Made by a program: the position numbers and the translations under genes. From Clostridia bacterium (GTDB lineage Bacteria > Bacillota > Peptococcia > DRI-13 > SM3-B62): a stretch of DNA of 64,000 bases. The notes below the pieces were generated by a model, which ran no database searches, was not told the DNA's origin, and worked only from the letters and a program-made list of their open reading frames with translations. Location: the NCBI GenBank assembly GCA_018433675.1, contig JAHDQS010000010.1:1-64000 (forward strand), in the 5' to 3' direction. Positions 1 to 64,000 of this stretch are shown here, one piece after another. Each line of letters begins with the position of its first letter. The stretch's first letter is position 1.

Positions 1-2
1 AC

Positions 3-74
3 ACGGAACAATTAAACCGCATCGAGGAGAAAGTAAGTACCCACGAGGAAATTATATATAAGCGCATTAAGTAA
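3..74 (+). CDS. 3' end of an unidentified gene
   Basis: An open frame enters from the left edge and stops with TAA at 72-74, giving 23 residues that end in IIYKRIK. The tail is charged and helix-like. In Bacillus the gene before rpmE is rho, but this tail does not look like a Rho C-terminus, so I do not name it. A promoter follows, so rpmE is probably transcribed separately. Confidence 0.45.
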   Translation, partial: TEQLNRIEEKVSTHEEIIYKRIK

Positions 75-111
75 GAGGTCATTAAGACGCAAATTTTTCT
101 CCTGTGCCTTC

Positions 112-140
112 TTGCGCGTGATAAAAGTCTGTGGTATAAT
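112..140 (+). promoter_or_regulatory. sigma-A promoter of rpmE
   Basis: TTGCGC at 112-117 and a perfect TATAAT at 135-140 are separated by 17 bases. Transcription would start near 147, about 65 bases before the rpmE start codon. Confidence 0.7.
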
Positions 141-211
141 CATGCAATGTATGAGAAGCTGTGAGACTTCTGTAAGTCTCTGTGGTTATACGTGGGAAAG
201 AAGGTGAAAGC

Positions 212-412
212 ATGAAAGAAGGTATTCATCCAAAATATCAGAAGACCACGATTACTTGTGTTTGCGGTGCCTCCTTTGAGACCAGTTCTACAAAGGAGAA
301 CATGAGGGTTGAGATATGTTCAAACTGTCATCCTTTCTACACCGGCAAACAGCGTAATGTCTTCACCAAAGGTCGGGTTGAGAAGTTTAAATCAAAATAT
401 GGTCTTGAATAA
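212..412 (+). CDS. rpmE: 50S ribosomal protein bL31, zinc-binding type
   Basis: A 66-residue protein beginning [10 protein letters not shown], the standard bL31 start. An upstream in-frame ATG at 182 would add ten residues not seen in the family; the ATG at 212 has AAGGTG six bases before it. Four cysteines, a CVC pair at residues 16 and 18 and CSNC at 37-40, form the zinc site of the C+ type of L31, which sits at the subunit interface of the ribosome. It has its own promoter and a hairpin terminator and is followed by the prfA region, as in many Firmicutes. Confidence 0.95.
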
Positions 413-420
413 GGCTATTC

Positions 421-449
421 ATAGCAGAGCCCAGGCTCTGCTATATTTG
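421..449 (+). terminator. Rho-independent terminator after rpmE
   Basis: ATAGCAGAGCC at 421-431 pairs perfectly with GGCTCTGCTAT at 434-444, followed by a short T-rich run. It lies between rpmE and the next gene. Confidence 0.7.
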
Positions 450-465
450 TCATGACGGAAAGCGG

Positions 466-1353
466 GTGTTAAGCAAGTTGTCGGATACAACCTATGGCGG
501 TCAGGCGGTTATTGAAGGCGTCATGATGCGGGGGAAAAGGAACATGGCCATCGCCGTACGCAGGAAGCCGGACGAAATTGTCCTGGAATCCCGTCCGCTG
601 AATTCTGTTACGGAAAGATATAAAATTTTAAAGTGGCCCCTACTCAGGGGGTTTGTTGCCTTGTTGGAATCCCTGGTTATCGGTGTCAAGTCCCTTACCT
701 ATTCAGCCAACCAAGTTGTGGAGGGCGAGGGAGAAGGTGAAAGCATCAGCAATTGGGAGATGGCCCTGTCTGTGGTTTTTGCCATGACGATGGGGGTAGG
801 TCTTTTTTTCCTTTTGCCGGCAGGGCTGGCCCATCTGCTCAACGACTATGTCCAGACCCCCATTTGGCAGAATATTATTGAGGGTGTAATCAGGATAAGC
901 GTTTTTCTTCTATACATTTGGGGAATATCCTTGATGAAGGATATTCAGCGCGTTTTTCAATATCATGGGGCGGAGCATAAAACAATTTATGCTTACGAGG
1001 CCGGAGAAGAGCTTACACCTGAAAACGCTCGTAAGTACTCAACCCTTCATCCCAGGTGCGGAACGAGCTTTTTGCTGATCGTGATGGTGATAAGCATTCT
1101 GGTGTTTTCCCTGCTGGGAGAACAGACCCTCCTGGCACGGATGGTTTCACGGATAATCCTCTTGCCTCTGGTTGCCGGGATATCCTATGAATTCCTGAAG
1201 TTTGCCGGGAAAAACATTAAGAATCCGCTGATAAGGGTGTTGAGTACCCCGGGGTTGTGGCTGCAAAAACTAACTACCAGAGAGCCCGATGAGACCCAAC
1301 TCGAAGTGGCGATACAGGCCCTAAACCGGGTTTTGGAACTGGAACAAAATTAA
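466..1353 (+). CDS. DUF1385 (YqhQ-type) integral membrane protein
   Basis: 295 residues from a GTG start. The N-terminal segment [14 protein letters not shown] at about residues 10-23 is the hallmark of the DUF1385 family. Several hydrophobic segments follow (about residues 100-125, 137-160, 200-240), with the conserved polar stretch [10 protein letters not shown] near residue 165 between them. The family's biochemical role is not established; it is often found beside prfA and prmC in clostridia, as here. Eight bases separate it from the GTG that precedes prfA, so the genes are probably co-transcribed. Family assignment is firm, function open. Confidence 0.85.
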
Positions 1354-1372
1354 ACCAGAGGTGTACAAAGAT

Positions 1373-2440
1373 ATGCTGGAAAGATTACAACGCCTGGAGG
1401 AACGCTACGATGAGCTAAGCAATTTGATCAGCGATCCGGAAATCATTAACAGGCAAAACGAATGGCAAAAGTATACGAAAGAACATGCGGAACTGATTGA
1501 GGTCGTTTCCGTTTATAGGGAATATAAAAGTGCTCAGGAAACAATAGAGGAAAACAAAGGCCTTCTGGAGGATAAGCAGGAAGAGGATTTCCGGGAGTTG
1601 GTCGTATCTGAGCTGGAGGAACTAAAGGAAAAGAAAAAGGTCCTTGAGGAGAAGATGCGTATCTTGCTGTTGCCCAGGGATCCCAATGATGAGAAAAACG
1701 TTGTCATTGAAATCCGCGGGGGTACAGGGGGAGAAGAGGCTGCTTTGTTTGCCGCCGACCTGCTGAAGATGTACAGCCGTTATGCGGAGAAAAAGAACTG
1801 GGCGGTTGAGATGCTGTCCTCCAATTATACGAATATCGGCGGGTTTAAAGAAGTAATCATCATCATCGAAGGCAAGGGAGCGTATAGCAGGCTAAAATTT
1901 GAAAGCGGCGTTCACCGGGTGCAGCGGATACCCGTTACCGAATCGGGGGGAAGGATCCATACTTCGGCAGCCACGGTGGCGGTAATGCCCGAGGCCGAGG
2001 AAGTAGATATCGATATCAGCCAAAACGACCTGAGAATCGATATTTTTTGCTCCAGCGGACCGGGAGGCCAATCTGTTAACACCACCCAATCGGCGGTCAG
2101 GATAACCCACGTGCCTACGGGAATAGTCGTTTCTTGCCAGGATGAAAAATCCCAGCACAAGAACAAGGATAAGGCGATGAAGGTGTTACGGGCGAGGCTT
2201 TTGGAAAAGGCTGAGGAGGAGCAGGCCGGAGAGCTGGCCAGTGCTCGTAAGATCATGGTGGGAAGCGGTGACCGCAGCGAGAGGATCAGGACATACAATT
2301 TTCCGCAAGGACGGGTCACCGATCATCGAATAGGGTTGACTTCATATCGGCTGGAGGAAGTTTTACAGGGAGAGCTTGATGAATTCATTGATGCCCTAAT
2401 CACATCTGATCAGGCAGAAAAATTAAAGAGGGTGGATTGA
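1373..2440 (+). CDS. prfA: peptide chain release factor 1
   Basis: RF1 recognises UAA and UAG stop codons and releases the finished peptide from the ribosome. The GGQ motif that reaches the peptidyl transferase centre is at residues 231-233 (nt 2063-2071), within a [15 protein letters not shown] stretch. From ATG 1373 the protein has 355 residues, normal for RF1. A GTG at 1361 would add four residues, but AGAGGTG at 1357-1363 is well placed for ATG 1373. The stop overlaps the start of prmC in TGATG. PrmC methylates the glutamine of the GGQ, so the coupling makes functional sense. Confidence 0.96.
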
Positions 2441-3321
2441 TGAATACCGCATATACGCCGCGAACTGGTAGAAAAGCCCTCCAGTGGGCGGCTTCTTTTT
2501 TGAGAGAACACGGACTTGCCGAAGAGACCGCCCTTTCGGAAGCCCGCGTCTTGTTAGCTTCTGTCCGGAAAAAGAGCCGGCTTGAGCTGGCATTGAGCCT
2601 TGATGAGCAATTAGGGCAGGAACACTGGGAGCAATATCTGCAGGCATTGAAGAGAAGGGCGGAGCGGGAACCCCTTCAATACATCTTAGGAACTTGGGAG
2701 TTTATGTCCTTGGAGTTGAAAATGAAGCCGGGGGTTTTTATTCCTCGCTGGGATACCGAGACTTTGGCGGAAGAAGTAATCAAAAGGTTGCAGGGCAGCA
2801 AGAAACCTCTGGTCTTGGATTTAGGAACGGGCAGCGGCGCTTTGGCCGTGAGCATTGCCTATTATTTACCGGAGTGTCAGGTGGAAGCGGTGGATATTTC
2901 ATCAAAAGCCTGTGAACTGGCCGGGGAAAATGCGAGAATACTGGGAGTAGGCGAACGCATATCCTTTTATTTAGGAGATCTTTTTGCCCCCCTGCCTCCG
3001 GGAAAGAGGTATGATATAATCGTTTCCAACCCACCATATATCAGTGAAGAGGAAATGACTGGTCTGCCGGAGGATGTGAAAAAGGAGCCGGTGTTGGCCT
3101 TGGCGGGGGGGACGGACGGACTTGACTTCTATCGTCGTATTGGGTTTGCCGCCCCGGAATTTTTAAAACCCGGCGGCAGCCTGTTGTTTGAAATAGGCTG
3201 GCAGCAGGCCGAGGATGTTGCCGGAATCTTAAAGAGCAGAGGATTTGAAGAAATCGAAATAATCAGGGATACCGCCGGAAAAAACAGAGTTGTGGCGGGA
3301 CGTTGCCCGGATAAAGAATAA
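2440..3321 (+). CDS. prmC: release factor glutamine N5-methyltransferase
   Basis: A 293-residue class I SAM methyltransferase. An N-terminal helical domain (about residues 1-75) is followed by the SAM site VLDLGTGSGALAVS near residue 125 and the catalytic NPPYI motif near residue 188, which binds the target glutamine amide. It methylates the GGQ glutamine of RF1 and RF2. The ATG at 2440 shares one base with the prfA stop, and a TTG just before is less likely. The overlap implies translational coupling with prfA. Confidence 0.95.
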   Translation: MNTAYTPRTGRKALQWAASFLREHGLAEETALSEARVLLASVRKKSRLELALSLDEQLGQEHWEQYLQALKRRAEREPLQYILGTWEFMSLELKMKPGVFIPRWDTETLAEEVIKRLQGSKKPLVLDLGTGSGALAVSIAYYLPECQVEAVDISSKACELAGENARILGVGERISFYLGDLFAPLPPGKRYDIIVSNPPYISEEEMTGLPEDVKKEPVLALAGGTDGLDFYRRIGFAAPEFLKPGGSLLFEIGWQQAEDVAGILKSRGFEEIEIIRDTAGKNRVVAGRCPDKE

Positions 3322-3360
3322 ATGGCAAAATGAAAAATGGGCGGAAAGGAAGAAAAGGGT

Positions 3361-4425
3361 TTGCAGACACAATGGTGGAAAATAGATACAGAAAAGCCGC
3401 AGGAACAATATATCCGGCGTGCTGCGGAAATTATCAGGGAAGGCGGATTGGTGGCCTTTCCCACGGAGACGGTATATGGGTTGGGAGCTCATGCTTTTTT
3501 GCCCCAAGCCCTGAAAAGAATATTTTCAGCCAAAGGACGGCCTCAGGATAATCCTCTGATCCTGCATGTTGCGGCGGTGGAAGAAGTGAAGGACCTTGCT
3601 GCTGATATCCCTTTGAAAGCCCAAGTGCTGATGGAAAGATTTTGGCCCGGTCCGTTAACCCTTATCCTGAAAAAGCTGCCCCACATTCCGGCGGAGGTGA
3701 CCGCTGGTTTGGAAACGGTAGCCCTGCGGATGCCCGAGCATAAAACGGCTTTGGCCTTAATCAAAGAGGCAGGGGTGCCCCTTGCCGCACCAAGTGCCAA
3801 CCGTTCCGGCTACCCCAGCCCCACTATGGCTGAGCATGTCTACGCGGATTTAAACGGTCGTATCGAGGCCATACTGGACAGCGGTCCCACGGGTTTAGGA
3901 CTGGAATCAACAATCCTTGATGTAACCCAGGAAACCCCGGTCATCTTGCGGCCGGGCGGGGTCACTCGGGAAGAGATAACAGAAACAGTAGGGGAAGTCA
4001 TTGCAGCTGAGTCCAAGTCCTTGGAATCACAAGAAATCCCCAAAGCGCCGGGGATGAAATACAAGCATTATTCACCAAAGGCAGAGGTCATCCTCATAGA
4101 AGGCAAAGTGGAAACCATCCTGCAGGCTGCCGCAAAAATCAGCGAGGGCTTAAGAAAAGAGGGAAAAAGGGTCGGGCTGCTGTTTACAGAGGATGTATGG
4201 AGGCAGGCGAAGGAGGAAACCCCGGTCAGCGGGGATTATCAAAAAAGCATCGGTGAACGCGAAAATCTGGCGAGCGTAGCTCATAATATTTACAGAGAAC
4301 TGCGGCAATGCGATGAATACGGCCTGGACGTTGTTTTGACCGAGACATACATAAGTGAAGGGTTAGGGTCAGCCCTGATGGATAGATTACTCAAATCGGC
4401 AGAACACAAGGTCGTTAAGGTATAA
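3361..4425 (+). CDS. ywlC: L-threonylcarbamoyladenylate synthase, Sua5/YwlC type
   Basis: It makes threonylcarbamoyl-AMP from threonine, bicarbonate and ATP, the first step of the t6A modification of tRNAs reading ANN codons. The YrdC domain opens with VAFPTETVYGLGA and carries KGRPQDNPL and the APSANRSG motif. A C-terminal Sua5 domain after about residue 230 (SPKAEVILIEG) makes this the long form rather than short TsaC. I chose TTG 3361, which gives a normal distance to the first motif; ATG 3337 would add eight residues. Its place after prmC matches B. subtilis. Confidence 0.92.
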   Translation: MQTQWWKIDTEKPQEQYIRRAAEIIREGGLVAFPTETVYGLGAHAFLPQALKRIFSAKGRPQDNPLILHVAAVEEVKDLAADIPLKAQVLMERFWPGPLTLILKKLPHIPAEVTAGLETVALRMPEHKTALALIKEAGVPLAAPSANRSGYPSPTMAEHVYADLNGRIEAILDSGPTGLGLESTILDVTQETPVILRPGGVTREEITETVGEVIAAESKSLESQEIPKAPGMKYKHYSPKAEVILIEGKVETILQAAAKISEGLRKEGKRVGLLFTEDVWRQAKEETPVSGDYQKSIGERENLASVAHNIYRELRQCDEYGLDVVLTETYISEGLGSALMDRLLKSAEHKVVKV

Positions 4426-4448
4426 GATGTGAGGTGCAAGGAGGAATT

Positions 4449-4997
4449 ATGGATTATTCTGCGGTATTATTGGTTTCAGTGGCATTGGGGATAGATGCTT
4501 TTTCTGTTGCGGTCTGTCTTGGGTTATCCGGCGGGGCAGGACGCAGGGAGATGTTTCTGGTCCCTGCTACCGTGGCGTTGTTTCATGTTTTCATGCCTCT
4601 TGCGGGCTTGAATATGGGGGCCTATTTGGGCAAAATCGCCGGGCCGGTGGCGGGTACGATCGGAGCTTTGGTATTGATCGGTATCGGTTTGAGTATGATT
4701 TGGGACTACCTTAAAAAGGCAAAGGGCGAGTGCGGCGTTAATATCAATATCTCCGGTTTGCCGGCCTTGCTGGCCATGGCAGCCAGTGTCAGCTTGGACG
4801 CCCTGACTGTGGGTATCGGTCTGGGTACGCTGAAAGTAGATTTAGTTTTGACCGTGTTGTCTATGGGGATCATTGCGGGGCTGATGACCGTAACAGGCCT
4901 ACTTTTCGGCGGAAGGCTCGGGAAAACCTTTGGGGAAAAAGCGGGGCTGGCCGGTGGAATAATTCTTGCCGTGATAGGTATAAAACTATTATTATAG
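4449..4997 (+). CDS. mntP: manganese exporter MntP
   Basis: 182 residues with six membrane segments in two repeated halves. The first half contains ALGIDAFSVAVCLGL and the second VSLDALTVGIGLGT; both carry the membrane-embedded aspartates typical of MntP (former DUF204/YebN). The family exports Mn2+. AAGGAGG at 4438-4444 lies four bases before ATG 4449; an upstream GTG at 4434 is less likely. The gap to the preceding gene is 23 bases, too short for a yybP-ykoY manganese riboswitch, so it is probably transcribed with its neighbours. Confidence 0.92.
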   Translation: MDYSAVLLVSVALGIDAFSVAVCLGLSGGAGRREMFLVPATVALFHVFMPLAGLNMGAYLGKIAGPVAGTIGALVLIGIGLSMIWDYLKKAKGECGVNINISGLPALLAMAASVSLDALTVGIGLGTLKVDLVLTVLSMGIIAGLMTVTGLLFGGRLGKTFGEKAGLAGGIILAVIGIKLLL

Positions 4998-5036
4998 AAA
5001 AGGGAATACAGATTCTCGCGAAAATAGGGAGGGCGC

Positions 5037-5759
5037 ATGACGGAAAAGAAAACCATCACCCTTTTGTTTGTATGTACGGGCAATACTTGTCGCAGTTCAA
5101 TGGCAGAGGCAATAGCCCGGGATTATCTTTCAAGAAGGAGCAATAGCAGCAGAAGAATAAGGATAATATCAGCCGGTACAGGCGCTGTCGATAATGAACC
5201 GGCTTCTTTGCATGCCAAAACGGTTATGAATGAGTTGGGCATTGATTTAGCCGGGCATCGTGCCAGAAAGCTGACACCGGCGCTGGTTGAAGAGGCCGAT
5301 TTGATTCTCGTCATGACCGAAAGGCACAAGGAGCATATTGAACGGATCGAAGAAAAGGCCCGGGGGAAGGTCTACCTTCTTAAGGAATATGTAGAGCCGG
5401 ACAAGAATTTAAAGGAGTTGACGGAGGAAGCCACCCGTATTTACGAGAGGATCGACAACAAGAAAAAGAACTATTACAAGGTACACCAAAAAGAGCTTGA
5501 AGCGCTGCAGCAGCGGAGAAGAAAATTGCTGACACAGCTTAAGGAAGTAGAAGGAGAACTGCTGGAATGGGAAAACAGATTGGCCGGTATCATCACAGAT
5601 GATGCGGAAGGTCTGCAGGGGGTCGAAAAACAGTTGGCAGAACGAGATGTGCTGGATCCCTTCGGCAAACCGATGGAGTACTACCGGGTCTGTGCCGAGG
5701 AATTGCTCTTGTATATCAGGAAGGCTTTGGACAAGCTTTTGAACAGTGGTGGAACATAA
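5037..5759 (+). CDS. ywlE: YwlE-type protein-arginine phosphatase with a long insertion
   Basis: A low-molecular-weight phosphatase. The P-loop CTGNTCRS starts at C13 and has threonine (T17) where protein-arginine phosphatases differ from tyrosine phosphatases, so the substrate is probably phosphoarginine. The general acid lies in LDPFGKPMEYY (D207). Usual members are about 150 residues and join LKEYV to DVLDPFG by about five residues; here the two are separated by residues 120-203, mostly charged and helix-forming (RRRKLLTQLKEVEGELLEWE), most likely a coiled coil. Reading frame and catalytic residues are intact, so this is an elaborated enzyme, not a broken one. It lies between mntP and rpiB as in B. 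subtilis. Confidence 0.88.
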   Translation: MTEKKTITLLFVCTGNTCRSSMAEAIARDYLSRRSNSSRRIRIISAGTGAVDNEPASLHAKTVMNELGIDLAGHRARKLTPALVEEADLILVMTERHKEHIERIEEKARGKVYLLKEYVEPDKNLKELTEEATRIYERIDNKKKNYYKVHQKELEALQQRRRKLLTQLKEVEGELLEWENRLAGIITDDAEGLQGVEKQLAERDVLDPFGKPMEYYRVCAEELLLYIRKALDKLLNSGGT

Positions 5760-5832
5760 GAGGAAAATACCGTTTTGCGGCAGGGACAAATATGATAGAA
5801 TTAGTAATTATGATAGGGCAGGAGTGGTAGCG

Positions 5833-6270
5833 GTGAAGATTGCAATAGGCTCGGATCACGGCGGATATAACCTCAAGGAAGAGGTCAGAGGGTGGTTGGA
5901 GGGAAACGGCTATGAAACAGAAGATTTTGGCACATTTAGTCCGTCTTCCTGCGATTACCCGGATATAGCCTTTGCCGTGGCTAAGGCTGTGGCGGAGGGA
6001 CGAATGGAAAAAGGCATCCTGATTTGCGGCACGGGAATAGGTATGAGCATAGCTGCCAATAAAGTTCCCGGCGTGCGTGCGGCCTTATGCGGTGACACCT
6101 TTTCCGCCAGGGCGGCCCGGGAGCATAATGATGCGAATGTCCTGGCTTTGGGAGAACGGGTCACAGGCAGAGGTTTAGCGTTAGAGATAGTTAAGGTCTG
6201 GATTGACAGTAAGTTTTCCGGAGGACGCCATCAAAAAAGAGTGGAAAAACTCATGAGTATTGAGAAATGA
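5833..6270 (+). CDS. rpiB: ribose-5-phosphate isomerase B
   Basis: It interconverts ribose-5-phosphate and ribulose-5-phosphate in the pentose phosphate pathway. The 145-residue protein begins MKIAIGSDHGGYNLKEE, and the catalytic cysteine C65 is in GILICGTGIGMSIAANK. The GTG at 5833 has GGAG ten bases before it and matches the family start; the frame is open further upstream, but that stretch has no family similarity. It precedes glyA, as in B. subtilis (ywlF). Confidence 0.95.
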   Translation: MKIAIGSDHGGYNLKEEVRGWLEGNGYETEDFGTFSPSSCDYPDIAFAVAKAVAEGRMEKGILICGTGIGMSIAANKVPGVRAALCGDTFSARAAREHNDANVLALGERVTGRGLALEIVKVWIDSKFSGGRHQKRVEKLMSIEK

Positions 6271-6317
6271 AAGATATATAAATAAAACATAAATGCGGAA
6301 ACTAGGAGGATGCGGAA

Positions 6318-7568
6318 ATGGATTACATCGAAAAATATGTTAAGGCGGTTGACCCGGAAATAGCAGAGTATATTGCCTGCGAGGAAAAAAGGCAGTTTGA
6401 CAAAATAGAGCTGATAGCTTCCGAAAATTTTGTCAGCCGGGCAGTTATGGCAGCTCAGGGTTCAGTTCTGACTAACAAGTATGCCGAGGGTTATCCCCAA
6501 AAAAGGTATTACGGTGGCTGCGAATGGGTTGATGAAGTAGAAGAACTGGCACGTACTCGGGCCAAAGAAGTTTTTGGTGCCGAACATGCTAATGTCCAGT
6601 CCCATTCCGGTGCACAGGCTAATATGGCCGTATATTTTGCTTTCCTGAAGCCGGGGGATATGATATTAGGAATGAACCTGGCCCATGGCGGGCACCTGAC
6701 CCATGGGAGCCCAGTCAATCTTTCCGGGAAATACTATAACGTTATTCCTTACGGTGTTGATCAAAAGACGGAGTTCATCGATTATGACGAAATGCGGGTA
6801 CTGGCCAAAGAAAACCGGCCCCGTATAATCGTGGCCGGGGCCAGCGCCTATCCGCGCATTATCGATTTTGCCAAAATATCCGAGATTGCCAAAGAAGTAG
6901 GGGCTTTATTCATGGTAGACATGGCGCATATTGCGGGACTGGTAGCGACAGGGCTGCATCCCAACCCGGTTTTGTATGCGGATGTGGTCACTACTACAAC
7001 CCATAAGACCTTGAGAGGACCCAGGGGAGGCATGATTCTTTGCAAGGAACGTTACGCGAAAGACATTGATAAGGCAGTTTTCCCGGGAACTCAAGGAGGG
7101 CCCTTGATGCACGTAATCGCCGCCAAAGCGGTTGCCCTGAAGGAGGCCATGCTGCCGAATTTCAAAGCATATCAGGAACAGATCGTCAAAAATGCTCATG
7201 CCCTAGCCCAAGCTTTGACGGAGAAAGGTTTCCGTTTAGTCTCAGGTGGCACCGACAACCACTTGCTGCTAGTCGATTTGCGTAATAAAGAAATCACAGG
7301 GAAGGAAGCCGAAGCATTGCTGGATGAGGCAGGAGTAACAGTGAATAAAAACGCCATACCCTTTGACCCGCAAAGCCCCTTTATTACCAGTGGAATCAGG
7401 ATAGGTACACCGGCCGTGACCTCCCGGGGGATGAAGGAAGAAGAAATGCGCAAGATTGCGGAAATAATTGATCTTTTGATAACGGGACGTTCCGAAAAGA
7501 GCCAAAAGGAAAAAGCGGTTGTAGCCGTAAAAGAACTGACGAGAAGCTTTCCTCTCGATGTGGAATAA
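6318..7568 (+). CDS. glyA: serine hydroxymethyltransferase
   Basis: A PLP enzyme that converts serine and tetrahydrofolate to glycine and methylene-tetrahydrofolate, the main one-carbon source for thymidylate and purines. 416 residues, full length. The PLP lysine is K230 in [14 protein letters not shown], and LIASENF and [13 protein letters not shown] near the N-terminus are classic. ATG 6318 follows AGGAGG closely. The next gene is a dCMP deaminase, a pyrimidine-nucleotide link. Confidence 0.97.
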
Positions 7569-7615
7569 GGATATAGTAAGGTTAAAGAGAAAAAAGACCG
7601 AGGGGTGGGGATGAG

Positions 7616-8077
7616 ATGCGTCCTTCCTGGGACGATTACTTCATGGAAATAGCATTTCTGGTGGCGACACGTTCGACCTGTCTGCGCCGTCAGGTGGGAG
7701 CCATCATTGTCAAGGACAAGCATATCATTGCTACCGGATATAACGGGGCGCCTTCGGGGCTTTTGCACTGTGCGGAGACCGGTTGTCTGCGGGAAAAGCT
7801 GGGCATTGCTCCCGGCGAAAGGCATGAGCTGTGCAGGGGACTGCATGCTGAGCAGAATGCCATTATTCAGAGTGCCGTACACGGGGTGAGTATAGCCGAA
7901 GGAACCCTGTACGCCACGACCCAGCCCTGTGTGCTTTGCAGCAAAATGCTGATCAATGCAGGGATTAAGAGGATTGTATTTTCCGGTTCCTATCCCGATG
8001 AGCTGTCTCTTGATTTACTGCGGGAGGCACAAGTTGAATTGTGTCCCTGGTCAAAAAGGGAGGAGATGGAGCAGTGA
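7616..8077 (+). CDS. comEB: deoxycytidylate deaminase, ComEB type
   Basis: It deaminates dCMP to dUMP, feeding thymidylate synthesis. 153 residues. The zinc site is H77-A-E79 plus C105 and C108 (PCVLC), with QVGAIIVKD and GYNGAPSG as further family motifs. Extra cysteine/histidine pairs (H51, C52, C57, C73) resemble the structural zinc site of dCMP deaminases. Its last codons overlap the next gene, so the two are translationally coupled. Confidence 0.93.
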
Positions 8078-8382
8078 GACAGAAAATTATAGCCCTGCCC
8101 AGGCTTAATAAGCTTTCCCCCACCATGGAATCCACGGCCTTAAAACTCATGGAAGAGGCCGGGGAATTGGCCCAGGCAATCGGGAAATACAGGGGATTGA
8201 ATGGGGAGCCTGTTGAGCGTGAGGAGTCTCAAGTAATTGAATGTATTGTCGATGAGCTCCTGGATGTGGCTCAGACTGCCGTTTCCATGATGTTTGTGCT
8301 GGAGGAGCAGTACCGGGTAGATATTGAAGACGCCGTTTGTCGGCACGTGGAAAAGTTGAAGAATAAAGGGTATTTGGCATGA
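8074..8382 (+). CDS. MazG-like nucleotide pyrophosphohydrolase
   Basis: 102 residues from the GTG at 8074, preceded by AGGGAGGAG and overlapping the comEB stop. The all-alpha MazG fold is indicated by [16 protein letters not shown] and [15 protein letters not shown], which carry the paired acidic residues that bind magnesium. Such enzymes remove pyrophosphate from non-canonical or excess NTPs; the exact substrate cannot be read. Its end overlaps the start of wecB (ATGATG), giving a three-gene overlapping chain comEB-MazG-wecB. Confidence 0.82.
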
Positions 8383-9536
8383 TGGTTGAGAAAAAGAACG
8401 TACTCACAATATTTGGGACGAGACCTGAGGCTATTAAAATGGCGCCACTGGTGCTGGCACTGCGGGAAGATCCCCGGATCAACTGCCGGGTTGCCGTTAC
8501 CGCCCAGCATCGTGAGATGTTGGATCAGGTCTTGGAGCTGTTTGGCATAGTCCCGGATTACGATTTGGATATCATGAGGGCGGGGCAAACGCTGCACGAT
8601 ATCACTTCCCGGGCCCTGCTGGGGCTGCGGGATGTTCTGTGGAAGGACAAGCCTGACATGGTTCTTGTTCATGGTGATACCACCACCACATTTGTGGGAG
8701 CCCTGGCCGCCTATTATCAGCAAATAGAGGTTGGTCACGTTGAAGCGGGACTGCGCTCAGGCGATAAATATTCTCCTTTCCCCGAGGAAATGAACAGGCG
8801 TTTGGCTGGGATGCTTGGTGATTTGCATTTTTCCCCGACCATGTCTTCCCGAGAGAACCTGTTGCGGGAAGGAAGAGAAGAAGAAAAAATTTTCGTTACC
8901 GGAAATACGGTGATAGATGCTCTTCTTAAAGCGGTACAAGCCGATTATATTTTTCAGGAAGAGGCCTTAAACAGGTTGGATTTTGACCGCAAAAGGATTA
9001 TTGTTGTGACAACCCATCGTCGCGAGAATTTAGGCGAAGCCATGCGGCAAATGTACCTGGCAATGAAAGACATTGTCCGGGAGTTTTCTGATGTTGAACT
9101 GGTCTTTCCGGTCCATAAGAATCCGGCGGTAAGGAAGGTTGCCTCAGAGGTGCTGGGTGATAGTGAACGGGTGAGCCTGGTTGAGCCCCTTGATTATGAA
9201 CCCTTTGCGAACCTGATGAGCAAGTCTCATCTTATTCTTACCGATTCCGGCGGTCTGCAGGAAGAGGCGCCTGCCCTGGGGAAACCGGTGCTTGTACTGA
9301 GAGAAAATACAGAACGCCCTGAGGCGGTCGAGGCCGGAACCGTGAAACTGGTGGGAACAAAAAGGGAGGACGTTTACAGAGCGACCCATGAACTTTTGCG
9401 GGATGAGAGTAAATACCTGGCGATGGCACAGGCCGTGAATCCGTACGGCGACGGTCACGCCAGTGAACGAATAGTTCAGGCCCTCTACTATCATTGGGGA
9501 TGGAAAGAGGACAAACCACTGCCATTTATTCCTTAA
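8379..9536 (+). CDS. wecB: UDP-N-acetylglucosamine 2-epimerase, non-hydrolysing
   Basis: It converts UDP-GlcNAc to UDP-ManNAc, the donor for the linkage unit of wall teichoic or secondary wall polymers (MnaA in Bacillus). 385 residues with the two-domain GT-B-like fold: TIFGTRPEAIKMAPL at the start, VHGDTTTTF, HVEAGLRSGD, TTHRRENLG, and TDSGGLQEEAP near the C-terminus. ATG 8379 and ATG 8382 are both possible. It supplies the sugar for the TagA-type enzyme at 27764. A large palindrome after it probably ends the operon. Confidence 0.95.
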   Translation: MMVEKKNVLTIFGTRPEAIKMAPLVLALREDPRINCRVAVTAQHREMLDQVLELFGIVPDYDLDIMRAGQTLHDITSRALLGLRDVLWKDKPDMVLVHGDTTTTFVGALAAYYQQIEVGHVEAGLRSGDKYSPFPEEMNRRLAGMLGDLHFSPTMSSRENLLREGREEEKIFVTGNTVIDALLKAVQADYIFQEEALNRLDFDRKRIIVVTTHRRENLGEAMRQMYLAMKDIVREFSDVELVFPVHKNPAVRKVASEVLGDSERVSLVEPLDYEPFANLMSKSHLILTDSGGLQEEAPALGKPVLVLRENTERPEAVEAGTVKLVGTKREDVYRATHELLRDESKYLAMAQAVNPYGDGHASERIVQALYYHWGWKEDKPLPFIP

Positions 9537-9645
9537 ATTAACAAGAGAAAATCGGCCTGAATAGAGAAAAATATTGACTAAATAGCAGGAAAATAAGCTT
9601 TCTTGCAGAATAGAATTATAAGATTGCTTAATTTATAGCAATTAA

Positions 9646-9693
9646 CCTAAAACAAATGCGCCGCAGATATATCTGCGGTGCATTTGTTTTAGG
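9646..9693. repeat. 48-bp near-perfect palindrome, probable terminator
   Basis: Positions 9646-9669 are the reverse complement of 9670-9693 except for one G-T wobble, a 24-bp stem with practically no loop. It lies in the 294-base gap between wecB and ywmB. T-rich sequence follows after 9727 rather than directly. It could be a bidirectional terminator, a small mobile remnant or an extrudable palindrome. The rest of the gap is AT-rich and shows nothing else I can name. Confidence 0.6.
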
Positions 9694-9830
9694 CTCTCTT
9701 GCAATGTAAGGGCTCTTATCAGGGGTCTTTTTTTTGTTTGGGGAGATTTCTTAAAAAAGTCTAGGTAATTTCAGAATAAAATGGTAAAATCTAGGAAACA
9801 ATATAAGAAAACACATTTGGAGTGGTAAGA

Positions 9831-10640
9831 ATGGAGAAAAAAAGTGTGCTGAAAATACCGTTATTTTTCGTGTGTGTTGCGGCCTTGCTGTTTTCTGTAC
9901 CGTGCATAGCCGAACCGGAGGATACGGCGGAGGAATTGGATGCTTGCGAGCTTGCCAGGAAAGTATTTACAATGGGATGTGAGGAAATAAATGAAATAAA
10001 ACTGGAATCATGGGGACAAATTAGTAATAGGATTGAGACGCCGGAGGAGTTGAAAGCCAAATATGAGTGCATAGTCGAGGAATTCAAACTAGACGGCGAA
10101 ATGAGGGCTGTTCAGGCGGAAAAAGACGGATTTTGCAGCATATCCCACCTGGAAGCCAAGGAAGAAGGCTTTTGGCAGATTACGCTGCAGACAGTACCAA
10201 TGAGTGCGGAGGCGGGAGGGACGTACTGGGGGATAATGTTTGCGACGGATCAGCCCCAGGATGCGAAGGCGATATATCACAAACTTCGTTCCTTTCTCGC
10301 CGCCGGCCATATCTTTCCGGAAAAAGGGTCCGATAAAGACGAAATTGAGAACGTCTTGCGTGAAATAGGGATAACGATGACAGGATGCTTGCCGGGTAAG
10401 CTGGAAAAAGATGCTTGCCGGAAGTTGGCAGATAAAATGGCAGCCGTTGTGAAGGCCGAGTACGTAGAGGGAGTGTACGGGGGGACCTTCGCCGGATACT
10501 CCTACTACACTGGGAGTTGTTCCCATTCCTTACTTGTCGACGGAAAAAGGCTTAACCTTAACGTTGCAATGCGGTATAATGAAGTAGATAATGAAACCTA
10601 CCTTTATGTCGGGGTGCCCCTGGTCTATCAGGATTATTGA
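9831..10640 (+). CDS. ywmB: YwmB family (DUF1779-type) secreted protein
   Basis: 269 residues with a signal peptide (KIPLFFVCVAALLFSVPCIA) and a mature region with central AEAGGTYWGIMF. The YwmB family sits directly before murA in sporulating Firmicutes, exactly as here; its function is unknown, so the assignment rests on position plus general features. ATG 9831 with GGAGTGG just ahead is preferred over GTG 9822. Five cysteines in the mature part (near GFCSI, TGCLPG, KDACRK and GSCSH) are unusual for an exported Firmicute protein. Confidence 0.7.
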   Translation: MEKKSVLKIPLFFVCVAALLFSVPCIAEPEDTAEELDACELARKVFTMGCEEINEIKLESWGQISNRIETPEELKAKYECIVEEFKLDGEMRAVQAEKDGFCSISHLEAKEEGFWQITLQTVPMSAEAGGTYWGIMFATDQPQDAKAIYHKLRSFLAAGHIFPEKGSDKDEIENVLREIGITMTGCLPGKLEKDACRKLADKMAAVVKAEYVEGVYGGTFAGYSYYTGSCSHSLLVDGKRLNLNVAMRYNEVDNETYLYVGVPLVYQDY

Positions 10641-10807
10641 ACTGTTGTGCACAAGGAACCCCGGGTTGGTTTGTGGAATTGTAAACAGCGAGTCCTCTAG
10701 CATATGGGTTCGTTCGATTTAGCGCAAATGGAAAGGGGGGGCCTTGGAGCAAAACCGTTTCAGCAGGATCAGGATACTATCTTGCGGTTTTGTCGTCAGG
10801 AAGCTTA

Positions 10808-12058
10808 TTGGGGAAAATAATTGTACAGGGTGGAGCCCGTTTGTCGGGGAAAATTGCCGTAAGTGGTGCAAAAAATGCCGTCTTGCCGGTAATAGTGGCA
10901 GCTTTACTGTCGGAAGGTGACTGTGTAATACAGGATATGCCGCAACTGGCCGATGTAAGCACGATTTGTGATGTGATATGTGAACTTGGGGCCAATGTTG
11001 AGAAGATAAATGGCAAATCTGTGAAGATTAATGCCAATAATATTAATAATTTCGAAGCACCTTATGATTATGTACGAAAAATGCGTGCTTCAGTGCTGGT
11101 CATGGGGCCTCTGTTGGCAAGGCTGGGGAAGGCCAGAATATCGATGCCGGGAGGCTGTGCTATTGGGACAAGGCCGATAGACCTTCATTTGAAGGGCTTT
11201 GAGGCGATGGGAGCAAGGATAAACATGGAACACGGGTATATCGCCGCAGAGGCCGACAGGCTGAAGGGGGCCCGTATTTATCTGGATTATCCCAGTGTAG
11301 GGGCTACGGAGAATATCATGATGGCTGGTGCGCTGGCTGCAGGGACAACCGTTATCGAAAACGCGGCTGAGGAGCCTGAATTGGTGGATTTGGCTAATTT
11401 TATCAATAGTATGGGCGGCAGCATCAGGGGAGCCGGAACCAAGGTGATAAAAATTGAGGGTGTCACGAGCTTGGGAGGGACAACCCACAATGTCATACCC
11501 GACCGGATAGAGGCGGGCACATATATGATAGCTGCCGCAATCACAGGCGGAGAGCTTTTTTTGGAAAATGTTATTGAAGACCACTTAAAGCCTCTTATCG
11601 CCAAACTCAAAGAGGCCGGGATGCAGATAGAAGAGAAAGGCACAGGGTTGTACGTCAGAGGAGAGAAAAATATGAAAGCCGTGGATGTCAAGACCCTTCC
11701 CTACCCGGGCTTTCCCACGGATATGCAGGCGCAGTTTATGTCCCTGATGACGGTGACACAGGGGACAAGCGTTTTAACGGAGACCGTCTTCGAGAACCGG
11801 TTTATGCATGCGGAGGAACTTAGAAGGATGGGAGCCCACATTAAGATTGAGGGCAGAAGTGCTGTAATCGAAGGAGTTCAGCGACTGACGGGAGCGCCGG
11901 TGAAGGCGCCCGACCTGCGGGCAGGAGCGGCCTTGATATTGGCAGGCCTTGTCGCCGAAGGGGAAACGGAGATTGCCAACACCTTTCATATTGACAGGGG
12001 TTATGACAAAATAGTGGAAAAGCTGCGCGGCGCAGGTGCTAAAATCCGACGCAGATAA
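10808..12058 (+). CDS. murA: UDP-N-acetylglucosamine 1-carboxyvinyltransferase
   Basis: MurA transfers enolpyruvate from PEP to UDP-GlcNAc, the first committed step of peptidoglycan synthesis. The catalytic, fosfomycin-binding cysteine is C117 in [13 protein letters not shown], so the protein should be fosfomycin-sensitive. The start is TTG 10808 ([14 protein letters not shown]), which gives 416 residues, normal for the family; TTG 10790 is an alternative. Gene order ywmB-murA-spoIID is that of B. subtilis murAA. A strong hairpin follows. Confidence 0.95.
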
Positions 12059-12072
12059 AGAAAGCAAAAAAA

Positions 12073-12118
12073 GCAAAGGAAAAACAGGCCGATCATCATA
12101 CGGCCTGTTTTCTTTGCC
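12073..12118 (+). terminator. terminator after murA
   Basis: AAAACAGGCCG at 12081-12091 pairs with CGGCCTGTTTT at 12101-12111 around a nine-base loop, and the flanking GCAAAG/CTTTGC extends the stem. Confidence 0.75.
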
Positions 12119-12218
12119 TTCTCGGAAAGGGTTTTCTTTATCACGGTTTCTTTAATTCTAATAATGATGTAGCCTGCATAGCATTGTTAAAAAGGACTTG
12201 TTTAGGAGCCTGGTTGAC

Positions 12219-13235
12219 ATGCTTTTTTTTAGGCGCAGGGGTAAAGGCAGAAAAACCATCATAATATATCTTTTGCTGCTGCTGGTGATATTGGTTGTCC
12301 TGCCATGGGCGGCGAATTTGATTTTCGGCGGCAGGGAGGAAGGCATCGGGATGGAGGGAGACAATATAAAAATCAATGTGCTGCTTCACAAAACAGGTGA
12401 GGTAGTGGAAATGGGGCTTGAGGAATACGTGGTGGGAGTTGTCGCCGCCGAGATGCCGGCCTCTTTCCCGGAGGAAGCGCTGAAGGCACAAGCTGTTGCG
12501 GCCAGGACTTATGCGGTCAAGAGACTGCAGGTTGCGGACCCCCGTATAAAAGACATTGATCTGCGGGCGGATATAAGCTCGGATCCCGGGATCAATCAAG
12601 CCTGGATCAGCTGTCAGGAAATGAAAAAGCGTTGGGGTCCGGTCTCATATAACAAGTACCTGCAAAAGATCAAACAAGCGGTTCAAGATACACGGCAGAG
12701 AGTACTGCTTTATGACGGGCAATTGATCGACCCTGTTTACCATGCTTCCTGTGGAGGCCGCGGTACGGAAAACTCAGAAGATGTTTGGAAATATGAAATC
12801 CCTTATCTCAGAGGAGTAGACTGCGGTAATCACTCGGAGGGTAATAAGGAGGCGGAAAAGGTTCTTGCGCTGCAAGAAGTGGATGCCCTTTTGGGCACAA
12901 AACTGCAATATTTGCCGGCGGCGAAACTGAGCGGAGAGGGAGGAGGCGTGCGGATTACTGAAAAATCCCCGGCCGGTCGTGTCAAAGTAATCAACATCAA
13001 CGGCAAACAAATAAGCGGCAGCGAGGTTCGGAGCAAGCTAGGTTTGCCCTCAACGCTGTTCACCTGGGAGACGGAGGGAGAGTATATCAGAATAACCTCC
13101 GTCGGGCACGGTCATGCAGTCGGGATGTGCCAATACGGTGCAGCCGCCAGGGCCAAGGAAGGAAAGAATTATGAGGAAATCCTTAAATACTATTACACAG
13201 GGGTAGAACTGGCAAAAATCCGCCAGAGCAGTTAG
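12219..13235 (+). CDS. spoIID: stage II sporulation protein D
   Basis: SpoIID is a membrane-anchored lytic transglycosylase that degrades peptidoglycan during engulfment. 338 residues: an N-terminal membrane segment (TIIIYLLLLLVILVVLPW) and the SpoIID domain, with E78 in VVAAEMPASFPEEALKAQAV as the expected catalytic glutamate. Later come HASCGG and GHGHAVGMCQYGA. ATG 12219 has AGGAG ten bases ahead; a TTG at 12198 is less likely. It is followed by the SpoIIQ-type gene, its partner in engulfment. Confidence 0.94.
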   Translation: MLFFRRRGKGRKTIIIYLLLLLVILVVLPWAANLIFGGREEGIGMEGDNIKINVLLHKTGEVVEMGLEEYVVGVVAAEMPASFPEEALKAQAVAARTYAVKRLQVADPRIKDIDLRADISSDPGINQAWISCQEMKKRWGPVSYNKYLQKIKQAVQDTRQRVLLYDGQLIDPVYHASCGGRGTENSEDVWKYEIPYLRGVDCGNHSEGNKEAEKVLALQEVDALLGTKLQYLPAAKLSGEGGGVRITEKSPAGRVKVININGKQISGSEVRSKLGLPSTLFTWETEGEYIRITSVGHGHAVGMCQYGAAARAKEGKNYEEILKYYYTGVELAKIRQSS

Positions 13236-13293
13236 CCAAAAGGTGGTTTAGCATTTCCGCAAAGGGGTTATGCTATCCATGAGGTGATTAGAT

Positions 13294-14112
13294 ATGCTGC
13301 GGGAAAAGTATAAGGAATTTTGGCGGAGGATTGCGCGAGATTATCGAAAAGTAGCGGTATATTTCGCAATAGTTGCGCTCGTCTTTACAATCATGGTGCC
13401 CTTATCGGGCGACCGGAATCAGGAAAAGACAGGGATAACAAGCACAGCGGAGATTGAACAGGCCGGTTTGGAACAAATAAGCCAGGCAAACGAAGCGGAG
13501 CAGAAGGAAACGCTGCAGAAAGAAACGCCCCAGGGCGGAAATGCGACGGAAATAGAACCGGGACAGGAACCGGAACAGAAAACAGAAGGTTCCTTCGTAG
13601 AAAACGGAAGGGATGAAGGGCCCGAGGCAGAAGGCGAGGAACAAATTGAGCCTGTTACAGGAACAGTAACGGGTGATATCTCAAATATGGGATGGCCCGT
13701 AGAGGGAGAAATAATCAGGGGCTGGGGAATCAGCTATTCAGAGACCTTTGGTGATTTTCGCTACCACGACGGTGTGGATATCAAGGCAGGGATTGGGACA
13801 GAAGTTAAGGCTATAATGTCGGGCCGAGTCTCACTCATCGGCGAATCGGATAACGAAGGAAAAATAATCACGATTGACCACGGTAATGGCTGGCAGAGTT
13901 TTTATTCTCAGCTGGGAGAATTATCTCTTCAAGCAGGGGAGACGGTAGAAGGCGGACAAGTTATCGGTCTGATTGGAGAACCGGGCTTGGCGGAGAGAAA
14001 GGAAGGGACGCACCTTCATTTTGTGCTTATCAAGGATGGGAAAAAGGTTGACCCCTTACTGCATCTTGGTGCGGACGTACTTAATTCAAGCGGAACAACA
14101 GCAGAATTTTAA
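13294..14112 (+). CDS. spoIIQ: SpoIIQ-type M23 peptidase-fold protein
   Basis: 272 residues: a membrane segment at 18-37, a low-complexity Glu/Gln-rich linker (about 45-125) and a LytM/M23 domain from about 133. Zinc ligands look intact: H158 and D162 (HDGVD) and H242, with H240 (HLHF). However, the Y-x-H-L motif that supplies another catalytic histidine in active enzymes reads YSQL at 204-207, so peptidase activity is doubtful. In clostridia SpoIIQ pairs with SpoIIIAH across the engulfing membranes. The name rests on its position after spoIID and the membrane-linker-LytM layout. Confidence 0.8.
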   Translation: MLREKYKEFWRRIARDYRKVAVYFAIVALVFTIMVPLSGDRNQEKTGITSTAEIEQAGLEQISQANEAEQKETLQKETPQGGNATEIEPGQEPEQKTEGSFVENGRDEGPEAEGEEQIEPVTGTVTGDISNMGWPVEGEIIRGWGISYSETFGDFRYHDGVDIKAGIGTEVKAIMSGRVSLIGESDNEGKIITIDHGNGWQSFYSQLGELSLQAGETVEGGQVIGLIGEPGLAERKEGTHLHFVLIKDGKKVDPLLHLGADVLNSSGTTAEF

Positions 14113-14126
14113 TATAGTTTTTCTAA

Positions 14127-14162
14127 GGGCATTGTAGAAAAAATACTATGATGCTCTTTTTT
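14127..14162 (+). terminator. terminator after spoIIQ
   Basis: GGGCATTGTAG at 14127-14137 pairs, with wobbles, with CTATGATGCTC at 14146-14156 and is followed by a run of six T. Confidence 0.75.
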
Positions 14163-14621
14163 GCATTGCTGGGGCTGATATATGAGGGAATTGTATGAAT
14201 ATTGTTATATTGATTTTTGGGTAACAACACAATAAATATGACAAAAGTGTGATTTAATATCATAAAAAAGCATAATAAAATGTGATGAGGAAAGAAGTAA
14301 AATTATGGAAAGGATGATTATGCGGTGGTTGTTGCGCTGGAAAAAATCAAAATATCGAAAGCCTCTCGTCTTAAAGGGTGTTCGGCAAATGGGCAAGACT
14401 TGGCTGTTGAAAGAATTTGCCAGGCGCTATTATGAAGACCTTGCCTACTTTAACAAACAACCGTCAAGAAGTCTCACGCCTCTAAGTCACCTTGCTCACG
14501 CAAGTGAGAGCATAGGCGGGAGATGAATTGCCTGCTTCACTCTCCCTTGCACAAAATCGGTGTAACACACAGAGTAACAAAAAGCTTGAAAAACATATCC
14601 CGATAGGATAAACTAGCATCA

Positions 14622-14634
14622 GAACGCACGTTCG
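14622..14634. promoter_or_regulatory. LexA/DinR-like SOS box before tnpB
   Basis: GAACGCACGTTCG fits the Firmicute LexA consensus CGAAC-RNRY-GTTCG at every position except the first C, which is A. It lies 47 bases before the first ATG of tnpB and between two arms of an inverted repeat (CCGATAGGATA at 14600-14610, TATCCTATCGG at 14646-14656). Confidence 0.5.
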
Positions 14635-14681
14635 TTTGAAGGTGATATCCTATCGGAAACAAAGCATATAAGTATCGTCTA

Positions 14682-15779
14682 ATGCCTAACACTGAACAGG
14701 AATTGCTAATCAAAAAAACATTCGGCTGTGTAAGATTTGTCTACAATCAAATGCTGGCAGAAAAAAAAGAGCAATATGAAAAATATCGAAGAGATAAAGA
14801 AGCCATAAAAAAGCTAAAAACACCAACCCCTGCAAAGTATAAAAAAGAATATCCATGGCTCAAAGAAGTGGATAGCCTGGCTTTGGCAAACGCCCAGCTA
14901 AACCTGAATACAGCTTACAGAAACTTCTTCCGTGATAAGAAAATCGGCTTTCCAAAATTCAAAAGTAAGCGCCATGACAAAAAATCCTACACCACCAACA
15001 ACCAAAGAGGAACAATCCGGCTTATTAATAGTAAGACGATTCGACTACCTAAGCTAAAGAATGTACGAATTAAGCTGCATAGACAACTACCACACGATGC
15101 TGTCATAAAATCAGCCACCATAAGTCAAACACCTACAGGGAAATATTATATCTCCATACTGGTCGAAAATGATGCCAAAATCACACCGAGAACAGCAAAA
15201 CCTGAAACAACACTGGGTTTGGACTACTCCTCGAAATCGCTATATATAGATAGCGAAGGAAACAGCGCTCAATACCCCCGCTATTATCGACAAGCAGAAG
15301 CAAAACTAAAGAAAGCCCAACGTAAATTATCCAAACGCAAAAAGGGTAGCAAAAATCGTGAAAAGCAACGACAAAAAGTAGCGAAACTCCATGAGAAAGT
15401 TGCCAATCAACGAAAGGACTTCTTGCATAAGCTCTCCAGGCAGATAACCAACGCCTATGATGCAGTTGCAATAGAAAACCTAAATATGCGGGGTATGGCG
15501 CAAGGCCTAAAACTGGCCAAATCAACAAACGACAATGGCTTTGGAATGTTGAAAACATTTTTGGCCTACAAACTGGCAGAACAAGGTAAAAAGCTGGTTA
15601 CCATAGATAAATGGTATCCATCCAGTAAGCTTTGCCGCTTTTGTAAGCAGGAAAACAAAGAATTGACTTTGGCAGATAGAAATTGGACTTGTAGTCATTG
15701 TGGAGCAGAATTAGATCGCGACATAAACGCTGCCATCAATATCAAAAACGAAGGCTGCCGGATACTTGGTATAGCCTAA
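14682..15779 (+). CDS. tnpB: TnpB RNA-guided nuclease
   Basis: 365 residues with a complete RuvC core: D181 in LGLDYSSK, E265 in VAIENLNM and D347 in LDRDINAAINI, plus a zinc ribbon C318, C321, C337, C340. TnpB proteins cut DNA under guidance of an RNA from the element's right end and promote its retention. In the same frame, codons before ATG 14682 read NKAYKYRL, the usual TnpB N-terminus, but no start codon opens them (stop at 14643-14645), so about nine residues seem lost unless an unusual start is used. Nuclease residues are intact. Confidence 0.92.
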   Translation: MPNTEQELLIKKTFGCVRFVYNQMLAEKKEQYEKYRRDKEAIKKLKTPTPAKYKKEYPWLKEVDSLALANAQLNLNTAYRNFFRDKKIGFPKFKSKRHDKKSYTTNNQRGTIRLINSKTIRLPKLKNVRIKLHRQLPHDAVIKSATISQTPTGKYYISILVENDAKITPRTAKPETTLGLDYSSKSLYIDSEGNSAQYPRYYRQAEAKLKKAQRKLSKRKKGSKNREKQRQKVAKLHEKVANQRKDFLHKLSRQITNAYDAVAIENLNMRGMAQGLKLAKSTNDNGFGMLKTFLAYKLAEQGKKLVTIDKWYPSSKLCRFCKQENKELTLADRNWTCSHCGAELDRDINAAINIKNEGCRILGIA

Positions 15780-15887
15780 TAGAATATATGAACCGTTGGG
15801 CGAATGGGGATAGCTTGGTAATTATACCGACGTTAGTTGGTACGTCCCAAGAAGCCCCCACCTCTTCAGGTGGTGGGAGTACGTCAC
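15740..15887 (+). ncRNA. right end of the TnpB element, predicted omega-RNA region
   Basis: In this family the guide RNA is made from the 3' end of tnpB plus the right end, and its guide is the flanking DNA. Here the region ends in a hairpin (15855-15877, CCCCCACCT with AGGTGGTGGG, one bulge). The guide would then start about 15888 and match ATPase sequence. Inferred from family knowledge; only the hairpin is seen. Confidence 0.4.
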
Positions 15888-16703
15888 TCCTCTTTACGAA
15901 AAGATGAAAATGTATTTTGTTACCGGCGGAATGCCGGAATCCGTTCGTTCTTGGACAGAAGACAGGGACGTCGAATTGATGCAACGAGTGCTTTCCAATA
16001 TATTAGGGGCCTATGAACGAGATTTTGCTAAGTATCCTGACCCTAAAGACTATCCAAAGATCTCACTCATCTGGAAATCGATACCTTCCCAACTTGCCAG
16101 GGAAAATAAAAAGTTCATCTATAAAGCAGTTAAAGAAGGAACTCGTGCCAGAGAATATGAGGATGCGTTACAATGGCTTTGTGTCCGCCTTCAAGGTTTA
16201 TTTAGTAGATGTTGGGCTTTTGCGCCGTTTGTCGCTTTTGGCACCTTCCTCTTTTAGCGAGGGTAATCGTCTGTTTGTTGAATTTAAAGGAGCGCTGAGT
16301 GAAAATTATGTGCTGCAAGCACTGAGAAATCAATTTGAAGCGATACCGCGTTATTGGACGGCAGATAACCCTCGCTATGAAGTTGATTTTCTTATACAAA
16401 GAGAGAACGATATTTTTCCTGCTGAGGTAAAATCGGAAACAAATACGGCAAGCAAAAGCCTAAAGAAGTTTAAAGAAAAATATAGTGACAGAGTAAAGCT
16501 TCGCCTTCGTTTTTCGCTGAATAACCTGCGGCTGGATGATGATCTTCTGAATATTCCTTTGTTCATGGCTGACTATATGGATAAACTGATGGGGATGGCG
16601 CTACAGCATCCGGTGCCATCAACGAAACTGAAGCAAAGATGAGTGGTCAGTGAGCTAAAAGCAACAGTGTTGCACTATGGGGAAATAAGCACAAATATAA
16701 TAG

Positions 16704-16741
16704 AAGCATCGCATGGTTCATAACCTGTGGTGCTTTTTTAG
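16704..16741 (+). terminator. terminator after the ATPase remnant
   Basis: AAGCATCGCATGG pairs imperfectly with CCTGTGGTGCTT around TTCATAA, followed by TTTTTT. Confidence 0.6.
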
Positions 16742-16744
16742 TAT

Positions 16745-16812
16745 TATGGAAAGCAAGCTTGACATTATTTTATTTCATGGTAAACTAAAGATATGGAAAG
16801 CAAACTTTACAT
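16745..16812 (+). promoter_or_regulatory. promoter with two 21-bp direct repeats
   Basis: TATGGAAAGCAA(G/A)CTT(G/T)ACAT occurs at 16745-16765 and at 16792-16812, differing at two positions. The first copy contains the -35 TTGACA (16759-16764); TAAACT at 16781-16786 is the -10 (16-base spacer); the second copy lies just downstream. This is a good layout for autorepression by the Xre protein encoded next. Confidence 0.6.
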
Positions 16813-16827
16813 CAGAGGGGTGGGTTT

Positions 16828-17034
16828 GTGAAAAACAGATTAGGAGAAATCCGAAAGAAGCACGGCATCAAACAAGAAGAATTGGCTGCCGCTTTGGAAG
16901 TTTCCAGACAAACCATCGGTTCTTTAGAAAACGGTCGCTATAATCCGTCAATTCTACTGGCTTTCAAAATTGCCCGTTATTTTGATTTGAGTATTGAGGA
17001 AATCTTTATATATGAGGAGAGTGAAGTGAAATGA
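16828..17034 (+). CDS. Xre-family HTH regulator
   Basis: 68 residues, one helix-turn-helix domain (IRKKHGIKQEELAAALEVSR then QTIGSLENGRYNPS). It resembles the small YozG/YgzD-type Xre proteins that control a following membrane gene. GTG 16828 has GAGGGG upstream. Its stop overlaps the ATG of the next gene (ATGA), so the two are coupled. Two direct repeats around its promoter are the likely operator. The pair sits inside the block that interrupts the sporulation synteny, so it was probably acquired. Confidence 0.85.
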   Translation: MKNRLGEIRKKHGIKQEELAAALEVSRQTIGSLENGRYNPSILLAFKIARYFDLSIEEIFIYEESEVK

Positions 17035-17462
17035 AAAAGAGCGTGTCAGCTTTTATCTTAATGTTTCTGGGATTGGCCTTGTTGAGCGCAGGAATTTATA
17101 CTGTTAAAACGAGCATTGATCCACAAGGAATGATGCGAGTGCTTCCCTATTTGTGTATTGGTTTAGGCTGCGGTATCTTCGGCCATGGCACGGGAGATGT
17201 AATCAGTCGCAGAATCTTGAAAAACCATCCGGCAAAAGAAAAAGAAATAGAGATAGAAAGACAGGACGAACGCAATATTACGCTTGGGAGCCTGGCAAAA
17301 GCCAAGGCATACGATATGATGATCTATGTATTTGGAGCTTTGATGTTGGCCTTTGCTTTGATGGAAGTAGATTTGGCGGCCTTGCTGCTTCTGGTTTTTG
17401 CTTATCTTTTTGTTGTTGCCTATGGAATCTATTATCGTTACAAATATGATAAAGAGATGTAG
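17031..17462 (+). CDS. small integral membrane protein, partner of the Xre regulator
   Basis: 143 residues with four hydrophobic segments (about 5-26, 38-55, 98-113, 116-134) and a charged loop EKEIEIERQDERNIT between the second and third. I cannot name a function. Genes of this size and layout often follow Xre regulators of this type in Firmicutes, so a regulator/membrane-sensor pair is possible. Translation is coupled to the regulator by a four-base overlap. A clear terminator ends the pair. Confidence 0.7.
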   Translation: MKKSVSAFILMFLGLALLSAGIYTVKTSIDPQGMMRVLPYLCIGLGCGIFGHGTGDVISRRILKNHPAKEKEIEIERQDERNITLGSLAKAKAYDMMIYVFGALMLAFALMEVDLAALLLLVFAYLFVVAYGIYYRYKYDKEM

Positions 17463-17471
17463 AAAATGGGC

Positions 17472-17520
17472 ATGACCTGCTGATATTCCAACTGCTGATG
17501 TATTAGCAGGCATTTTTTTT
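17472..17520 (+). terminator. terminator before spoIIID
   Basis: ATGACCTGCTGATA pairs with TATTAGCAGGCAT across a 20-base loop that itself can pair, followed by eight T. Confidence 0.75.
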
Positions 17521-17572
17521 ATTTCCCCTCATATACATTTAGAGAAATAACAAGGTGAACGGGGGGAGATAG

Positions 17573-17830
17573 ATGCAAGAATATATCCGCAAAAGGGTTC
17601 TTGAAGTCTGCCATTATATGCTCGATACTACAGCCACAGTCAGGCAGACGGCCACCGTATTTGGAGTAAGTAAGAGCACAATTCACAAAGATATGACGGA
17701 GCGCTTGCCGATAATTAATAAACAGCTTGCCGCACAGGTCAAATATGTGCTTGAACAGAATAAAGCAGAGCGTCATTTGCGCGGAGGAGAAGCTACCAGG
17801 AGGAAGTATAAAGAAGTACAAGAAAATTAA
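17573..17830 (+). CDS. spoIIID: sporulation transcription factor SpoIIID
   Basis: 85 residues, very close to the family: MQEYIRKRVLEVCHYML, then a helix-turn-helix (VRQTATVFGVSKSTIHKDM) and a basic tail. SpoIIID acts in the mother cell after sigma-E to switch genes toward the sigma-K programme. ATG 17573 follows a GGGGGGA ribosome site. It precedes mbl as in B. subtilis, so this is the point where the conserved order resumes after the insertion. Confidence 0.97.
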   Translation: MQEYIRKRVLEVCHYMLDTTATVRQTATVFGVSKSTIHKDMTERLPIINKQLAAQVKYVLEQNKAERHLRGGEATRRKYKEVQEN

Positions 17831-17941
17831 TGAATATTTTAGCAAAAGAAAAGAGGAAAAACGAATAAAGTGTAGAACTATGAGCCACATGGGTTATCTC
17901 TATAAACGGTGACGGTTGACGTACGGGGAGGGTGTGGCTTG

Positions 17942-18976
17942 ATGTTTTTTAATTTCGGAGAAGACATAGGTATTGATTTAGGAACTGCCAGTGTGCTAGT
18001 GTACGTTAAAAAGAGGGGAATCGTACTGAATGAACCTTCCGTTGTTGCCCTCGACAAAGCCTCCGGCCGAGTGATTGCCGTAGGTGAGGAAGCCAGAAAT
18101 ATGTTGGGAAGAACACCGGGTAATATAGTCGCTATACGACCGATGAGAGAAGGAGTAATTGCTGATTACGACGTTACGGAGAAGATGTTACGTTATTTCA
18201 TAGGTAAAAGTCTGAAAAAACGGCTATTTTTCAAACCCCGGGTCATGGTTGGAGTCCCCTCAGGTGTCACGAGCGTAGAGGAAAGAGCCGTAAAGCAAGC
18301 CGCAATATCAGCCGGAGCCAAGGAGGCTTTTTTGATAGAGGAACCCTTAGCGGCAGCCTTGGGAGCGGAATTGGAGATTGGCGAACCTAACGGCTCCATG
18401 GTCGTGGACATCGGCGGTGGCACCTCGGATATTGCTGTTATGTCGTTGGGAGGCATTGTAACCAGCAAGTCAATCCGTATCGGCGGAGATAAGTTTGATG
18501 ATGCTTTAATAAAATACATGCGTCGCGCCTATAACCTTCTGATAGGAGAGCGGACGGCGGAAGAAATAAAGATCACGATTGGTTCTGCCTATCCCAGTGA
18601 CAGGGAAGTAGAAAGCTTCAATATCAGAGGGAGAGACCTGGTCAGCGGTTTACCTAAAAACATTAACATCACCGCAGAAGAGGTTCACGAGGCGTTGTCC
18701 GAAACCTTGGAAGCGGTCGTCGGCGCTATCAAAGAAGTGCTGGAGAAAACACCACCGGAGCTGGCTGCGGATATCATCGACAAAGGCATTGTTTTAACGG
18801 GCGGGGGCGCCCTTCTACACGGGTTGGACAAGTTTATTGCTCAGGAAACAAACCTGCCTGTTCACATCGCCGATAACCCCGTTGAGTGCGTTGCCTTAGG
18901 GACGGCTAAAGCCTTGCTGCACTTGGATGTGTTGGAAAACTCACGTTCTTTTAGGAGACCACAGCAACCGAAATGA
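17942..18976 (+). CDS. mbl: MreB-like actin homologue Mbl
   Basis: 344 residues with the actin-ATPase fold: phosphate-1 motif IGIDLGTASVLVYVK, phosphate-2 VVDIGGGTSDIAVMSLGG and adenosine motif IVLTGGGALLHGLD. MreB-type filaments guide side-wall peptidoglycan synthesis. The copy beside spoIIID is conventionally Mbl. ATG 17942 has GGGGAGGGTG ahead; the frame is open further upstream without similarity. A compact hairpin terminator follows. Confidence 0.93.
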   Translation: MFFNFGEDIGIDLGTASVLVYVKKRGIVLNEPSVVALDKASGRVIAVGEEARNMLGRTPGNIVAIRPMREGVIADYDVTEKMLRYFIGKSLKKRLFFKPRVMVGVPSGVTSVEERAVKQAAISAGAKEAFLIEEPLAAALGAELEIGEPNGSMVVDIGGGTSDIAVMSLGGIVTSKSIRIGGDKFDDALIKYMRRAYNLLIGERTAEEIKITIGSAYPSDREVESFNIRGRDLVSGLPKNINITAEEVHEALSETLEAVVGAIKEVLEKTPPELAADIIDKGIVLTGGGALLHGLDKFIAQETNLPVHIADNPVECVALGTAKALLHLDVLENSRSFRRPQQPK

Positions 18977-18977
18977 A

Positions 18978-19002
18978 AGGCGCTTGAAAAAGCGCTTTTT
19001 TT
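18978..19002 (+). terminator. terminator after mbl
   Basis: GGCGCTT and AAGCGCT(T) pair around a short GAAA-type loop and run into seven T. Confidence 0.8.
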
Positions 19003-19065
19003 GTAGCAGAAGAAGGAATTCACAAAAAAATAGGGAATAAAGTCCGTATGAAGGGAGGTGTCTTC

Positions 19066-19812
19066 GTGCTAAAAGGTTTATATACTTCTGCCCTAAGCCT
19101 TGCGGTGCTGGAGAAAAAGCAGGAGGTTTCGGCAAATAACCTGGCTAACATAAATACCCCCGGTTACAAGAAGGAGACAGTCATTAGTGCTGCTTTTCCC
19201 GATATGCTGGTCCATAGATTGAACGATTACGAGGTTACGGGAAACAAGCAACCGTACGTGGGGAAACTGACCATGGGCGTGCGTCTGGACGACATAGTTA
19301 TCGACCACTCCGACGGGATACAGCAGACCACCGGAAATTCCCAGCAGCTCGCCTTGTCTACCGATGGATACTTTGTGGTTATGACTCCTCAAGGAGAGCG
19401 ATATACCAGGAACGGGGAATTCAATGTTAATCCGGAGGGTATCATTTGTACCTCCGACGGTTATCCGCTGATGGGACATAACGGAGAGATCAATGTCAGG
19501 GGCGGCGAGTTTGTTGTCGGAGAGCGGGGAGAAGTCTACTGCGCCGGGGAGAGGGTTGACGATATAAGAGTGGTGACCCTGGAGAAGGACGAGATGGTGA
19601 AAGAAGGTTCTTCGCTGTTTCGGGCGGAAAACCCTCAGGAGCAAAGGAATCCGCAGGTGATACAAGGGGCTTTGGAAGGCAGCAACGCTTACGCCATAGA
19701 CGAAATGATGAATATGATCAACATTATGCGGGCGTATGAGTCCAACCAGAAGGTGATGCAGACCCATGACTCGACTCTAGAGAAGGCTGTCAGCCAAATC
19801 GGACAAGTCTAA
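19066..19812 (+). CDS. flhO: flagellar basal-body rod protein, FlhO/FlgF type
   Basis: 248 residues from GTG 19066, six bases after AAGGGAGGTG. The N-terminal rod motif SANNLANINTPGYKKE and the C-terminal EMMNMINIMRAYESNQKVMQ are the shared ends of rod, hook and hook-associated proteins. Its position right after mbl and before a second such gene matches B. subtilis flhO-flhP, which encode distal-rod proteins outside the main flagellar operon. FlgF is the equivalent name elsewhere. Confidence 0.9.
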   Translation: MLKGLYTSALSLAVLEKKQEVSANNLANINTPGYKKETVISAAFPDMLVHRLNDYEVTGNKQPYVGKLTMGVRLDDIVIDHSDGIQQTTGNSQQLALSTDGYFVVMTPQGERYTRNGEFNVNPEGIICTSDGYPLMGHNGEINVRGGEFVVGERGEVYCAGERVDDIRVVTLEKDEMVKEGSSLFRAENPQEQRNPQVIQGALEGSNAYAIDEMMNMINIMRAYESNQKVMQTHDSTLEKAVSQIGQV

Positions 19813-19906
19813 AAAGAAGAATAATAATGAGGCCGGACTGCTTGCAGGGGCCTCCCGGTTCCCGACCGATTGAGGGAACCGCACAATCATGAAGGAGGCG
19901 ATTTTC

Positions 19907-20743
19907 ATGATGCGGTCGCTTTATATTGCCAGTTCGGGCATGAAAGCACAGCAAATGAACATGGACGTGGTGGCCAATAACCTGGCTAATGTTAACACCA
20001 CGGGTTTTAAAAAGAGCAGGGCTGATTTCCAGTCATTGTTGTACGAGACTTTAAGGAGCCCTTCGGCTTCCGCCAACGGATTTTTCAATCCCACCGGCAT
20101 AGAAGTAGGAAGCGGAGTGCGAGTCGTCGGTACCCTGAGCGAATTCGCACAGGGGATTCCCCAGGCAACCGGCAATGACCTGGATGTTTGTATTGAAGGC
20201 CGTGGCTTTTTTATGGTAGAACTTCCTAATGGGGAAGTTGGTTTTAGCAGGGATGGTGCTTTTAGAGTTGACGGAGCCGGGTATCTCGTTAATGCCGCCG
20301 GTTACCGGGTGCTTTCCTCTCAAGGAAACGACAGCGGCTCTTCTGTTTCGTTTGACGGGAAATCTGTGGGATATATTAAACCGGATACGGAAAACGGTAC
20401 GATTATCATTAACGCCGACGGCACCATCGGTACGGAAAAGGTCGAGGCGGGCAGCGGCAGCGCACCAATAATAGAACTGGCCGTTTTCACTAACCCAGCT
20501 GCTTTGGAGGCAGCAGGCTCTTCTGCCTATACGGCTAACGAGGTTTGCGGGGAAGTGCTTATAGCCGCACCTACCGAAGAAGGAATGGGTACATTGATGT
20601 CAGGGTTTTTGGAAAACTCCAACGTACAAATCGTTGACGAGATGGTGAAAATGATTATAGCCCAGCGGGCTTATGAAATTAATTCCAAGTCCATCGAGAC
20701 CTCCGATCAGATTCTGAGTCTCACTAACAACCTTAAGCGCTAA
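19907..20743 (+). CDS. flhP: flagellar distal-rod protein, FlhP/FlgG type
   Basis: 278 residues. It begins MMRSLYIASSGMKAQQMNMD with VVANNLANVNTTGFKKSRADF, typical of FlgG, and ends QIVDEMVKMIIAQRAYEINSKSI, the matching C-terminal helix. FlgG forms the distal rod that passes through the wall. ATG 19907 follows AAGGAGG; ATG 19910 is also possible. The 94 bases between flhO and flhP include a CGGTTCCCGACCGATTGAGGGAACCG stem with no T run. Confidence 0.93.
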   Translation: MMRSLYIASSGMKAQQMNMDVVANNLANVNTTGFKKSRADFQSLLYETLRSPSASANGFFNPTGIEVGSGVRVVGTLSEFAQGIPQATGNDLDVCIEGRGFFMVELPNGEVGFSRDGAFRVDGAGYLVNAAGYRVLSSQGNDSGSSVSFDGKSVGYIKPDTENGTIIINADGTIGTEKVEAGSGSAPIIELAVFTNPAALEAAGSSAYTANEVCGEVLIAAPTEEGMGTLMSGFLENSNVQIVDEMVKMIIAQRAYEINSKSIETSDQILSLTNNLKR

Positions 20744-20757
20744 AGGGGTGAGGGATA

Positions 20758-21123
20758 ATGATGATTGACCCTGTCTGTCAGGGAGGTTATACCCTTGACA
20801 GTTCTCTGCGGACCGATTATCAAGAGAAACCGGACGGTGAGTTCCAAAAGCTGTTAAGGGAAGCCCAAACGGAAGACGATGATAAGAAGCTAAAGGAAGC
20901 CTGCCGGGAAATGGAGGCTGTTTTCCTGCATCTCATGCTGAAACAAATGCGCAAGACAGTTCCCGAAAGCGGATTATTTCAAGAGAGCACAGCGATGAAA
21001 ACATATCAGGACATGCTGGACGATGAATACGGTAAACTAATGTCGCAAACCCGAGGCGGCTTGGGACTGGGCGAACTCTTATATGAAAACCTGAAACGGG
21101 ATATACAGACAAAAGAAGAATAA
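20758..21123 (+). CDS. FlgJ-like rod-binding protein
   Basis: 121 residues matching the N-terminal rod-capping domain of FlgJ: KLKEACREMEAVFLHLMLKQMRKTVP, then TYQDMLDDEYGKLMSQTRGGLGLGELLYENL. It lacks the muramidase half found in enteric FlgJ, as is normal in clostridia. It should help assemble the rod proteins encoded just upstream, 14 bases away. Two ATGs (20758 and 20761) are possible. Confidence 0.87.
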   Translation: MMIDPVCQGGYTLDSSLRTDYQEKPDGEFQKLLREAQTEDDDKKLKEACREMEAVFLHLMLKQMRKTVPESGLFQESTAMKTYQDMLDDEYGKLMSQTRGGLGLGELLYENLKRDIQTKEE

Positions 21124-21145
21124 CCTATCTGTTTACAAAGGATAA

Positions 21146-21178
21146 AAAAGAGAGCAGCCGATTAGGCGGCTTTCTTTT
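21146..21178 (+). terminator. terminator after the rod operon
   Basis: AAGAGAGCAGCCG and GGCGGCTTTCTTT pair around ATTA and lead into TTTGT. Confidence 0.7.
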
Positions 21179-21218
21179 GTTTGGACCGGGGAGATAACGC
21201 AAGTTCTTGTGCGATGTA

Positions 21219-21254
21219 TTTACATTGCACATATTTTGTGATATATTGAATATA
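21219..21254 (+). promoter_or_regulatory. promoter and operator of dinJ-yafQ
   Basis: TTTACA at 21219-21224 and TATATT at 21242-21247 are 17 bases apart. The -10 overlaps the perfect palindrome TATATTGAATATA (21242-21254), a likely site for antitoxin autorepression. Confidence 0.6.
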
Positions 21255-21277
21255 CTATAGTAAAGGAGTTGATGACT

Positions 21278-21559
21278 ATGTCTGGCACGACGAATATAAG
21301 CATTCGTATGGATGTCGAATTAAAAAAACAAGCTGAGCAGCTGTTTTCTGAACTTGGAATGAACATGACGACGGCCTTCAATATTTTCCTGCGTCAGGCC
21401 GTGCGTCAACAGAGAATTCCGTTTGACATTGCTCTTGAGGTTCCGAATAACGAGACTATTGCCGCCATGGAAGAGGCTGAGCGCATCAGCCGTGACCCAG
21501 CGGTTAAAGGCTATACTGATGTCAACCGGATGATGAAGGAGCTTTTGGCCGATGTATGA
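21278..21559 (+). CDS. dinJ: RelB/DinJ-family antitoxin
   Basis: 93 residues. The N-terminus TTNISIRMDVELKKQAEQLFSEL forms the ribbon-helix-helix that binds DNA, and the C-terminus should wrap the toxin. ATG 21278 is about nine bases after AAAGGAG; ATG 21272 is an alternative. It overlaps the toxin gene by eight bases. A second, divergent module of the same kind is at 54835. Confidence 0.9.
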   Translation: MSGTTNISIRMDVELKKQAEQLFSELGMNMTTAFNIFLRQAVRQQRIPFDIALEVPNNETIAAMEEAERISRDPAVKGYTDVNRMMKELLADV

Positions 21560-21827
21560 AGTAAAGCCGACCAGTCGCTTTAAACGTGATCTGAAATATA
21601 TCGAGCGCAGAGGCTATGATATGCGCCTTCTTACGACACTCATTCAAACGCTGGCATCAGGAGAACCACTTGCCGAAAAGCATAAGGACCACGCGTTGAG
21701 CGGCGTTTGGTCAAAGTATCGGGAGTGTCACGTCACACCGGACTGGCTGCTCATTTATAAAGTTGAGCATGACATACTTGTTTTGACTCTTACTCGCACC
21801 GGAACCCACAGCGACTTGTTCGGATAA
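21552..21827 (+). CDS. yafQ: YafQ-family mRNA interferase toxin
   Basis: 91 residues of the RelE superfamily. The tail RTGTHSDLFG carries H86, matching the catalytic histidine of E. coli YafQ, and H60 in ECHVTPDWLLIYK is also conserved. The family cuts mRNA in the ribosome. It looks intact and is coupled to its antitoxin. Part of this gene (codons about 66-85) is repeated at 23043. Confidence 0.9.
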   Translation: MYEVKPTSRFKRDLKYIERRGYDMRLLTTLIQTLASGEPLAEKHKDHALSGVWSKYRECHVTPDWLLIYKVEHDILVLTLTRTGTHSDLFG

Positions 21828-21846
21828 GGCGACTAAGCTGTAGCAT

Positions 21847-21924
21847 TTGAACGCAAACGCTCTATATGAGATGTTCAAAGAAGAACAAGAAACAGGGTCT
21901 ATTACTTACCCGGAGGAGGCTTAA
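21847..21924 (+). pseudogene. 3' remnant of a small unidentified gene
   Basis: An in-frame stretch of 25 residues ends LYEMFKEEQETGSITYPEEA and stops one base before the DUF3791 start codon. It has no start or upstream domain and looks like the last part of a gene once paired with the DUF3791 gene. Parent family not identified. Confidence 0.4.
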
Positions 21925-21925
21925 T

Positions 21926-22132
21926 ATGAGCGCAGAGGGGAAATTCTTAGTTTTTTGCATTGAGATGTACAAGGCAGCAAAAAACTTGACCGGAAAAGAG
22001 GCGATAAACATTTTCAAACGATATGGTGTTTCCGATTATGTGCTTTCCTGCTATGAGGCATTGCACACTACCGGGACGAATTACATCGTTGAGGATATTG
22101 ATTTGTTTTTGGAAGCCCGTCAGGATGGTTGA
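21926..22132 (+). CDS. DUF3791 family protein
   Basis: 68 residues, MSAEGKFLVFCIEMYKAAKN then IFKRYGVSDYVLSCYEALHT, with the family's Y-V-L-x-x-Y-E core. DUF3791 proteins usually lie in small operons with a larger partner (often DUF3990) and are suspected toxin-antitoxin components; no complete partner is present here. GGAGGAGG precedes ATG 21926. Confidence 0.7.
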   Translation: MSAEGKFLVFCIEMYKAAKNLTGKEAINIFKRYGVSDYVLSCYEALHTTGTNYIVEDIDLFLEARQDG

Positions 22133-22270
22133 GAAGGAATAACGCAAAGAAGACATTATCCCTCCGGAAATGCCTCCTTTGTCGTTGAAGCAAGATAGAT
22201 TTGATTGGTTTCGGTCTCCGTCCTTGAAAAGGATTGTAAAAATGCATAAAAAAAGGAGCAACATCTTGCA

Positions 22271-22304
22271 GCATAAGCAGCCTAATCGGCTGCTTATGCT
22301 TTAT
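22271..22304 (+). terminator. terminator after DUF3791
   Basis: GCATAAGCAGCC at 22271-22282 and GGCTGCTTATGC at 22288-22299 form a perfect 12-bp stem with a five-base loop, followed by TTTAT. Confidence 0.65.
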
Positions 22305-22398
22305 CAAAACAAAAAGTGACCGAGGACCATTATCTTAATATAATTTTTCTTAATTATACGCATATTACACTTGTGATTTTTTTATTTACTCTTGATAA

Positions 22399-22425
22399 AT
22401 ACGCATCAAATGCGTATGATATAAT
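22399..22425 (+). promoter_or_regulatory. hicAB promoter with palindromic operator
   Basis: ATACGCAT-CAA-ATGCGTAT at 22399-22417 is a perfect 8-3-8 inverted repeat, abutting an extended -10, TGATATAAT (22417-22425). A further half-site TACGCAT lies near 22357. HicB antitoxins are DNA-binding autorepressors, so this is the likely operator. Confidence 0.65.
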
Positions 22426-22439
22426 CAAGAGGTGAGGGA

Positions 22440-22586
22440 GTGAAACGGAAAGACTTAATAAAATTACTAACAAAAAACGGATGGTGGTTAGAAAGGAATG
22501 GATTAAAGAACGAACCGATTCCTCGCCACAACGAAATAGATGAAATGCTGGTAAAAGCAATCATCAAACGGCAAGGGCTGAAATAA
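22440..22586 (+). CDS. hicA: HicA-like protein lacking its histidine motif
   Basis: A 48-residue frame from GTG 22440, MKRKDLIKLLTKNGWWLERNG then LKNEPIPRHNEIDEMLVKAI. Both ends fit HicA well, but the central segment, roughly ten residues that hold the catalytic G-x-H and the following strand, is missing without loss of frame. HicA is a dsRBD-fold mRNA interferase that needs that histidine, so this copy should be inactive. It may be a natural detoxified allele or still bind HicB. Too short to be called by many pipelines. Confidence 0.75.
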   Translation: MKRKDLIKLLTKNGWWLERNGLKNEPIPRHNEIDEMLVKAIIKRQGLK

Positions 22587-22632
22587 GCTCTTCCTCTAAA
22601 ATATAATTTATAAAAACAAGGAGGTTCACACA

Positions 22633-23022
22633 ATGAAAAAAGTTTATCCTGTAATATTAACTCCAAGCAAAAACGGTTATGTTGCTTATGTGCCGGACCT
22701 TGATATTAATACACAAGGCACTGATATAATCGATACCATTGAAATGGTCCGCGATGCGATAGGCTTATGGGGTATTAGCGAAGAAGACGCTGGAAGAACT
22801 ATCCCTGAGGCTTCGCCGAAATCATCTGTTGAATATGAAGAAAACGAAATTGTTACACTGGTCGATATTAACTTTGCAGCATATCGTAGAGCTCATGACA
22901 TGCGAACCATCCGTAAAAATCTTACCCTTCCCAGCTGGCTCAACGATCGTGCAGAAAAGGCTGGTGTAAACTTCTCGCAAATACTACAAGAAGGATTAAA
23001 AGAAAAACTCGGTATTCAGTGA
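22633..23022 (+). CDS. hicB: HicB-family antitoxin
   Basis: 129 residues: an N-terminal HicB fold (YPVILTPSKNGYVAYVPDLD) and a C-terminal DNA-binding part (NLTLPSWLNDRAEKAGVNFSQILQEGLKEKL) of ribbon-helix-helix type. It should bind HicA and the palindrome at 22399. AGGAGG precedes ATG 22633. The antitoxin is intact while the toxin is damaged, the expected direction of decay of such modules. Confidence 0.9.
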   Translation: MKKVYPVILTPSKNGYVAYVPDLDINTQGTDIIDTIEMVRDAIGLWGISEEDAGRTIPEASPKSSVEYEENEIVTLVDINFAAYRRAHDMRTIRKNLTLPSWLNDRAEKAGVNFSQILQEGLKEKLGIQ

Positions 23023-23042
23023 CTTAAGAGGTCTTAACCGGT

Positions 23043-23100
23043 TGCTCATTTATAAAGTTGAGCATGACATACTTGTTTTGACTCTCACTCGCACCGGAAC
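23043..23100 (+). repeat. 58-bp duplicate of the yafQ 3' region
   Basis: Bases 23043-23100 repeat 21748-21805 of yafQ with a single mismatch (T to C near 23085). The copy is not part of a full gene. A second similar pair lies downstream of each: GGATTGTA...ATAAAAAAAGGAGCA near 22220-22255 and near 23119-23150. The island therefore contains remains of a segmental duplication. Confidence 0.85.
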
Positions 23101-23137
23101 TGTACGCTAAGCTTGAAATGGATTGTATAAAATGTAT

Positions 23138-23170
23138 AAAAAAAAGGAGCAGCCAATTGCTGCTCTTTTC
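23138..23170. terminator. bidirectional terminator
   Basis: GAGCAGC-CAATT-GCTGCTC (23147-23165) is flanked by a run of A on the left and TTTT on the right, so it can end transcripts from both sides. Confidence 0.7.
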
Positions 23171-23184
23171 ATTACAAAGCCATA

Positions 23185-23373
23185 TTATCTTCTAATAAAC
23201 CTTCGCGGCAGAACTTCCCTTTTAACCGGGGTGCTGCCCAGTGAACGCAACTGTTCATCGATATCCTCAATGCGAACGAGGATGGACATTTTGTTGGTAT
23301 GCTCAGCTGTAAGCCACGCCTTAACCAAACGGTCACGTTCTGAAAGCAAACGATTTTGCCGATTCTCAGACAT
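23185..23373 (-). CDS. small hypothetical protein
   Basis: 62 residues, MSENRQNRLLSERDRLVKAW then LVRIEDIDEQLRSLG, charged and probably helical. A purine-rich GTGTGGTG lies upstream of the ATG on the minus strand, and the gene converges on the bidirectional terminator, which supports reality. I do not recognise the family. Confidence 0.45.
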   Translation of the reverse strand: MSENRQNRLLSERDRLVKAWLTAEHTNKMSILVRIEDIDEQLRSLGSTPVKREVLPRRFIRR

Positions 23374-23687
23374 ATTAACACCACACTTTTTTCGTAATTG
23401 GGTAAAGCAGGAACTTTCTTTCTTGTTATTATTATAACCTATAAAATACAAAATGTTAAGACTATAAATAAACATAATTATAATATATATCATTATTATA
23501 AATTTTGTGTACGTCGCTATAACCCGTATACACTAGGAAACACAAGACAGAAGATAGCAAACTAGGCTGAAAAAGTAAATCAAATATTTATAGGTATAAA
23601 AAATTAATCTACAATTAAATCATATTATCTTAACGGAACAAATATCAACAAATAACAACATATATGATTGATAATAAACGATGATAA

Positions 23688-23716
23688 TTGACAATAACCA
23701 TCATTTTCTCTATAAT
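23688..23716 (+). promoter_or_regulatory. consensus sigma-A promoter of the HTH-Uma2 gene
   Basis: Perfect TTGACA (23688-23693) and TATAAT (23711-23716) with a 17-base spacer. The surrounding intergenic DNA (23374-23735) is very AT-rich with repeated GATAAT-like words; I see nothing else in it. Confidence 0.85.
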
Positions 23717-23735
23717 CGACTTGGAGGTGTTATTT

Positions 23736-24485
23736 ATGTCCAAAGAACTAATAACTGCTCAGGACTTGGCTGAAGCTTTAAATCTTTCTGTGGAAACGAT
23801 TTGGAGATATACAAGAGAGAATAGGATACCCTACATTGAATTAGGCAGCAAACAGTATCGTTACAACCTTAATGAAGTAATCAACGCTTTAGCCGGTACG
23901 GTGCGGGAAAAAAAGGCCAGCTATGCAACCGATACCACAAGAAAGTATACCTATCAGGATTACCTGGAAATACCGGATGAGCCGGGTTATCGTTTTGAAA
24001 TCCTGGAGGGGATGCTGATCAAAGAACCTGCTCCTAATGTGATGCATCAGCGGGTTTCCCGGAGGCTCCAACGTTGCCTGGAGGACTACTTCTGGGAGGT
24101 CGATCCCACCGGAGAAGTATTCAATGCACCTTTAGACGTGACTTTTCATGATATTACCGTGGTTCAGCCCGATCTGCTCTATATCTCGAGAGAACAGAAA
24201 AAATTAGTCAAGGAGACCCGGATTGACGGCCCGCCTATGCTGGCGGTTGAAATACTGTCTCCTTCCAGCAGGCGCAAGGATCGGCTGCAGAAGCTCAATA
24301 TTTACCAGAAGGTTGGGGTATGTCATTATTGGATAGTTGATCCCGAGGATAAAACCTTGGAGTGCTTTGCCCTCCGGGACGGTGCCTATGCCCTGGTTGC
24401 CTCCGGGATGGAGGAAGATGTTGTGGAACACCCCCACTTTGAGGGCCTTGTCGTTTCACTGAAGGAATTATGGGCTGTAAATTGA
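23736..24485 (+). CDS. HTH-Uma2 fusion protein
   Basis: 249 residues. Residues 1-55 form an excisionase/MerR-like helix-turn-helix (LITAQDLAEALNLSVETIWRY). From about 70 on it is a Uma2 (DUF820) domain of the PD-(D/E)XK nuclease fold: D146 in VVQPDLLYIS, E172 in LAVEILSPSS and K186 are the expected active-site positions. Uma2 domains are very common in cyanobacteria and some Firmicutes and have no proven role. The HTH arm could direct the nuclease to a site or autoregulate. GGAGGTG precedes ATG 23736. Confidence 0.85.
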   Translation: MSKELITAQDLAEALNLSVETIWRYTRENRIPYIELGSKQYRYNLNEVINALAGTVREKKASYATDTTRKYTYQDYLEIPDEPGYRFEILEGMLIKEPAPNVMHQRVSRRLQRCLEDYFWEVDPTGEVFNAPLDVTFHDITVVQPDLLYISREQKKLVKETRIDGPPMLAVEILSPSSRRKDRLQKLNIYQKVGVCHYWIVDPEDKTLECFALRDGAYALVASGMEEDVVEHPHFEGLVVSLKELWAVN

Positions 24486-24589
24486 AGAGTGTTTGTCTCC
24501 AGGGCAGTTAGGGTGGATTTATGAGGTTGTTTTGCTGTATGCTGTGATATTTTTATGTTAGAAACGTCCTGTAAAGGAGTGAATTTATT

Positions 24590-24759
24590 ATGAGCATAGT
24601 TAAAGAAGAAGCTAAAAAATTATAGATAAATTGCCTGAACAAGCAACATAGGATGATATAATGTATCAACTTTATGTGAAGAAAAAAATTGAGGCTTCGA
24701 TCAAAGCTGCTGAAGAAGGAAAAGTTATTTCGCATGAAGAAGTGAGAAAGAGGTTCTAA
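24590..24759 (+). pseudogene. broken small antitoxin-like gene
   Basis: AAAGGAG and ATG 24590 open MSIVKEEAKKL, then a stop follows after what looks like a one-base frameshift. The adjacent frame continues IDKLPEQAT, has a TAG where a tryptophan codon is expected, then DDIMYQLYVKKKIEASIKAAEEGKVISHEEVRKRF to a TAA. The restored protein would be about 57 residues, of a type often found next to RelE/ParE toxins. No toxin follows here. Confidence 0.7.
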
Positions 24760-24805
24760 TATTAGGGATAATACACGCAGCAAGAGATTTAATAACATTA
24801 ATCCC

Positions 24806-24847
24806 CACCCTTGGGAAATCAGATGATTTCTAAGGGTGTATTTTATT
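24806..24847 (+). terminator. terminator after the broken antitoxin
   Basis: CACCCTTGGGAAATC and GATTTCTAAGGGTG pair around AGAT and lead into TATTTTATT. Confidence 0.65.
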
Positions 24848-25165
24848 AATTCGTTCTCGTCAGACTATCCCATCTTATATACTGCAATCATGGAGGATAT
24901 CGATCCCTGCACAATTCCCGGTAAAATACATGTAATGTCTCCCAGTTGTAATTTTCCTCCCGATGTTATATTATTTTATCCGGGTAGTAAGTGCCACTAA
25001 CAACCGGGATAAGTTCAACTAGACTTCAGCCGGCGAAAAGATGCCCTCTGGAGCAAGTATCCGTTAACCGGGTACTGATTGCCTGTCTGAATTTACCTGG
25101 GTGTAAAAGCAGGAGAAGAACAAGGTGATGTAGAATAGCAACCCTTAAACCGAAAGAGGTAGCTT
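24848..25165 (+). other. non-coding leader before the first CuAO_N1 gene
   Basis: About 320 bases with no credible gene. From 25000 on it has paired segments: GGC/GCC near 25033-25046, AGTATCC/GGGTACT around GTTAACC near 25057-25077, and CCTG/CAGG near 25082-25113. It resembles a structured 5' leader but matches no riboswitch I can name. Confidence 0.35.
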
Positions 25166-25756
25166 ATGCTTAATGGACCCAAGAAGCTCAAAACAGCCAC
25201 TGTAGTGTTTGTGATTCTTTTTTTTACGGCTTTTTCTCTCAAGGCCTATGAGCAGTTGATGACTAAGTCCTTCTTCGACAACTGGCTGCGGCTGGAGACC
25301 TCTTCTGTGGAGCAGAAGATTGCTGACCTTAAGAGGGATTTCTCCGAGATGGAAAAGACGCTTAAAGAGATGCAAAGTACTTTATTCACCGAGGTAAAAA
25401 TAATAATCGGGCGTAAAAGTGCGTGGCTTGACGGGAAGGAAACCGCGTTGGACGTGGCTCCCGTAATCAAAAACGACAGGACCATGGTTCCCGTCCGTTT
25501 TATCGGAGAACTCTTCGGAGCTTCCTTCGAGTGGGATAACGAAGCGAGAAAGGTCTCCTTTACCCTGGATGGTACCAATATTGAATTATATATTGATAGA
25601 AAAAACGCTACAGTGAATAACAAAACCATAGAGCTTGATACCGCACCGGTCATCGTTGATGGCCGTACCCTCGTACCTTTGAGGTTTGTAGGGGAACAAA
25701 TGCAGGCCTCTTTTACTTGGGACGGTGAGCAACGAGCCGTTACCATCTTTCGTTAG
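25166..25756 (+). CDS. membrane-anchored copper amine oxidase N-domain protein
   Basis: 196 residues: an N-terminal membrane segment (TVVFVILFFTAFSLKAY), a short coiled coil (VEQKIADLKRDFSEMEKTLKEMQ) and a CuAO_N1 domain with two repeats, NDRTMVPVRFIGELFGASFEWD and DGRTLVPLRFVGEQMQASFTWD. In clostridia this domain is a common surface module, thought to attach proteins to the envelope; it is not a copper enzyme by itself. It lies upstream of LCP and teichoic-type genes, in line with a wall role. Confidence 0.85.
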   Translation: MLNGPKKLKTATVVFVILFFTAFSLKAYEQLMTKSFFDNWLRLETSSVEQKIADLKRDFSEMEKTLKEMQSTLFTEVKIIIGRKSAWLDGKETALDVAPVIKNDRTMVPVRFIGELFGASFEWDNEARKVSFTLDGTNIELYIDRKNATVNNKTIELDTAPVIVDGRTLVPLRFVGEQMQASFTWDGEQRAVTIFR

Positions 25757-25773
25757 CCTGCAAGGTTAGGGAC

Positions 25774-25798
25774 GGTATCGGCCGATACCCCCTATAAT
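25774..25798 (+). promoter_or_regulatory. 16-bp perfect palindrome beside a -10-like TATAAT
   Basis: GGTATCGGCCGATACC at 25774-25789 is self-complementary, with TATAAT four bases later (25793-25798). No T run follows, so an operator or hairpin ahead of the LCP gene is more likely than a terminator. No clear -35 is seen. Confidence 0.4.
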
Positions 25799-25824
25799 AT
25801 ATGCAGGTCGGAAGGGTGATGGGA

Positions 25825-26712
25825 ATGAATAAATCAAAACTGACAATAATTGCTCTTTTTTTATTGATAGTCGTCGGGGTGGGATACTTTGCCTACGACG
25901 CATATTTTCAACTTGAGCCGCAAAAAGAAGAAGAAGAGGAAAAAATACTGGGCTATACCGAGGAGTCCCTTCTCTTTGATAAGTTTAATATCCTGATACT
26001 GGGCACCGACGGAAGGGCGGGAGTAAATTCCCGTACTGATACAATCATGCTGGCCTCTGTGGACGGCAAAAAAAAGGATGCCTTCCTTCTTTCCATACCC
26101 AGGGATACACGTGTCAAAGTCAAAGGAGGGTGGGATAAGATTAATGCCGCCTATGCTTACGGAGGAGTCGAACTGACGTTGGAAACCGTTTCCGATTTCC
26201 TCGACGTGAGGATAGACCGCTATGTAGTGGTGGACTTTACGAGTCTGGTTGAGCTGGTTGACGAAGTCGGCGGTATTGAAGTGGACGTTCCTCTGCGGAT
26301 GTATGTTCCGCTGGAAGGTATCGACCTGCAGCCGGGGCTTCAGTCTCTGGACGGTGAACAGGTTCTGGCCTACTCCCGTTTCCGCGGCACCAGCGAAGGC
26401 GATATCGGTAGAGCCAAACGCCAGCAGGAAGTCGTGTCCCTTCTCTTTGAAAAGCTGCTGAGTCCTTCCAATATAACGAGGGCACCGCAACTAATAGATA
26501 TTTTTCAAGAAAACGTAGAAACAGATCTGACCGTAAAAGAAATGGTCGCCTTGCTCCGTATTGCGCCTGCCGTGCAAGATAAAGGCATAGCCACACAGGT
26601 TGTGCCGGGGCAAAACAAAAAAATAGATGGTCTCTGGTACTGGGAACCCGACCTGGCGGAATTGGCCGGGCTTCTGTCCGCTTCTATCGCAGCGGTGGCA
26701 GACAGCCGCTAG
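25825..26712 (+). CDS. LytR-CpsA-Psr (LCP) family ligase
   Basis: 295 residues from ATG 25825 (AAGGGTG seven bases ahead; ATG 25819 is possible). A membrane anchor (LTIIALFLLIVVGVGYFAY) precedes the extracellular LCP domain with ILGTDGR, the phosphate-binding arginines in LSIPRDTRVKV, GGWDKINAAYAYGG and RAKRQQE. LCP enzymes transfer undecaprenyl-linked wall polymers to peptidoglycan. A second LCP gene follows 46 bases later and a TagA-type gene after it. Confidence 0.93.
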   Translation: MNKSKLTIIALFLLIVVGVGYFAYDAYFQLEPQKEEEEEKILGYTEESLLFDKFNILILGTDGRAGVNSRTDTIMLASVDGKKKDAFLLSIPRDTRVKVKGGWDKINAAYAYGGVELTLETVSDFLDVRIDRYVVVDFTSLVELVDEVGGIEVDVPLRMYVPLEGIDLQPGLQSLDGEQVLAYSRFRGTSEGDIGRAKRQQEVVSLLFEKLLSPSNITRAPQLIDIFQENVETDLTVKEMVALLRIAPAVQDKGIATQVVPGQNKKIDGLWYWEPDLAELAGLLSASIAAVADSR

Positions 26713-26758
26713 CGTTTGAGGCCTGGGCGGTACATGGACAAGTTAGTGGAGGAGTGCT

Positions 26759-27706
26759 ATGGATTCCGAATCGAATGTAAACCTGCCGCGTCTGCAGCGA
26801 AAAAAAAGAAGCAACATCAAGCCGGCGGGAGTATGCCTATTATTGATATTTTTCCTTTTATGCGCTATGCTGGGGTTCATGGCGGCTCGCTGGCTTTATG
26901 ACCCCTTGGTGCCCACAGATAAAAAAAGCGATGATACCCAGGCAACTCATGCCTCCGACGACATCCTCAATGTTTTAATTTTAGGTGTGGACCAGCGGGA
27001 GAATGAGCCTGCCCGTGCCGATACAATCATCTTGGCATTCTTGAACCTGACCAAAAAGGAAGCGACACTCCTTTCGATCCCCCGGGATACCAGGGTCAAG
27101 ATTGCCCAAGAAGGAACCATGCGTAAGATTAATTACGCCCATGCCGTAGGAGGCGTGGATATGACGATTGCCACCGTGGAGAATTTCCTGGATGTTCCGG
27201 TTCATTACTACGTCGAGACGAATTTCAGTGGTTTTGAAAACGTTATTGACATCCTGGGAGGCGTGACTCTGAATGTGGAAGAGAGAATGTATTTTCCCGA
27301 AGAGGGTATTGATCTTTACGCCGGGCTACAGGTTCTCGAAGGGCATGATGCCCTTTCCTATGTCAGGTGGCGCGGTGACGGCAAGGGTGATATCGGCCGT
27401 ATCGCTCGGCAGCAGAAATTCGCCGGTGCCTTGCTGGATCAAGCAATCAGCTTATCTACCGTTTGGAAAGTGCCCGAGCTTTTGGCAGAAATGGATGAGC
27501 ATTTGAAAACAAATATGAGCTTGCAGAAGATGATTGCCCTGGCCAACAAGTTTAAGAACCTGGAAGAAGTTAAATTCGAAACCCACATGGTGCCGGGAGC
27601 CCCGGATGATGTTAATTACGGGGCAAGCTACTGGATAGCCGATGATAACGCACTGAAAGAATTATTGGAAGAGATCCATCAGGAAGAGAATAAACAGGAA
27701 GCATAA
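26759..27706 (+). CDS. second LytR-CpsA-Psr (LCP) family ligase
   Basis: 315 residues: cytoplasmic basic tail, membrane segment (AGVCLLLIFFLLCAMLGFMAA), and LCP domain with LILGVDQR, LLSIPRDTRVKI, KINYAHAVGG and GDIGRIARQQKF. It resembles the gene just upstream in order of motifs, so the two are tandem paralogues. GGAGGAG precedes ATG 26759. LCP paralogues often share substrates with partial redundancy. Confidence 0.93.
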   Translation: MDSESNVNLPRLQRKKRSNIKPAGVCLLLIFFLLCAMLGFMAARWLYDPLVPTDKKSDDTQATHASDDILNVLILGVDQRENEPARADTIILAFLNLTKKEATLLSIPRDTRVKIAQEGTMRKINYAHAVGGVDMTIATVENFLDVPVHYYVETNFSGFENVIDILGGVTLNVEERMYFPEEGIDLYAGLQVLEGHDALSYVRWRGDGKGDIGRIARQQKFAGALLDQAISLSTVWKVPELLAEMDEHLKTNMSLQKMIALANKFKNLEEVKFETHMVPGAPDDVNYGASYWIADDNALKELLEEIHQEENKQEA

Positions 27707-27763
27707 AAATTTAATAAAAATAATAGCTTGTAATATGGAACTTATATAAGGGGATATGCGTCT

Positions 27764-28501
27764 ATGAAAATAGAGACGGTTTCCGTTTTAGGTGTCAAGG
27801 TGGCACGGATGTCTTTACAGCAAGTCGTAGAGTGGATCCGGGTCATGGTCGAACAGGGAAAACCCCGGCATATCGTAACCGCTAATGCCGAGGTGATTTA
27901 CAAAGCCCATGTTGAACCGGAGTATCTTGAACTCCTGCAAAAGTCCGACCTGGTAACAGCGGACGGTTCCGGCGTGGTCCTGGCAGCAAACATGCTGGGT
28001 CAGCCCGTTCCCGAAAGGGTAGCGGGTATAGATCTGGTTGCGGAAGTGTTTGAACTGGCCGCGGAAAAAAACTGGAGCATCTATTTTCTAGGTGCGGAAC
28101 CTAATGTGGTGGAGAAAGCCGTTTTGCATACCCTGGAGAAGTATCCGAACTTGCAGATCAAGGGTTATCGCGACGGCTATTATTCCCAGGAGGAAACAGA
28201 ACAGGTAGTGGCGAATATCAATAAACAGAAACCGGATATCTTGCTGGTGGCGTTGGGAGTACCCAAGCAAGAGGTTTTCATCCAGCAGTATCTCAAGGAA
28301 CTGGATGTTCCCTTATCCATCGGCGTAGGAGGCTCCTTTGATATTTTGGCCGGTACGGCTACCAGAGCACCTGCCTGGATGCAAAGGGTAGGCCTGGAAT
28401 GGTTCTACCGCCTGCTCAAAGAACCACGGCGCTTCAAACGAATGCTGTCCTTGCCCAAGTTCGTCTTAGCCGTACTCAAGCAAAAGTTAACAAGAAAATA
28501 A
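27764..28501 (+). CDS. tagA: WecG/TagA/CpsF family glycosyltransferase
   Basis: 245 residues. Motifs: IVTANAEVIYKA, TADGSGVVLA, FLGAEPNVVEKA, LLVALGVPKQEVF and GVGGSFDILAGTATRAPAWMQR, all typical of GT26. TagA adds ManNAc from UDP-ManNAc to undecaprenyl-PP-GlcNAc, the second step of the wall polymer linkage unit. UDP-ManNAc would come from WecB (8379) and the lipid acceptor from the TagO-like enzyme (43495). The adjacent LCP genes complete the attachment route. Confidence 0.93.
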   Translation: MKIETVSVLGVKVARMSLQQVVEWIRVMVEQGKPRHIVTANAEVIYKAHVEPEYLELLQKSDLVTADGSGVVLAANMLGQPVPERVAGIDLVAEVFELAAEKNWSIYFLGAEPNVVEKAVLHTLEKYPNLQIKGYRDGYYSQEETEQVVANINKQKPDILLVALGVPKQEVFIQQYLKELDVPLSIGVGGSFDILAGTATRAPAWMQRVGLEWFYRLLKEPRRFKRMLSLPKFVLAVLKQKLTRK

Positions 28502-28695
28502 CGTTCTAAGCAGCTTGACAATACATATAATAGAACGATGAAGACAGGAAAACCGCCAACTTCATGACGAGGCCCTGGTTTTCGAATATTTAGATATATT
28601 TGCAGGAATTTGACATCGAGTGGCGAATGTACTATATTTACAGGGCGTTGTAGCCCTTGTCGGAAGCGGTCTCCTTGATACTTCCAATTTTATTG

Positions 28696-28723
28696 TTGAC
28701 TTGAAGTGCTTCTGTGATATAAT
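28696..28723 (+). promoter_or_regulatory. strong promoter of the S-layer-like gene
   Basis: TTGACT (28696-28701) and TATAAT (28718-28723), 16-base spacer, with a TG one base before the -10 (extended -10). It leaves a transcribed leader of about 280 bases. Between 28502 and 28690 I see no gene. Confidence 0.75.
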
Positions 28724-28729
28724 GTGTTG

Positions 28730-29009
28730 TAGTGCTTGCCCTGCCGTCTTGGCATAAGGCTTGCATAAAGATAAAAACAAAATCTTTGGATTTAGGTTAA
28801 TTGCTGACCACCTTTGAAAGGGGGGATACGGCCACAGAGAGCTGGTATAGACTACATAGGTGAGTATGAAAAGGTTCCCGAAAATGCCTCCGCCAAGCAA
28901 AAGCTTACGGTAGGACGGCAGGAACCAAGCCGGAAAAAATTTACCGGCGAGACCGTCCATCAAGGATGGAGGGTTCAGAACCTTTAAAACTTTAAGGAGG
29001 GATATAGTT
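28730..29009 (+). ncRNA. long structured 5' leader of the S-layer-like gene
   Basis: Several stems can form: GGTTCC/GGAACC (28873-28878 with 28921-28926) enclosing TGCC/GGCA and AAGC-AAAA-GCTT (28895-28906); GCCGG/CCGGC (28929-28948); TCCATC/GATGGA (28956-28970); then CCTTTAAA/TTTAAGG up to the ribosome site. It could stabilise a highly expressed mRNA or act as a riboswitch. No known class matches convincingly. Confidence 0.5.
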
Positions 29010-31592
29010 TTGAAATCTAAAAAATTATTTGCCGTCATGACATTAGTAATGTTCATGATGACTCTGCTTCCCCTGGCTGCTTTTGGCACATCGGTAACAG
29101 CTTTTTCTGTTGCTAATGTTACTGCTGGAACCAAAAACGTTGTAGTAACTGGTACAACTAACGCAGCCATCGGTGCAGGTGGATCAATAACACTTACGTT
29201 ACCTACAGGATTTACCGCTACACCACAAACAACAGCACTTGCTCTTAACGGTGTTGGTTCTACGATTACTGCAGGTGCAGGACTTGTAGCTGCAACCGAC
29301 ACCTATACAGCAACCGCAAATACAATTACCATTACTTCCGTCGCCGGCATTGGCGCTGGTGCGGCTTATGGTTTCACTGTTGCTTGTGCTACTGCACCTA
29401 CAACAGCTGGAACTTATGCGGCTTCCTTGGTTACTTCTGGTGACGTTGATGCTGCAGCAGCAAACATTACTGTTGTAGCTGACGATGCTTCTTTGGCAGC
29501 TTCCAAAATCAGCGTTAATTCCACTTCCAAGTCTGCAGATGGATCATCCGCCGTTACTGCAACTGTGGTACTTCGCGACAGATTTAACAACTTAACAACA
29601 TCTCTCGGCGCAGGCAATAGCTTGTATGTTTGGGGAGAAAGAACTGCCAAGGTTGCTTCCGATGCGGAAATCCTTACTGGACCGTTTAAAGCTGATGGAA
29701 CTACCGCGATCCTTATAGGTTCTGCTGCTACAAATTACAAAGAGATAACAGCAGTTGAAATGACAGCAGCAACCAGTAATACTGCGAAAGTTAAATTCGC
29801 TTCGAATGTCGCGGGTGATGTAAATATTAAGGCGGCTATTCATGGAGCTGGTGTTGTGATTACTACTGTAGCTCCTGCCGATGGCAATAAAATCGGCTCA
29901 GCTCCTACTAAGTTCACTCCTCTTGGCGTTGGAAGCATCACCCCAACTGTTCCTGCCGGCCCATTTGCCGCAGACGGAACTGAATATGAAATCACCTTCA
30001 CAGTAAAAGATTCTGCTGGCAACCCCTTAGCCGGTGAAGTTGTTCAGTTCAGTGTTAACAAGAGCGGTGCTATGCTGAGCAAGACCGAAGCTACCACTGA
30101 CATCTTAGGTGAAGTAAAAGTTAAGGTTTCTGCCAACAAAGCTGATACTTATATTGTGACAGCTCTAGACGGCAGCATCACAAACAACTCAGGCAATATG
30201 ATTTTCGGTGCCAGCGGCACTGCCTTTGACATTGTTGCTCCGGCAGCAATAGCAGACAAAGTTGCCGTTAATACTGCTCCTAACTTTGATTTCAAAGTAT
30301 ATGACATTTATGGCAACCAATTCCAACAGGCTGGACTTACTGCACTGCTAGCCGGCGGAAGTGCTCCCACAGCTTCTTTTATAACCAAACCTGCCGGAGC
30401 ATCCGTTTCCGACAGTGACCTGAAGTTTGAAGCCAGAACCAATAACACCTTACGCGTTAAGTTCGACAAAAAGCCTGATAAGTTAGGCACTTACACAATT
30501 AAGGTGAAATTGGCAAACGGCAAGTCTGCAACATCTACCTTTGACGTTGCAACCCAAGGTGCTATCGTGAGAATGACTCTTAGCTACAGCGAAGATCTGT
30601 TGGCTTGGGGATCAACTTCCGGTACACCTTCAGTCAAGTACTATGATGCCAATGATGTATACTACTCTGCGGTAAGTGGCTTACCTGGCATTACAATTTC
30701 TGTTAACAATGCCAACTTGGCGTCTGTATCCGGAAACACGATTAAAGCCGCTCTTGGTTCTGCCAGCAACTATCAGACTGGTGAAGTAGTTATCACTGCA
30801 GTTGATGTCAACCGTAACTTGGTCGCTACTGATACCATGAGCATTGGTTCCACAGTAGCAACCTTATCAGCTGAAGATGTTGCCGGTGAAGTAGGTCAAA
30901 CTGCTACTATTACACTCCAGATCAAAGACCAAGACGGCAAGAACGGTGCTCTTGATTCTACCGGTGGCGCTGTCAGCGTTGATGTGTATGCAGTAAGCAA
31001 GCCTGCCGGTGCAACTGTAAGCTACGATCTGCCTGCACAAGTAGACTACCAGAAGTCTCTTACCAGAACCGGTAAAGTAGACCTCAAGGTAGGTTCTGAC
31101 AAAGCTGGTGAAGTTGTCTATACAGTAATCGTAACCCAAGGTACAGTAACCGTTTCTAAGACTGTAAAAGCCACTTTTGGTGCTACAACAGCTGCCATTG
31201 GTGCAAAATCAGTAACTCTCTTCATCGGTGCAAGCGGTTATGTTCAAGATGGTGTTGCTAAGGTTACCGATTTAGCTCCTTTCATCAAGGATAGCCGCAC
31301 CTTTGTAGCAGTTCGTCCTATCGCTGATGCTTTCGGTGCCGAAATCGGCTGGAACGAAGCTACCCAGACTGTAACACTTACCCGTGAAGACATGACTCTG
31401 ACCATCGTAATTGGCTCCAATGTCATTACGAAGGTTGCTGACGGCGTAACAACTACGTCCGAAGCCGATGTTGCCGCCTTTATCCAGGACGGTCGTACAG
31501 TACTGCCTTTCCGGGCTATTGGTGAAGCTTTCGGCGCAACCGTAGAATATGATGCTACAACTCAAGCTGTTAGTTTTACACAAGCTAAGTAA
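29010..31592 (+). CDS. probable S-layer protein with C-terminal CuAO_N1 domains
   Basis: 860 residues from TTG 29010, seven bases or so after AAGGAGG. Signal peptide (KLFAVMTLVMFMMTLLPLAAFG), then about 700 residues rich in Ala, Thr, Ser and Val with beta-sandwich-like segments such as KDSAGNPLAGEVVQFSVNKSG (Big-1-like), and from about residue 735 two CuAO_N1 repeats (DSRTFVAVRPIADAFGAEIGW; DGRTVLPFRAIGEAFGATVEY). There is no SLH motif; the CuAO part may be the wall anchor. Composition, strong promoter, long leader, strong terminator and biased codon choice (GCT, GTT, ACT rather than the G/C-ending codons nearby) fit a very abundant surface protein. Confidence 0.75.
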   Translation: MKSKKLFAVMTLVMFMMTLLPLAAFGTSVTAFSVANVTAGTKNVVVTGTTNAAIGAGGSITLTLPTGFTATPQTTALALNGVGSTITAGAGLVAATDTYTATANTITITSVAGIGAGAAYGFTVACATAPTTAGTYAASLVTSGDVDAAAANITVVADDASLAASKISVNSTSKSADGSSAVTATVVLRDRFNNLTTSLGAGNSLYVWGERTAKVASDAEILTGPFKADGTTAILIGSAATNYKEITAVEMTAATSNTAKVKFASNVAGDVNIKAAIHGAGVVITTVAPADGNKIGSAPTKFTPLGVGSITPTVPAGPFAADGTEYEITFTVKDSAGNPLAGEVVQFSVNKSGAMLSKTEATTDILGEVKVKVSANKADTYIVTALDGSITNNSGNMIFGASGTAFDIVAPAAIADKVAVNTAPNFDFKVYDIYGNQFQQAGLTALLAGGSAPTASFITKPAGASVSDSDLKFEARTNNTLRVKFDKKPDKLGTYTIKVKLANGKSATSTFDVATQGAIVRMTLSYSEDLLAWGSTSGTPSVKYYDANDVYYSAVSGLPGITISVNNANLASVSGNTIKAALGSASNYQTGEVVITAVDVNRNLVATDTMSIGSTVATLSAEDVAGEVGQTATITLQIKDQDGKNGALDSTGGAVSVDVYAVSKPAGATVSYDLPAQVDYQKSLTRTGKVDLKVGSDKAGEVVYTVIVTQGTVTVSKTVKATFGATTAAIGAKSVTLFIGASGYVQDGVAKVTDLAPFIKDSRTFVAVRPIADAFGAEIGWNEATQTVTLTREDMTLTIVIGSNVITKVADGVTTTSEADVAAFIQDGRTVLPFRAIGEAFGATVEYDATTQAVSFTQAK

Positions 31593-31603
31593 ATTAAAAG
31601 AAT

Positions 31604-31645
31604 AAATTAAAAGTCCTGTCGGTAATCCGGCAGGACTTTTAATTT
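31604..31645 (+). terminator. strong terminator after the S-layer-like gene
   Basis: A 19-bp stem (31604-31622 with 31627-31645) with one wobble and a TAAT loop; the right arm ends in CTTTTAATTT. Confidence 0.85.
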
Positions 31646-31707
31646 ACAAGGAGTATGAGAATAGTATATAATTGCAGCAGAGATATATATTTTAAGAGGT
31701 GGTTTCT

Positions 31708-33135
31708 GTGTTGTTGAGACTTAGAAATGTAATGTTTGCTGTTATCATGATAATGGGTATGGCTGCTTCGAATGTGTTGGCATCTGAAAAACCGGTTAAT
31801 TTTGTTTACAATGGACAGTATTCAAATTCGAAATTGCATCTGCAAGAGGATAGTAATATTACTTATATTCCATTGCGCACTACTTTTGAGATGATGGGCT
31901 ATCGTATTGTATGGGATAATATAACCCGCGAAATTACTTTAGTAAGTCCAAGAAAAAAGGACATATATCGTTATCTATTGACCAAAGATGTCTTGGTTAA
32001 GAGTGATGGCGAAGCCATAAATATGAATTGCAAAATTATTAATGGATCTACATATCTAAATGTAAATGCTCTACATAATTTTGGAATAGGCTATGCTATT
32101 GAGAAAATGAAGGATGGAAACACCTATTTTTATATAACGCTGCCGGAAGATACAAAGTTGTTTTCAGGTGAAGTGAAATATGGAATGAAAGATTATCAAG
32201 ATAAAAACAATGAACTGGTACTTGCTGAACGGTACGATTATGCCGTAGATGCGGAACAGGGTTTGCTCCAATATCGTAAGCAAGAAGAAGAGATTATCGT
32301 AGATATATTAAACAAGGATATTCGAAAGAACATAACCAATATCCATGTGGATAAGAATAGGATAGTCCAAAACATAAGAAGTGAATGGATACCGGGTTTT
32401 ATCATGACTATTGGCAGAAGCTCGATTGAGGAAAACAACCTCGGCCCTACTAAGGATGTAAGTGATGTGGCAAGCAGTTCATCCAGCTTTTGGGGAGAGA
32501 TATTAATAAAAAGATCTTTTGACGAAACAACAGAATATACAATTGATTCTAAGCTGGCAAAGGTAACAGACGGTATTTTTAGAAGTGAAAAGGCCTACAT
32601 GCTTAGTTCTGATGCTATTGAACTCAATGAAAGAGATAAATGGGCGATAAGTGAAAACGGTAGGCAAATATTTATTGTAAAAGATCAGGTAATTACAGTA
32701 GATGCTTATGGAGAAATCAAGGAAATAAAGCGCGAAACAGATATCAAGCCTCTTTGTACATATTACGATAACGTTAACAAGGAACTAGTAGTATTGTATT
32801 CATCTTTCAAAGCTGACAAAGTTGATATGTATTTAAGCAGAAGTAGCGATAATGGCAGTTTCGGTATTAGGCCAGGGTATATAGACAGCTTCATCAGCAA
32901 CTATTATGGAAACCCCAGTGCCAAAGTACTATTCACTTATAATAAAAAGCTGTATGGTATCTTTAATAATGGCGTTTCGCAATATATTTTCAGATTTGAC
33001 AAAGAAACAAATTCTATGGTTTTTGAGTGTTTACCGGATTGGTTGGAAGAAGGTTATATTGCTCAAGGGCATGATGGGATTTATTATGTTTGGAGTGGCG
33101 GGGAAAAGGTATTCTATTGCAAATTAAATATATGA
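31708..33135 (+). CDS. secreted protein with N-terminal CuAO_N1 domain
   Basis: 475 residues from GTG 31708, preceded by AAGAGGTGG. Signal peptide (MFAVIMIMGMAASNVLA), then a CuAO_N1 repeat (ITYIPLRTTFEMMGYRIVWDNITREITLV). The remaining 350 residues contain recurrent short beta segments with Tyr/Asp-rich turns, perhaps a propeller, but no recognised domain. Lower GC than neighbouring genes suggests a different history. It shares the surface module with the two CuAO_N1 proteins upstream. Confidence 0.7.
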   Translation: MLLRLRNVMFAVIMIMGMAASNVLASEKPVNFVYNGQYSNSKLHLQEDSNITYIPLRTTFEMMGYRIVWDNITREITLVSPRKKDIYRYLLTKDVLVKSDGEAINMNCKIINGSTYLNVNALHNFGIGYAIEKMKDGNTYFYITLPEDTKLFSGEVKYGMKDYQDKNNELVLAERYDYAVDAEQGLLQYRKQEEEIIVDILNKDIRKNITNIHVDKNRIVQNIRSEWIPGFIMTIGRSSIEENNLGPTKDVSDVASSSSSFWGEILIKRSFDETTEYTIDSKLAKVTDGIFRSEKAYMLSSDAIELNERDKWAISENGRQIFIVKDQVITVDAYGEIKEIKRETDIKPLCTYYDNVNKELVVLYSSFKADKVDMYLSRSSDNGSFGIRPGYIDSFISNYYGNPSAKVLFTYNKKLYGIFNNGVSQYIFRFDKETNSMVFECLPDWLEEGYIAQGHDGIYYVWSGGEKVFYCKLNI

Positions 33136-33142
33136 GCAATAC

Positions 33143-33199
33143 TTGACGATCCTAAAAAATAGTAATATGATATACAATATCGACTGACCGAACGGTCGG
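33143..33199 (+). promoter_or_regulatory. promoter and TetR-type operator of the TolC-like gene
   Basis: TTGACG (33143-33148), 17-base spacer, TATGAT (33166-33171). Downstream at 33184-33199 is CTGACCGAACGGTCGG, containing the dyad GACCG-AA-CGGTC. It matches the reverse complement of the site before the RND operon (46819-46834) at 15 of 16 positions. Confidence 0.7.
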
Positions 33200-33214
33200 A
33201 AAGGATAGAGTGGC

Positions 33215-34300
33215 ATGAGAAGAAACATAGTATTTATTATGGTATTGTTTTTAATGATCGTCACTATAACTCCAGTATCCGCAGAAAGTTTAGATTCAGG
33301 GAAGGTATCGTTACAAGCTGCTATAGAACTTGCAAAACAGAATTCTAGTCAGGCAAAGCAAGCTGAATGGAGTGTATCATTAGCCAGTTATAATGCAAAT
33401 ATAGCTCATAATGCACTTATTGACGCTTTGTATAGTAGAGTATATACAGTAGAAAGTCTTACTTCTATACGCAAGACTGCTGATTCTAGCAAGTCTGCAT
33501 ATGAGAGAGCTCAAGAATCACTGGCAGGGCAAATCGAAACAATTGGATACACTATGGGTAGCCTCTATTTGAGCACTACTCTCCTGGAAAAACAGGTTGA
33601 ATTGTCGCGGGAAGCTGTAGCTCTTAATGAGAAGGCATTGGAGATTGAAAAGATTAAGCAGAGTTTAGGAATGTCAACTCAACTGAGTATCGCAGGAAAG
33701 GAAATGGCCCTTTTAAACTCCAAAAAAGAACTGCAGTCCTGTATAAATCAGGTGAGCTTTAATAAAAGAACTATAAATAGCCTGATAGGGCGCGATATAG
33801 ACGCACCTCTTGTTTTAACGGAGTCAATTATTGTTGACAAGGGGGAACCCAAACCCTGGACAGAGGTTGTTAAATTAGCCCTTGCGAAAAACGTGGATCT
33901 AAAACATAAAGAAATTGCCATAAATGATCGAATTTCAGATCGAAAGGATACAGATGGCGCCAGTAATACTTTTGAAATTGCCGACATAAATTTACAGTCG
34001 GCTCAACTGGCTTTAGAAGACGCAATAGTCACCTTAAGAAAGGATGTTAAAGATATTTATGATAAATTAAATATTGATAGAGTAGCTTTACAAGAAAAAA
34101 ATATGAGTTACCAAGTTAGTTATAGAGACTTCTTACATGCCAAAACAAAGCATAATCTAGGGCTGATTTCGGATATGGAGTTAAAGAATGCAAGCATTCT
34201 CTTTCTTACAAAAGAAGTTGAACTGAAATCTGCCAAGAATGCATATTTCTTGTCAAAAACTGCTTATGAACTTGTTGAGCAGGGCATTATACTTAACTAA
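33215..34300 (+). CDS. TolC-family-like exported coiled-coil protein
   Basis: 361 residues: signal peptide (FIMVLFLMIVTITPVSA), then SLQAAIELAKQNSSQAKQAE and long heptad-rich helices, with a second half starting WTEVVKLALAKNVDLKHKEIAI; the two-fold arrangement and AIELA/VVKLALAKN openings are typical of outer-membrane efflux proteins. TolC-like proteins also occur in monoderm Firmicutes, where their role is unclear. The TetR-type operator shared with the HlyD-RND operon suggests this is its third component. ATG 33215 follows a weak GGATAGAG. Confidence 0.75.
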   Translation: MRRNIVFIMVLFLMIVTITPVSAESLDSGKVSLQAAIELAKQNSSQAKQAEWSVSLASYNANIAHNALIDALYSRVYTVESLTSIRKTADSSKSAYERAQESLAGQIETIGYTMGSLYLSTTLLEKQVELSREAVALNEKALEIEKIKQSLGMSTQLSIAGKEMALLNSKKELQSCINQVSFNKRTINSLIGRDIDAPLVLTESIIVDKGEPKPWTEVVKLALAKNVDLKHKEIAINDRISDRKDTDGASNTFEIADINLQSAQLALEDAIVTLRKDVKDIYDKLNIDRVALQEKNMSYQVSYRDFLHAKTKHNLGLISDMELKNASILFLTKEVELKSAKNAYFLSKTAYELVEQGIILN

Positions 34301-34385
34301 GTAATAATTAGTATTGTATTATTTCTACATCTGACCAACAAGCACAAGTTCCTCAAATTACTATTATTACCGCAGCTTTCTTCTT

Positions 34386-34433
34386 CACCTCGATTCTGGT
34401 ATTATATTAATCAGAATCGAGGTGAGTTTTTTT
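34386..34433 (+). terminator. terminator that overlaps the promoter and ribosome site of the next gene
   Basis: CACCTCGATTCTG (34386-34398) and CAGAATCGAGGTG (34412-34424) are a perfect 13-bp stem followed by a run of seven T from 34427, ending the TolC-like transcript. The right arm contains the GAGGTGAG ribosome site of the next gene, and an extended -10 TGGTATTAT (34397-34405) spans the left arm and loop. Transcripts begun here would lack the left arm and leave the ribosome site free. Confidence 0.65.
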
Positions 34434-36306
34434 GTACAAGCATAAAAGCAGGTTTATTGCAGTGGTTATACTAACAGCAGTTGTTACCTGCATTGCTCTA
34501 TTTCCTGTATATTCAGCTAAAGAGCCTGACGGGGTTTCCCATCCTCTCATAGTAATCTCAGGGGAACCGGAGGGAATAGCGGCGGCTGTATCAGCTGCTC
34601 GAAATGGGGTGCGAACCTTGCTTATCTCGGAAGACCCAGCCCTGGGAGGCTTATTTACTCAGGGTTGTTTGAATTTCTTGGATATGAACTATGGCCCGGA
34701 GAAGGAATTGTTGACTCAGGGTATTTTCCAGGAATTCTTTAAAGCGCAAGGTAATGCCTTTGATATAGAGGCCACCAAGAAGTATTTTTTAAAATTGGTT
34801 CAAGATGAGTCAAACATTACTTTAAAATTGAACACCCGATTTGTGCGGCCAATCTTGGAAGGAAGCCGTATAGTTGGAGTAGTAGTTCAGGAAGGCGGTC
34901 AGGAGAAAGAATACCGAGCCGAACGGGTTATCGATGCCACGGCGGATGCGGATGTAGCCGCGGCGGCAGGAGTCCCCTGCACCGTGGGAGCGGAGGATTA
35001 CGGACAGCCCGGGAAGATCATGGCAGTGACACTGGTCTTTCGGGTCAAAGAGGTCAATTGGCCCTATGTCTTTATATATAACAACTGGATGCGCTTAATC
35101 AGTAAGATTAAACTCGAATGGGGAGACCCGAATGCGGGGGCAACCCGGAAGGTGGCCTGGGGCTACGGGGAGCAAGCTTTGCGCTATGAGCCTCAAGATG
35201 AGATGTTGAGCTTTCGCGGGCCTAACCTGGCCCGGCAGAAGGACGGGAGTATCTTGATTAACGCCCTTTTGCTTTTCGGAGTAGACGGGCTTGATGCGGC
35301 CTCCAAGGAAGAAGGAATCAAGAGGGGGAAAGAAGAAATCCCATATATTATAGAATTCATGCGGGAGGAATTCCCCGGCTTTACCAAGGTGGAATTGGTG
35401 GATACGGCAGAGCAGCTGTATGTTCGGGAGACAAGACATATTCAGGGGGAGTATCGGTTGACAATCACCGATGTTCTGGAAAACCGGGATCACTGGGACA
35501 GGATTGCCCATGGCAGTTATCCGGTAGATGTGCAACAAACAGGTCCCGGTGATTTGGGGAATGTCATAGGCAAGCCAGCCGTATATAGCATACCTTTCCG
35601 CTGTTTAGTGCCTTTGGAGGTGGACAACCTTTTGGTGGTAGGAAGGAGCGCTTCATATGATTCCCTGCCTCACGGCAGTGCTAGGGTCATTCCGGTGGGG
35701 ATGGCCACCGGGGAAGCGGCAGGAGTGGCCTGTGCCTATGGGATAGAAAAGGAGATGACCTTCCGGGAAATGACTTCTTCCCGGGAAGCGGTAGGCTGGG
35801 TTCAAGACAGGCTCAAGGAACAGGGGGCCTATCTGGTGGAGTATGAACCTCCCCGGCCTGAGGTGATGGAACACTGGGCCTATCCCGGAGTGAAAGTGAT
35901 GCGGGAGTTGGGCTTGGCCGCAGGGGGGTACGGGAATGACTACCGCCCGGAGGCCCCGATATATTGTTGGGATGCCGATTACCACCTGCAGCAGGTGATC
36001 GAGCGGGTCGGGAATCTGAAGGCCGGAGGGAAGGAAAGTACGGGGGAGACGGGAGACGTAAAGGAAACTAGCATAACTTTGCAAAACGTAAAGTTTCCCG
36101 AGAACTTGACAAGAGGCATGTTCCTGATGGGATTGAGCGAGGCCTTGGGTGAAGAAGCTGAGGGCCCCGCAGAAGCCTTGGAAGCCTTGCGGGAACGAGG
36201 GATAACCGCAGGGGTGCCGGATGAGCTGTTGGAAGATACAGTCGGAGCGGCAACCTTCGGGGAGCTCTATGTCCTCTTAGGGAATATTGTGGAACAAATG
36301 CTTTGA
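34432..36306 (+). CDS. exported or membrane-anchored FAD-dependent oxidoreductase
   Basis: 624 residues from TTG 34432, five bases after GAGGTGAG. A membrane/signal segment (FIAVVILTAVVTCIALFPVYSA) leads into an FAD-binding Rossmann motif (LIVISGEPEGIAAAVSAARNG), in which the usual GxGxxG reads GEPEG. Later motifs: ATADADVAAAAGVP, RETRHIQGEYRL, NLLVVGRSASYDSLPHGSARVIPVGMATGEAAGVA. It belongs to the FAD_oxidored (PF12831-like) group; the last about 120 residues may be a separate small domain. No twin-arginine signal is seen, so how a folded flavoprotein would be exported is unclear. Substrate unknown. Confidence 0.8.
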   Translation: MYKHKSRFIAVVILTAVVTCIALFPVYSAKEPDGVSHPLIVISGEPEGIAAAVSAARNGVRTLLISEDPALGGLFTQGCLNFLDMNYGPEKELLTQGIFQEFFKAQGNAFDIEATKKYFLKLVQDESNITLKLNTRFVRPILEGSRIVGVVVQEGGQEKEYRAERVIDATADADVAAAAGVPCTVGAEDYGQPGKIMAVTLVFRVKEVNWPYVFIYNNWMRLISKIKLEWGDPNAGATRKVAWGYGEQALRYEPQDEMLSFRGPNLARQKDGSILINALLLFGVDGLDAASKEEGIKRGKEEIPYIIEFMREEFPGFTKVELVDTAEQLYVRETRHIQGEYRLTITDVLENRDHWDRIAHGSYPVDVQQTGPGDLGNVIGKPAVYSIPFRCLVPLEVDNLLVVGRSASYDSLPHGSARVIPVGMATGEAAGVACAYGIEKEMTFREMTSSREAVGWVQDRLKEQGAYLVEYEPPRPEVMEHWAYPGVKVMRELGLAAGGYGNDYRPEAPIYCWDADYHLQQVIERVGNLKAGGKESTGETGDVKETSITLQNVKFPENLTRGMFLMGLSEALGEEAEGPAEALEALRERGITAGVPDELLEDTVGAATFGELYVLLGNIVEQML

Positions 36307-36320
36307 TTTGGAGGCTGAAG

Positions 36321-38201
36321 TTGGCGAATATTTGGAGGAAAAGAAGGAGGGAAACCCCTTTGAAGAAAAGAAAGAGGGCCGGAAATTTTCTGATACCGGC
36401 AATAATATTGCTGGTAGCTATTACCGGCGGGATATATTACCATCATGTAAAGAATAAGCCGGCTCCCGGACCGATGATTGACGGGGAACCGGGGTATGAT
36501 GTAATCGTGGTAGGGGGAGAGCCGGAAGGTGTGGCGGCTGCCCTATCTGCCGCCAGGAACGGGATGAAGACCCTGCTGGTGGAGGATGACAGTGAATTGG
36601 GGGGCTTGATGACCCTGGGAAGGTTGAATTTCCTGGATATGAACCACGGCCCGCAGGGGGAGCTTTTGACCAGAGGTATCTTTCAGGAAATTTATGATGT
36701 CCTCGGCAACGCCTTTGACGTCACACAGGCCAAGGAGTTGTTCCGTGAAAAGGTAGAGAAGGAGAAGAATATCACCCTCTTGTTGAATACTTTTTTGGTA
36801 GAGCCACTGATGGAAGGAAAGGAAATCGTTGGTGTCAGGGTCGAAGAAGATGGGGTAAGCAAGGAATACCGCAGTCTTTGTACGATTGATGCCACAGTCG
36901 ATGCCGATGTGGCGGCAGCGGCGGGGGTGCCCTACACCGTAGGAGGAGAGGATTACGGGGAAGAAGGCCTCTTGATGGGAGTGACTTTGGTCTTTGAGGT
37001 CAAGGGAGTGGATTGGGACCGGGTTATCCAATACCTGAAGCGGGAGGATGATGACCCTCATTCCGGAGCCGACCAGGTGGCTGCCTGGGGCTATGGAAAA
37101 GAAGCTATGGAGTATGTGCCTCATGATGAGCAGATGAGATTCAGGGGGCCGAATTTAGCCCGGCAGGATAACGGGAATGTCTTGATCAATGCCCTGTTGA
37201 TTTTCGGGGTGGACAGTCTGGATCAGGAATCGAAAGAGCTGGGAATCGAACGGGGGAAAAAGGAAATCCCATATATTATCGAGTTCATGCGGGAGAAATT
37301 CCCCGGTTTTGCGGAGGTTGAATTTGTTGATACGGCAGAACAGCTATATGTCCGGGAGACAAGGCATATCCAGGGGGAGTACCGTTTGACCATTACCGAT
37401 GTCCTGGAGAACCGGGATCAGTGGGATCGGATAGGACACGGAAGTTATCCGGTGGATGTGCAGCCTACGGGCCCGGAGAATTACGGAAATGTTATCGGTA
37501 AGCCCGCAATTTACAGTATACCTTTCCGTTGTTTGGTGCCTTTAGAAATAGACAGGCTTTTGGTCGTAGGGAGAAGCGCCTCCTATGACTCCCTGCCCCA
37601 CGGCAGTGCCAGGGTTATTCCGGTGGGGATGACCACCGGTGAAGCGGCGGGCGTGGCTTGCGCCTATGCTGTGGAAAATGAAGTGAGCTTCCGGGAGATG
37701 ACAAAGGAGCGGGAAGCGGTGCAATGGGTGCAGGAAGGCTTGAAAAAGCAGGGGGCATATTTGGTGGAATATGAACCGCCCCGGCCGGAAGTGATGGAGC
37801 ATTGGGCCTATCCCGGGGTGAAGGTGATGCGGGAGTTGGGTCTGATAGAAGGAGGATATGTCAACGATTACGGTCTGGAAAGAAGAGCCAATAAATGGAA
37901 CATCGAAAACAAGCTGAACAAGGTTTTGCGTCTGGCCCATGAGAGGAATGAAGGGGTAGAGCTAAGAAGGGTGGAGGTGCCCCTTGAGGCCACCAGAAGG
38001 GTCTTTCTGGAGGTGGTCGTCGAGGGCATGACCGGGAAGAAGCCGGGCTATGAAGAGGCCTTGGATTTGTTGAAGGAGACCGGGATTGTCACTCCCTTTT
38101 TGGAAAAGCGCTTTGCATATGAGGAGGAAGCTTCTGATTTCGGTGAGATGCTGACGGTGTTGGCGAATCTATATAATTATCTGATGACCGGCAAGGTATA
38201 A
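36321..38201 (+). CDS. second, paralogous membrane-anchored FAD-dependent oxidoreductase
   Basis: About 626 residues. Possible TTG starts are 36303 (overlapping the previous stop), 36321 (GGAGG six bases before) and 36360 (AGGAGG before); I chose 36321. A basic N-terminus and membrane segment (FLIPAIILLVAITGGIYY) precede VIVVGGEPEGVAAALSAARNG. It is collinear and very similar to the gene upstream over nearly its whole length, sharing RETRHIQGEYRLTITDVLEN, so the pair is a tandem duplication. The C-terminal 100 residues differ most. It starts an operon-like run with DUF5693, csaB and murJ. Confidence 0.8.
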   Translation: MANIWRKRRRETPLKKRKRAGNFLIPAIILLVAITGGIYYHHVKNKPAPGPMIDGEPGYDVIVVGGEPEGVAAALSAARNGMKTLLVEDDSELGGLMTLGRLNFLDMNHGPQGELLTRGIFQEIYDVLGNAFDVTQAKELFREKVEKEKNITLLLNTFLVEPLMEGKEIVGVRVEEDGVSKEYRSLCTIDATVDADVAAAAGVPYTVGGEDYGEEGLLMGVTLVFEVKGVDWDRVIQYLKREDDDPHSGADQVAAWGYGKEAMEYVPHDEQMRFRGPNLARQDNGNVLINALLIFGVDSLDQESKELGIERGKKEIPYIIEFMREKFPGFAEVEFVDTAEQLYVRETRHIQGEYRLTITDVLENRDQWDRIGHGSYPVDVQPTGPENYGNVIGKPAIYSIPFRCLVPLEIDRLLVVGRSASYDSLPHGSARVIPVGMTTGEAAGVACAYAVENEVSFREMTKEREAVQWVQEGLKKQGAYLVEYEPPRPEVMEHWAYPGVKVMRELGLIEGGYVNDYGLERRANKWNIENKLNKVLRLAHERNEGVELRRVEVPLEATRRVFLEVVVEGMTGKKPGYEEALDLLKETGIVTPFLEKRFAYEEEASDFGEMLTVLANLYNYLMTGKV

Positions 38202-38225
38202 CGGTGTAAGCGGGAGGAAGGAAAG

Positions 38226-40178
38226 ATGGGTGGTTTAAAAGGTATAAGCGGCTTGAAAAAAGCGGCGGTGGTATTGATTATCCTCAGTATGGTGGTCTCC
38301 CTGGGTCTGGATTTTTTTCGGGTGCAGGCGGAGGGAGAATACAAAAACGTTCAGGTGCTTTTGGATTATGATGAGCTGAGGGATTTGGCCGCGGCCAACG
38401 GGTTGGCTGTAGAAGAGCTGGCTCTTCGTTTTAAAAAACAGGGTGCCACCGGGGTTATAATGCGGGAGCGAACCCTAGAGGATTTGGAAAAGTCGGGAGA
38501 TATCATGCTGGTAGGCGGAGGCGAGGCTCAAATCCTACAGGAGCTGGAGCCCTCGTTTTTGGGTGGAAATAAGCCAATCAAGGAAAACAGGTACATTGTG
38601 ACGAAAGATGAAAACGTCTATCAGGGCCTAATCCGTAGCTTGCAGGTGGATCCGGGAGATTATGCTTGCGGGGAGGAGGACGGCTATTACTGGCTGAGTA
38701 CCTTTGCATCGGAAAAGGACTTAATCAAGAAGGGTGTCGGGTTTTTGGCTCAAGACATTAAGCCCCTGGCTGAAGCCGGGCTCAGTGTTGTGCCCCGTAT
38801 CAGAAGCTACGGCAGTGTCTGTCTTGAAGAGGTGGAAGGGACTCTGGCCCTGTTTGAAAAATACGGGATGCCTCTGGTGACCTTCAATGACGAAGCGCTG
38901 CCCTGCTTGGGAGAAATCCCTGCTTTAGCCGAGAGGCTAAAAGAAGCCGGAGCCTATGTGGGTACCTTTGAATTCTTTGAACAGCAGGGGATGGCCTCCT
39001 TAGCCCTGCAGAATGGGAAGAATGTAGTCAGGATTCATTCCATCAGCGAAAACGAGATGCCGCAGTATTACGAGGAAAAGGCGCTGGAGCGGTTTAACCT
39101 GGCGGTGACGGAAAGGAACATCCGGGCTTTGTATGTGCGCTTTTTTGGCCTGGAGCAGCCGGAGGCTGCCTTAGAACGGAATTTGGATTTTGTGGGTAGC
39201 ATCAAAGCAGATCTGGCAGCCGAAGGATTTGCGCTAGGAGAAGGCGAAGGACCGAAGAGCCCGCCCTATTCCGTCGGGCTGATGCTTCTGATCGGTGTGG
39301 GAGTCATCGGGGGGCTTTTGCTGATGGGAGAGGCGGTGCTTCCGAAAAAACTGGTTTGGGCCGGAGGGATAGTCGCCCTAATCGGCTGGGGAGGTATGTT
39401 GTATCTTGCTCCGGTTCTGGCCCGGAAGGCCTTTGCTCTTTTGAGCGTCATCGTCTTTCCGGTCATCGGGATAACGGCTGTTGTCGGTCAGGAGGCCGGG
39501 GAGGAAAAGAAAGGTTTCAAACGTGCGGTGGTGCTGTTGTTGAAGATGTCCGAGATTAGTCTGGTGGGCGCCGTGATTATGACGGGGCTTTTGGCAGATA
39601 AGTCCTTTATGTTGAAGATTAACGGGTTCAGCGGGGTGAAACTGGCGCATTTACTGCCGCTTGTGGCGGTACCGGCATATTTGCTGTATGAGGGGGAAAG
39701 CGGAAGAGAAATATTTGCCAAGGTGAAAAAGCTTCTGCAAGACCCGGTTTTGATCGGACAGGTCGTGGGTGGCATGGTGCTTTTAGCGGCCCTGGGGATA
39801 TATCTTTTACGGACGGGGAATGACAGCGGGGTCTTGGTGACCTCCTGGGAGATGAAGATGAGAAGCCTGCTGGATCAAGTGCTGGGTGTAAGGCCCAGGA
39901 CAAAGGAGTTTTTGCTGGGGCACCCGGCTATGCTCTTGTTGTTGTATTACGGCTTTGATAAGCGGGACTTGAAGAAGGATGCTCTGTTATTGTTGGGCGT
40001 TATTGGGCAGGTTTCATTAGTCAATACTTATGCCCATATCCATACGCCCCTGTTAGTTTCGGCAGTTCGTTCTTTTCACGGGCTGTGGCTGGGGGTACTG
40101 TTGGGAGTGTGCGCCATAGCGGTTATTAACTTATGCTTACGATATCTGCACAATGCGGAGAGTGATGCCGGTGAGTAG
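38226..40178 (+). CDS. DUF5693 family polytopic membrane protein
   Basis: 650 residues. One membrane segment near residues 11-29, an extracellular or periplasmic-side domain to about 345 (with VVPRIRSYGSVCLEEVEGTL, resembling a polysaccharide deacetylase-like or TIM-barrel core), and about eight membrane segments from 350 to the end. DUF5693 genes typically precede csaB in Clostridia, as here, and are presumed to act in wall polymer or S-layer assembly; no activity is proven. The csaB start lies inside its last codons. Confidence 0.8.
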   Translation: MGGLKGISGLKKAAVVLIILSMVVSLGLDFFRVQAEGEYKNVQVLLDYDELRDLAAANGLAVEELALRFKKQGATGVIMRERTLEDLEKSGDIMLVGGGEAQILQELEPSFLGGNKPIKENRYIVTKDENVYQGLIRSLQVDPGDYACGEEDGYYWLSTFASEKDLIKKGVGFLAQDIKPLAEAGLSVVPRIRSYGSVCLEEVEGTLALFEKYGMPLVTFNDEALPCLGEIPALAERLKEAGAYVGTFEFFEQQGMASLALQNGKNVVRIHSISENEMPQYYEEKALERFNLAVTERNIRALYVRFFGLEQPEAALERNLDFVGSIKADLAAEGFALGEGEGPKSPPYSVGLMLLIGVGVIGGLLLMGEAVLPKKLVWAGGIVALIGWGGMLYLAPVLARKAFALLSVIVFPVIGITAVVGQEAGEEKKGFKRAVVLLLKMSEISLVGAVIMTGLLADKSFMLKINGFSGVKLAHLLPLVAVPAYLLYEGESGREIFAKVKKLLQDPVLIGQVVGGMVLLAALGIYLLRTGNDSGVLVTSWEMKMRSLLDQVLGVRPRTKEFLLGHPAMLLLLYYGFDKRDLKKDALLLLGVIGQVSLVNTYAHIHTPLLVSAVRSFHGLWLGVLLGVCAIAVINLCLRYLHNAESDAGE

Positions 40179-41292
40179 GGTAGTGATTTCAGGCTATTAC
40201 GGCTTTAACAATACGGGGGATGAAAACATCCTGTATGCAATCATCGGGGAGTTGCAAAAGGAAGTGCCGGGGGTGGAGATAACGGTGCTTTCTCATGATC
40301 CCCAGGGGACAGCGGCCAGATACGGGGTGAAGGCTGTTAACCGCTGGAATCCTGCGACTGTACTTGAAGCGTTGTTGCCGGCAGATTTATTCATCAGCGG
40401 CGGGGGTTCGTTGCTGCAGGATGTCAGCAGCAGGATTAGTCCTTTGTATTACCTGTCGGTGATTTTACTGGCCAGGCTGTTGAGAAAAGAAGTGTTGATT
40501 TATGCCCAGGGGATAGGACCTTTGAGAAAAGGGAGTACCCGGCGTATGACCGCTTTTGTTTTTAACCGGCTGCGCCATATTACGGTGCGGGATGAAGAGT
40601 CGAGACAGGAGCTATTATCCCTAGGGGTAGGGCAGGAAATTGCGGTGGCTGCCGATCCGGTCTTGGGCCTTTACGGCGGTGACTTTGAAGCCGTAATAGG
40701 CAAAAGAATACTGGAGAGAAACGGCGTGCAGGACGGTGAGGGAAAAAAGACGATTGGGGTCTTTATCCGTTCCTGGCGCGATAATGCCTTTCTGCCGGCT
40801 TTGGCAGAGGCTGGTGATTGTTTAGTGAAGCAGGGGTGCCGGGTGGTCTTTGTGCCGCTCCATTACCCTCATGATATGGGTATCGCTCAAGAGGCTGTCA
40901 AGCTAATGCGACAGGAGGCTTTTTGCCTGCAGGAAGGCTGTTTCCCCTGGGAGGTTCTTTCTTTGATGAAGAATTTCGATGTTGCGGTGGGGATGAGGCT
41001 CCACGCCCTGATTAACGGGGCGGTGGCAGGCATCCCTGTTGTCGGGATAAGCTATGACCCTAAGGTGGAGCGGTTTTTAGGGCAGATAGGGCAGCAGGCC
41101 TTGTCGGCAGATGGCCTTGATGCCGCCGATTTGACAGCGGTTGTTAACGAGGCGCTGGTAAGCGGTAGGGAGACGATGGAGGAGTTGCAAGATCGTTTAA
41201 CGGACTTGGCTGAAAAAGCTGTGCTGCCGGCGAAAGCGGCGGCGGAAATATTGCGTAAGAAAGAAGCTAAAAGGCATAAGGGATCTGAATGA
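40165..41292 (+). CDS. csaB: polysaccharide pyruvyl transferase CsaB
   Basis: 375 residues, MPVSRVVISGYYGFNNTGDEN, with DLFISGGGSLLQD, LIYAQGIGPL, RHITVRDEES, VAVGMRLHALINGAVAGIPV and GISYDPKVERFL, the complete set for CsaB. The enzyme adds pyruvate ketals to the secondary wall polymer, usually making the ligand for SLH-type S-layer anchors. No SLH protein is in this window, only CuAO_N1 ones. ATG 40165 is favoured by GGAG just ahead; GTG 40171 is possible. Overlap with DUF5693 implies coupled translation. Confidence 0.93.
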   Translation: MPVSRVVISGYYGFNNTGDENILYAIIGELQKEVPGVEITVLSHDPQGTAARYGVKAVNRWNPATVLEALLPADLFISGGGSLLQDVSSRISPLYYLSVILLARLLRKEVLIYAQGIGPLRKGSTRRMTAFVFNRLRHITVRDEESRQELLSLGVGQEIAVAADPVLGLYGGDFEAVIGKRILERNGVQDGEGKKTIGVFIRSWRDNAFLPALAEAGDCLVKQGCRVVFVPLHYPHDMGIAQEAVKLMRQEAFCLQEGCFPWEVLSLMKNFDVAVGMRLHALINGAVAGIPVVGISYDPKVERFLGQIGQQALSADGLDAADLTAVVNEALVSGRETMEELQDRLTDLAEKAVLPAKAAAEILRKKEAKRHKGSE

Positions 41293-41325
41293 CGATGCTT
41301 GAATGACGGTGAAGGAGAGGGAAGG

Positions 41326-42888
41326 ATGGGCGGGGTAGCAAGAGCAACATTAGTAATAATATTTATGAACGTGGCCGGGAAGCTGTTGGGTTTTGTCCGG
41401 GAGACGGTAATCGCCGGGCAATACGGGGCGACCTATCTGACGGATGCTTACCTGGTGGCCTATACTTTGCCCTACTTTTTACAGATGGTGTTAGGGATGG
41501 CTTTGGTGACGGTGATTGTTCCCGTGGTAACCAAGTATTTGGTCAGGGACGAAAAGGAGGAGGCCTGGAGAATCGCCAGCATCACTTTGAATTGGACGGT
41601 GCTCTTCATGGCGGCCTTTACCTTGCTGGGGGTTATCGGGGCTAAGGTGTTGGTTTATCTGACCGCTCCCGGCTTTGATGAGGCTACCGCCGGCTTGGCT
41701 CAGACCCTTACTGTGATTATGTTTCCTTCGGTTATTTTTATGGGTGCGGGGATGTTGGTCTCGGGGATACTGAATGCCAACAAGTCTTTTGCTGCGGCGG
41801 CTTTTGTCCCGGGCTTTATCAGTCTGGTGATTATTGCTTTCGTCTTGACCTTAGGCCGCTTGGGGGTGAGTTTTCTGGCTTGGGGGACACTGGTCGGCAT
41901 GAGCGGTTCTTTGTTTATTCAGTTGCCTTCCTTACGCAAAGTGGGTTTTTGCTATTCCTGGGATTGGAACTTTAAGCACCCGGAGGTTAAAGGGATTTTT
42001 GCCAACATTTTTCCCATCTTTTTGGGCACGGCTGTGAACCAGTTGTATTTGGCAATCAATCGGATTTTCGCTTCCGGGTTGGCGGAGGGCAGTATTTCCG
42101 CTTTGAACTATGCCAGCAAGCTGATGAACCTGCCCTTGGGGGTTTTTGTGCTGGCGATTTCCTCGGCCATTTACCCTACCCTGGCGGAACAGGCGGTGCG
42201 GGAGGATAAGGAAAAGCTGATTTTAACCTTAAACAGAGGCTTAAAGATGGTGCTGCTGGTCACTTTTCCGGCGGCGGTAGGATTGATGGCGCTGGATGTC
42301 CCTATTGTCAAGCTGCTTTTTGAAAGAGGGGCCTTTGATGCCCAGGCTACAAAAATGACGGCGCAGGCCCTTTTCTTCTTCGGGACGGGGATGTTTGCCA
42401 TGGGAGCCAATATGGTGATAACCAGGGCCTACTATGCCCTGCGGGATGTCAAGACTCCCCTTGTGATGGGGCTGCTGTCGGTGGTGGTTAATGTCCTGGC
42501 CAGTGTGGTTTTCACCCGTTATCTGGGGCACAGCGGGCTGGCTTTAGCCAACAGCACGGCGGCGATTTTTAATACCGTAGCCCTTTATGCCTTTTTGACC
42601 CGGCGCTTTCCCCGCCTTTACTTTGCGGAGCTGGCGATTTCCAGCGGCAAGTCCCTGGGGGCCTCACTGCTGACTGGACTGGCCGCCTTTTATACCTACG
42701 GCTACCTGGCAGAGGGTGTTCTGGCGGCCCAGGGCACCAGGATATTGTTGGTAAGAGTCATGCTTGCCGTGGCAGCAGGAGTAGTAGTGTACGGGGTAAG
42801 TATTATTGTGTTACGGGAAAAAGAGGCCTTGTATCTCTTCAAGACCGGGCTTGATAAAATTAGGTTACGATTGGCAAAAGGTGTTTAG
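41326..42888 (+). CDS. murJ: lipid II flippase MurJ
   Basis: 520 residues, about 14 membrane segments of the MOP superfamily. It begins MGGVARATLVIIFMNVAGKLLGFVRETVIAGQYG, with FGAT-like YGATYLTDAYLVAYTLP and AINRIFASGLAEGSISALNYA, typical MurJ/MviN motifs. It moves lipid II, or here perhaps another polymer intermediate, across the membrane. ATG 41326 follows GGAGAGGGAAGG; a TTG at 41299 is less likely. Position after csaB suggests a link to secondary wall polymer export. Confidence 0.93.
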   Translation: MGGVARATLVIIFMNVAGKLLGFVRETVIAGQYGATYLTDAYLVAYTLPYFLQMVLGMALVTVIVPVVTKYLVRDEKEEAWRIASITLNWTVLFMAAFTLLGVIGAKVLVYLTAPGFDEATAGLAQTLTVIMFPSVIFMGAGMLVSGILNANKSFAAAAFVPGFISLVIIAFVLTLGRLGVSFLAWGTLVGMSGSLFIQLPSLRKVGFCYSWDWNFKHPEVKGIFANIFPIFLGTAVNQLYLAINRIFASGLAEGSISALNYASKLMNLPLGVFVLAISSAIYPTLAEQAVREDKEKLILTLNRGLKMVLLVTFPAAVGLMALDVPIVKLLFERGAFDAQATKMTAQALFFFGTGMFAMGANMVITRAYYALRDVKTPLVMGLLSVVVNVLASVVFTRYLGHSGLALANSTAAIFNTVALYAFLTRRFPRLYFAELAISSGKSLGASLLTGLAAFYTYGYLAEGVLAAQGTRILLVRVMLAVAAGVVVYGVSIIVLREKEALYLFKTGLDKIRLRLAKGV

Positions 42889-42929
42889 AGAGAAATGTAG
42901 AATAATGCCAGTGTGAGGTGGTTAATGCC

Positions 42930-43355
42930 ATGATGGATAATGTGAGAATTCAGGAAATTATACCCCACAGGTATCCCTTTATCCTGGTAGACAGGATTGT
43001 GGAGTTCGAGGAAGACAAGAGGATTGTGGGAATCAAGAATGTTACTATAAACGAGCCCTTTTTCCAGGGCCATTTTCCGGGTCAGCCTGTGATGCCGGGG
43101 GTTTTGATAGTTGAAGCCTTGGCCCAGACGGGGGCAGTGCTGGTGCTGAACAAGCCGGAGAATAAGGGGAAGATCGCCCTTTTTGCCGGGATAGACAAGT
43201 GCCGCTTTAAGCGGCAGGTAGTACCGGGTGATACCCTGCGTTTGGAAATCGAGGTTATCCGCCTCAAGGGGATTGTCGGCAAATGCCAAGCCAGAGCACT
43301 GGTGGAGGGAGAGCTGGCCTGCGAGGGTGAGTTGATGTTTGTGATTGAGAAGTAG
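42930..43355 (+). CDS. fabZ: 3-hydroxyacyl-ACP dehydratase FabZ
   Basis: 141 residues of the hot-dog fold. Catalytic H13 in [13 protein letters not shown] and E62 in [14 protein letters not shown] are present, with [14 protein letters not shown] between. It dehydrates beta-hydroxyacyl-ACP in fatty acid elongation. ATG 42930 follows GAGGTGG. Its isolation from other fab genes here, among wall genes, is common in Firmicutes. Confidence 0.95.
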
Positions 43356-43413
43356 GGGTCCGGACGAGGGCTATGGAGAACCACAAGGACCGTCTCCTTG
43401 GTCCCCCTGGCCA

Positions 43414-43442
43414 TGGACAGAACAGACGCTCCGTGGTATAAT
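43414..43442 (+). promoter_or_regulatory. promoter of the tagO-like gene
   Basis: TGGACA (43414-43419) and TATAAT (43437-43442), 17-base spacer. A small GGACC/GGTCC hairpin lies just upstream at 43387-43404. Confidence 0.65.
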
Positions 43443-43494
43443 ACTTTGGAAGAATTGCAAGGTAAAATGTATTTTGAGATAAGGAGGCAACAAG

Positions 43495-44562
43495 GTGATA
43501 GAGACAGCCGTTCCTATACTGCTGGCCTTTGCTGTTGCCGTGTTTGGTACACCGCTGGTGAGGCAGCTTGCCATTAGAATAAAAGCTTTTGATAATCCTG
43601 AAGCCCGTAAGGTTCATAACTGTACGATGCCCTGTATGGGAGGGCTCGCTATCTGTTTGGCCTTTTGGGTGTCGGTTCTTTATGCTTTCCCTGTTTCCAA
43701 GGAATTGGGAGGTCTGCTGGTGGGTGGACTCTTGATTTGTCTCGTTGGCATAGTGGATGATTTGAGGGGGGTATCTCCTCGGATGAAGCTGGCCGTACAG
43801 GTAGTGGCGGCGTGTATTGTGGTAGCTGCCGGAATCAGGGTAGATTTTATGACTAATCCCATTGAGGGTGTCTTTAATCTCGGATATTTAAGCTATCCGG
43901 TGACTGTGCTATGGATTATTGGGGTCACTAATGCCGTGAATCTCATTGACGGTCTTGACGGTCTGGCCACGGGGGTATCTGCCATAGCGGCGCTAACCCT
44001 GGGCACGGTGGCGGCACTGGAAGGCTTTGGGCAGGCTGCGATGCTGTCCTTTATCTTGGCGGCCGGTGCTCTTGGTTTTCTGCGGTATAACTTTTATCCG
44101 GCTAAAATATTCATGGGGGATACCGGCTCTTTGTTTTTAGGGTTCAATCTGGCTGTTGTGGCTATCAGCGGACTGACAAAGAGCACGACGGTGATTTCGC
44201 TCTTTTTGCCGGTTATCATCTTAGGGATTCCGATATTTGATACTTTGTTTGCCATTGTACGGCGTTACCATAACAAAAAGCCTATTTTCTGCGCAGATAA
44301 GGAGCATCTGCACCATAGGCTTTTGGCATTGGGACTGACCCACAGGGGCGCGGTCCTGGCCATGTACGGCGTGAGTGCGTTGTTTGGCGTGTCGGCCGTT
44401 TTGATGGCCCTTGTTACCACGGCCCAAGGGATGTTGGTGATGGTCGCGGTTTCCTTAGGCATCTTTATAGCTGCCGAGAGGCTCGGCATCTTAAGGGGTA
44501 TTACCTGCAAAGAACCTTCCAAACACTATCATCAAGGGAGAGAGAAAAATGAAATATCGTAA
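43495..44562 (+). CDS. tagO: undecaprenyl-phosphate GlcNAc-1-phosphate transferase (TagO/WecA type)
   Basis: 355 residues with about ten membrane segments. Family motifs: VDDLRGVSPRMKL, NAVNLIDGLDGLATG, KIFMGDTGSLFLGF and KEHLHHRLLALGL. It starts wall polymer synthesis by transferring GlcNAc-1-P to undecaprenyl phosphate. With WecB and TagA in this window it would form the GlcNAc-ManNAc linkage unit. GTG 43495 follows AGGAGG. Its end overlaps the SH3 gene by 14 bases. Confidence 0.93.
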   Translation: MIETAVPILLAFAVAVFGTPLVRQLAIRIKAFDNPEARKVHNCTMPCMGGLAICLAFWVSVLYAFPVSKELGGLLVGGLLICLVGIVDDLRGVSPRMKLAVQVVAACIVVAAGIRVDFMTNPIEGVFNLGYLSYPVTVLWIIGVTNAVNLIDGLDGLATGVSAIAALTLGTVAALEGFGQAAMLSFILAAGALGFLRYNFYPAKIFMGDTGSLFLGFNLAVVAISGLTKSTTVISLFLPVIILGIPIFDTLFAIVRRYHNKKPIFCADKEHLHHRLLALGLTHRGAVLAMYGVSALFGVSAVLMALVTTAQGMLVMVAVSLGIFIAAERLGILRGITCKEPSKHYHQGREKNEIS

Positions 44563-45109
44563 TATGATTATTGTTGGAGCGGTATTGTCTATTCTCGTCG
44601 GATTTATCGGAGGGAAAATGCTGATGGCAGATTCCCCGGCGGCCGGTTCGGAGGGGGATCCGGTGGTTTCCAAGAGTTATGTGGATGCAGCCCTGGAGGA
44701 GCGTGTCCAGGAGCTTGAGACGGAAGTCGCACAGCTTAATGTCAAAGCTCAGGCCATGCAGACCATGATCAACGAGTTGCAGTCCAAGGTGAACAAAACC
44801 TCAACGAGTTCAGGCTCTTCAAGTTCAGGCTCTTCAAGCACTTCCGGCAGTTCAAGCACCTCCGGAACATCATCCGGCAGTACGACAACGGATCATAGCG
44901 CTATGGTAGGCAAAACGGTCTATGTGCGACAGGAAAACAATTACGTAAACATGAGGGACAACCCCAGTACTGAAGGCACCACGGTCTTAAAGAAGGTGCA
45001 AAAGGGCGAAGCGATGCTCGTTCAAGAGGTCAAAAACGATTGGTACCAGGTAAGGCTTACCGACAGTACGGTAGGCTGGGTAGCCGGTTGGCTGGTGGAG
45101 ACCAAGTAG
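44549..45109 (+). CDS. membrane-anchored SH3b-domain protein
   Basis: 186 residues: membrane anchor (MIIVGAVLSILVGFIGG), a coiled coil (about 48-85, ERVQELETEVAQLNVKAQAM), a Ser/Gly/Thr-rich linker (about 86-112) and a bacterial SH3 domain (TVYVRQENNYVNMRDNPSTE; WVAGWLVE). Such domains bind peptidoglycan. It is translationally linked to the TagO-like gene, so a surface role tied to wall polymer is reasonable. The linker's repetitive TCAAGC-type codons could be length-variable. Confidence 0.82.
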   Translation: MKYRNMIIVGAVLSILVGFIGGKMLMADSPAAGSEGDPVVSKSYVDAALEERVQELETEVAQLNVKAQAMQTMINELQSKVNKTSTSSGSSSSGSSSTSGSSSTSGTSSGSTTTDHSAMVGKTVYVRQENNYVNMRDNPSTEGTTVLKKVQKGEAMLVQEVKNDWYQVRLTDSTVGWVAGWLVETK

Positions 45110-45121
45110 CCGGGAAGTGCC

Positions 45122-46696
45122 CTACAACAGCGGGGATAACAGTCGCGCGCCGGACTCCAAGACCCGGTGATGCAAGGGCTGTTCGGTCAGAGTCTCCATT
45201 GTCAGGCGCTCAGAAAATTTCAGATCGTTGATAAAGTCCGCTTCAAGTCTGCGGGCTATTTCTTTGTCATAAATCAGGGCATTTACCTCAAAATTCAGGC
45301 TGAAGCTGCGGCGATCCATGTTGGCCGAGCCAACGGAGGAAACCAAACCGTCGATGATAAGGATTTTGGCGTGCATAAAGCCGTTTTGATAAAAATATAT
45401 TTCTATTCCCGCCTCCATTAATTCTTCCAGGTAGGACATGGCGGCATAAAAGACAATCCTGTAGTCCGGATTGGCCGGCAGTAATATTTTTATGTCTACG
45501 CCGCTTAGGGCTGCTGTTTTGAGAGCGGTCAGGATGCTTTCGTTTGGCACGAAGTAGGGAGAGGTTAGGTATATAGATTTTTGGGCTGTGGCGATGGCGT
45601 AGTAATAGACCTGCATAATGGCTTCCCAGTGGGTGTCCGGTCCGCTGGCGGCGATTTGAACCAGCTTGTTGCGGGGAGGTTGTGATGCGGAGGGTAATGA
45701 GGGTGGTGAGCCTGTGGGGAGTTGTTCTTTTGTCACGAAGAACCAATCCTGAATAAAGATGTTCTGCAGATAATGGATGGTGTCACCGGCAATCCGCAGG
45801 TGGGTATCGCGCCAGTATCCGATATTGGGATCCCGGCCCAGGTATTCATCGCCGATGTTGATGCCGCCTACAAAACCTACGGTTCCGTCAATGATGAGGA
45901 TTTTGCGGTGATTGCGGTAATTTATCCTGTTATGAAAGAAGGGAACACGGACGGGTAGGAAAGGCTCAATTCTGATACCTGCGGTTCTCATTTTCAGGAG
46001 GTAGTTTTTGCCCAAAGAGCGAGAACCGAGGCCGTCAAAGATGACACGAACCGTAACACCCTTGTGGGCTTTGTCGATGAGAAGCTGTGAAATTTTTGAG
46101 CCTATCTCATCGTTCCGGAGGATGTATGTTTCCAGGTAGATGTATTTTGTGGCTTTCTGCAAGGCCTCGAGCATGGAAGGGAAGATTTGTTGTCCGTCGG
46201 TCAGCACGGTGACCTCGTTATTAAGGGTGATGGGGTATTCGGTGCTATTGCAAATCAACTGTATCAGGCGTTCCTTGGATTCGGCTGTTTCTGCAAGCTG
46301 CTGCAAGCCGCCCTCCTCGGCAGGAGCATTAAAGGGACAGAGGTAGTGGCTGATTTTTTGTTTCTTGACCGTCAGACGTCTTTTGTGAAACTGACGGCCT
46401 AAGAGAAGGTAGACGAAAAAGCCCAGCAGAGGCAGAAAGATGAGGATTAACAGCCAGGACAGGGTAGTTCCCGGGTCACGTTTTTCCATAATTATGACGA
46501 TGCAGGTGAAAAGAACCAGGGACCCCAGGATGACGGAAAAGATATTGGTTATTGTCACCAGGGGAGGGGACGGTGGCGAAATATGTTTAAGAAGCTCAAA
46601 AACATTGGTATATACTACATTTATGATCAGTACGTTGATTACCAGGATGAAGATAAATGATGCCACCAGCAGGGTGTACTCTGTTTTACGCATCAT
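45122..46696 (-). CDS. cls: cardiolipin synthase
   Basis: 524 residues on the minus strand. Two N-terminal membrane segments are followed by two phospholipase D motifs, HRKILIIDG (N-terminal half) and HAKILIIDG (C-terminal half), both with complete H-x-K-x4-D. It condenses two phosphatidylglycerols to cardiolipin. It runs against the SH3 gene with 12 bases between stops, and divergent from the RND operon. AAGGAAGG precedes ATG 46696. Confidence 0.94.
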   Translation of the reverse strand: MMRKTEYTLLVASFIFILVINVLIINVVYTNVFELLKHISPPSPPLVTITNIFSVILGSLVLFTCIVIIMEKRDPGTTLSWLLILIFLPLLGFFVYLLLGRQFHKRRLTVKKQKISHYLCPFNAPAEEGGLQQLAETAESKERLIQLICNSTEYPITLNNEVTVLTDGQQIFPSMLEALQKATKYIYLETYILRNDEIGSKISQLLIDKAHKGVTVRVIFDGLGSRSLGKNYLLKMRTAGIRIEPFLPVRVPFFHNRINYRNHRKILIIDGTVGFVGGINIGDEYLGRDPNIGYWRDTHLRIAGDTIHYLQNIFIQDWFFVTKEQLPTGSPPSLPSASQPPRNKLVQIAASGPDTHWEAIMQVYYYAIATAQKSIYLTSPYFVPNESILTALKTAALSGVDIKILLPANPDYRIVFYAAMSYLEELMEAGIEIYFYQNGFMHAKILIIDGLVSSVGSANMDRRSFSLNFEVNALIYDKEIARRLEADFINDLKFSERLTMETLTEQPLHHRVLESGARLLSPLL

Positions 46697-46778
46697 GATT
46701 TCCTTCCTTTACTTTTCTGTAGTATAATTCTACATTTTGTAGAAGCAAATGGCAAACACACAAATGGGAAAATCAGTA

Positions 46779-46834
46779 TTGACAATAGAGGTGGTTGGAA
46801 ATAGAATATACATGTTGACCGACTGTTCGGTCAG
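46779..46834 (+). promoter_or_regulatory. promoter and TetR operator of the RND operon
   Basis: TTGACA (46779-46784), 17 bases, TAGAAT (46802-46807). TGACCGA-CTGT-TCGGTCA at 46816-46833 is a perfect 7-4-7 dyad over the expected start point, a classical TetR-repressor site. The repressor is probably the TetR at 51074. Confidence 0.8.
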
Positions 46835-46882
46835 TTTATCAAGACTTACAATATATTAGATGGAACAAGAGGAGGAGCATTG

Positions 46883-47914
46883 ATGCGCAAAGGGAAAACA
46901 ATAGCCGTGGTATTGGTAGTAATTGCGGTGATTGCGATAGTGGTATTTGGAGTGGGCAGGCTTTTGAACAATTCCGAGCCTGTCGAGTCTGCAGAGGAAG
47001 TCGATAAGATCCCGGTCAGTGTTGAAACGGTACAAAGGGGCGATTTGAACAAGACCGTTCTTTTAGGCGGGTTGCTTGCGCCAAAGGAAGAGGTATTTCT
47101 GGCCGCCAAGAATCCGGCCTTGAAGGTGTTAAGCGTGCCGGTCGAGGTAGGAGACAGGGTGGGAGCCGGAACAACTTTGGTCGTCTTTGACTCCCGCAGT
47201 CTTGACCTGCAGTTGGAACAGGCCCGGAGTGATTATGAGAGGAATCTGCAGCTCTTTGAAGCCGGTGCGGTTTCTAATTACCAGCTTGAGCAGCTTGAAA
47301 ATGCTCTGGATAATCTCAAAATACAAAGGGAAGATATGGTCCTGACCAGCCCGATCAGCGGAGTGGTTTCAGCGGTAGGGGCAGTTGAGGGTCAAATGGC
47401 CGGCAGCTCGGTGCTGGTTTCCCTTGTCAATGTAGACGAATTGGAGCTTGAGGTACAGGTCGGTGAAGCCAATATCAGCAAGGTGCAAGTGGGAGGCGAA
47501 ATGCCTGTTTACATAGCGGCGGCATCCCAAGGGATTTATCCGGCCAGGGTGGTAAGTGTTGCCCCTCATGTTGATGCCAGAACCAAGGCTTATCCCGTTA
47601 CTCTTAAGATTAAAAACGAAGACAGTGTTATCAAAGGCGGGATGTACGGGGAGGTAGAGCTGGTTGTGGATAGCAAGGAAGAAGTCCTTGTAGTTCCGCA
47701 GTACGCTGTGTTGGAAAGAGAACAGGAAAAGATCGTTTACACAGTAGAGGAAGGCAAGGCGGTAGAAACATTAGTCGAGATAGGCTTGACTTTAGGAGAT
47801 GAAGCCGAAGTCGTCAGTGGGTTAAAAGAAGGCGATCTGCTTATCGTGGAAGGGCAGTACGGAGTGCAGGACGGTAGTGAGGTCATCATCCCGGCAAGGG
47901 GTGAAAGGCAATGA
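46883..47914 (+). CDS. RND efflux periplasmic-adaptor (HlyD/MFP) subunit
   Basis: 343 residues from ATG 46883 after GAGGAGG. Membrane segment (TIAVVLVVIAVIAIVVFGVG), lipoyl-type half-domains (LKVLSVPVEVGDRVGAGTTLVVFD and DMVLTSPISGVVSAVGAVEGQMAG) around a helical hairpin (LQLEQARSDYERNLQLFEAGAVS), then a beta-barrel. The hairpin is short, so any contact with the TolC-like protein would be limited. It overlaps the pump gene by four bases. Confidence 0.92.
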   Translation: MRKGKTIAVVLVVIAVIAIVVFGVGRLLNNSEPVESAEEVDKIPVSVETVQRGDLNKTVLLGGLLAPKEEVFLAAKNPALKVLSVPVEVGDRVGAGTTLVVFDSRSLDLQLEQARSDYERNLQLFEAGAVSNYQLEQLENALDNLKIQREDMVLTSPISGVVSAVGAVEGQMAGSSVLVSLVNVDELELEVQVGEANISKVQVGGEMPVYIAAASQGIYPARVVSVAPHVDARTKAYPVTLKIKNEDSVIKGGMYGEVELVVDSKEEVLVVPQYAVLEREQEKIVYTVEEGKAVETLVEIGLTLGDEAEVVSGLKEGDLLIVEGQYGVQDGSEVIIPARGERQ

Positions 47915-50900
47915 AGATAGCTAATATTTCTGTCAAACGTCCTGTAGCAGTCATCATGGTGTTTCTTGTCATCTTACTTTTGGGATTTGTTTCATTGATG
48001 GATTTGAATATGGACCTTTTTCCGGAGATGGATTTGCCGATGGCCATAGCCCTAACCCAGTATTCCGGGGTAGGACCGGAAGAGGTAGAGAACCTTGTCA
48101 CCAGGCCTATTGAGGGAGCAATGGGTACGGTCAGCGGGGTTCAGGAGATCTATTCTTCCACCAGTCGGGGACAGTCGATGGTTTATGTGGAGTTTGCTTG
48201 GGGTACGGATATGAACTTTGCCGTTTCTCAGATGAGGGAGAAGATCGATCTGGCCTCCAGCTATTTTCCGGATGATGTCAGTAAGACCACCCTCTTTAAG
48301 CTGGATCCCAACATGATGCCGGTCCAGGTGCTGGGACTAAGCGGTGATATGGACATGGCGACCCTGGATAGATTGGCCAATGATGTCGTCAAACCGCAAT
48401 TGGAGAGGATTGAAGGGGTAGCCCAGGTCGATGTAATGGGAGGCGTGGAAAAGGAGATTCGCATTTCTGTAGCGCCTCAAAAGCTCTTAGCTTATGGACT
48501 GTCCATGGATTCGATAGTTTCTTATCTGAGGATGGAGAACAGGAATACCTCGGTCGGTACCTTGGAGGAAGGCGGCCGGGAACACACGGTACGTGTGACG
48601 GGGGAATTCAAAGACGTACAGGAGATTGAAAATCTGCAGGTTCCGCTTTCTGCCGGAGGCTATGCTCGTCTGGGAGATATTGCCCGGGTAGAAGATGCTT
48701 ATAAGGATAGGGACGTTTATGCCTACATGGACGGAGTGCCCTGCGTGCAGATCTCTATCAGCAAACAAACCGATGCCAATACCGTTAAGGTAGCGGATGC
48801 GGTGAAGGAAAAATTAGCGGAGTTTGAGGAGATACTGCCGGAAAAAGCAGAAATCTTGGTGGGCTTCGACCAGTCTGATTTTATCCACATGTCCCTTAAC
48901 AATGTGACCAGGAACGCTTTTCTGGGAGCTTTTTTAGCCGTGGTGGTACTTCTTTTGTTCCTGCGGAACATTCGCAGTACCCTTATTATAGCCATAGCCA
49001 TTCCTATCTCGGTCATTGCGACCTTTACCCTGATGTATTTCGGTGGCCTGACCTTAAACATAGTGTCCTTAGGAGGCTTGGCATTGGGTGTCGGCATGAT
49101 GGTCGACAATTCTATCGTTATTTTGGAGAATATCTATCGCTACAGGCAGGAAGGGTATTCCCGTATTGACGCCTCGACAGAGGGGGCTAATGAGGTGGGC
49201 GTGGCGATTACCGCTTCGACCCTGACTTCAATGGCAGTTTTTCTGCCGATTGTTTATGTGCAGGGTCTGGCCTCTCAGGTTTTTCGTCCGTTGGCCTTAA
49301 CGGTTGCCTTTTCGCTTCTGGCTTCATTGTTCGTGGCCCTTACCCTGGTGCCGATGCTTTCTTCTAAGTTATTGAAGGTAAATCGTAACGGTAATGGCAA
49401 CGGTAACGGAGAAAGCAAGAGACGCTGGAGGGTATTCAGGAAAGCGGCGGTCAAGTGGGGGAAGGCCCTGGAAAGATTAGAGGAAACCTATGTCAAGATA
49501 TTAGGTTGGTCAATTGAGCATAAGAAGAAGCTGGTTTTCTTCGTTATGTTGCTGTTTGTGGTCAGTATAGGGATGATTTCTATGATTGGGATGGAATTTA
49601 TGCCCAAGCAAGACTCCGGGGAGTATACTGTTAGCATAGCTTTGCCTAACGGTACATCGCAGCAGGAAACTGAACGTGTTACAGAGCAGGTCATCCAATA
49701 CATCCATGAGCTGCCCGAACATGATTGGACGATTTATACGGTCGGTTCATCGGGGGCCATGATGATGGGTTCAAGCACTTCAGAAAGCGCCAGCATCAGC
49801 GGGATATTGAAGGATAAAAGCCAGCGGACCCGCGGGATCGAGGAGATTCTTGACGAGCTGCGTGAGGAGTGTGCCCTTATTCCCGGGGCTGAAATAGAGA
49901 TCGCCTCCCAGCAGATGATGATGACCAGCACGGGCTCTTTAATCAGTATTGATCTGAAGGGGGATGACCTTGAAGTACTGAAAGCCTTTGCTCAGACAGT
50001 GGCTGAACGGGTCAAAACCGTGGAAGGGGCCAGAGAGGTCAAAACCAGTTTTGAGGACGGCAGGCCGGAAATACATTTGAGTCTGAACCGTCAAAAAGCA
50101 GACATATATGGCATCAGTGGGGCGCAGCTTGCGAGCACATTGGCCACGGCAGTCAATGGTTCGACCGCTACGCAATACCGTCTGGGCGGCGAAGAAATAG
50201 ATGTGACCGTCAGGCTGGAAAAAGAGTACCGTCAGGATATTAACGACCTGAAAGAACTGGTGATAACTTCTCCGACGGGGGCCATGGTGACCTTGGGGGA
50301 TTTGGCCGAACTGACGGTGACTACCGGACCGACAAGCATAGAAAGGGTCAATCAGACGAGATATGTCAGTATAACAGGTGATGTAGTAGGCAGGGATGTT
50401 CGGAGCGTGACGCTGGATATTCAGTCTAAACTGGAAAATCTCAATGTGCCGCCGGGGATAATCATCGAATACGGCGGTGCTAACAAGGAGATGATGGATG
50501 CTTTTATCGACTTGTTCAAAGCCTTGCTGATGGCTATTCTTCTGGTTTACATGATTCTGGCTTCACAGTACGAGTCACTGCTTTACCCCTTTGCCATCAT
50601 GTTTTCCATGCCGCCGATGGTGACCGGGGTGGTGCTGTCGCTTCTGTTGACCGGGCGTACCTTTAACGTCCCGGCCTTTATCGGTGTCATTATGCTGGCC
50701 GGTATAGTCGTAAACAATGCCATTGTGCTTGTGGATTACATTAATACGCTGCGCAGAAGGGATGAGATGCCGCGGAAGGAAGCCATTTTATTGGCCGGTA
50801 AGACCAGGTTGCGGCCAATTCTGATGACGGCTCTGACGACAATACTGGCGATGCTTCCCTTGGCTATAGGACTTGGTGAAGGAGCGGAATTATCCGCGCC

Positions 50901-51072
50901 CATGGCGACTGCAGTGGCAGGAGGTTTGATCTTTTCTACCTTTCTTACCCTTGTCTTGGTGCCTTGCATGTATATCATTCTTGAAAATATCGGAGATAAA
51001 ATTAAGGGGTTTGTCGGTAGAAAGAAGAAGACACATTCGCTTGAGGATGCGCCTTCCGTAAGGGGAGAGTAA
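47911..51072 (+). CDS. RND-family efflux transporter
   Basis: 1053 residues, 12 membrane segments and two large extracellular loops, AcrB/SwrC type. The TM4 proton-relay region reads GVGMMVDNSIVILEN, with one Asp followed by Asn rather than the Asp-Asp of AcrB, a difference to keep in mind for energetics. Other markers are SVKRPVAVIMVFLVILLLGF at the start and GIVVNNAIVLVDYINTLR in TM10-11. RND pumps with an HlyD partner occur in Bacillus (SwrC) and in clostridia. Substrate unknown; the TetR link implies inducible export of a toxic or signal compound. Confidence 0.94.
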   Translation: MKIANISVKRPVAVIMVFLVILLLGFVSLMDLNMDLFPEMDLPMAIALTQYSGVGPEEVENLVTRPIEGAMGTVSGVQEIYSSTSRGQSMVYVEFAWGTDMNFAVSQMREKIDLASSYFPDDVSKTTLFKLDPNMMPVQVLGLSGDMDMATLDRLANDVVKPQLERIEGVAQVDVMGGVEKEIRISVAPQKLLAYGLSMDSIVSYLRMENRNTSVGTLEEGGREHTVRVTGEFKDVQEIENLQVPLSAGGYARLGDIARVEDAYKDRDVYAYMDGVPCVQISISKQTDANTVKVADAVKEKLAEFEEILPEKAEILVGFDQSDFIHMSLNNVTRNAFLGAFLAVVVLLLFLRNIRSTLIIAIAIPISVIATFTLMYFGGLTLNIVSLGGLALGVGMMVDNSIVILENIYRYRQEGYSRIDASTEGANEVGVAITASTLTSMAVFLPIVYVQGLASQVFRPLALTVAFSLLASLFVALTLVPMLSSKLLKVNRNGNGNGNGESKRRWRVFRKAAVKWGKALERLEETYVKILGWSIEHKKKLVFFVMLLFVVSIGMISMIGMEFMPKQDSGEYTVSIALPNGTSQQETERVTEQVIQYIHELPEHDWTIYTVGSSGAMMMGSSTSESASISGILKDKSQRTRGIEEILDELREECALIPGAEIEIASQQMMMTSTGSLISIDLKGDDLEVLKAFAQTVAERVKTVEGAREVKTSFEDGRPEIHLSLNRQKADIYGISGAQLASTLATAVNGSTATQYRLGGEEIDVTVRLEKEYRQDINDLKELVITSPTGAMVTLGDLAELTVTTGPTSIERVNQTRYVSITGDVVGRDVRSVTLDIQSKLENLNVPPGIIIEYGGANKEMMDAFIDLFKALLMAILLVYMILASQYESLLYPFAIMFSMPPMVTGVVLSLLLTGRTFNVPAFIGVIMLAGIVVNNAIVLVDYINTLRRRDEMPRKEAILLAGKTRLRPILMTALTTILAMLPLAIGLGEGAELSAPMATAVAGGLIFSTFLTLVLVPCMYIILENIGDKIKGFVGRKKKTHSLEDAPSVRGE

Positions 51073-51073
51073 G

Positions 51074-51682
51074 ATGTGGAAATGTAACGGTGCCCATACG
51101 AAACAGGAACTAACAAAACGAGAATTGATTCTGGCGGCTGCTCTGGAGGTCTTTGCGGAAAAGGGTTTCCACAATGCCAAAATTGAGGAAATTGCTCAAC
51201 AGGCGGAGGTTGGCAAGGGTACGGTGTATGAATACTTTAAGAGCAAGCAGGAGTTGTTTCAACAAGCGCTGCTGGAGGGGATGAAGGAATTCGACGGCGA
51301 GGTCGCAAAAGAGCTCGCCGCCTGTAATACCGCCCGGGAGAAGCTGGAGAGGCTGATAGAGGAAACTATCAGGATCGGCGGCAGTATTTTTCATTTTGCG
51401 CGCATTGCGGCAGCGGAAATCAGAATGGACGATGAATTATTTCGTGACTGGGTGCGGGAAATACACGAGGTAAGGTTAATTTTTATCAAAGATATCATTG
51501 ACGAGGGTATTGATAAAGGGGAATTTAAAAAGCTGGACAGCCTGTTGGCGGCCAAAATATTCTACGGTGGAGTTGCTACTCTCTTGACCCCTTTTGTGGG
51601 TATTAAGGAGGGACAGGTTTATCAAGAGGTTGAACCTAAAAAGTTCGTAGATATCTATCTGGAAGGTATCCTCTTAAAATGA
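51074..51682 (+). CDS. TetR-family repressor
   Basis: 202 residues. The DNA-binding part ILAAALEVFAEKGFHNAKIEEIAQQAEVGKGTVYEYFKSK (residues about 19-58) is classic TetR; the C-terminal ligand domain is divergent. It begins one base after the pump gene's stop, so it is the last gene of the operon and would autoregulate through the operator at 46816, and probably the TolC-like gene through 33184. Confidence 0.92.
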   Translation: MWKCNGAHTKQELTKRELILAAALEVFAEKGFHNAKIEEIAQQAEVGKGTVYEYFKSKQELFQQALLEGMKEFDGEVAKELAACNTAREKLERLIEETIRIGGSIFHFARIAAAEIRMDDELFRDWVREIHEVRLIFIKDIIDEGIDKGEFKKLDSLLAAKIFYGGVATLLTPFVGIKEGQVYQEVEPKKFVDIYLEGILLK

Positions 51683-51714
51683 GATTAGAATAATACCTCT
51701 GAAAGGGGAAAGTC

Positions 51715-52074
51715 ATGTTATTAGGAGATTTTAAACAGGAGATTTTAAAACTCAATAACAAGGTCAACATGGAAATGTTCGGAGTGGGACTGCGCTGGCA
51801 AAAAATTGAGGTTATGGATGATAAGGCCATTATTATTGCCAATAATAAACGGGTTAAGGCCCTGTCGGCCATTGATCATAAGGATGCCATCACCTCAAAG
51901 CTGATTGATATTGCCTTGATTCTGGAGTTTAAGGAGCGGTTCATCAAAGAGGTGGAGAATTCTTTGGGTATTAAAGCGCTGGCTCATTTAAAGGACTATG
52001 ACCCGGGAACAGAGATTTCATTTAGTGTAACGATTTTTGAAAAGGATATAGAAAAACTAATTCGCGAAATATGA
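51715..52074 (+). CDS. DUF2294/MpsC-like small protein
   Basis: 119 residues beginning MLLGDFKQEILKLNNKVNMEMFG, with hydrophobic strands (KAIIIANNKRVKALSAID) and SFSVTIFEKDIEKLI at the end. The layout resembles DUF2294 proteins, some of which are now linked to membrane potential systems; the match is by eye and modest. It is 32 bases after tetR, so it may be in the same transcript. AAGGGG precedes ATG 51715. Confidence 0.5.
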   Translation: MLLGDFKQEILKLNNKVNMEMFGVGLRWQKIEVMDDKAIIIANNKRVKALSAIDHKDAITSKLIDIALILEFKERFIKEVENSLGIKALAHLKDYDPGTEISFSVTIFEKDIEKLIREI

Positions 52075-52138
52075 AAAAAATATACGATAAAAGAAGGAAC
52101 TATCATAATTATGTAGAATAAGAAACCTTAGAATAGTG

Positions 52139-52290
52139 AAACAATGATATGATTGTTGACATATGACGGCTTGTTGTTACACAGCCGGCTGAGGGAGATC
52201 GTGCAAAAGATAGCCCGATAAGACCGCTGAGTTCGCGCCGGACGAGAGGGTTATCCTGTCCCGGTTGTTGCGTTTCGGCGTTTTTTTGTT
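52139..52290 (+). ncRNA. candidate structured RNA before the NIF3-like gene
   Basis: CCGGC (52184-52188) pairs with GCCGG (near 52239-52243), closing a junction that holds GGG/CCC with an inner ATC/GAT hairpin and a GC/GC stem. A further GAGGG...CCC element and a T run at 52283-52289 follow. TTGACA at 52156 could be its -35. It matches no riboswitch family I recognise; the rest of the 383-base gap (52291-52457) is featureless up to the ribosome site. Confidence 0.45.
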
Positions 52291-52457
52291 GGTTGAGAGG
52301 GTGAGTGTAAAATCTAACTACTCATCATTGATGAACTGCCACTAATCACCGTGGGGTCCACGTTTTTGTCAATACTCGGCTTACGGGAGGTGTGTATAAA
52401 ACTAAATATCGACAAGAGATTTATTATATTCAAAAAAAGAAGGAGAGGAGAGAGGTT

Positions 52458-53477
52458 ATGTCTAAAAAGATACTTGCCAAAGATGTTCTTGAGGCTTTGG
52501 ACAAGATTACCGGGGGCAGGGTGGTGAAATCCCCTGAGGACTATACCAGCGGAAAGAATCCTTTTGTGGTGACAAAGTCCTCCAATATACCCGGGAAAGC
52601 CGTTACCGAAACCCCGGGACTTGTTTGCGGCAGCCTGAATCAAGAGATTAAAAAGATTGCGGTATTAATGACCCTCACAGAAAGTTGTATAGAACTGGCC
52701 GGGGCAACAGGTGTGGATGCCATCATCGCGCATCATCCGATGGCCGATGCCGCTAATGCGGGCGGTGTTCTTTTGAATACTTATCTGGGGCTTTATAACA
52801 TAGCTGCTTTTGAATTGCATGAGGCTTTTCACGGCCTTCATCCCGGAATTTCCTACTTGCATGGACACAAGGCGTATCACGTTGATATCAGATACAAGGG
52901 TATTCCAGGAAACATTCTTTACGTCGGCGATGCATTACCGGAGGTCAAGACGGTGGGCGATATGTTAAACCGCCTGAACTCCTTAATGAATACAAAGCAG
53001 GAGGGCGAACTGCTCGAGCACGAGTGCAAGCTCAGGTGTTGTCAGGATATTCGCGAGACCAGCGTCAGTGCGCAGGGGGAGATTTTAGTCGGCGAACCTA
53101 CAAACAAGGTAAGCAAGATTCTCCATATGTTCCCACACACCGGTTTTACGCCGGAGCATTTGGAATGTGCGGTGCAGGAACATCCCGGTGTTGATACATT
53201 GTTAGCAACAATCAGCAGGGTCTATCCGGGAAATCCCCTGATTGATAAGGCTAAGGAGCTGGGTCTCAACTTTGTCTGTGGTAATTCCCATGCCTTAGAA
53301 ATCATGGAAAATGGGATGCCCCTGGCCCGAGCGGTGCAAATACTCCTGCCGGAAGTGGAGGTGGTGCTGTTTAAGGAACGGGTTACCAGTGTACCCTTGG
53401 ATGCTTTTGGGTCAAAGGAAATCCAGGATTATGCCCGGTTTATCACCGAGCAATTTCTTCTCCCCAAAAACAACTAA
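52458..53477 (+). CDS. NIF3-like (DUF34) family metal-binding protein
   Basis: 339 residues from ATG 52458, after AAGGAGAGGAGAGAGG. The HHPM motif in VDAIIAHHPMADA and the C-terminal VCGNSHALEIMENG, plus HMFPHTGFTPEHLECA, fit the NIF3/DUF34 fold that binds two metal ions. Proven activities vary across the family, so the reaction is unassigned. It is longer than the shortest members, with a middle insert (about 150-240). It is followed by a Gate-domain membrane protein 24 bases later, a pairing that suggests a transport-linked enzyme. Confidence 0.75.
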   Translation: MSKKILAKDVLEALDKITGGRVVKSPEDYTSGKNPFVVTKSSNIPGKAVTETPGLVCGSLNQEIKKIAVLMTLTESCIELAGATGVDAIIAHHPMADAANAGGVLLNTYLGLYNIAAFELHEAFHGLHPGISYLHGHKAYHVDIRYKGIPGNILYVGDALPEVKTVGDMLNRLNSLMNTKQEGELLEHECKLRCCQDIRETSVSAQGEILVGEPTNKVSKILHMFPHTGFTPEHLECAVQEHPGVDTLLATISRVYPGNPLIDKAKELGLNFVCGNSHALEIMENGMPLARAVQILLPEVEVVLFKERVTSVPLDAFGSKEIQDYARFITEQFLLPKNN

Positions 53478-53501
53478 GAACATTTGAAAGGAGTATGTGT
53501 A

Positions 53502-54590
53502 ATGAGTGAAATTAAAACTTCCCCTAACCCGGAAAAGAGGGAAATGAAAACCATTGAGATTGTCGGTCTTGTTCTGGTTGCAGCTTCTTTATTAGCACTT
53601 CTTTTCAGTCCGGAGCACGTTGCCGGTATTTTCAACGCCATGGTGGATAGGGTAAAACCGATTGTCGTCGATGTTACCTTAATGGGAACACTAGGTGTCG
53701 CCATCATGTGCAGTGTCTTGATGGGACGGGTCTTGGAACGTTTGGGCTTTACTGATGCATTGATGAGGATTTTCCTGCCGGTTTCCAAGCTGGTTAAAGT
53801 TAACACCGCAGTTCTCATTCCTTCTATTTACAATATCCTTGGAGACATCAATGCTGCCGGTAGAATCGCTGCGCCGATTTTGGTTAAAGCCGGTGCGACC
53901 AAGGATGAGCAAAAAATTGCTATCTGCACTATGGTTCAATCTCAGCAGTCATTCTCTACCTTCATGTTTGGTATCATTGCTTTGACCGCGTGCGGAGCAA
54001 AGGTTTTTCTCGTGATACTCTTAGCACTTTTCCTTCCTCTTTTGATCGTACCTTGGCTGTTGAGGCTGGTGCTTTGGCGTGACGCCAAATATGTACCCCT
54101 TGATGATATGCCGACCTTCACGCCCACGAAGGCTCCTCTTGCTACGCTCTTTGATTCCACCAGAGAAGGCGCTGAACTCGTTTTCCTCTTGATTATCCCG
54201 GCATATGTCGCAGTATTCTCGGTTATTGGTGCCCTTGATTACGTGGGGATTTGGCAGTTCATTGAAAGCGGCCTCACGGCTATATTGACCGCTTTAGCAA
54301 TTGACCCTGCTACAGGTATGGTAAGTATCCTGGCATCACCTACTCTGGCTATGTCCCAGTTGAAGGATGTTGCCGCTTCTCTGTCTCCACAGCTGGTTAT
54401 TGGTTCTGTTGTCCTGGCTTCTTCAGGTTTTCCGCTTTCCGTTATCTTTGCTCAGATACCCGTTATTTGGTCAGGCGGAGCAACGGACCTCTCTCACAAG
54501 GAAGCTATGGGAGCAGCCGTACTGGGTGCTGTAATGAGGATTATCACGGCAGGTCTTATTGCTCTGTTGTTGACACCTATCCTTACCTAA
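53502..54590 (+). CDS. nucleoside recognition (Gate) domain membrane protein
   Basis: 362 residues with about nine membrane segments. It resembles Gate-domain (YjiH/SpmA/B-type) proteins: VDVTLMGTLGVAIMCSVLMGRVLE, then SIYNILGDINAAGRIAAPILVKAGATKDEQKIA and ASPTLAMSQLKDVAASLSP. Some members carry nucleosides or ions; the substrate is unknown. AAAGGAG stands eight bases before ATG 53502. It is co-transcribed with the NIF3-like gene and ended by a strong terminator. Confidence 0.75.
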   Translation: MSEIKTSPNPEKREMKTIEIVGLVLVAASLLALLFSPEHVAGIFNAMVDRVKPIVVDVTLMGTLGVAIMCSVLMGRVLERLGFTDALMRIFLPVSKLVKVNTAVLIPSIYNILGDINAAGRIAAPILVKAGATKDEQKIAICTMVQSQQSFSTFMFGIIALTACGAKVFLVILLALFLPLLIVPWLLRLVLWRDAKYVPLDDMPTFTPTKAPLATLFDSTREGAELVFLLIIPAYVAVFSVIGALDYVGIWQFIESGLTAILTALAIDPATGMVSILASPTLAMSQLKDVAASLSPQLVIGSVVLASSGFPLSVIFAQIPVIWSGGATDLSHKEAMGAAVLGAVMRIITAGLIALLLTPILT

Positions 54591-54636
54591 GACAACGGGT
54601 TGGGTTTGTAGTGTGTAATGTAAAATAGGGATTAGA

Positions 54637-54692
54637 AAAGGGGAGTATCGCAAAGCTGCTTTTTCAAGTAGCCGGCGATACTCCCTTTTTTG
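54637..54692 (+). terminator. terminator after the Gate-domain gene
   Basis: AAGGGGAGTATCGC and GCGATACTCCCTTT form a long stem with an inner GCTGCT/AGTAGC hairpin, followed by TTTTT. Confidence 0.8.
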
Positions 54693-54774
54693 TACTTTTC
54701 ACCTATGTTGCCGCCAGGTGTTGAGTTGGAGACAAATTATATAATGACAATATAAAGCAATAACATGCATTACA

Positions 54775-54803
54775 TTGACAAATACAACATAAAACTTTAC
54801 AAT
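54775..54803 (+). promoter_or_regulatory. promoter of the second dinJ-yafQ module
   Basis: TTGACA (54775-54780), 17 bases, TACAAT (54798-54803). Confidence 0.8.
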
Positions 54804-54834
54804 ATAGATATCAATTATGGAAGGGGTTGATACC

Positions 54835-55104
54835 GTGGCAAATACAACCAATTTAAATATTCGTGTCGATGAGGAAGTAAAACGTAAAGCTGAAGCAATA
54901 TTTAATGAGCTGGGTCTCAATATGTCAACTGCTATGAATATGTTCCTGCGTTATTCTGTTCGTTACGGGGGTATTCCTTTTGAGCTCCGTATTGAAGTGC
55001 CAAATAAAGAAACACGAGCTGCAATTGATGATGTCAACAACAACCGCAACATGAGCAAAACATTTGACAGCGTCAACGCTTTGATGGAGGATCTAAATGC
55101 TTAA
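54835..55104 (+). CDS. dinJ: RelB/DinJ-family antitoxin (second copy)
   Basis: 89 residues from GTG 54835, eight bases after AAGGGG; an upstream ATG at 54817 would add six residues. The ribbon-helix-helix TTNLNIRVDEEVKRKAEAIF and C-terminal toxin-binding tail are complete. The sequence differs clearly from the copy at 21278, and the promoter is unrelated, so the modules are independent arrivals rather than a recent duplication. Confidence 0.9.
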   Translation: MANTTNLNIRVDEEVKRKAEAIFNELGLNMSTAMNMFLRYSVRYGGIPFELRIEVPNKETRAAIDDVNNNRNMSKTFDSVNALMEDLNA

Positions 55105-55369
55105 GATCAGATACTCCAGCAGGTTTAAAAAAGACTTCAAAACAATTGTCAAACGGGGTTATAATGTCAAACTAATTGAAGAAGTTCTTAATCTTTTGCT
55201 TCAGGAGAAAATCCTTCCTCAGAAGTATATTGACCATACGCTTGTCGGTAATTATGCTGGCCATCGTGAATGTCACATCACTTCTGACTGGCTGCTTATT
55301 TACAAAATAGAAAAAGACATTTTGACGTTATCCCTAACTAGAACAGGAACTCACAATGATTTATTTTAG
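55097..55369 (+). CDS. yafQ: YafQ-family mRNA interferase toxin (second copy)
   Basis: 90 residues, overlapping its antitoxin by eight bases. H86 in RTGTHNDLF and H60 in ECHITSDWLLIYK keep the positions seen in the copy at 21552, so it should be active. Neighbouring genes (transporter before, hypothetical after) are not related, typical of a movable module. Confidence 0.9.
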   Translation: MLKIRYSSRFKKDFKTIVKRGYNVKLIEEVLNLLLQEKILPQKYIDHTLVGNYAGHRECHITSDWLLIYKIEKDILTLSLTRTGTHNDLF

Positions 55370-55433
55370 TTTTAAATGTTAATTATGATGAGGAATGATG
55401 AGCTGGATTAAGAAAGCCAAAGTATAGCAGACA

Positions 55434-55483
55434 AAAGGGGAGCATCTCAGGCTGTTTGGGGACAGTCTGTAATGCTCCCCTTT
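55434..55483 (+). terminator. terminator after the second toxin
   Basis: AAAGGGGAGCAT and ATGCTCCCCTTT form a perfect 12-bp stem; the loop contains CTGT/ACAG. It also resembles a bidirectional terminator for the minus-strand gene beyond. Confidence 0.75.
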
Positions 55484-55535
55484 GATAATGATATTTACAA
55501 ATACCGCGTGAAAATGATAAAATATCATTTGAATG

Positions 55536-56006
55536 TCAAACCGCCTTGCAGGATTGTGACTCGCGGCTTAAAAGGGAACCGAGTGGCACGGAAAATTGGC
55601 CTCTTTTTTCCCAGGTAACGGGAACGTCAGGCCGTGCCAGGTGGACATCAAAGGTTTGGTCTTCATAAAAGCCGTGGAGGCTGAAATTATGTTTTAACTC
55701 TGCGTAGTCCAGCACCCTATTGCTGGTTATTTTTAGCTTAAGAGAGGGTAAAATCTCGTCTGCAAGCCGGATGGGTTTTGCAGGTAGGGCCTCAAATGCT
55801 TCCATGACAGGCAATGTTTTGTAGGTTCCTTCCCGTCCGCTGGCGGATACGATTTTGTGGGGAAGAATGCAGCAATTCAAATCGAAATAATCCTTGCCGG
55901 TCCCTTCCGTTAGAAGCTCGTCGTCGAAGTAAAGCTCCAAACGGAAATAATGGTCAGGCCTTATTGTCAGTGAGAGTTCACTGACCAGTTCTACGCCAAA
56001 GTTCAT
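55536..56006 (-). CDS. hypothetical protein
   Basis: 156 residues, MNFGVELVSELSLTIRPDHYFRL, alternating hydrophobic and polar residues (mostly beta) and no membrane segment or signal. ATG 56006 lies seven bases after GAGGTG on the minus strand, and the gene is divergent from icd. Not recognised. Confidence 0.7.
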   Translation of the reverse strand: MNFGVELVSELSLTIRPDHYFRLELYFDDELLTEGTGKDYFDLNCCILPHKIVSASGREGTYKTLPVMEAFEALPAKPIRLADEILPSLKLKITSNRVLDYAELKHNFSLHGFYEDQTFDVHLARPDVPVTWEKRGQFSVPLGSLLSRESQSCKAV

Positions 56007-56084
56007 CGTAATCACCTCAAAATAAAAATTTACATTTTTCTTTATCCGCAGTATCTTACGTGCTGCAAAAAAAAAAGTGCCTGT

Positions 56085-56112
56085 TTGACTGAAAACAGTC
56101 TAGACATATATT
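56085..56112 (+). promoter_or_regulatory. probable icd promoter
   Basis: TTGACT (56085-56090), 16 bases, TATATT (56107-56112). The -35 lies within a short dyad (GACTG...CAGTC) that may be a control site. Confidence 0.5.
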
Positions 56113-56154
56113 TATAAGTATTTTAAGAAGTGATTTAAGAAAGGGGATTTACTG

Positions 56155-57363
56155 ATGGCAGAAAAAATTAGCATAAAAAACGGTAAGCTTGTTGTGCCGG
56201 ATGAGCCAACAATTTCATATATCGAGGGGGACGGCACAGGGCCGGATATTTGGCAGGCCACGAAGCAGGTAGTCGAAGCCGCGGTAGAAAAGGCCTATGC
56301 GGGAAAAAGGAAAATCGCATGGCTTGAGGTCTTGGCTGGTGAAAAGGCCTATCGAGCAGTAGGAGAATGGCTACCGCAAGAGACGATTGATAAAATACGG
56401 GAACACGTAGTTGCTATCAAGGGGCCGTTGACTACTCCGGTAGGGGGAGGCTTCCGCAGTCTGAATGTTACACTGCGTCAGGTCCTTTCTTTATACGCTT
56501 GCATCCGACCGGTAAAATGGTTGCAAGGTACGCCAAGCCCGGTGGTTCATCCCGAATGGGTGGATATTGTGATTTTCAGGGAAAATACCGAGGATATTTA
56601 TGCGGGGTTGGAGTGGGAGTACGATAAAGAGGCAGCCCGGCAGGTTCGCAATTTTCTCAATGAGAAAATGTCATGTAATATCCCCGCAGACGCCGGCATA
56701 GGGATTAAATATATCAGCAGGACAGCTACGGAACGGATCATGCGCAAGGCGCTTAATTATGCCCTGGATAACGGGCGTAAGACGGTGACGATAGTACACA
56801 AGGGAAACATCATGAAATACACGGAGGGTTCTTTTAAGAATTGGTGCTATGAGCTGGCTTTGCGGGAGTTTCGGGAACACGTTATCACGGAAGAGGAGTT
56901 GCAGGCCGAAGGGGAAAAAGCCCGAGAGGGTAAGATCCTGGTGAATGACAGGATTACTGATAACATGCTGCAGCAGCTCTTGCTGCGCAGCAGGGAGTAC
57001 GATATCCTGGTAACGCCAAACCTTAACGGAGACTATCTTTCCGATGCTGCAGCCGCGCAGGTGGGCGGCTTGGGAATGGCACCGGGAGGGAATATTGGGG
57101 ACTCCACCGCGGTATTTGAGGCGACACATGGGACTGCCCCTAAATATGCGGGTCAAGACAAGGTCAATCCCGGTTCGCTGATTATGTCGGCAGGGATGAT
57201 GCTGGACTATCTCGGTTGGCATGAGGCGCAGTGGATAATGGAGAGAGCCGTTGAAAAAACTATTGTGCAGAAGAAGGTTACCTATGATTTAGCCAGACAA
57301 ATGAGAGGGTCCGTGGAACTTAAAACCTCAGAATTTGCTGAGGCGGTGGTAAATAACATGTAA
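56155..57363 (+). CDS. icd: NADP-dependent isocitrate dehydrogenase
   Basis: 402 residues. It oxidises isocitrate to 2-oxoglutarate. Substrate-binding [31 protein letters not shown], metal site with [19 protein letters not shown] and the nucleotide loop [19 protein letters not shown] are clear; the lysine-tyrosine pattern after the loop suits NADP. ATG 56155 follows AAAGGGG. Beside a carboxyltransferase gene, it suggests an anaplerotic, partly oxidative or biosynthetic TCA arm for glutamate. Confidence 0.94.
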
Positions 57364-57416
57364 AACCCGCCGAACGGGATAAGGTGGAATAGTGTGACAA
57401 ATTGGCAGACAAAGGC

Positions 57417-57445
57417 TTGAATAAATCGCCGTCGCGGGGTATAAT
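57417..57445 (+). promoter_or_regulatory. promoter of the carboxyltransferase gene
   Basis: TTGAAT (57417-57422), 17 bases, perfect TATAAT (57440-57445). Confidence 0.7.
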
Positions 57446-57486
57446 TACTGTTATTACGTTTAGGCAACAATTGGAGGTTATCTGTT

Positions 57487-58896
57487 ATGAGTGAGAAGAG
57501 GAAAATAGGGATTACTGATACAACATGGCGAGATGGACACCAATCGCTTTTGGCTACCAGGATGAAGGTTGATGATATGCTGCCCATCGCTGAGAAGATG
57601 GATAGTATTGGCTTCCATTCTATGGAGGTCTGGGGAGGGGCAACTTTTGATACCTGTATGCGGTTTCTGAATGAAGATCCTTGGGAAAGGCTCGACAAGA
57701 TCAGAGCAGTCTTGAAAAATACTAAGATTCAGATGCTGTTAAGGGGACAGAATCTGGTCGGATATAAGCATTATGCCGACGATGTGGTGGAGGAGTTTGT
57801 CAAAAAAGCGACACAGCACGGAATCGATATCTTTCGGATTTTCGATGCCATGAATGATGTCCGCAATATGCAAAAGGCCATGGAAACAGCGAAAAAAGAA
57901 GGGGCCCATGTGCAGGCCACGATATGTTATACGACCAGTCCGGTGCACGATAAGGAATATTTCCTTAAAATGGCTGCGGAACTGGCTGAATTAGGGGCGG
58001 ATTCCTTCTGTATCAAGGATATGGCAGGGATTCTCAAGCCTTACGTTGCTTATGACTTGGTCAGCGCTTTAAAAGAACAATTCGGGTTGCCGATTCAGCT
58101 GCACACCCATTACACCAGTGGGATGGCTTCGATGATGTATTTGAAGGCCATTGAAGCAGGGGCCGGGGTTGTCGACACCGCCATTTCAACTATGGCGATG
58201 GGCACATCACAGCCGCCGACCGAGTCGTTGGTGGCTACCTTAGCCGATACCCAGTATGATACGGGACTCAAGCTGGAGGAGTTAAAGGAAATAGCCGAAT
58301 ACTTTAAAGTGGTAAGGAGCAAATACAAAGAGTTTGATGTTTATACGGCCGGAGTAGATACGAATGTTTTGCTTTATCAGGTGCCCGGTGGGATGCTGTC
58401 GAACTTTTATACTCAACTTCAGCAGCAAAATGCCTTGGACAAATTGCCTGAGGTATTGGCCGAGGTCCCCAGGGTGAGAAAAGACCTGGGTTATCCGCCG
58501 TTGGTAACGCCTACCAGCCAGATCGTAGGAACCCAAGCGGTTATGAATGTATTGCGAGGCCGTTACAAAATGGTTACCAAAGAGGTACGTGCCTATCTAC
58601 AAGGGCTTTACGGTAGGACTCCGGCAGCCGTTAACGAGGAAATCAGAAAGCAAGTCATCAAGGACGAAGTGCCGATCACTCACAGACCTGCAGATGATAT
58701 TGAGCCACAAATGGAACAAGCCAGGAAAGAAATCGGTATTTACCTGGAAAAAGAAGAAGATGTCATCTCGTACGCGATATTTCCTCAGGTTGCTAAGAAG
58801 TTTCTGGAGGAACGCTATGCGGCAAAAACCAACGTCGATTACAACCTAGCTCAGGAAAACGAGGCCACTATGGGAGCTAAAGTTTATCCGCTGTAA
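57487..58896 (+). CDS. biotin-dependent carboxyltransferase subunit (PycB/OadA/5S type)
   Basis: 469 residues. The TIM-barrel carboxyltransferase starts ITDTTWRDGHQSLLATRM; metal and pyruvate-site motifs include RGQNLVGYKHYADD, FCIKDMAGILKPY and LHTHYTSGMASMMY. A PYC_OADA domain fills residues about 300-460. There is no biotinyl MKM domain, so biotin would come from a separate protein. It could carboxylate pyruvate (two-subunit pyruvate carboxylase) or be part of oxaloacetate decarboxylase or a transcarboxylase; the neighbouring icd favours an anaplerotic role. GGAGG precedes ATG 57487. Confidence 0.88.
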   Translation: MSEKRKIGITDTTWRDGHQSLLATRMKVDDMLPIAEKMDSIGFHSMEVWGGATFDTCMRFLNEDPWERLDKIRAVLKNTKIQMLLRGQNLVGYKHYADDVVEEFVKKATQHGIDIFRIFDAMNDVRNMQKAMETAKKEGAHVQATICYTTSPVHDKEYFLKMAAELAELGADSFCIKDMAGILKPYVAYDLVSALKEQFGLPIQLHTHYTSGMASMMYLKAIEAGAGVVDTAISTMAMGTSQPPTESLVATLADTQYDTGLKLEELKEIAEYFKVVRSKYKEFDVYTAGVDTNVLLYQVPGGMLSNFYTQLQQQNALDKLPEVLAEVPRVRKDLGYPPLVTPTSQIVGTQAVMNVLRGRYKMVTKEVRAYLQGLYGRTPAAVNEEIRKQVIKDEVPITHRPADDIEPQMEQARKEIGIYLEKEEDVISYAIFPQVAKKFLEERYAAKTNVDYNLAQENEATMGAKVYPL

Positions 58897-58928
58897 GGTG
58901 GCGGAGCTTGAATATAAAGCACAATGTC

Positions 58929-58958
58929 GAAAAATCTGGGAACTACGCCCGGATTTTT
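58929..58958 (+). terminator. terminator after the carboxyltransferase gene
   Basis: AAAAATCTGGG and CCCGGATTTTT pair around AACTACG and end in TTTTT. Confidence 0.7.
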
Positions 58959-59040
58959 CTGCGTTATTTCCCCCTTCAGGCAGGAGATAGCCGTAAAATA
59001 AAGAATAAATAAATAAAACGCGGATTATTGGTGATAAACG

Positions 59041-60171
59041 ATGAAAAGAAGCCTGGAAAAAGTAGTTACCGAAACATTAGCCGCCGTAGAAAAAGGGAAA
59101 AACCAGATCTATGACATCGCAGAAAACACCAGGTCGGAAGCCGAGCGGGTCAAAAGAGAGCTGGAGGAAATCCACAGACAGGTCATGACGACAATAGATA
59201 AGGTTGATTATCTCGAAAGAAGAGAAAAAGCTGCGCGAATGCGTTTGATGAGGGTAAGTCGCAATTTCAACGAATACACTGAGGAGGATGTGCGGGACGC
59301 TTATGAGAAGGCCAGAGACCTGCAGGTGGAGTTGAGTTCTTTGCGGGAAAGGGAACACCAGCTTAAGCTGAGACGTAATGAATTGGAGAGAAGCTTGAGA
59401 AAGCTGGTAGACACGCTGGACAAGGCCGAAGGCTTTATGACTCAGGTCGGTGTGGTGCTGGATTACCTGGGGGGGAACCTGGAATGGATTAATAATGAAT
59501 TGGAGATAGCTAATCAGAAGCGACTTCTCGCGCCGAGGATTATCCAGGCCCAGGAGGAAGAGCGGAGACGTGTGGCGCGAGAGATACATGACGGACCGGC
59601 TCAGTCCATGGCAAATGTTGTCATGCGCTCCGAAGTATGTGAAAGGCTTTTGGAGACCGATCAACCGGCGGCTCGCCGTGAATTGCAGGAATTGAGAGAG
59701 ATTGTTAAACTGAGTTTGCAGGATGTGCGCCGGATAATATTTGACTTACGGCCGATGGCCTTAGATGACCTGGGACTGGTACCTGCTCTGTCACGTTATT
59801 TAGAAAAGCTGAAGGAACGTTACGACGTGCCTGTAGAGGTCAAATGCAAGGGTGCTCAGTGCAGGCTGAACCCACTCATTGAGGTAGCTGTTTTTAGGGT
59901 AGTGCAGGAAGCGGTGCAGAACGCTGTAAAGCACGCTAACGCAAAAAAGATTGGTGTCAAGCTAGAATTGGAACCTCAGCATATTATAGCGGTAGTAGAG
60001 GATAATGGGATTGGTTTTGATTGTGAGGAATATTTGCGGCAACCAAGAGAGAACAGTTATGGTTTGGTGGGGATGAAAGAAAGATTAGAGATTTTAGGGG
60101 GACAGTTATCGATCAAATCGAATCCGGGTAATGGTACGGAAGTATTGGCTATCCTGCCGTTAGACTTGTAA
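59041..60171 (+). CDS. degS: DegS-type sensor histidine kinase
   Basis: 376 residues, no membrane segment. The N-terminal 165 residues are coiled-coil-rich (DegS sensor domain: ERVKRELEEIHRQ, LSSLREREHQLKLRRNELER). HisKA_3 follows, with phospho-accepting H183 in RRRVAREIHDGPAQSM, then HATPase_c with VVQEAVQNAVKHANA and VVEDNGIGFD. DegS reports intracellular signals; it phosphorylates DegU. No start besides ATG 59041 is needed; the ribosome site is weak (GGTGATAA). It is followed by degU, as a two-component pair. Confidence 0.93.
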   Translation: MKRSLEKVVTETLAAVEKGKNQIYDIAENTRSEAERVKRELEEIHRQVMTTIDKVDYLERREKAARMRLMRVSRNFNEYTEEDVRDAYEKARDLQVELSSLREREHQLKLRRNELERSLRKLVDTLDKAEGFMTQVGVVLDYLGGNLEWINNELEIANQKRLLAPRIIQAQEEERRRVAREIHDGPAQSMANVVMRSEVCERLLETDQPAARRELQELREIVKLSLQDVRRIIFDLRPMALDDLGLVPALSRYLEKLKERYDVPVEVKCKGAQCRLNPLIEVAVFRVVQEAVQNAVKHANAKKIGVKLELEPQHIIAVVEDNGIGFDCEEYLRQPRENSYGLVGMKERLEILGGQLSIKSNPGNGTEVLAILPLDL

Positions 60172-60185
60172 AGGGGGAGATGTGT

Positions 60186-60848
60186 ATGCAGCAGAATAAG
60201 ATCAAAGTAGTAATAGTCGATGACCATCCTTTGGTAAGGGAAGGCCTGCGCAAGGTGTTGGCTATGGATGATGCGATTGTGGCGGTAGACGAAGCCGGCG
60301 ACGGACAGGGAGCAATAAATATTGCGCGTAAACTTCGACCGGATGTAATTCTCATGGATATCAACATGCCCGGCACCAACGGTATCGAAGCTACCCGGGT
60401 GATAAAAAGAGAACAGCCCAAGGTTGGGGTAATAGCTCTAACGATTCACGAGGACGAGGAGTACGTTCTGGAACTGGTCAGAGCGGGAGTTTCCGGATAC
60501 GTGCTCAAGGACATTGCTCCGGCCAAGTTGTTGGATACAATCAAAACCGTAGCTTCGGGGAATTCGGTAATTGACCCTAGTATTACTAATAAGATTTTTT
60601 CTGAAATTAATCGTCTCTCCCGGCACCGCAAACAAAGGGGGGATTGGGAAAGACTGACTGATCGTGAGATGGAGGTTTTACAGCTCATGTCGAAAGGACA
60701 GAGCAATAGAGATATAGCCAAGCATTTGACCATTAGCGAAAAAACAGTCAAGAATCATATAACGAACATCTTCAGGAAACTCCAGGTGGAGGATAGGACT
60801 CAAGCCGTGCTTTTTGCCTTGAAAAATCATTTGGTCGAGTTACAATGA
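60186..60848 (+). CDS. degU: DegU-type response regulator
   Basis: 220 residues from ATG 60186, after AAAGGGGGA (ATG 60180 less likely). Receiver domain with D58 in VILMDINMPG as the phosphorylation site, and a LuxR/NarL-type helix-turn-helix at the C-terminus (LTDREMEVLQLMSKGQSNRDIAKHLTISEKTVKNHITNI). DegU controls motility, exoenzymes and competence in Bacillus; here the genes downstream form a Tad pilus, a plausible target. Confidence 0.94.
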   Translation: MQQNKIKVVIVDDHPLVREGLRKVLAMDDAIVAVDEAGDGQGAINIARKLRPDVILMDINMPGTNGIEATRVIKREQPKVGVIALTIHEDEEYVLELVRAGVSGYVLKDIAPAKLLDTIKTVASGNSVIDPSITNKIFSEINRLSRHRKQRGDWERLTDREMEVLQLMSKGQSNRDIAKHLTISEKTVKNHITNIFRKLQVEDRTQAVLFALKNHLVELQ

Positions 60849-60911
60849 ACATTTGCCGTTCCCCGCGCATATATACTGGATAGATGGTAAAACTCATCTT
60901 GCCTAAGGGGA

Positions 60912-61202
60912 ATGGCTGTGGAAATCTTACTGATGCTGGCGGGTGTAATAATAATTACTATTTTTGGTTTATACAAAATCCTCAAGGAGCTTAAGGCCGG
61001 GGATATTTATACCTTATATCTTATTGTTAAAGATCAGGAAGATTATGTCGAGGGTTATCTCAGGAACGTAGTAAAACGAATCAAGCGGGAGGGGATACCC
61101 GGACGTCTAGTTGTATTAGTCGGGTCATCCCGTGATCAGACGGGTGAAATAGTTCAGCGCCTGTCAAGAAAGCTGTCGTTTATTGTCCGGGAAATAAAAT
61201 AG
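60912..61202 (+). CDS. small membrane-anchored protein, glycosyltransferase-A-like fragment
   Basis: 96 residues: one membrane segment (EILLMLAGVIIITIFGLY) then LYLIVKDQEDYVEGYLRN and VVLVGSSRDQTGEIVQRLS. The latter two resemble the start of GT-A glycosyltransferases (a donor-binding strand with S-x-D-x-T), but the rest of the enzyme is absent. Function unknown. It follows degU and precedes the pilus genes. Confidence 0.7.
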   Translation: MAVEILLMLAGVIIITIFGLYKILKELKAGDIYTLYLIVKDQEDYVEGYLRNVVKRIKREGIPGRLVVLVGSSRDQTGEIVQRLSRKLSFIVREIK

Positions 61203-61216
61203 GATTTTATTATACA

Positions 61217-61250
61217 AAAGGGCTTGAGTCATAGGACTCAAGCCCTTTTT
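61217..61250 (+). terminator. terminator before the pilin gene
   Basis: AAAGGGCTTGAGTC and GACTCAAGCCCTTT form a perfect 14-bp stem with loop ATAG and a T tail. Confidence 0.85.
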
Positions 61251-61397
61251 GCACGGGTCGTGCAGTAACAATAAAAGGGGGACTATTTGCTGATAAAAAA
61301 TAAGTCGCTAGATTGATTACATATATAAACAATTGTAGTACAATTACGAACACAAGGACTATATTATCTTATTAAGGTTAAGAAAGGGGCTGATTCC

Positions 61398-61568
61398 ATG
61401 TTGTTGATGGTCAAAAGGTTTATCCTTGAAGAAGAAGGACAGGGGATGGCTGAGTACGGACTGATTCTGGCTCTTGTGGCCCTAGTGGTGGCCGTTGCTT
61501 TAACAGCACTTTCCGGAGGCTTGGGAACGCTTTTCGGAAGGGTAAATGATGCGCTGCAAAATCCCTAA
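61398..61568 (+). CDS. Flp-type pilin
   Basis: 56 residues, MLLMVKRFILEEEGQGMAEYGL then a hydrophobic helix (ILALVALVVAVALTALSGGLG). The G-Q-G-x-A-E-Y signature, with cleavage expected after the glycine of GQG-MAEY, marks a Flp pilin processed by the TadV/CpaA peptidase encoded next. AAAGGGG precedes ATG 61398. Too short for many gene callers, but the context makes it certain enough. It is the main subunit of the Tad pilus, which mediates surface adhesion. Confidence 0.9.
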   Translation: MLLMVKRFILEEEGQGMAEYGLILALVALVVAVALTALSGGLGTLFGRVNDALQNP

Positions 61569-61688
61569 GGCCTAAGCAGGTGGGTACCATGTTCAAACGG
61601 CTCTGCTCGAGGGTGGCATTGTGTCTTTGAGCAGGGCTGCTTTGTCCCTGAGTTGGGCAGGAATTGGTACGGGAAGGAGCCTTGCGTG

Positions 61689-62195
61689 ATGGATGGGGTT
61701 TTATGGGGAGTACTGATTATTTCCGGATATACGGATTGGAGATATCGGAAGATTTATAATAAAGTGCTTTTGCCGGCAGCTTTGGCTGCTTTTGCTTATC
61801 ACTTCGCGACAGCGGGATGGCGAGGATTAATATACAGCGGGCAGGGTTTGGTTGTCGGACTGGCCTTGTTAATGATTCCCTTTTTATGGGGAGGGATAGG
61901 CGCCGGAGATGTTAAGCTGTTGGCGGTCATTGGTGCCTTGAAGGGAGCAGGTTTTGCCTGTTGGACTTTCCTGGCAGGTGCGATAGCAGGCGGTATTATG
62001 GCGGTTTTTTTCCTGCTGTCTAACAAGAGGTTTTACTCAACTTTGTCTTGTTTGCACCGGAGGATTCAAACTACGGTGTTATCCGGTTTTAGGGAGTTTG
62101 ACGCTTTAAGGTATCAAAAGGACGAGAAAAACATTTGTATACCTTACGGAATAGCGCTGGCACTTGGTGCCGTCGCGGCATCTTGGATGGTTTGA
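61689..62195 (+). CDS. prepilin peptidase TadV/CpaA (A24 family)
   Basis: 168 residues, about five membrane segments. The two catalytic aspartates are in GYTDWRYRKIYN (near residue 16) and GIGAGDVKLLA (GxGD), the A24 signature; there is no N-terminal methyltransferase zinc domain, so this is the short TadV form. ATG 61689 and GTG 61686 are both possible after AAGGAG. It should process the Flp pilin and the TadE-like pseudopilin that follow. Confidence 0.9.
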   Translation: MDGVLWGVLIISGYTDWRYRKIYNKVLLPAALAAFAYHFATAGWRGLIYSGQGLVVGLALLMIPFLWGGIGAGDVKLLAVIGALKGAGFACWTFLAGAIAGGIMAVFFLLSNKRFYSTLSCLHRRIQTTVLSGFREFDALRYQKDEKNICIPYGIALALGAVAASWMV

Positions 62196-62196
62196 A

Positions 62197-62598
62197 ATGA
62201 GTGGGGCGAGGGGCATGATTAAGAATAAAAAAGGACAAGCATTGGTGGAGTTAGCCTTGATGCTACCGTTACTGCTTCTTTTGTTGTTTGGCATTATAGA
62301 GTTCGGGCGTGTTTTCGGAACGGAGCTTATGATTACCCACTGTGCCCGGGAGGGTGCGCGCTACGGTGCGGTAGGAGCAGATGATAGTGAGATCGTGAGC
62401 AGAGTTAAGACTGCGGGTGTTGTACTGGATGAGAATTTGTTCACCGTCGTGATTGATCCGTCGGAAGGCACTAGGGCCCGAGGCGGTGATGTCGGAGTTT
62501 CTGTAAGATATCCGTTGACAATCGTAGCTCCATTTATTTCGGTCATAACAGGGGAAACTGTCACTATAGAATCCTCTTGCGTGATGCGGGTGGAATGA
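62197..62598 (+). CDS. TadE-like pilus assembly protein
   Basis: 133 residues. A pseudopilin start, NKKGQALVELALMLPLLLLLLFGIIEFGR, with glutamate two positions after the alanine, and a beta-rich extracellular part. TadE proteins are minor pilins of the Tad system. ATG 62197 is one base after the previous stop; ATG 62215 is an alternative. Part of the pilus operon. Confidence 0.88.
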   Translation: MSGARGMIKNKKGQALVELALMLPLLLLLLFGIIEFGRVFGTELMITHCAREGARYGAVGADDSEIVSRVKTAGVVLDENLFTVVIDPSEGTRARGGDVGVSVRYPLTIVAPFISVITGETVTIESSCVMRVE

Positions 62599-62611
62599 GG
62601 GGGGCGAAGGG

Positions 62612-63532
62612 ATGAAGAACCTGAGGAAGTCGCAAAAAGGATCTGCTCTGATTATGGCTGCTTTGGCCATGACTGTGTTGGTGGGGATGGTTTCTTTGGT
62701 GACAGACGCCGGGTTGCTGTATTTGGGGAACCAGCAGTTGTCGAATGCCTTGGATGCGGCAGCCCTTGCCGGGGCCCAGGTGTTGCCCCAGGATCCCCAA
62801 GGGGCTGTTATCCTTGCTAAGGAATACGCCGAGAAAAACGGTCTGGAGCGAGATGAAGTACAGGTGACGATAACGAATGGGAATAAAATCATCAGTGTCA
62901 GTGGGAATAAGCAGGTTAATTACTTTTTCGCCCGGATCTTCGGATATGATAAGGCGGAATTAAATAAAACTGCACAAGCCGGAGTAGGAAGTCTGGCGGA
63001 ATATACGGGAATCGTCCCCTTGAGTATAGATGAACGGGAATTGTATTATGGCGAGGAATACGTTTTGAAATACGGTGCCGGTGAGGACCCGGAGGGCACC
63101 TGGCATTCTGGATGGTTCGGGACATTGGCTCTTGGCGGCGGCGGGGCTGATACTTACCGGGAAAACCTTTGCTCCGGTTACTTGGAGAACGTAAAGATTG
63201 GGGACGTGCTGGATCTCGAAACGGGCAATATGTCGAACCCGACTATGGAGGGTGTGGAACATAGACTGGCGGAATGCCGGCATACACCACCATGTACCTT
63301 TGACAGTTATCAACCGGATTGTGAACGGATCATGATCGTGCCTATTATCAAGCCCTACGGTCATAAAACGGTGGAAGTGACAGGGTTTGCCGCCTTCTTT
63401 TTGGAAGGCGTCGGCGGACAGGGGAACACGAACTACATTTACGGCAGGTTTATACGGCTTCATGTGCCAGGGGAGTTTTCCACCGGTAATAGCGAAGATT
63501 ATGGGGTATATGGAGTATATTTGCGGAGTTGA
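62612..63532 (+). CDS. TadG-like pilus assembly protein
   Basis: 306 residues. It begins KNLRKSQKGSALIMAALAMTVLVGMVSLVTDAG and GNQQLSNALDAAALAGAQVL, the TadG N-terminal motif, followed by a beta-rich domain with LCSGYLENVKIGDVLDLETGNM and several cysteines (four in 225-245). TadG is membrane-anchored and helps pilus assembly. GAGGGGGG-type sequence precedes ATG 62612. Confidence 0.85.
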   Translation: MKNLRKSQKGSALIMAALAMTVLVGMVSLVTDAGLLYLGNQQLSNALDAAALAGAQVLPQDPQGAVILAKEYAEKNGLERDEVQVTITNGNKIISVSGNKQVNYFFARIFGYDKAELNKTAQAGVGSLAEYTGIVPLSIDERELYYGEEYVLKYGAGEDPEGTWHSGWFGTLALGGGGADTYRENLCSGYLENVKIGDVLDLETGNMSNPTMEGVEHRLAECRHTPPCTFDSYQPDCERIMIVPIIKPYGHKTVEVTGFAAFFLEGVGGQGNTNYIYGRFIRLHVPGEFSTGNSEDYGVYGVYLRS

Positions 63533-63583
63533 AGTCCTTGGAGGTAGTGTGAAGTAATGCAAAGATGTTCGGAGGTAGTGGCC

Positions 63584-64000
63584 TTGAGAAATAAGGGGAT
63601 CATCATTTCAGCCGTATTTTTTGGTGTGCTGACAACATATTTTGCCTATGATTACCTAATCGGGGTCGAGAAGAAGCTGACGGATGATTGCTATGGGCAG
63701 GTTGTTGTTACGGCGGCGGATATCTCTGTTCACACGGTATTGACCGCGGGAATGTTGGAGATAAAAGAACTCCCGGTGGAATACATCCATCCGTTGGCTG
63801 TTAAGGAGCTTGAGGACGGGGTGGGGAGAGCTGCGACGGCGGGGATGGTAAAGGGAGAACAACTGCTGACGGTAAAAACGGCGAAACAGGGCGATGTCAA
63901 GGAAGGGCTGGCTTATGTGGTGCCTGAAGGCAAACGCGCCTTGACCCTGCCTGTTGATGAGGTCAGCGGTATTGCAGGCTTGATTAAGCCCGGAGACCAC
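63584..64000 (+). CDS. CpaB/RcpC-like pilus assembly protein, 5' part
   Basis: The visible 139 codons start at TTG 63584, eight bases after GGAGG: membrane segment (GIIISAVFFGVLTTYFAYDYL), then an SAF domain (VVVTAADISVHTVLTAGMLEIKELP; TAGMVKGEQLLTVKT) and VPEGKRALTLPVDEVSGIAGLIKPGD, typical of CpaB. The gene continues past the right edge. It extends the Tad locus; ATPase (CpaF) and TadB/C genes should follow. Confidence 0.88.
   Translation, partial: MRNKGIIISAVFFGVLTTYFAYDYLIGVEKKLTDDCYGQVVVTAADISVHTVLTAGMLEIKELPVEYIHPLAVKELEDGVGRAATAGMVKGEQLLTVKTAKQGDVKEGLAYVVPEGKRALTLPVDEVSGIAGLIKPGDH

Follow-up and report, generated by a model that had tools for sequence, protein, structure and literature searches.

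A putative S-layer-type protein with a C-terminal CuAO_N1 domain and a conserved leader RNA at an envelope locus of a Clostridia bacterium

The window analysed here, a 64,000-nt stretch of contig JAHDQS010000010.1 from an uncultured, anaerobic Clostridia bacterium (GCA_018433675.1), contains a gene for a large S-layer-like protein, termed SLP below, within the set of genes listed in Table 1. As a first-pass annotation had stated, three proteins of this region score above the Pfam cut-off for PF07833 (CuAO_N1), two LCP genes and a TagA/WecG gene lie between the first two of them, and csaB is present, approximately 9 kb downstream of SLP. The third CuAO_N1 protein has no counterpart in the same-genus locus; a start at 31708 is a later one in the same frame as 31699.

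Table 1. Features of the SLP locus and related genes in the window
Feature	Position	Strand	Basis
UDP-GlcNAc 2-epimerase (ManNAc supply)	8379..9536	+	profile match
CuAOshort, short CuAO_N1 envelope protein, usual locus member	25166..25756	+	PF07833, 185 bits
LCP protein 1	25801..26712	+	profile match
LCP protein 2	26759..27706	+	profile match
TagA/WecG glycosyltransferase	27764..28501	+	profile match
Promoter-like site 1, TTGACA-17-TATATT	28610..28638	+	consensus match only
Promoter, TTGACT-16-TATAAT, TG extension	28696..28723	+	consensus match; similar site in 14/15 loci
Conserved 5' leader RNA of SLP, match extends into start codon	28791..29012	+	model R1, fold, covariation
Leader hairpin P3, GGUUCC/GGAACC base, extended stem	28873..28926	+	fold
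Leader hairpin P5	28951..28975	+	fold and covariation
Possible Shine-Dalgarno-masking hairpin, CCUU...AAGG with AAGGAGGG, near-invariant	28981..29001	+	sequence and alignment
SLP, S-layer-like protein, 860 aa, TTG start	29010..31592	+	ORF and profile search
Ig-like domains of SLP, residues 313-724, resembling S-layer proteins and invasin/intimin	29946..31181	+	profile and structure comparison
C-terminal CuAO_N1 of SLP, residues 747-855, proposed anchor	31248..31574	+	Pfam match, model pLDDT 94.2
20-bp inverted repeat, 4-nt loop, terminator-like	31603..31646	+	fold, -29.1 kcal/mol
478-aa secreted protein, N-terminal CuAO_N1 (residues 37-127)	31699..33135	+	PF07833, 39.9 bits
OEP/TolC-like protein; similar gene after SLP in many relatives	33215..34300	+	profile match
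DUF5693 protein, adjoins csaB	38226..40178	+	profile match
CsaB polysaccharide pyruvyl transferase	40153..41292	+	NCBIfam equivalog, 281.4 vs cut-off 213.1 bits
TagO/WecA-type GlcNAc-phosphate transferase	43495..44562	+	profile match

SLP is of the secreted type, acidic and rich in alanine and threonine. Its N-terminus is a conserved segment resembling a signal peptide and, if a 26-residue cleavage is assumed, the mature protein has a mass of 84 kDa, a pI of 4.92 and one cysteine. It thus shares with S-layer proteins a large size, low cysteine content, acidity and, to judge from the N-terminal segment, putative secretion. PF07833 scores 94.6 bits against a gathering score of 24.2, in residues 747-855 only. 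The 'CuAO_N1 repeats' of the first-pass annotation proved to be a generous description; the domain is present, but as a single copy made up of two half-units. Its model has the fold of the Escherichia coli amine oxidase N-terminal domain, matching 1qak_A with a Z score of 9.5 (2.1 Å over 77 residues; next unrelated fold, 5.8). SLP has no SLH (PF00395) match at E<=0.001, as had been claimed, and the motif [IV][TS]RAE was sought in it and not found. CuAO_N1 in place of SLH is accurate for SLP but not for the genome, which carries 13 SLH matches in seven open frames, two of them of 1,359 and 1,506 aa; CuAO_N1 therefore does not replace SLH genome-wide.

As to the 'expression signals' noted earlier, both sigma-70-type boxes upstream of SLP score 11/12, and boxes of this type are not commoner in the scanned stretch than in shuffled sequence (15 found, 14.4 expected). 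Better evidence of expression than the box scores in the window is a TTGAC-16-TATAAT promoter, which recurs in 14 of 15 loci (the window included) 236-380 nt 5' of the SLP start. The Shine-Dalgarno sequence AAGGAGGG is present 5' of SLP, and the start codon is TTG in all 15 loci compared. The downstream hairpin at 31603-31646 is missing from the output of a terminator scan. SLP ranks 47th of 183 ORFs in codon adaptation; because index values span too narrow a range (0.72-0.84 among those listed), this measure was rejected as an indicator of strong expression.

Model R1 of the leader RNA, built without the window sequence, matches the window with 165 bits, and a z-score of -3.18 was obtained for 28790-29012. 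Compensatory changes occur in 6 of the 10 modelled pairs of P5. The alignment had been fitted to the model, however, and sequences that are related can outscore shuffled controls of this kind even if they share no structure. Since P3 and P6 are almost invariant, covariation support is limited to P5. The P1 pairing (AGGUU with AACCU) is present in the window's own fold and absent from the consensus. Rfam 15 gave no family at the gathering score in the window and none at E<=1 for 28450-29060. At E<=0.1, five leader loci yielded two matches, far below the cut-offs and both in locus L144 of G003; an HgcG match over the L144 leader (27.3 vs 77 bits, E 0.0003), absent from the other four loci, was taken as chance. 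The SLH motif RNA is described, in passages of one source, as a riboswitch candidate that forms the leader of S-layer genes and occurs in Clostridia, Negativicutes and Synergistaceae; SLH genes follow about 60% of examples, and genes of unknown function follow the remainder (PMC6429828). The SLP leader may be this already published candidate. The leader would control translation of SLP, possibly via the hairpin over the Shine-Dalgarno sequence, although a masking switch of this kind is a guess.

R1 is present in exactly one copy in 19 of the 46 genomes of the class and has no match in the other 27. SLP is the next gene after the leader in all 18 class genomes in which this can be read, and is only partly visible in G018 and G033. 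A short leader motif, with up to two mismatches, matches 17 of the 46 genomes; its reversed control also matches several, and counts were therefore taken from R1 only. A leader pattern gave 12 matches in named genomes: seven have a Shine-Dalgarno sequence and SLP start downstream, one stops at a contig end, and four (Mitsuaria, Mycolicibacterium, Flagellimonas and an unclassified MAG), without such a start downstream, were taken as chance. One of these four, L112, which was picked by the pattern, still scores 24.8 bits with R1.

Comparison with the same-genus genome G001 shows SLP to be a mosaic. The signal peptide is 89% and the CuAO domain 92% identical, whereas the body is only 29-31% identical; CuAOshort, both LCP proteins and TagA are 95-97% identical. 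At the DNA level (blastn), the window matches G001 up to 29086, then at 31200-31582 only, and again from about 34670. Among 14 aligned SLP homologues from 13 genomes, identity is 50-92% in the CuAO domain and 19-37% in residues 313-735. In seventeen loci, the leader and SLP are both present and flanking sequence is available on either side. TagA is directly upstream of SLP in 15 of these (the window and 14 others; not in G011 or G013), and CuAOshort and LCP are found in 13 of the 15, the exceptions being G005, where a contig end cuts the locus, and G025, without a CuAOshort match. That the body changes so fast suggests that the exposed region has been replaced repeatedly, which would be expected if phages or grazers exert pressure on it. 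A tblastn search of a phage collection with SLP gave no match. The SlpA cassettes of Clostridioides difficile are comparable in that a hypervariable exposed region adjoins a conserved one, wall-binding there and putatively so in SLP, but differ in their CWB2 anchors and gene order.

Outside the class, R1 matches, spanning only 44-92 nt, were found in seven of 333 sampled genomes. Six lie between TagA and a protein of S-layer size that scores over the SLH cut-off, with N-terminal SLH domains and no CuAO_N1; the match in G083 is not positioned at the locus and was rejected as a member. In a TagA tree the CuAO and SLH types are parted by one branch (96/94). The same locus and leader core thus carry an SLH protein in other classes, and the anchor of the locus differs by lineage. 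In a profile comparison, the two types share nothing but the signal peptide, so that the entire gene body differs, beyond the anchor. The idea that CuAO_N1 may be an anchor is made much stronger by this SLH-bearing protein at the same locus and leader core, together with the conserved domain beside a variable body.

A proposal of this kind is not wholly new. Passages of an earlier report describe Swol_0133 as the most abundant membrane-fraction protein of Syntrophomonas wolfei and already propose it as an S-layer protein, its sole recognised domain being a C-terminal IPR012854 (PMC3582634). An ORF in G059, read from codon 72, has a mass of 78,098 Da, that given for Swol_0133 in those passages, and partly on this match is likely to be Swol_0133 and the counterpart of SLP. 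It resembles SLP in size class and acidity, in having a C-terminal CuAO_N1 and no other Pfam domain, and in an adjacent OEP gene; it is preceded, at a distance of 13-18 kb, by csaB, murJ, a tagO-like gene, an LCP gene and a CuAO_N1 gene. It differs in that no similarity to SLP was found outside the CuAO domain, R1 has no match in G059, and there is no TagA match in the 40 kb read and no LCP directly upstream.

SLH-anchored S-layer proteins with pyruvylated SCWP, as in Bacillus anthracis and Paenibacillus alvei, share with SLP a modular body plus anchor, and the window shares with that type csaB, tagA, tagO-like, LCP and UDP-GlcNAc 2-epimerase genes; the anchor there is an SLH trimer and the candidate in SLP is the C-terminal CuAO_N1. 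On a joint reading of this evidence, with a probability of roughly two in three, SLP is the main S-layer-type protein of its lineage, with CuAO_N1 as a putative wall anchor. CuAO_N1 would attach non-covalently, doing for SLP what SLH does at the loci of other classes, and the tagO, tagA, LCP, csaB and epimerase genes nearby would make the wall glycopolymer that is its receptor.

To our knowledge, PF07833 has no agreed function. It is also combined in the source genome with protease, glucosaminidase, GH18 and SH3 domains, and its presence on such varied proteins does not require it to bind a polymer specifically. That it binds peptidoglycan or a non-pyruvylated polymer, with csaB serving SLH proteins only, has a little less than an even chance. 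PF07833 is often found on wall hydrolases, and passages of the literature call it a domain of these enzymes. In a phylum sample of 398 genomes, CuAO_N1 is present in 334 and SLH in 345, usually together (313), and the CsaB model matches 338 at E<=0.001, 284 of them over its cut-off. Because all three are so widespread, co-occurrence of CsaB with SLH or CuAO_N1 discriminates poorly and was set aside as a test; the genome lists were compared by eye, and CuAO_N1 counts per genome are lower bounds (at least about 11 at the top). Against a non-pyruvylated ligand, three genomes with at least five CuAO_N1 and no SLH match keep a CsaB-model match, over the cut-off in G128 only, but a CsaB-like match is present in G284, G304 and G342 (g170), in which SLH is absent and CuAO_N1 is matched no more than once. 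In G128, a single contig in which no SLH was found, DUF5693-csaB-tagA-LCP-tagO lie near a CuAO_N1 protein.

SLP might also be a large Ig-like adhesin that forms no lattice, the S-layer being made by an SLH protein elsewhere. Intimin and invasin match SLP at least as well as S-layer proteins do (Big_1 is also matched), Ig-like folds are common, any of the SLH frames, including the two above 1,350 aa, could form a lattice, and the codon adaptation of SLP is unremarkable. We nevertheless consider this doubtful. The best Foldseek matches are S-layer proteins of solved structure (SbsB, three entries of SbsC, Sap and EA1 at ranks 1-4, 6 and 8), although the full SLP model is a weak one, with a pLDDT of 63, and TM values are 0.08-0.21 among the top eight. 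Three chains named 'surface layer protein' were found with a profile, at 2.1e-5 to 0.004, whereas the single SLP sequence gave nothing in the PDB at E<=1. SbsC of Geobacillus stearothermophilus resembles SLP in its Ig-like body domains, with remote similarity in sequence and fold, but its anchor region is not known to be CuAO_N1. The conserved, dedicated leader, present once in each genome that has it, a position orthologous to that of SLH proteins of S-layer size, and the abundance published for Swol_0133 also argue against an adhesin. The S-layer reading of the first-pass annotation is strengthened by these Foldseek matches, by Swol_0133 as described in those passages, and by the variability of the body against conserved neighbours and CuAO domain.

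That CuAO_N1 is a subunit-subunit module for dimerization or lattice formation, the wall being reached by another route, is improbable: in Paenibacillus lautus superoxide dismutase, according to passages of one report (PMC10432803), the homodimer is formed by an N-terminal domain classed as PF07833, but a fixed ligand better fits the strong conservation of CuAO_N1 beside a hypervariable body and LCP/TagA genes, and its presence on hydrolases and proteases whose bodies are dissimilar speaks for a shared receptor. It also seems unlikely that the CsaB-pyruvylated polymer has in CuAO_N1 a second receptor, independent of SLH, with SLH- and CuAO_N1-anchored proteins swapped at one ancestral locus that kept its leader core and signal peptide, and with the leader as a wall-sensing switch acting on both.

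With CuAO_N1 as the putative anchor of SLP, a locus at which PF07833 stands in for SLH gives this domain a testable wall-anchor role, and the CuAO-type and SLH-type loci form a matched natural pair for asking what each anchor binds.

CuAO_N1 proteins were proposed in the first-pass annotation to surround LCP and TagA genes in the window, and this arrangement holds. Genes for a short (196-aa) CuAO_N1 protein, a pair of LCP proteins and TagA lie 5′ of the S-layer-like protein (SLP) gene; the gene 3′ of it encodes 478 aa, with CuAO_N1 at the N-terminus (Pfam). The csaB gene is likewise present in this region, together with DUF5693, MurJ and TagO/WecA-like genes. A UDP-GlcNAc 2-epimerase gene is also encoded, and the predicted wall gene set corresponds to the one that a ManNAc-containing, pyruvylated secondary wall polymer should require, as established in Paenibacillus and Bacillus. 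In many relatives, and in Syntrophomonas wolfei too, an OEP/TolC-like gene lies 3′ of the S-layer-like gene; the host phylum is usually regarded as lacking an outer membrane.

Features of the SLP locus and of other genes in the window
Feature	Position	Strand	Remarks
UDP-GlcNAc 2-epimerase gene	8.4 kb		
IS605-type OrfB (TnpB-like) gene	14682-15779		
SLP ORF	29010-31592	+	TTG start behind AAGGAGGG Shine-Dalgarno; 860 aa
OEP/TolC-like protein gene	33215-34300		3′ of SLP; Pfam
Two FAD_oxidored protein genes	34432-38201		side by side, between SLP cassette and csaB
DUF5693, CsaB, MurJ and TagO/WecA-like genes	38-45 kb		

SLP combines a signal-peptide-like N-terminus, Big_1/Ig-like domains and a single C-terminal CuAO_N1 domain (PF07833, residues 747–855; Pfam), the proposed anchor. 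If a 26-residue signal peptide is assumed to be removed, the mature protein has a mass of 84 kDa, a pI of 4.9 and a single cysteine, and Ala and Thr make up 15.6 % and 13.8 % of its residues. Its TTG start, found despite presumed high expression of the gene, recurs at all 17 class loci checked (15 loci plus genomes G011 and G013); SLH-type genes apparently start with ATG or GTG. Solved S-layer proteins occupied Foldseek ranks 1–4, 6 and 8 when the SLP model was the query. An alignment-profile search with SLP returned the ‘surface layer protein’ chains 4uid (2.1e-5), 4uj7 (0.0033) and 5ftx (0.004), the last two being SbsC, with intimin ahead of them at 1.8e-10. Model quality is modest (mean pLDDT 63.4) and Ig-like domains match widely, so these results support an S-layer reading of SLP but do not amount to proof.

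A likely published counterpart is Swol_0133 of S. wolfei. It is reported as the most abundant protein of the membrane fraction and a predicted S-layer protein, with the C-terminal IPR012854 as its sole conserved domain; a secretion signal was predicted for orthologues but not for Swol_0133 itself (PMC3582634). Genome G059, which carries the likely counterpart, contains an 812-aa ORF (L080:9588-12026) that has a mass of 78,098 Da if begun at an internal TTG, exactly that published for Swol_0133. The annotated start of Swol_0133 apparently lies some 71 codons downstream of the real one, which would account for the missing prediction; what is probably the true N-terminus of the 812-aa ORF is a signal peptide. 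Like SLP, this ORF has PF07833 near its C-terminus (702–811) and OEP as the next gene, but profile alignment with the SLP family of the window extends over the CuAO domain only. CsaB, MurJ, a TagO-like gene, LCP and a CuAO_N1 gene lie 13–18 kb before it, and a search of 40 kb at this locus gave no match to TagA.

The suggestion that CuAO_N1 repeats serve instead of SLH domains was upheld only in part. In the source genome (3.0 Mb, 58 contigs), SLH also occurs (13 matches in 7 open frames), although CuAO_N1 is the commoner surface module (24 matches in 23 open frames). Among the 18 of the 23 CuAO_N1 frames covered by the Pfam scan, three of them in the window, partners include a trypsin-like protease, glucosaminidase, two GH18 proteins, SH3, beta-helix and Ig domains. 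A serpin that begins with a signal-like segment bears an SLH domain (L087:4157-5902).

Lists of genomes with SLH, CuAO_N1 and CsaB were compared by eye. SLH matches are absent from 53 of 398 genomes. CuAO_N1 matches number five or more in three of these 53, each of which also matches the CsaB model, with one (G128) over the curated cut-off. G128 is a single contig rated 100 % complete, with the order DUF5693-csaB-tagA-LCP-tagO and a 1,116-aa CuAO_N1/transglutaminase protein encoded two genes past tagO. A FAD_oxidored homologue is also close to csaB in this genome. The co-occurrence would fit use of a CsaB product by CuAO_N1. As evidence it is weak, because three genomes of one other genus have CsaB-like matches with no SLH and at most one CuAO_N1 match.

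Comparison with G001, of the same genus, reveals mosaic variation. The short CuAO_N1 protein, both LCP proteins and TagA are 95–97 % identical, and SLP only 39 %: 89 % in the signal peptide, 29 % over residues 28–312, 31 % over 313–735 and 92 % in the CuAO domain. By blastn, the DNA match runs through the leader to position 29086, resumes only at 31200-31582 and then from about 34670. The G001 locus contains nothing matching the 478-aa gene, and its OEP is 22 % identical. GC3 is 0.31–0.35 in SLP, the 478-aa gene and OEP, and about 0.54–0.6 in flanking genes on both sides. Taken together, it looks as though the exposed part of SLP and the genes behind it were replaced and the ends of SLP retained, a pattern that also favours an S-layer role for SLP.

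Conservation is strong over about 220 nt before the SLP start. A covariance model of this leader (R1), built from eight relatives with the window left out, scores 165 bits on the window, and compensatory changes affect 6 of the 10 pairs of hairpin P5. For the eight-row alignment, 0 of 500 shuffles reached the observed value on each of five measures; with ten rows, none did so on four measures and one did on the fifth. Hairpins P3, P4 and P5 form in ten leaders folded piecewise; an eleventh (L073) lacks P3 and keeps the two later hairpins in the full fold. R1 is present as a single copy in 19 of 46 class genomes, and SLP is the next gene in 18 of these 19, a call that rests on the first part of the gene in G018 and G033; the G004 contig breaks off within the leader. 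In G011 and G013, SLP starts about 200 nt beyond the end of the R1 match, with the same AGGAGGGA-TTG signal. No Rfam 15 family matches in the window; of five leader loci compared, only that of G003 overlaps a sub-threshold HgcG match (L144:1501-1777, minus strand; 27.3 vs 77 bits). The leader may belong to the SLH motif, described as a riboswitch candidate upstream of S-layer genes in Clostridia and other groups (PMC6429828).

Over 348 genomes of the phylum, R1 gave 17 matches, ten among 15 class genomes and seven among 333 outside the class (E 4e-8 to 6e-4, 44–92 nt). Six of these seven share one locus order: the short CuAO_N1 protein, one or two LCP, TagA, leader and a protein of 805–953 aa. 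In each of the six, this protein scores above the SLH cut-off and gives no CuAO_N1 match at E<=0.001. CuAO-type and SLH-type loci have in common the 5′ core of the leader, UUUAGGUUAAUUGC ... GAAAGGGGGGAU, with variations, and the short CuAO_N1 protein (on the SLH side 3/3 by Pfam, 6/6 by similarity); in profile comparison their large proteins share only the signal peptide. No description of an exchange between SLH and CuAO_N1 at a single locus was found in the available portions of the open-access literature (among it PMC3582634, PMC4137172, PMC5101538, PMC12175726, PMC10432803, PMC6429828 and PMC9004378). In a TagA tree of 24 rows, one branch (96/94) parts 17 CuAO-type from six SLH-type rows, G004, G018 and G033 being typed by class as the available sequence stops short of the anchor end of SLP; one label change was observed vs 5.4–5.5 in shuffles. 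Since a single branch separates the types, the putative anchor exchange, in whichever direction it took place, is old and lineage-bound.
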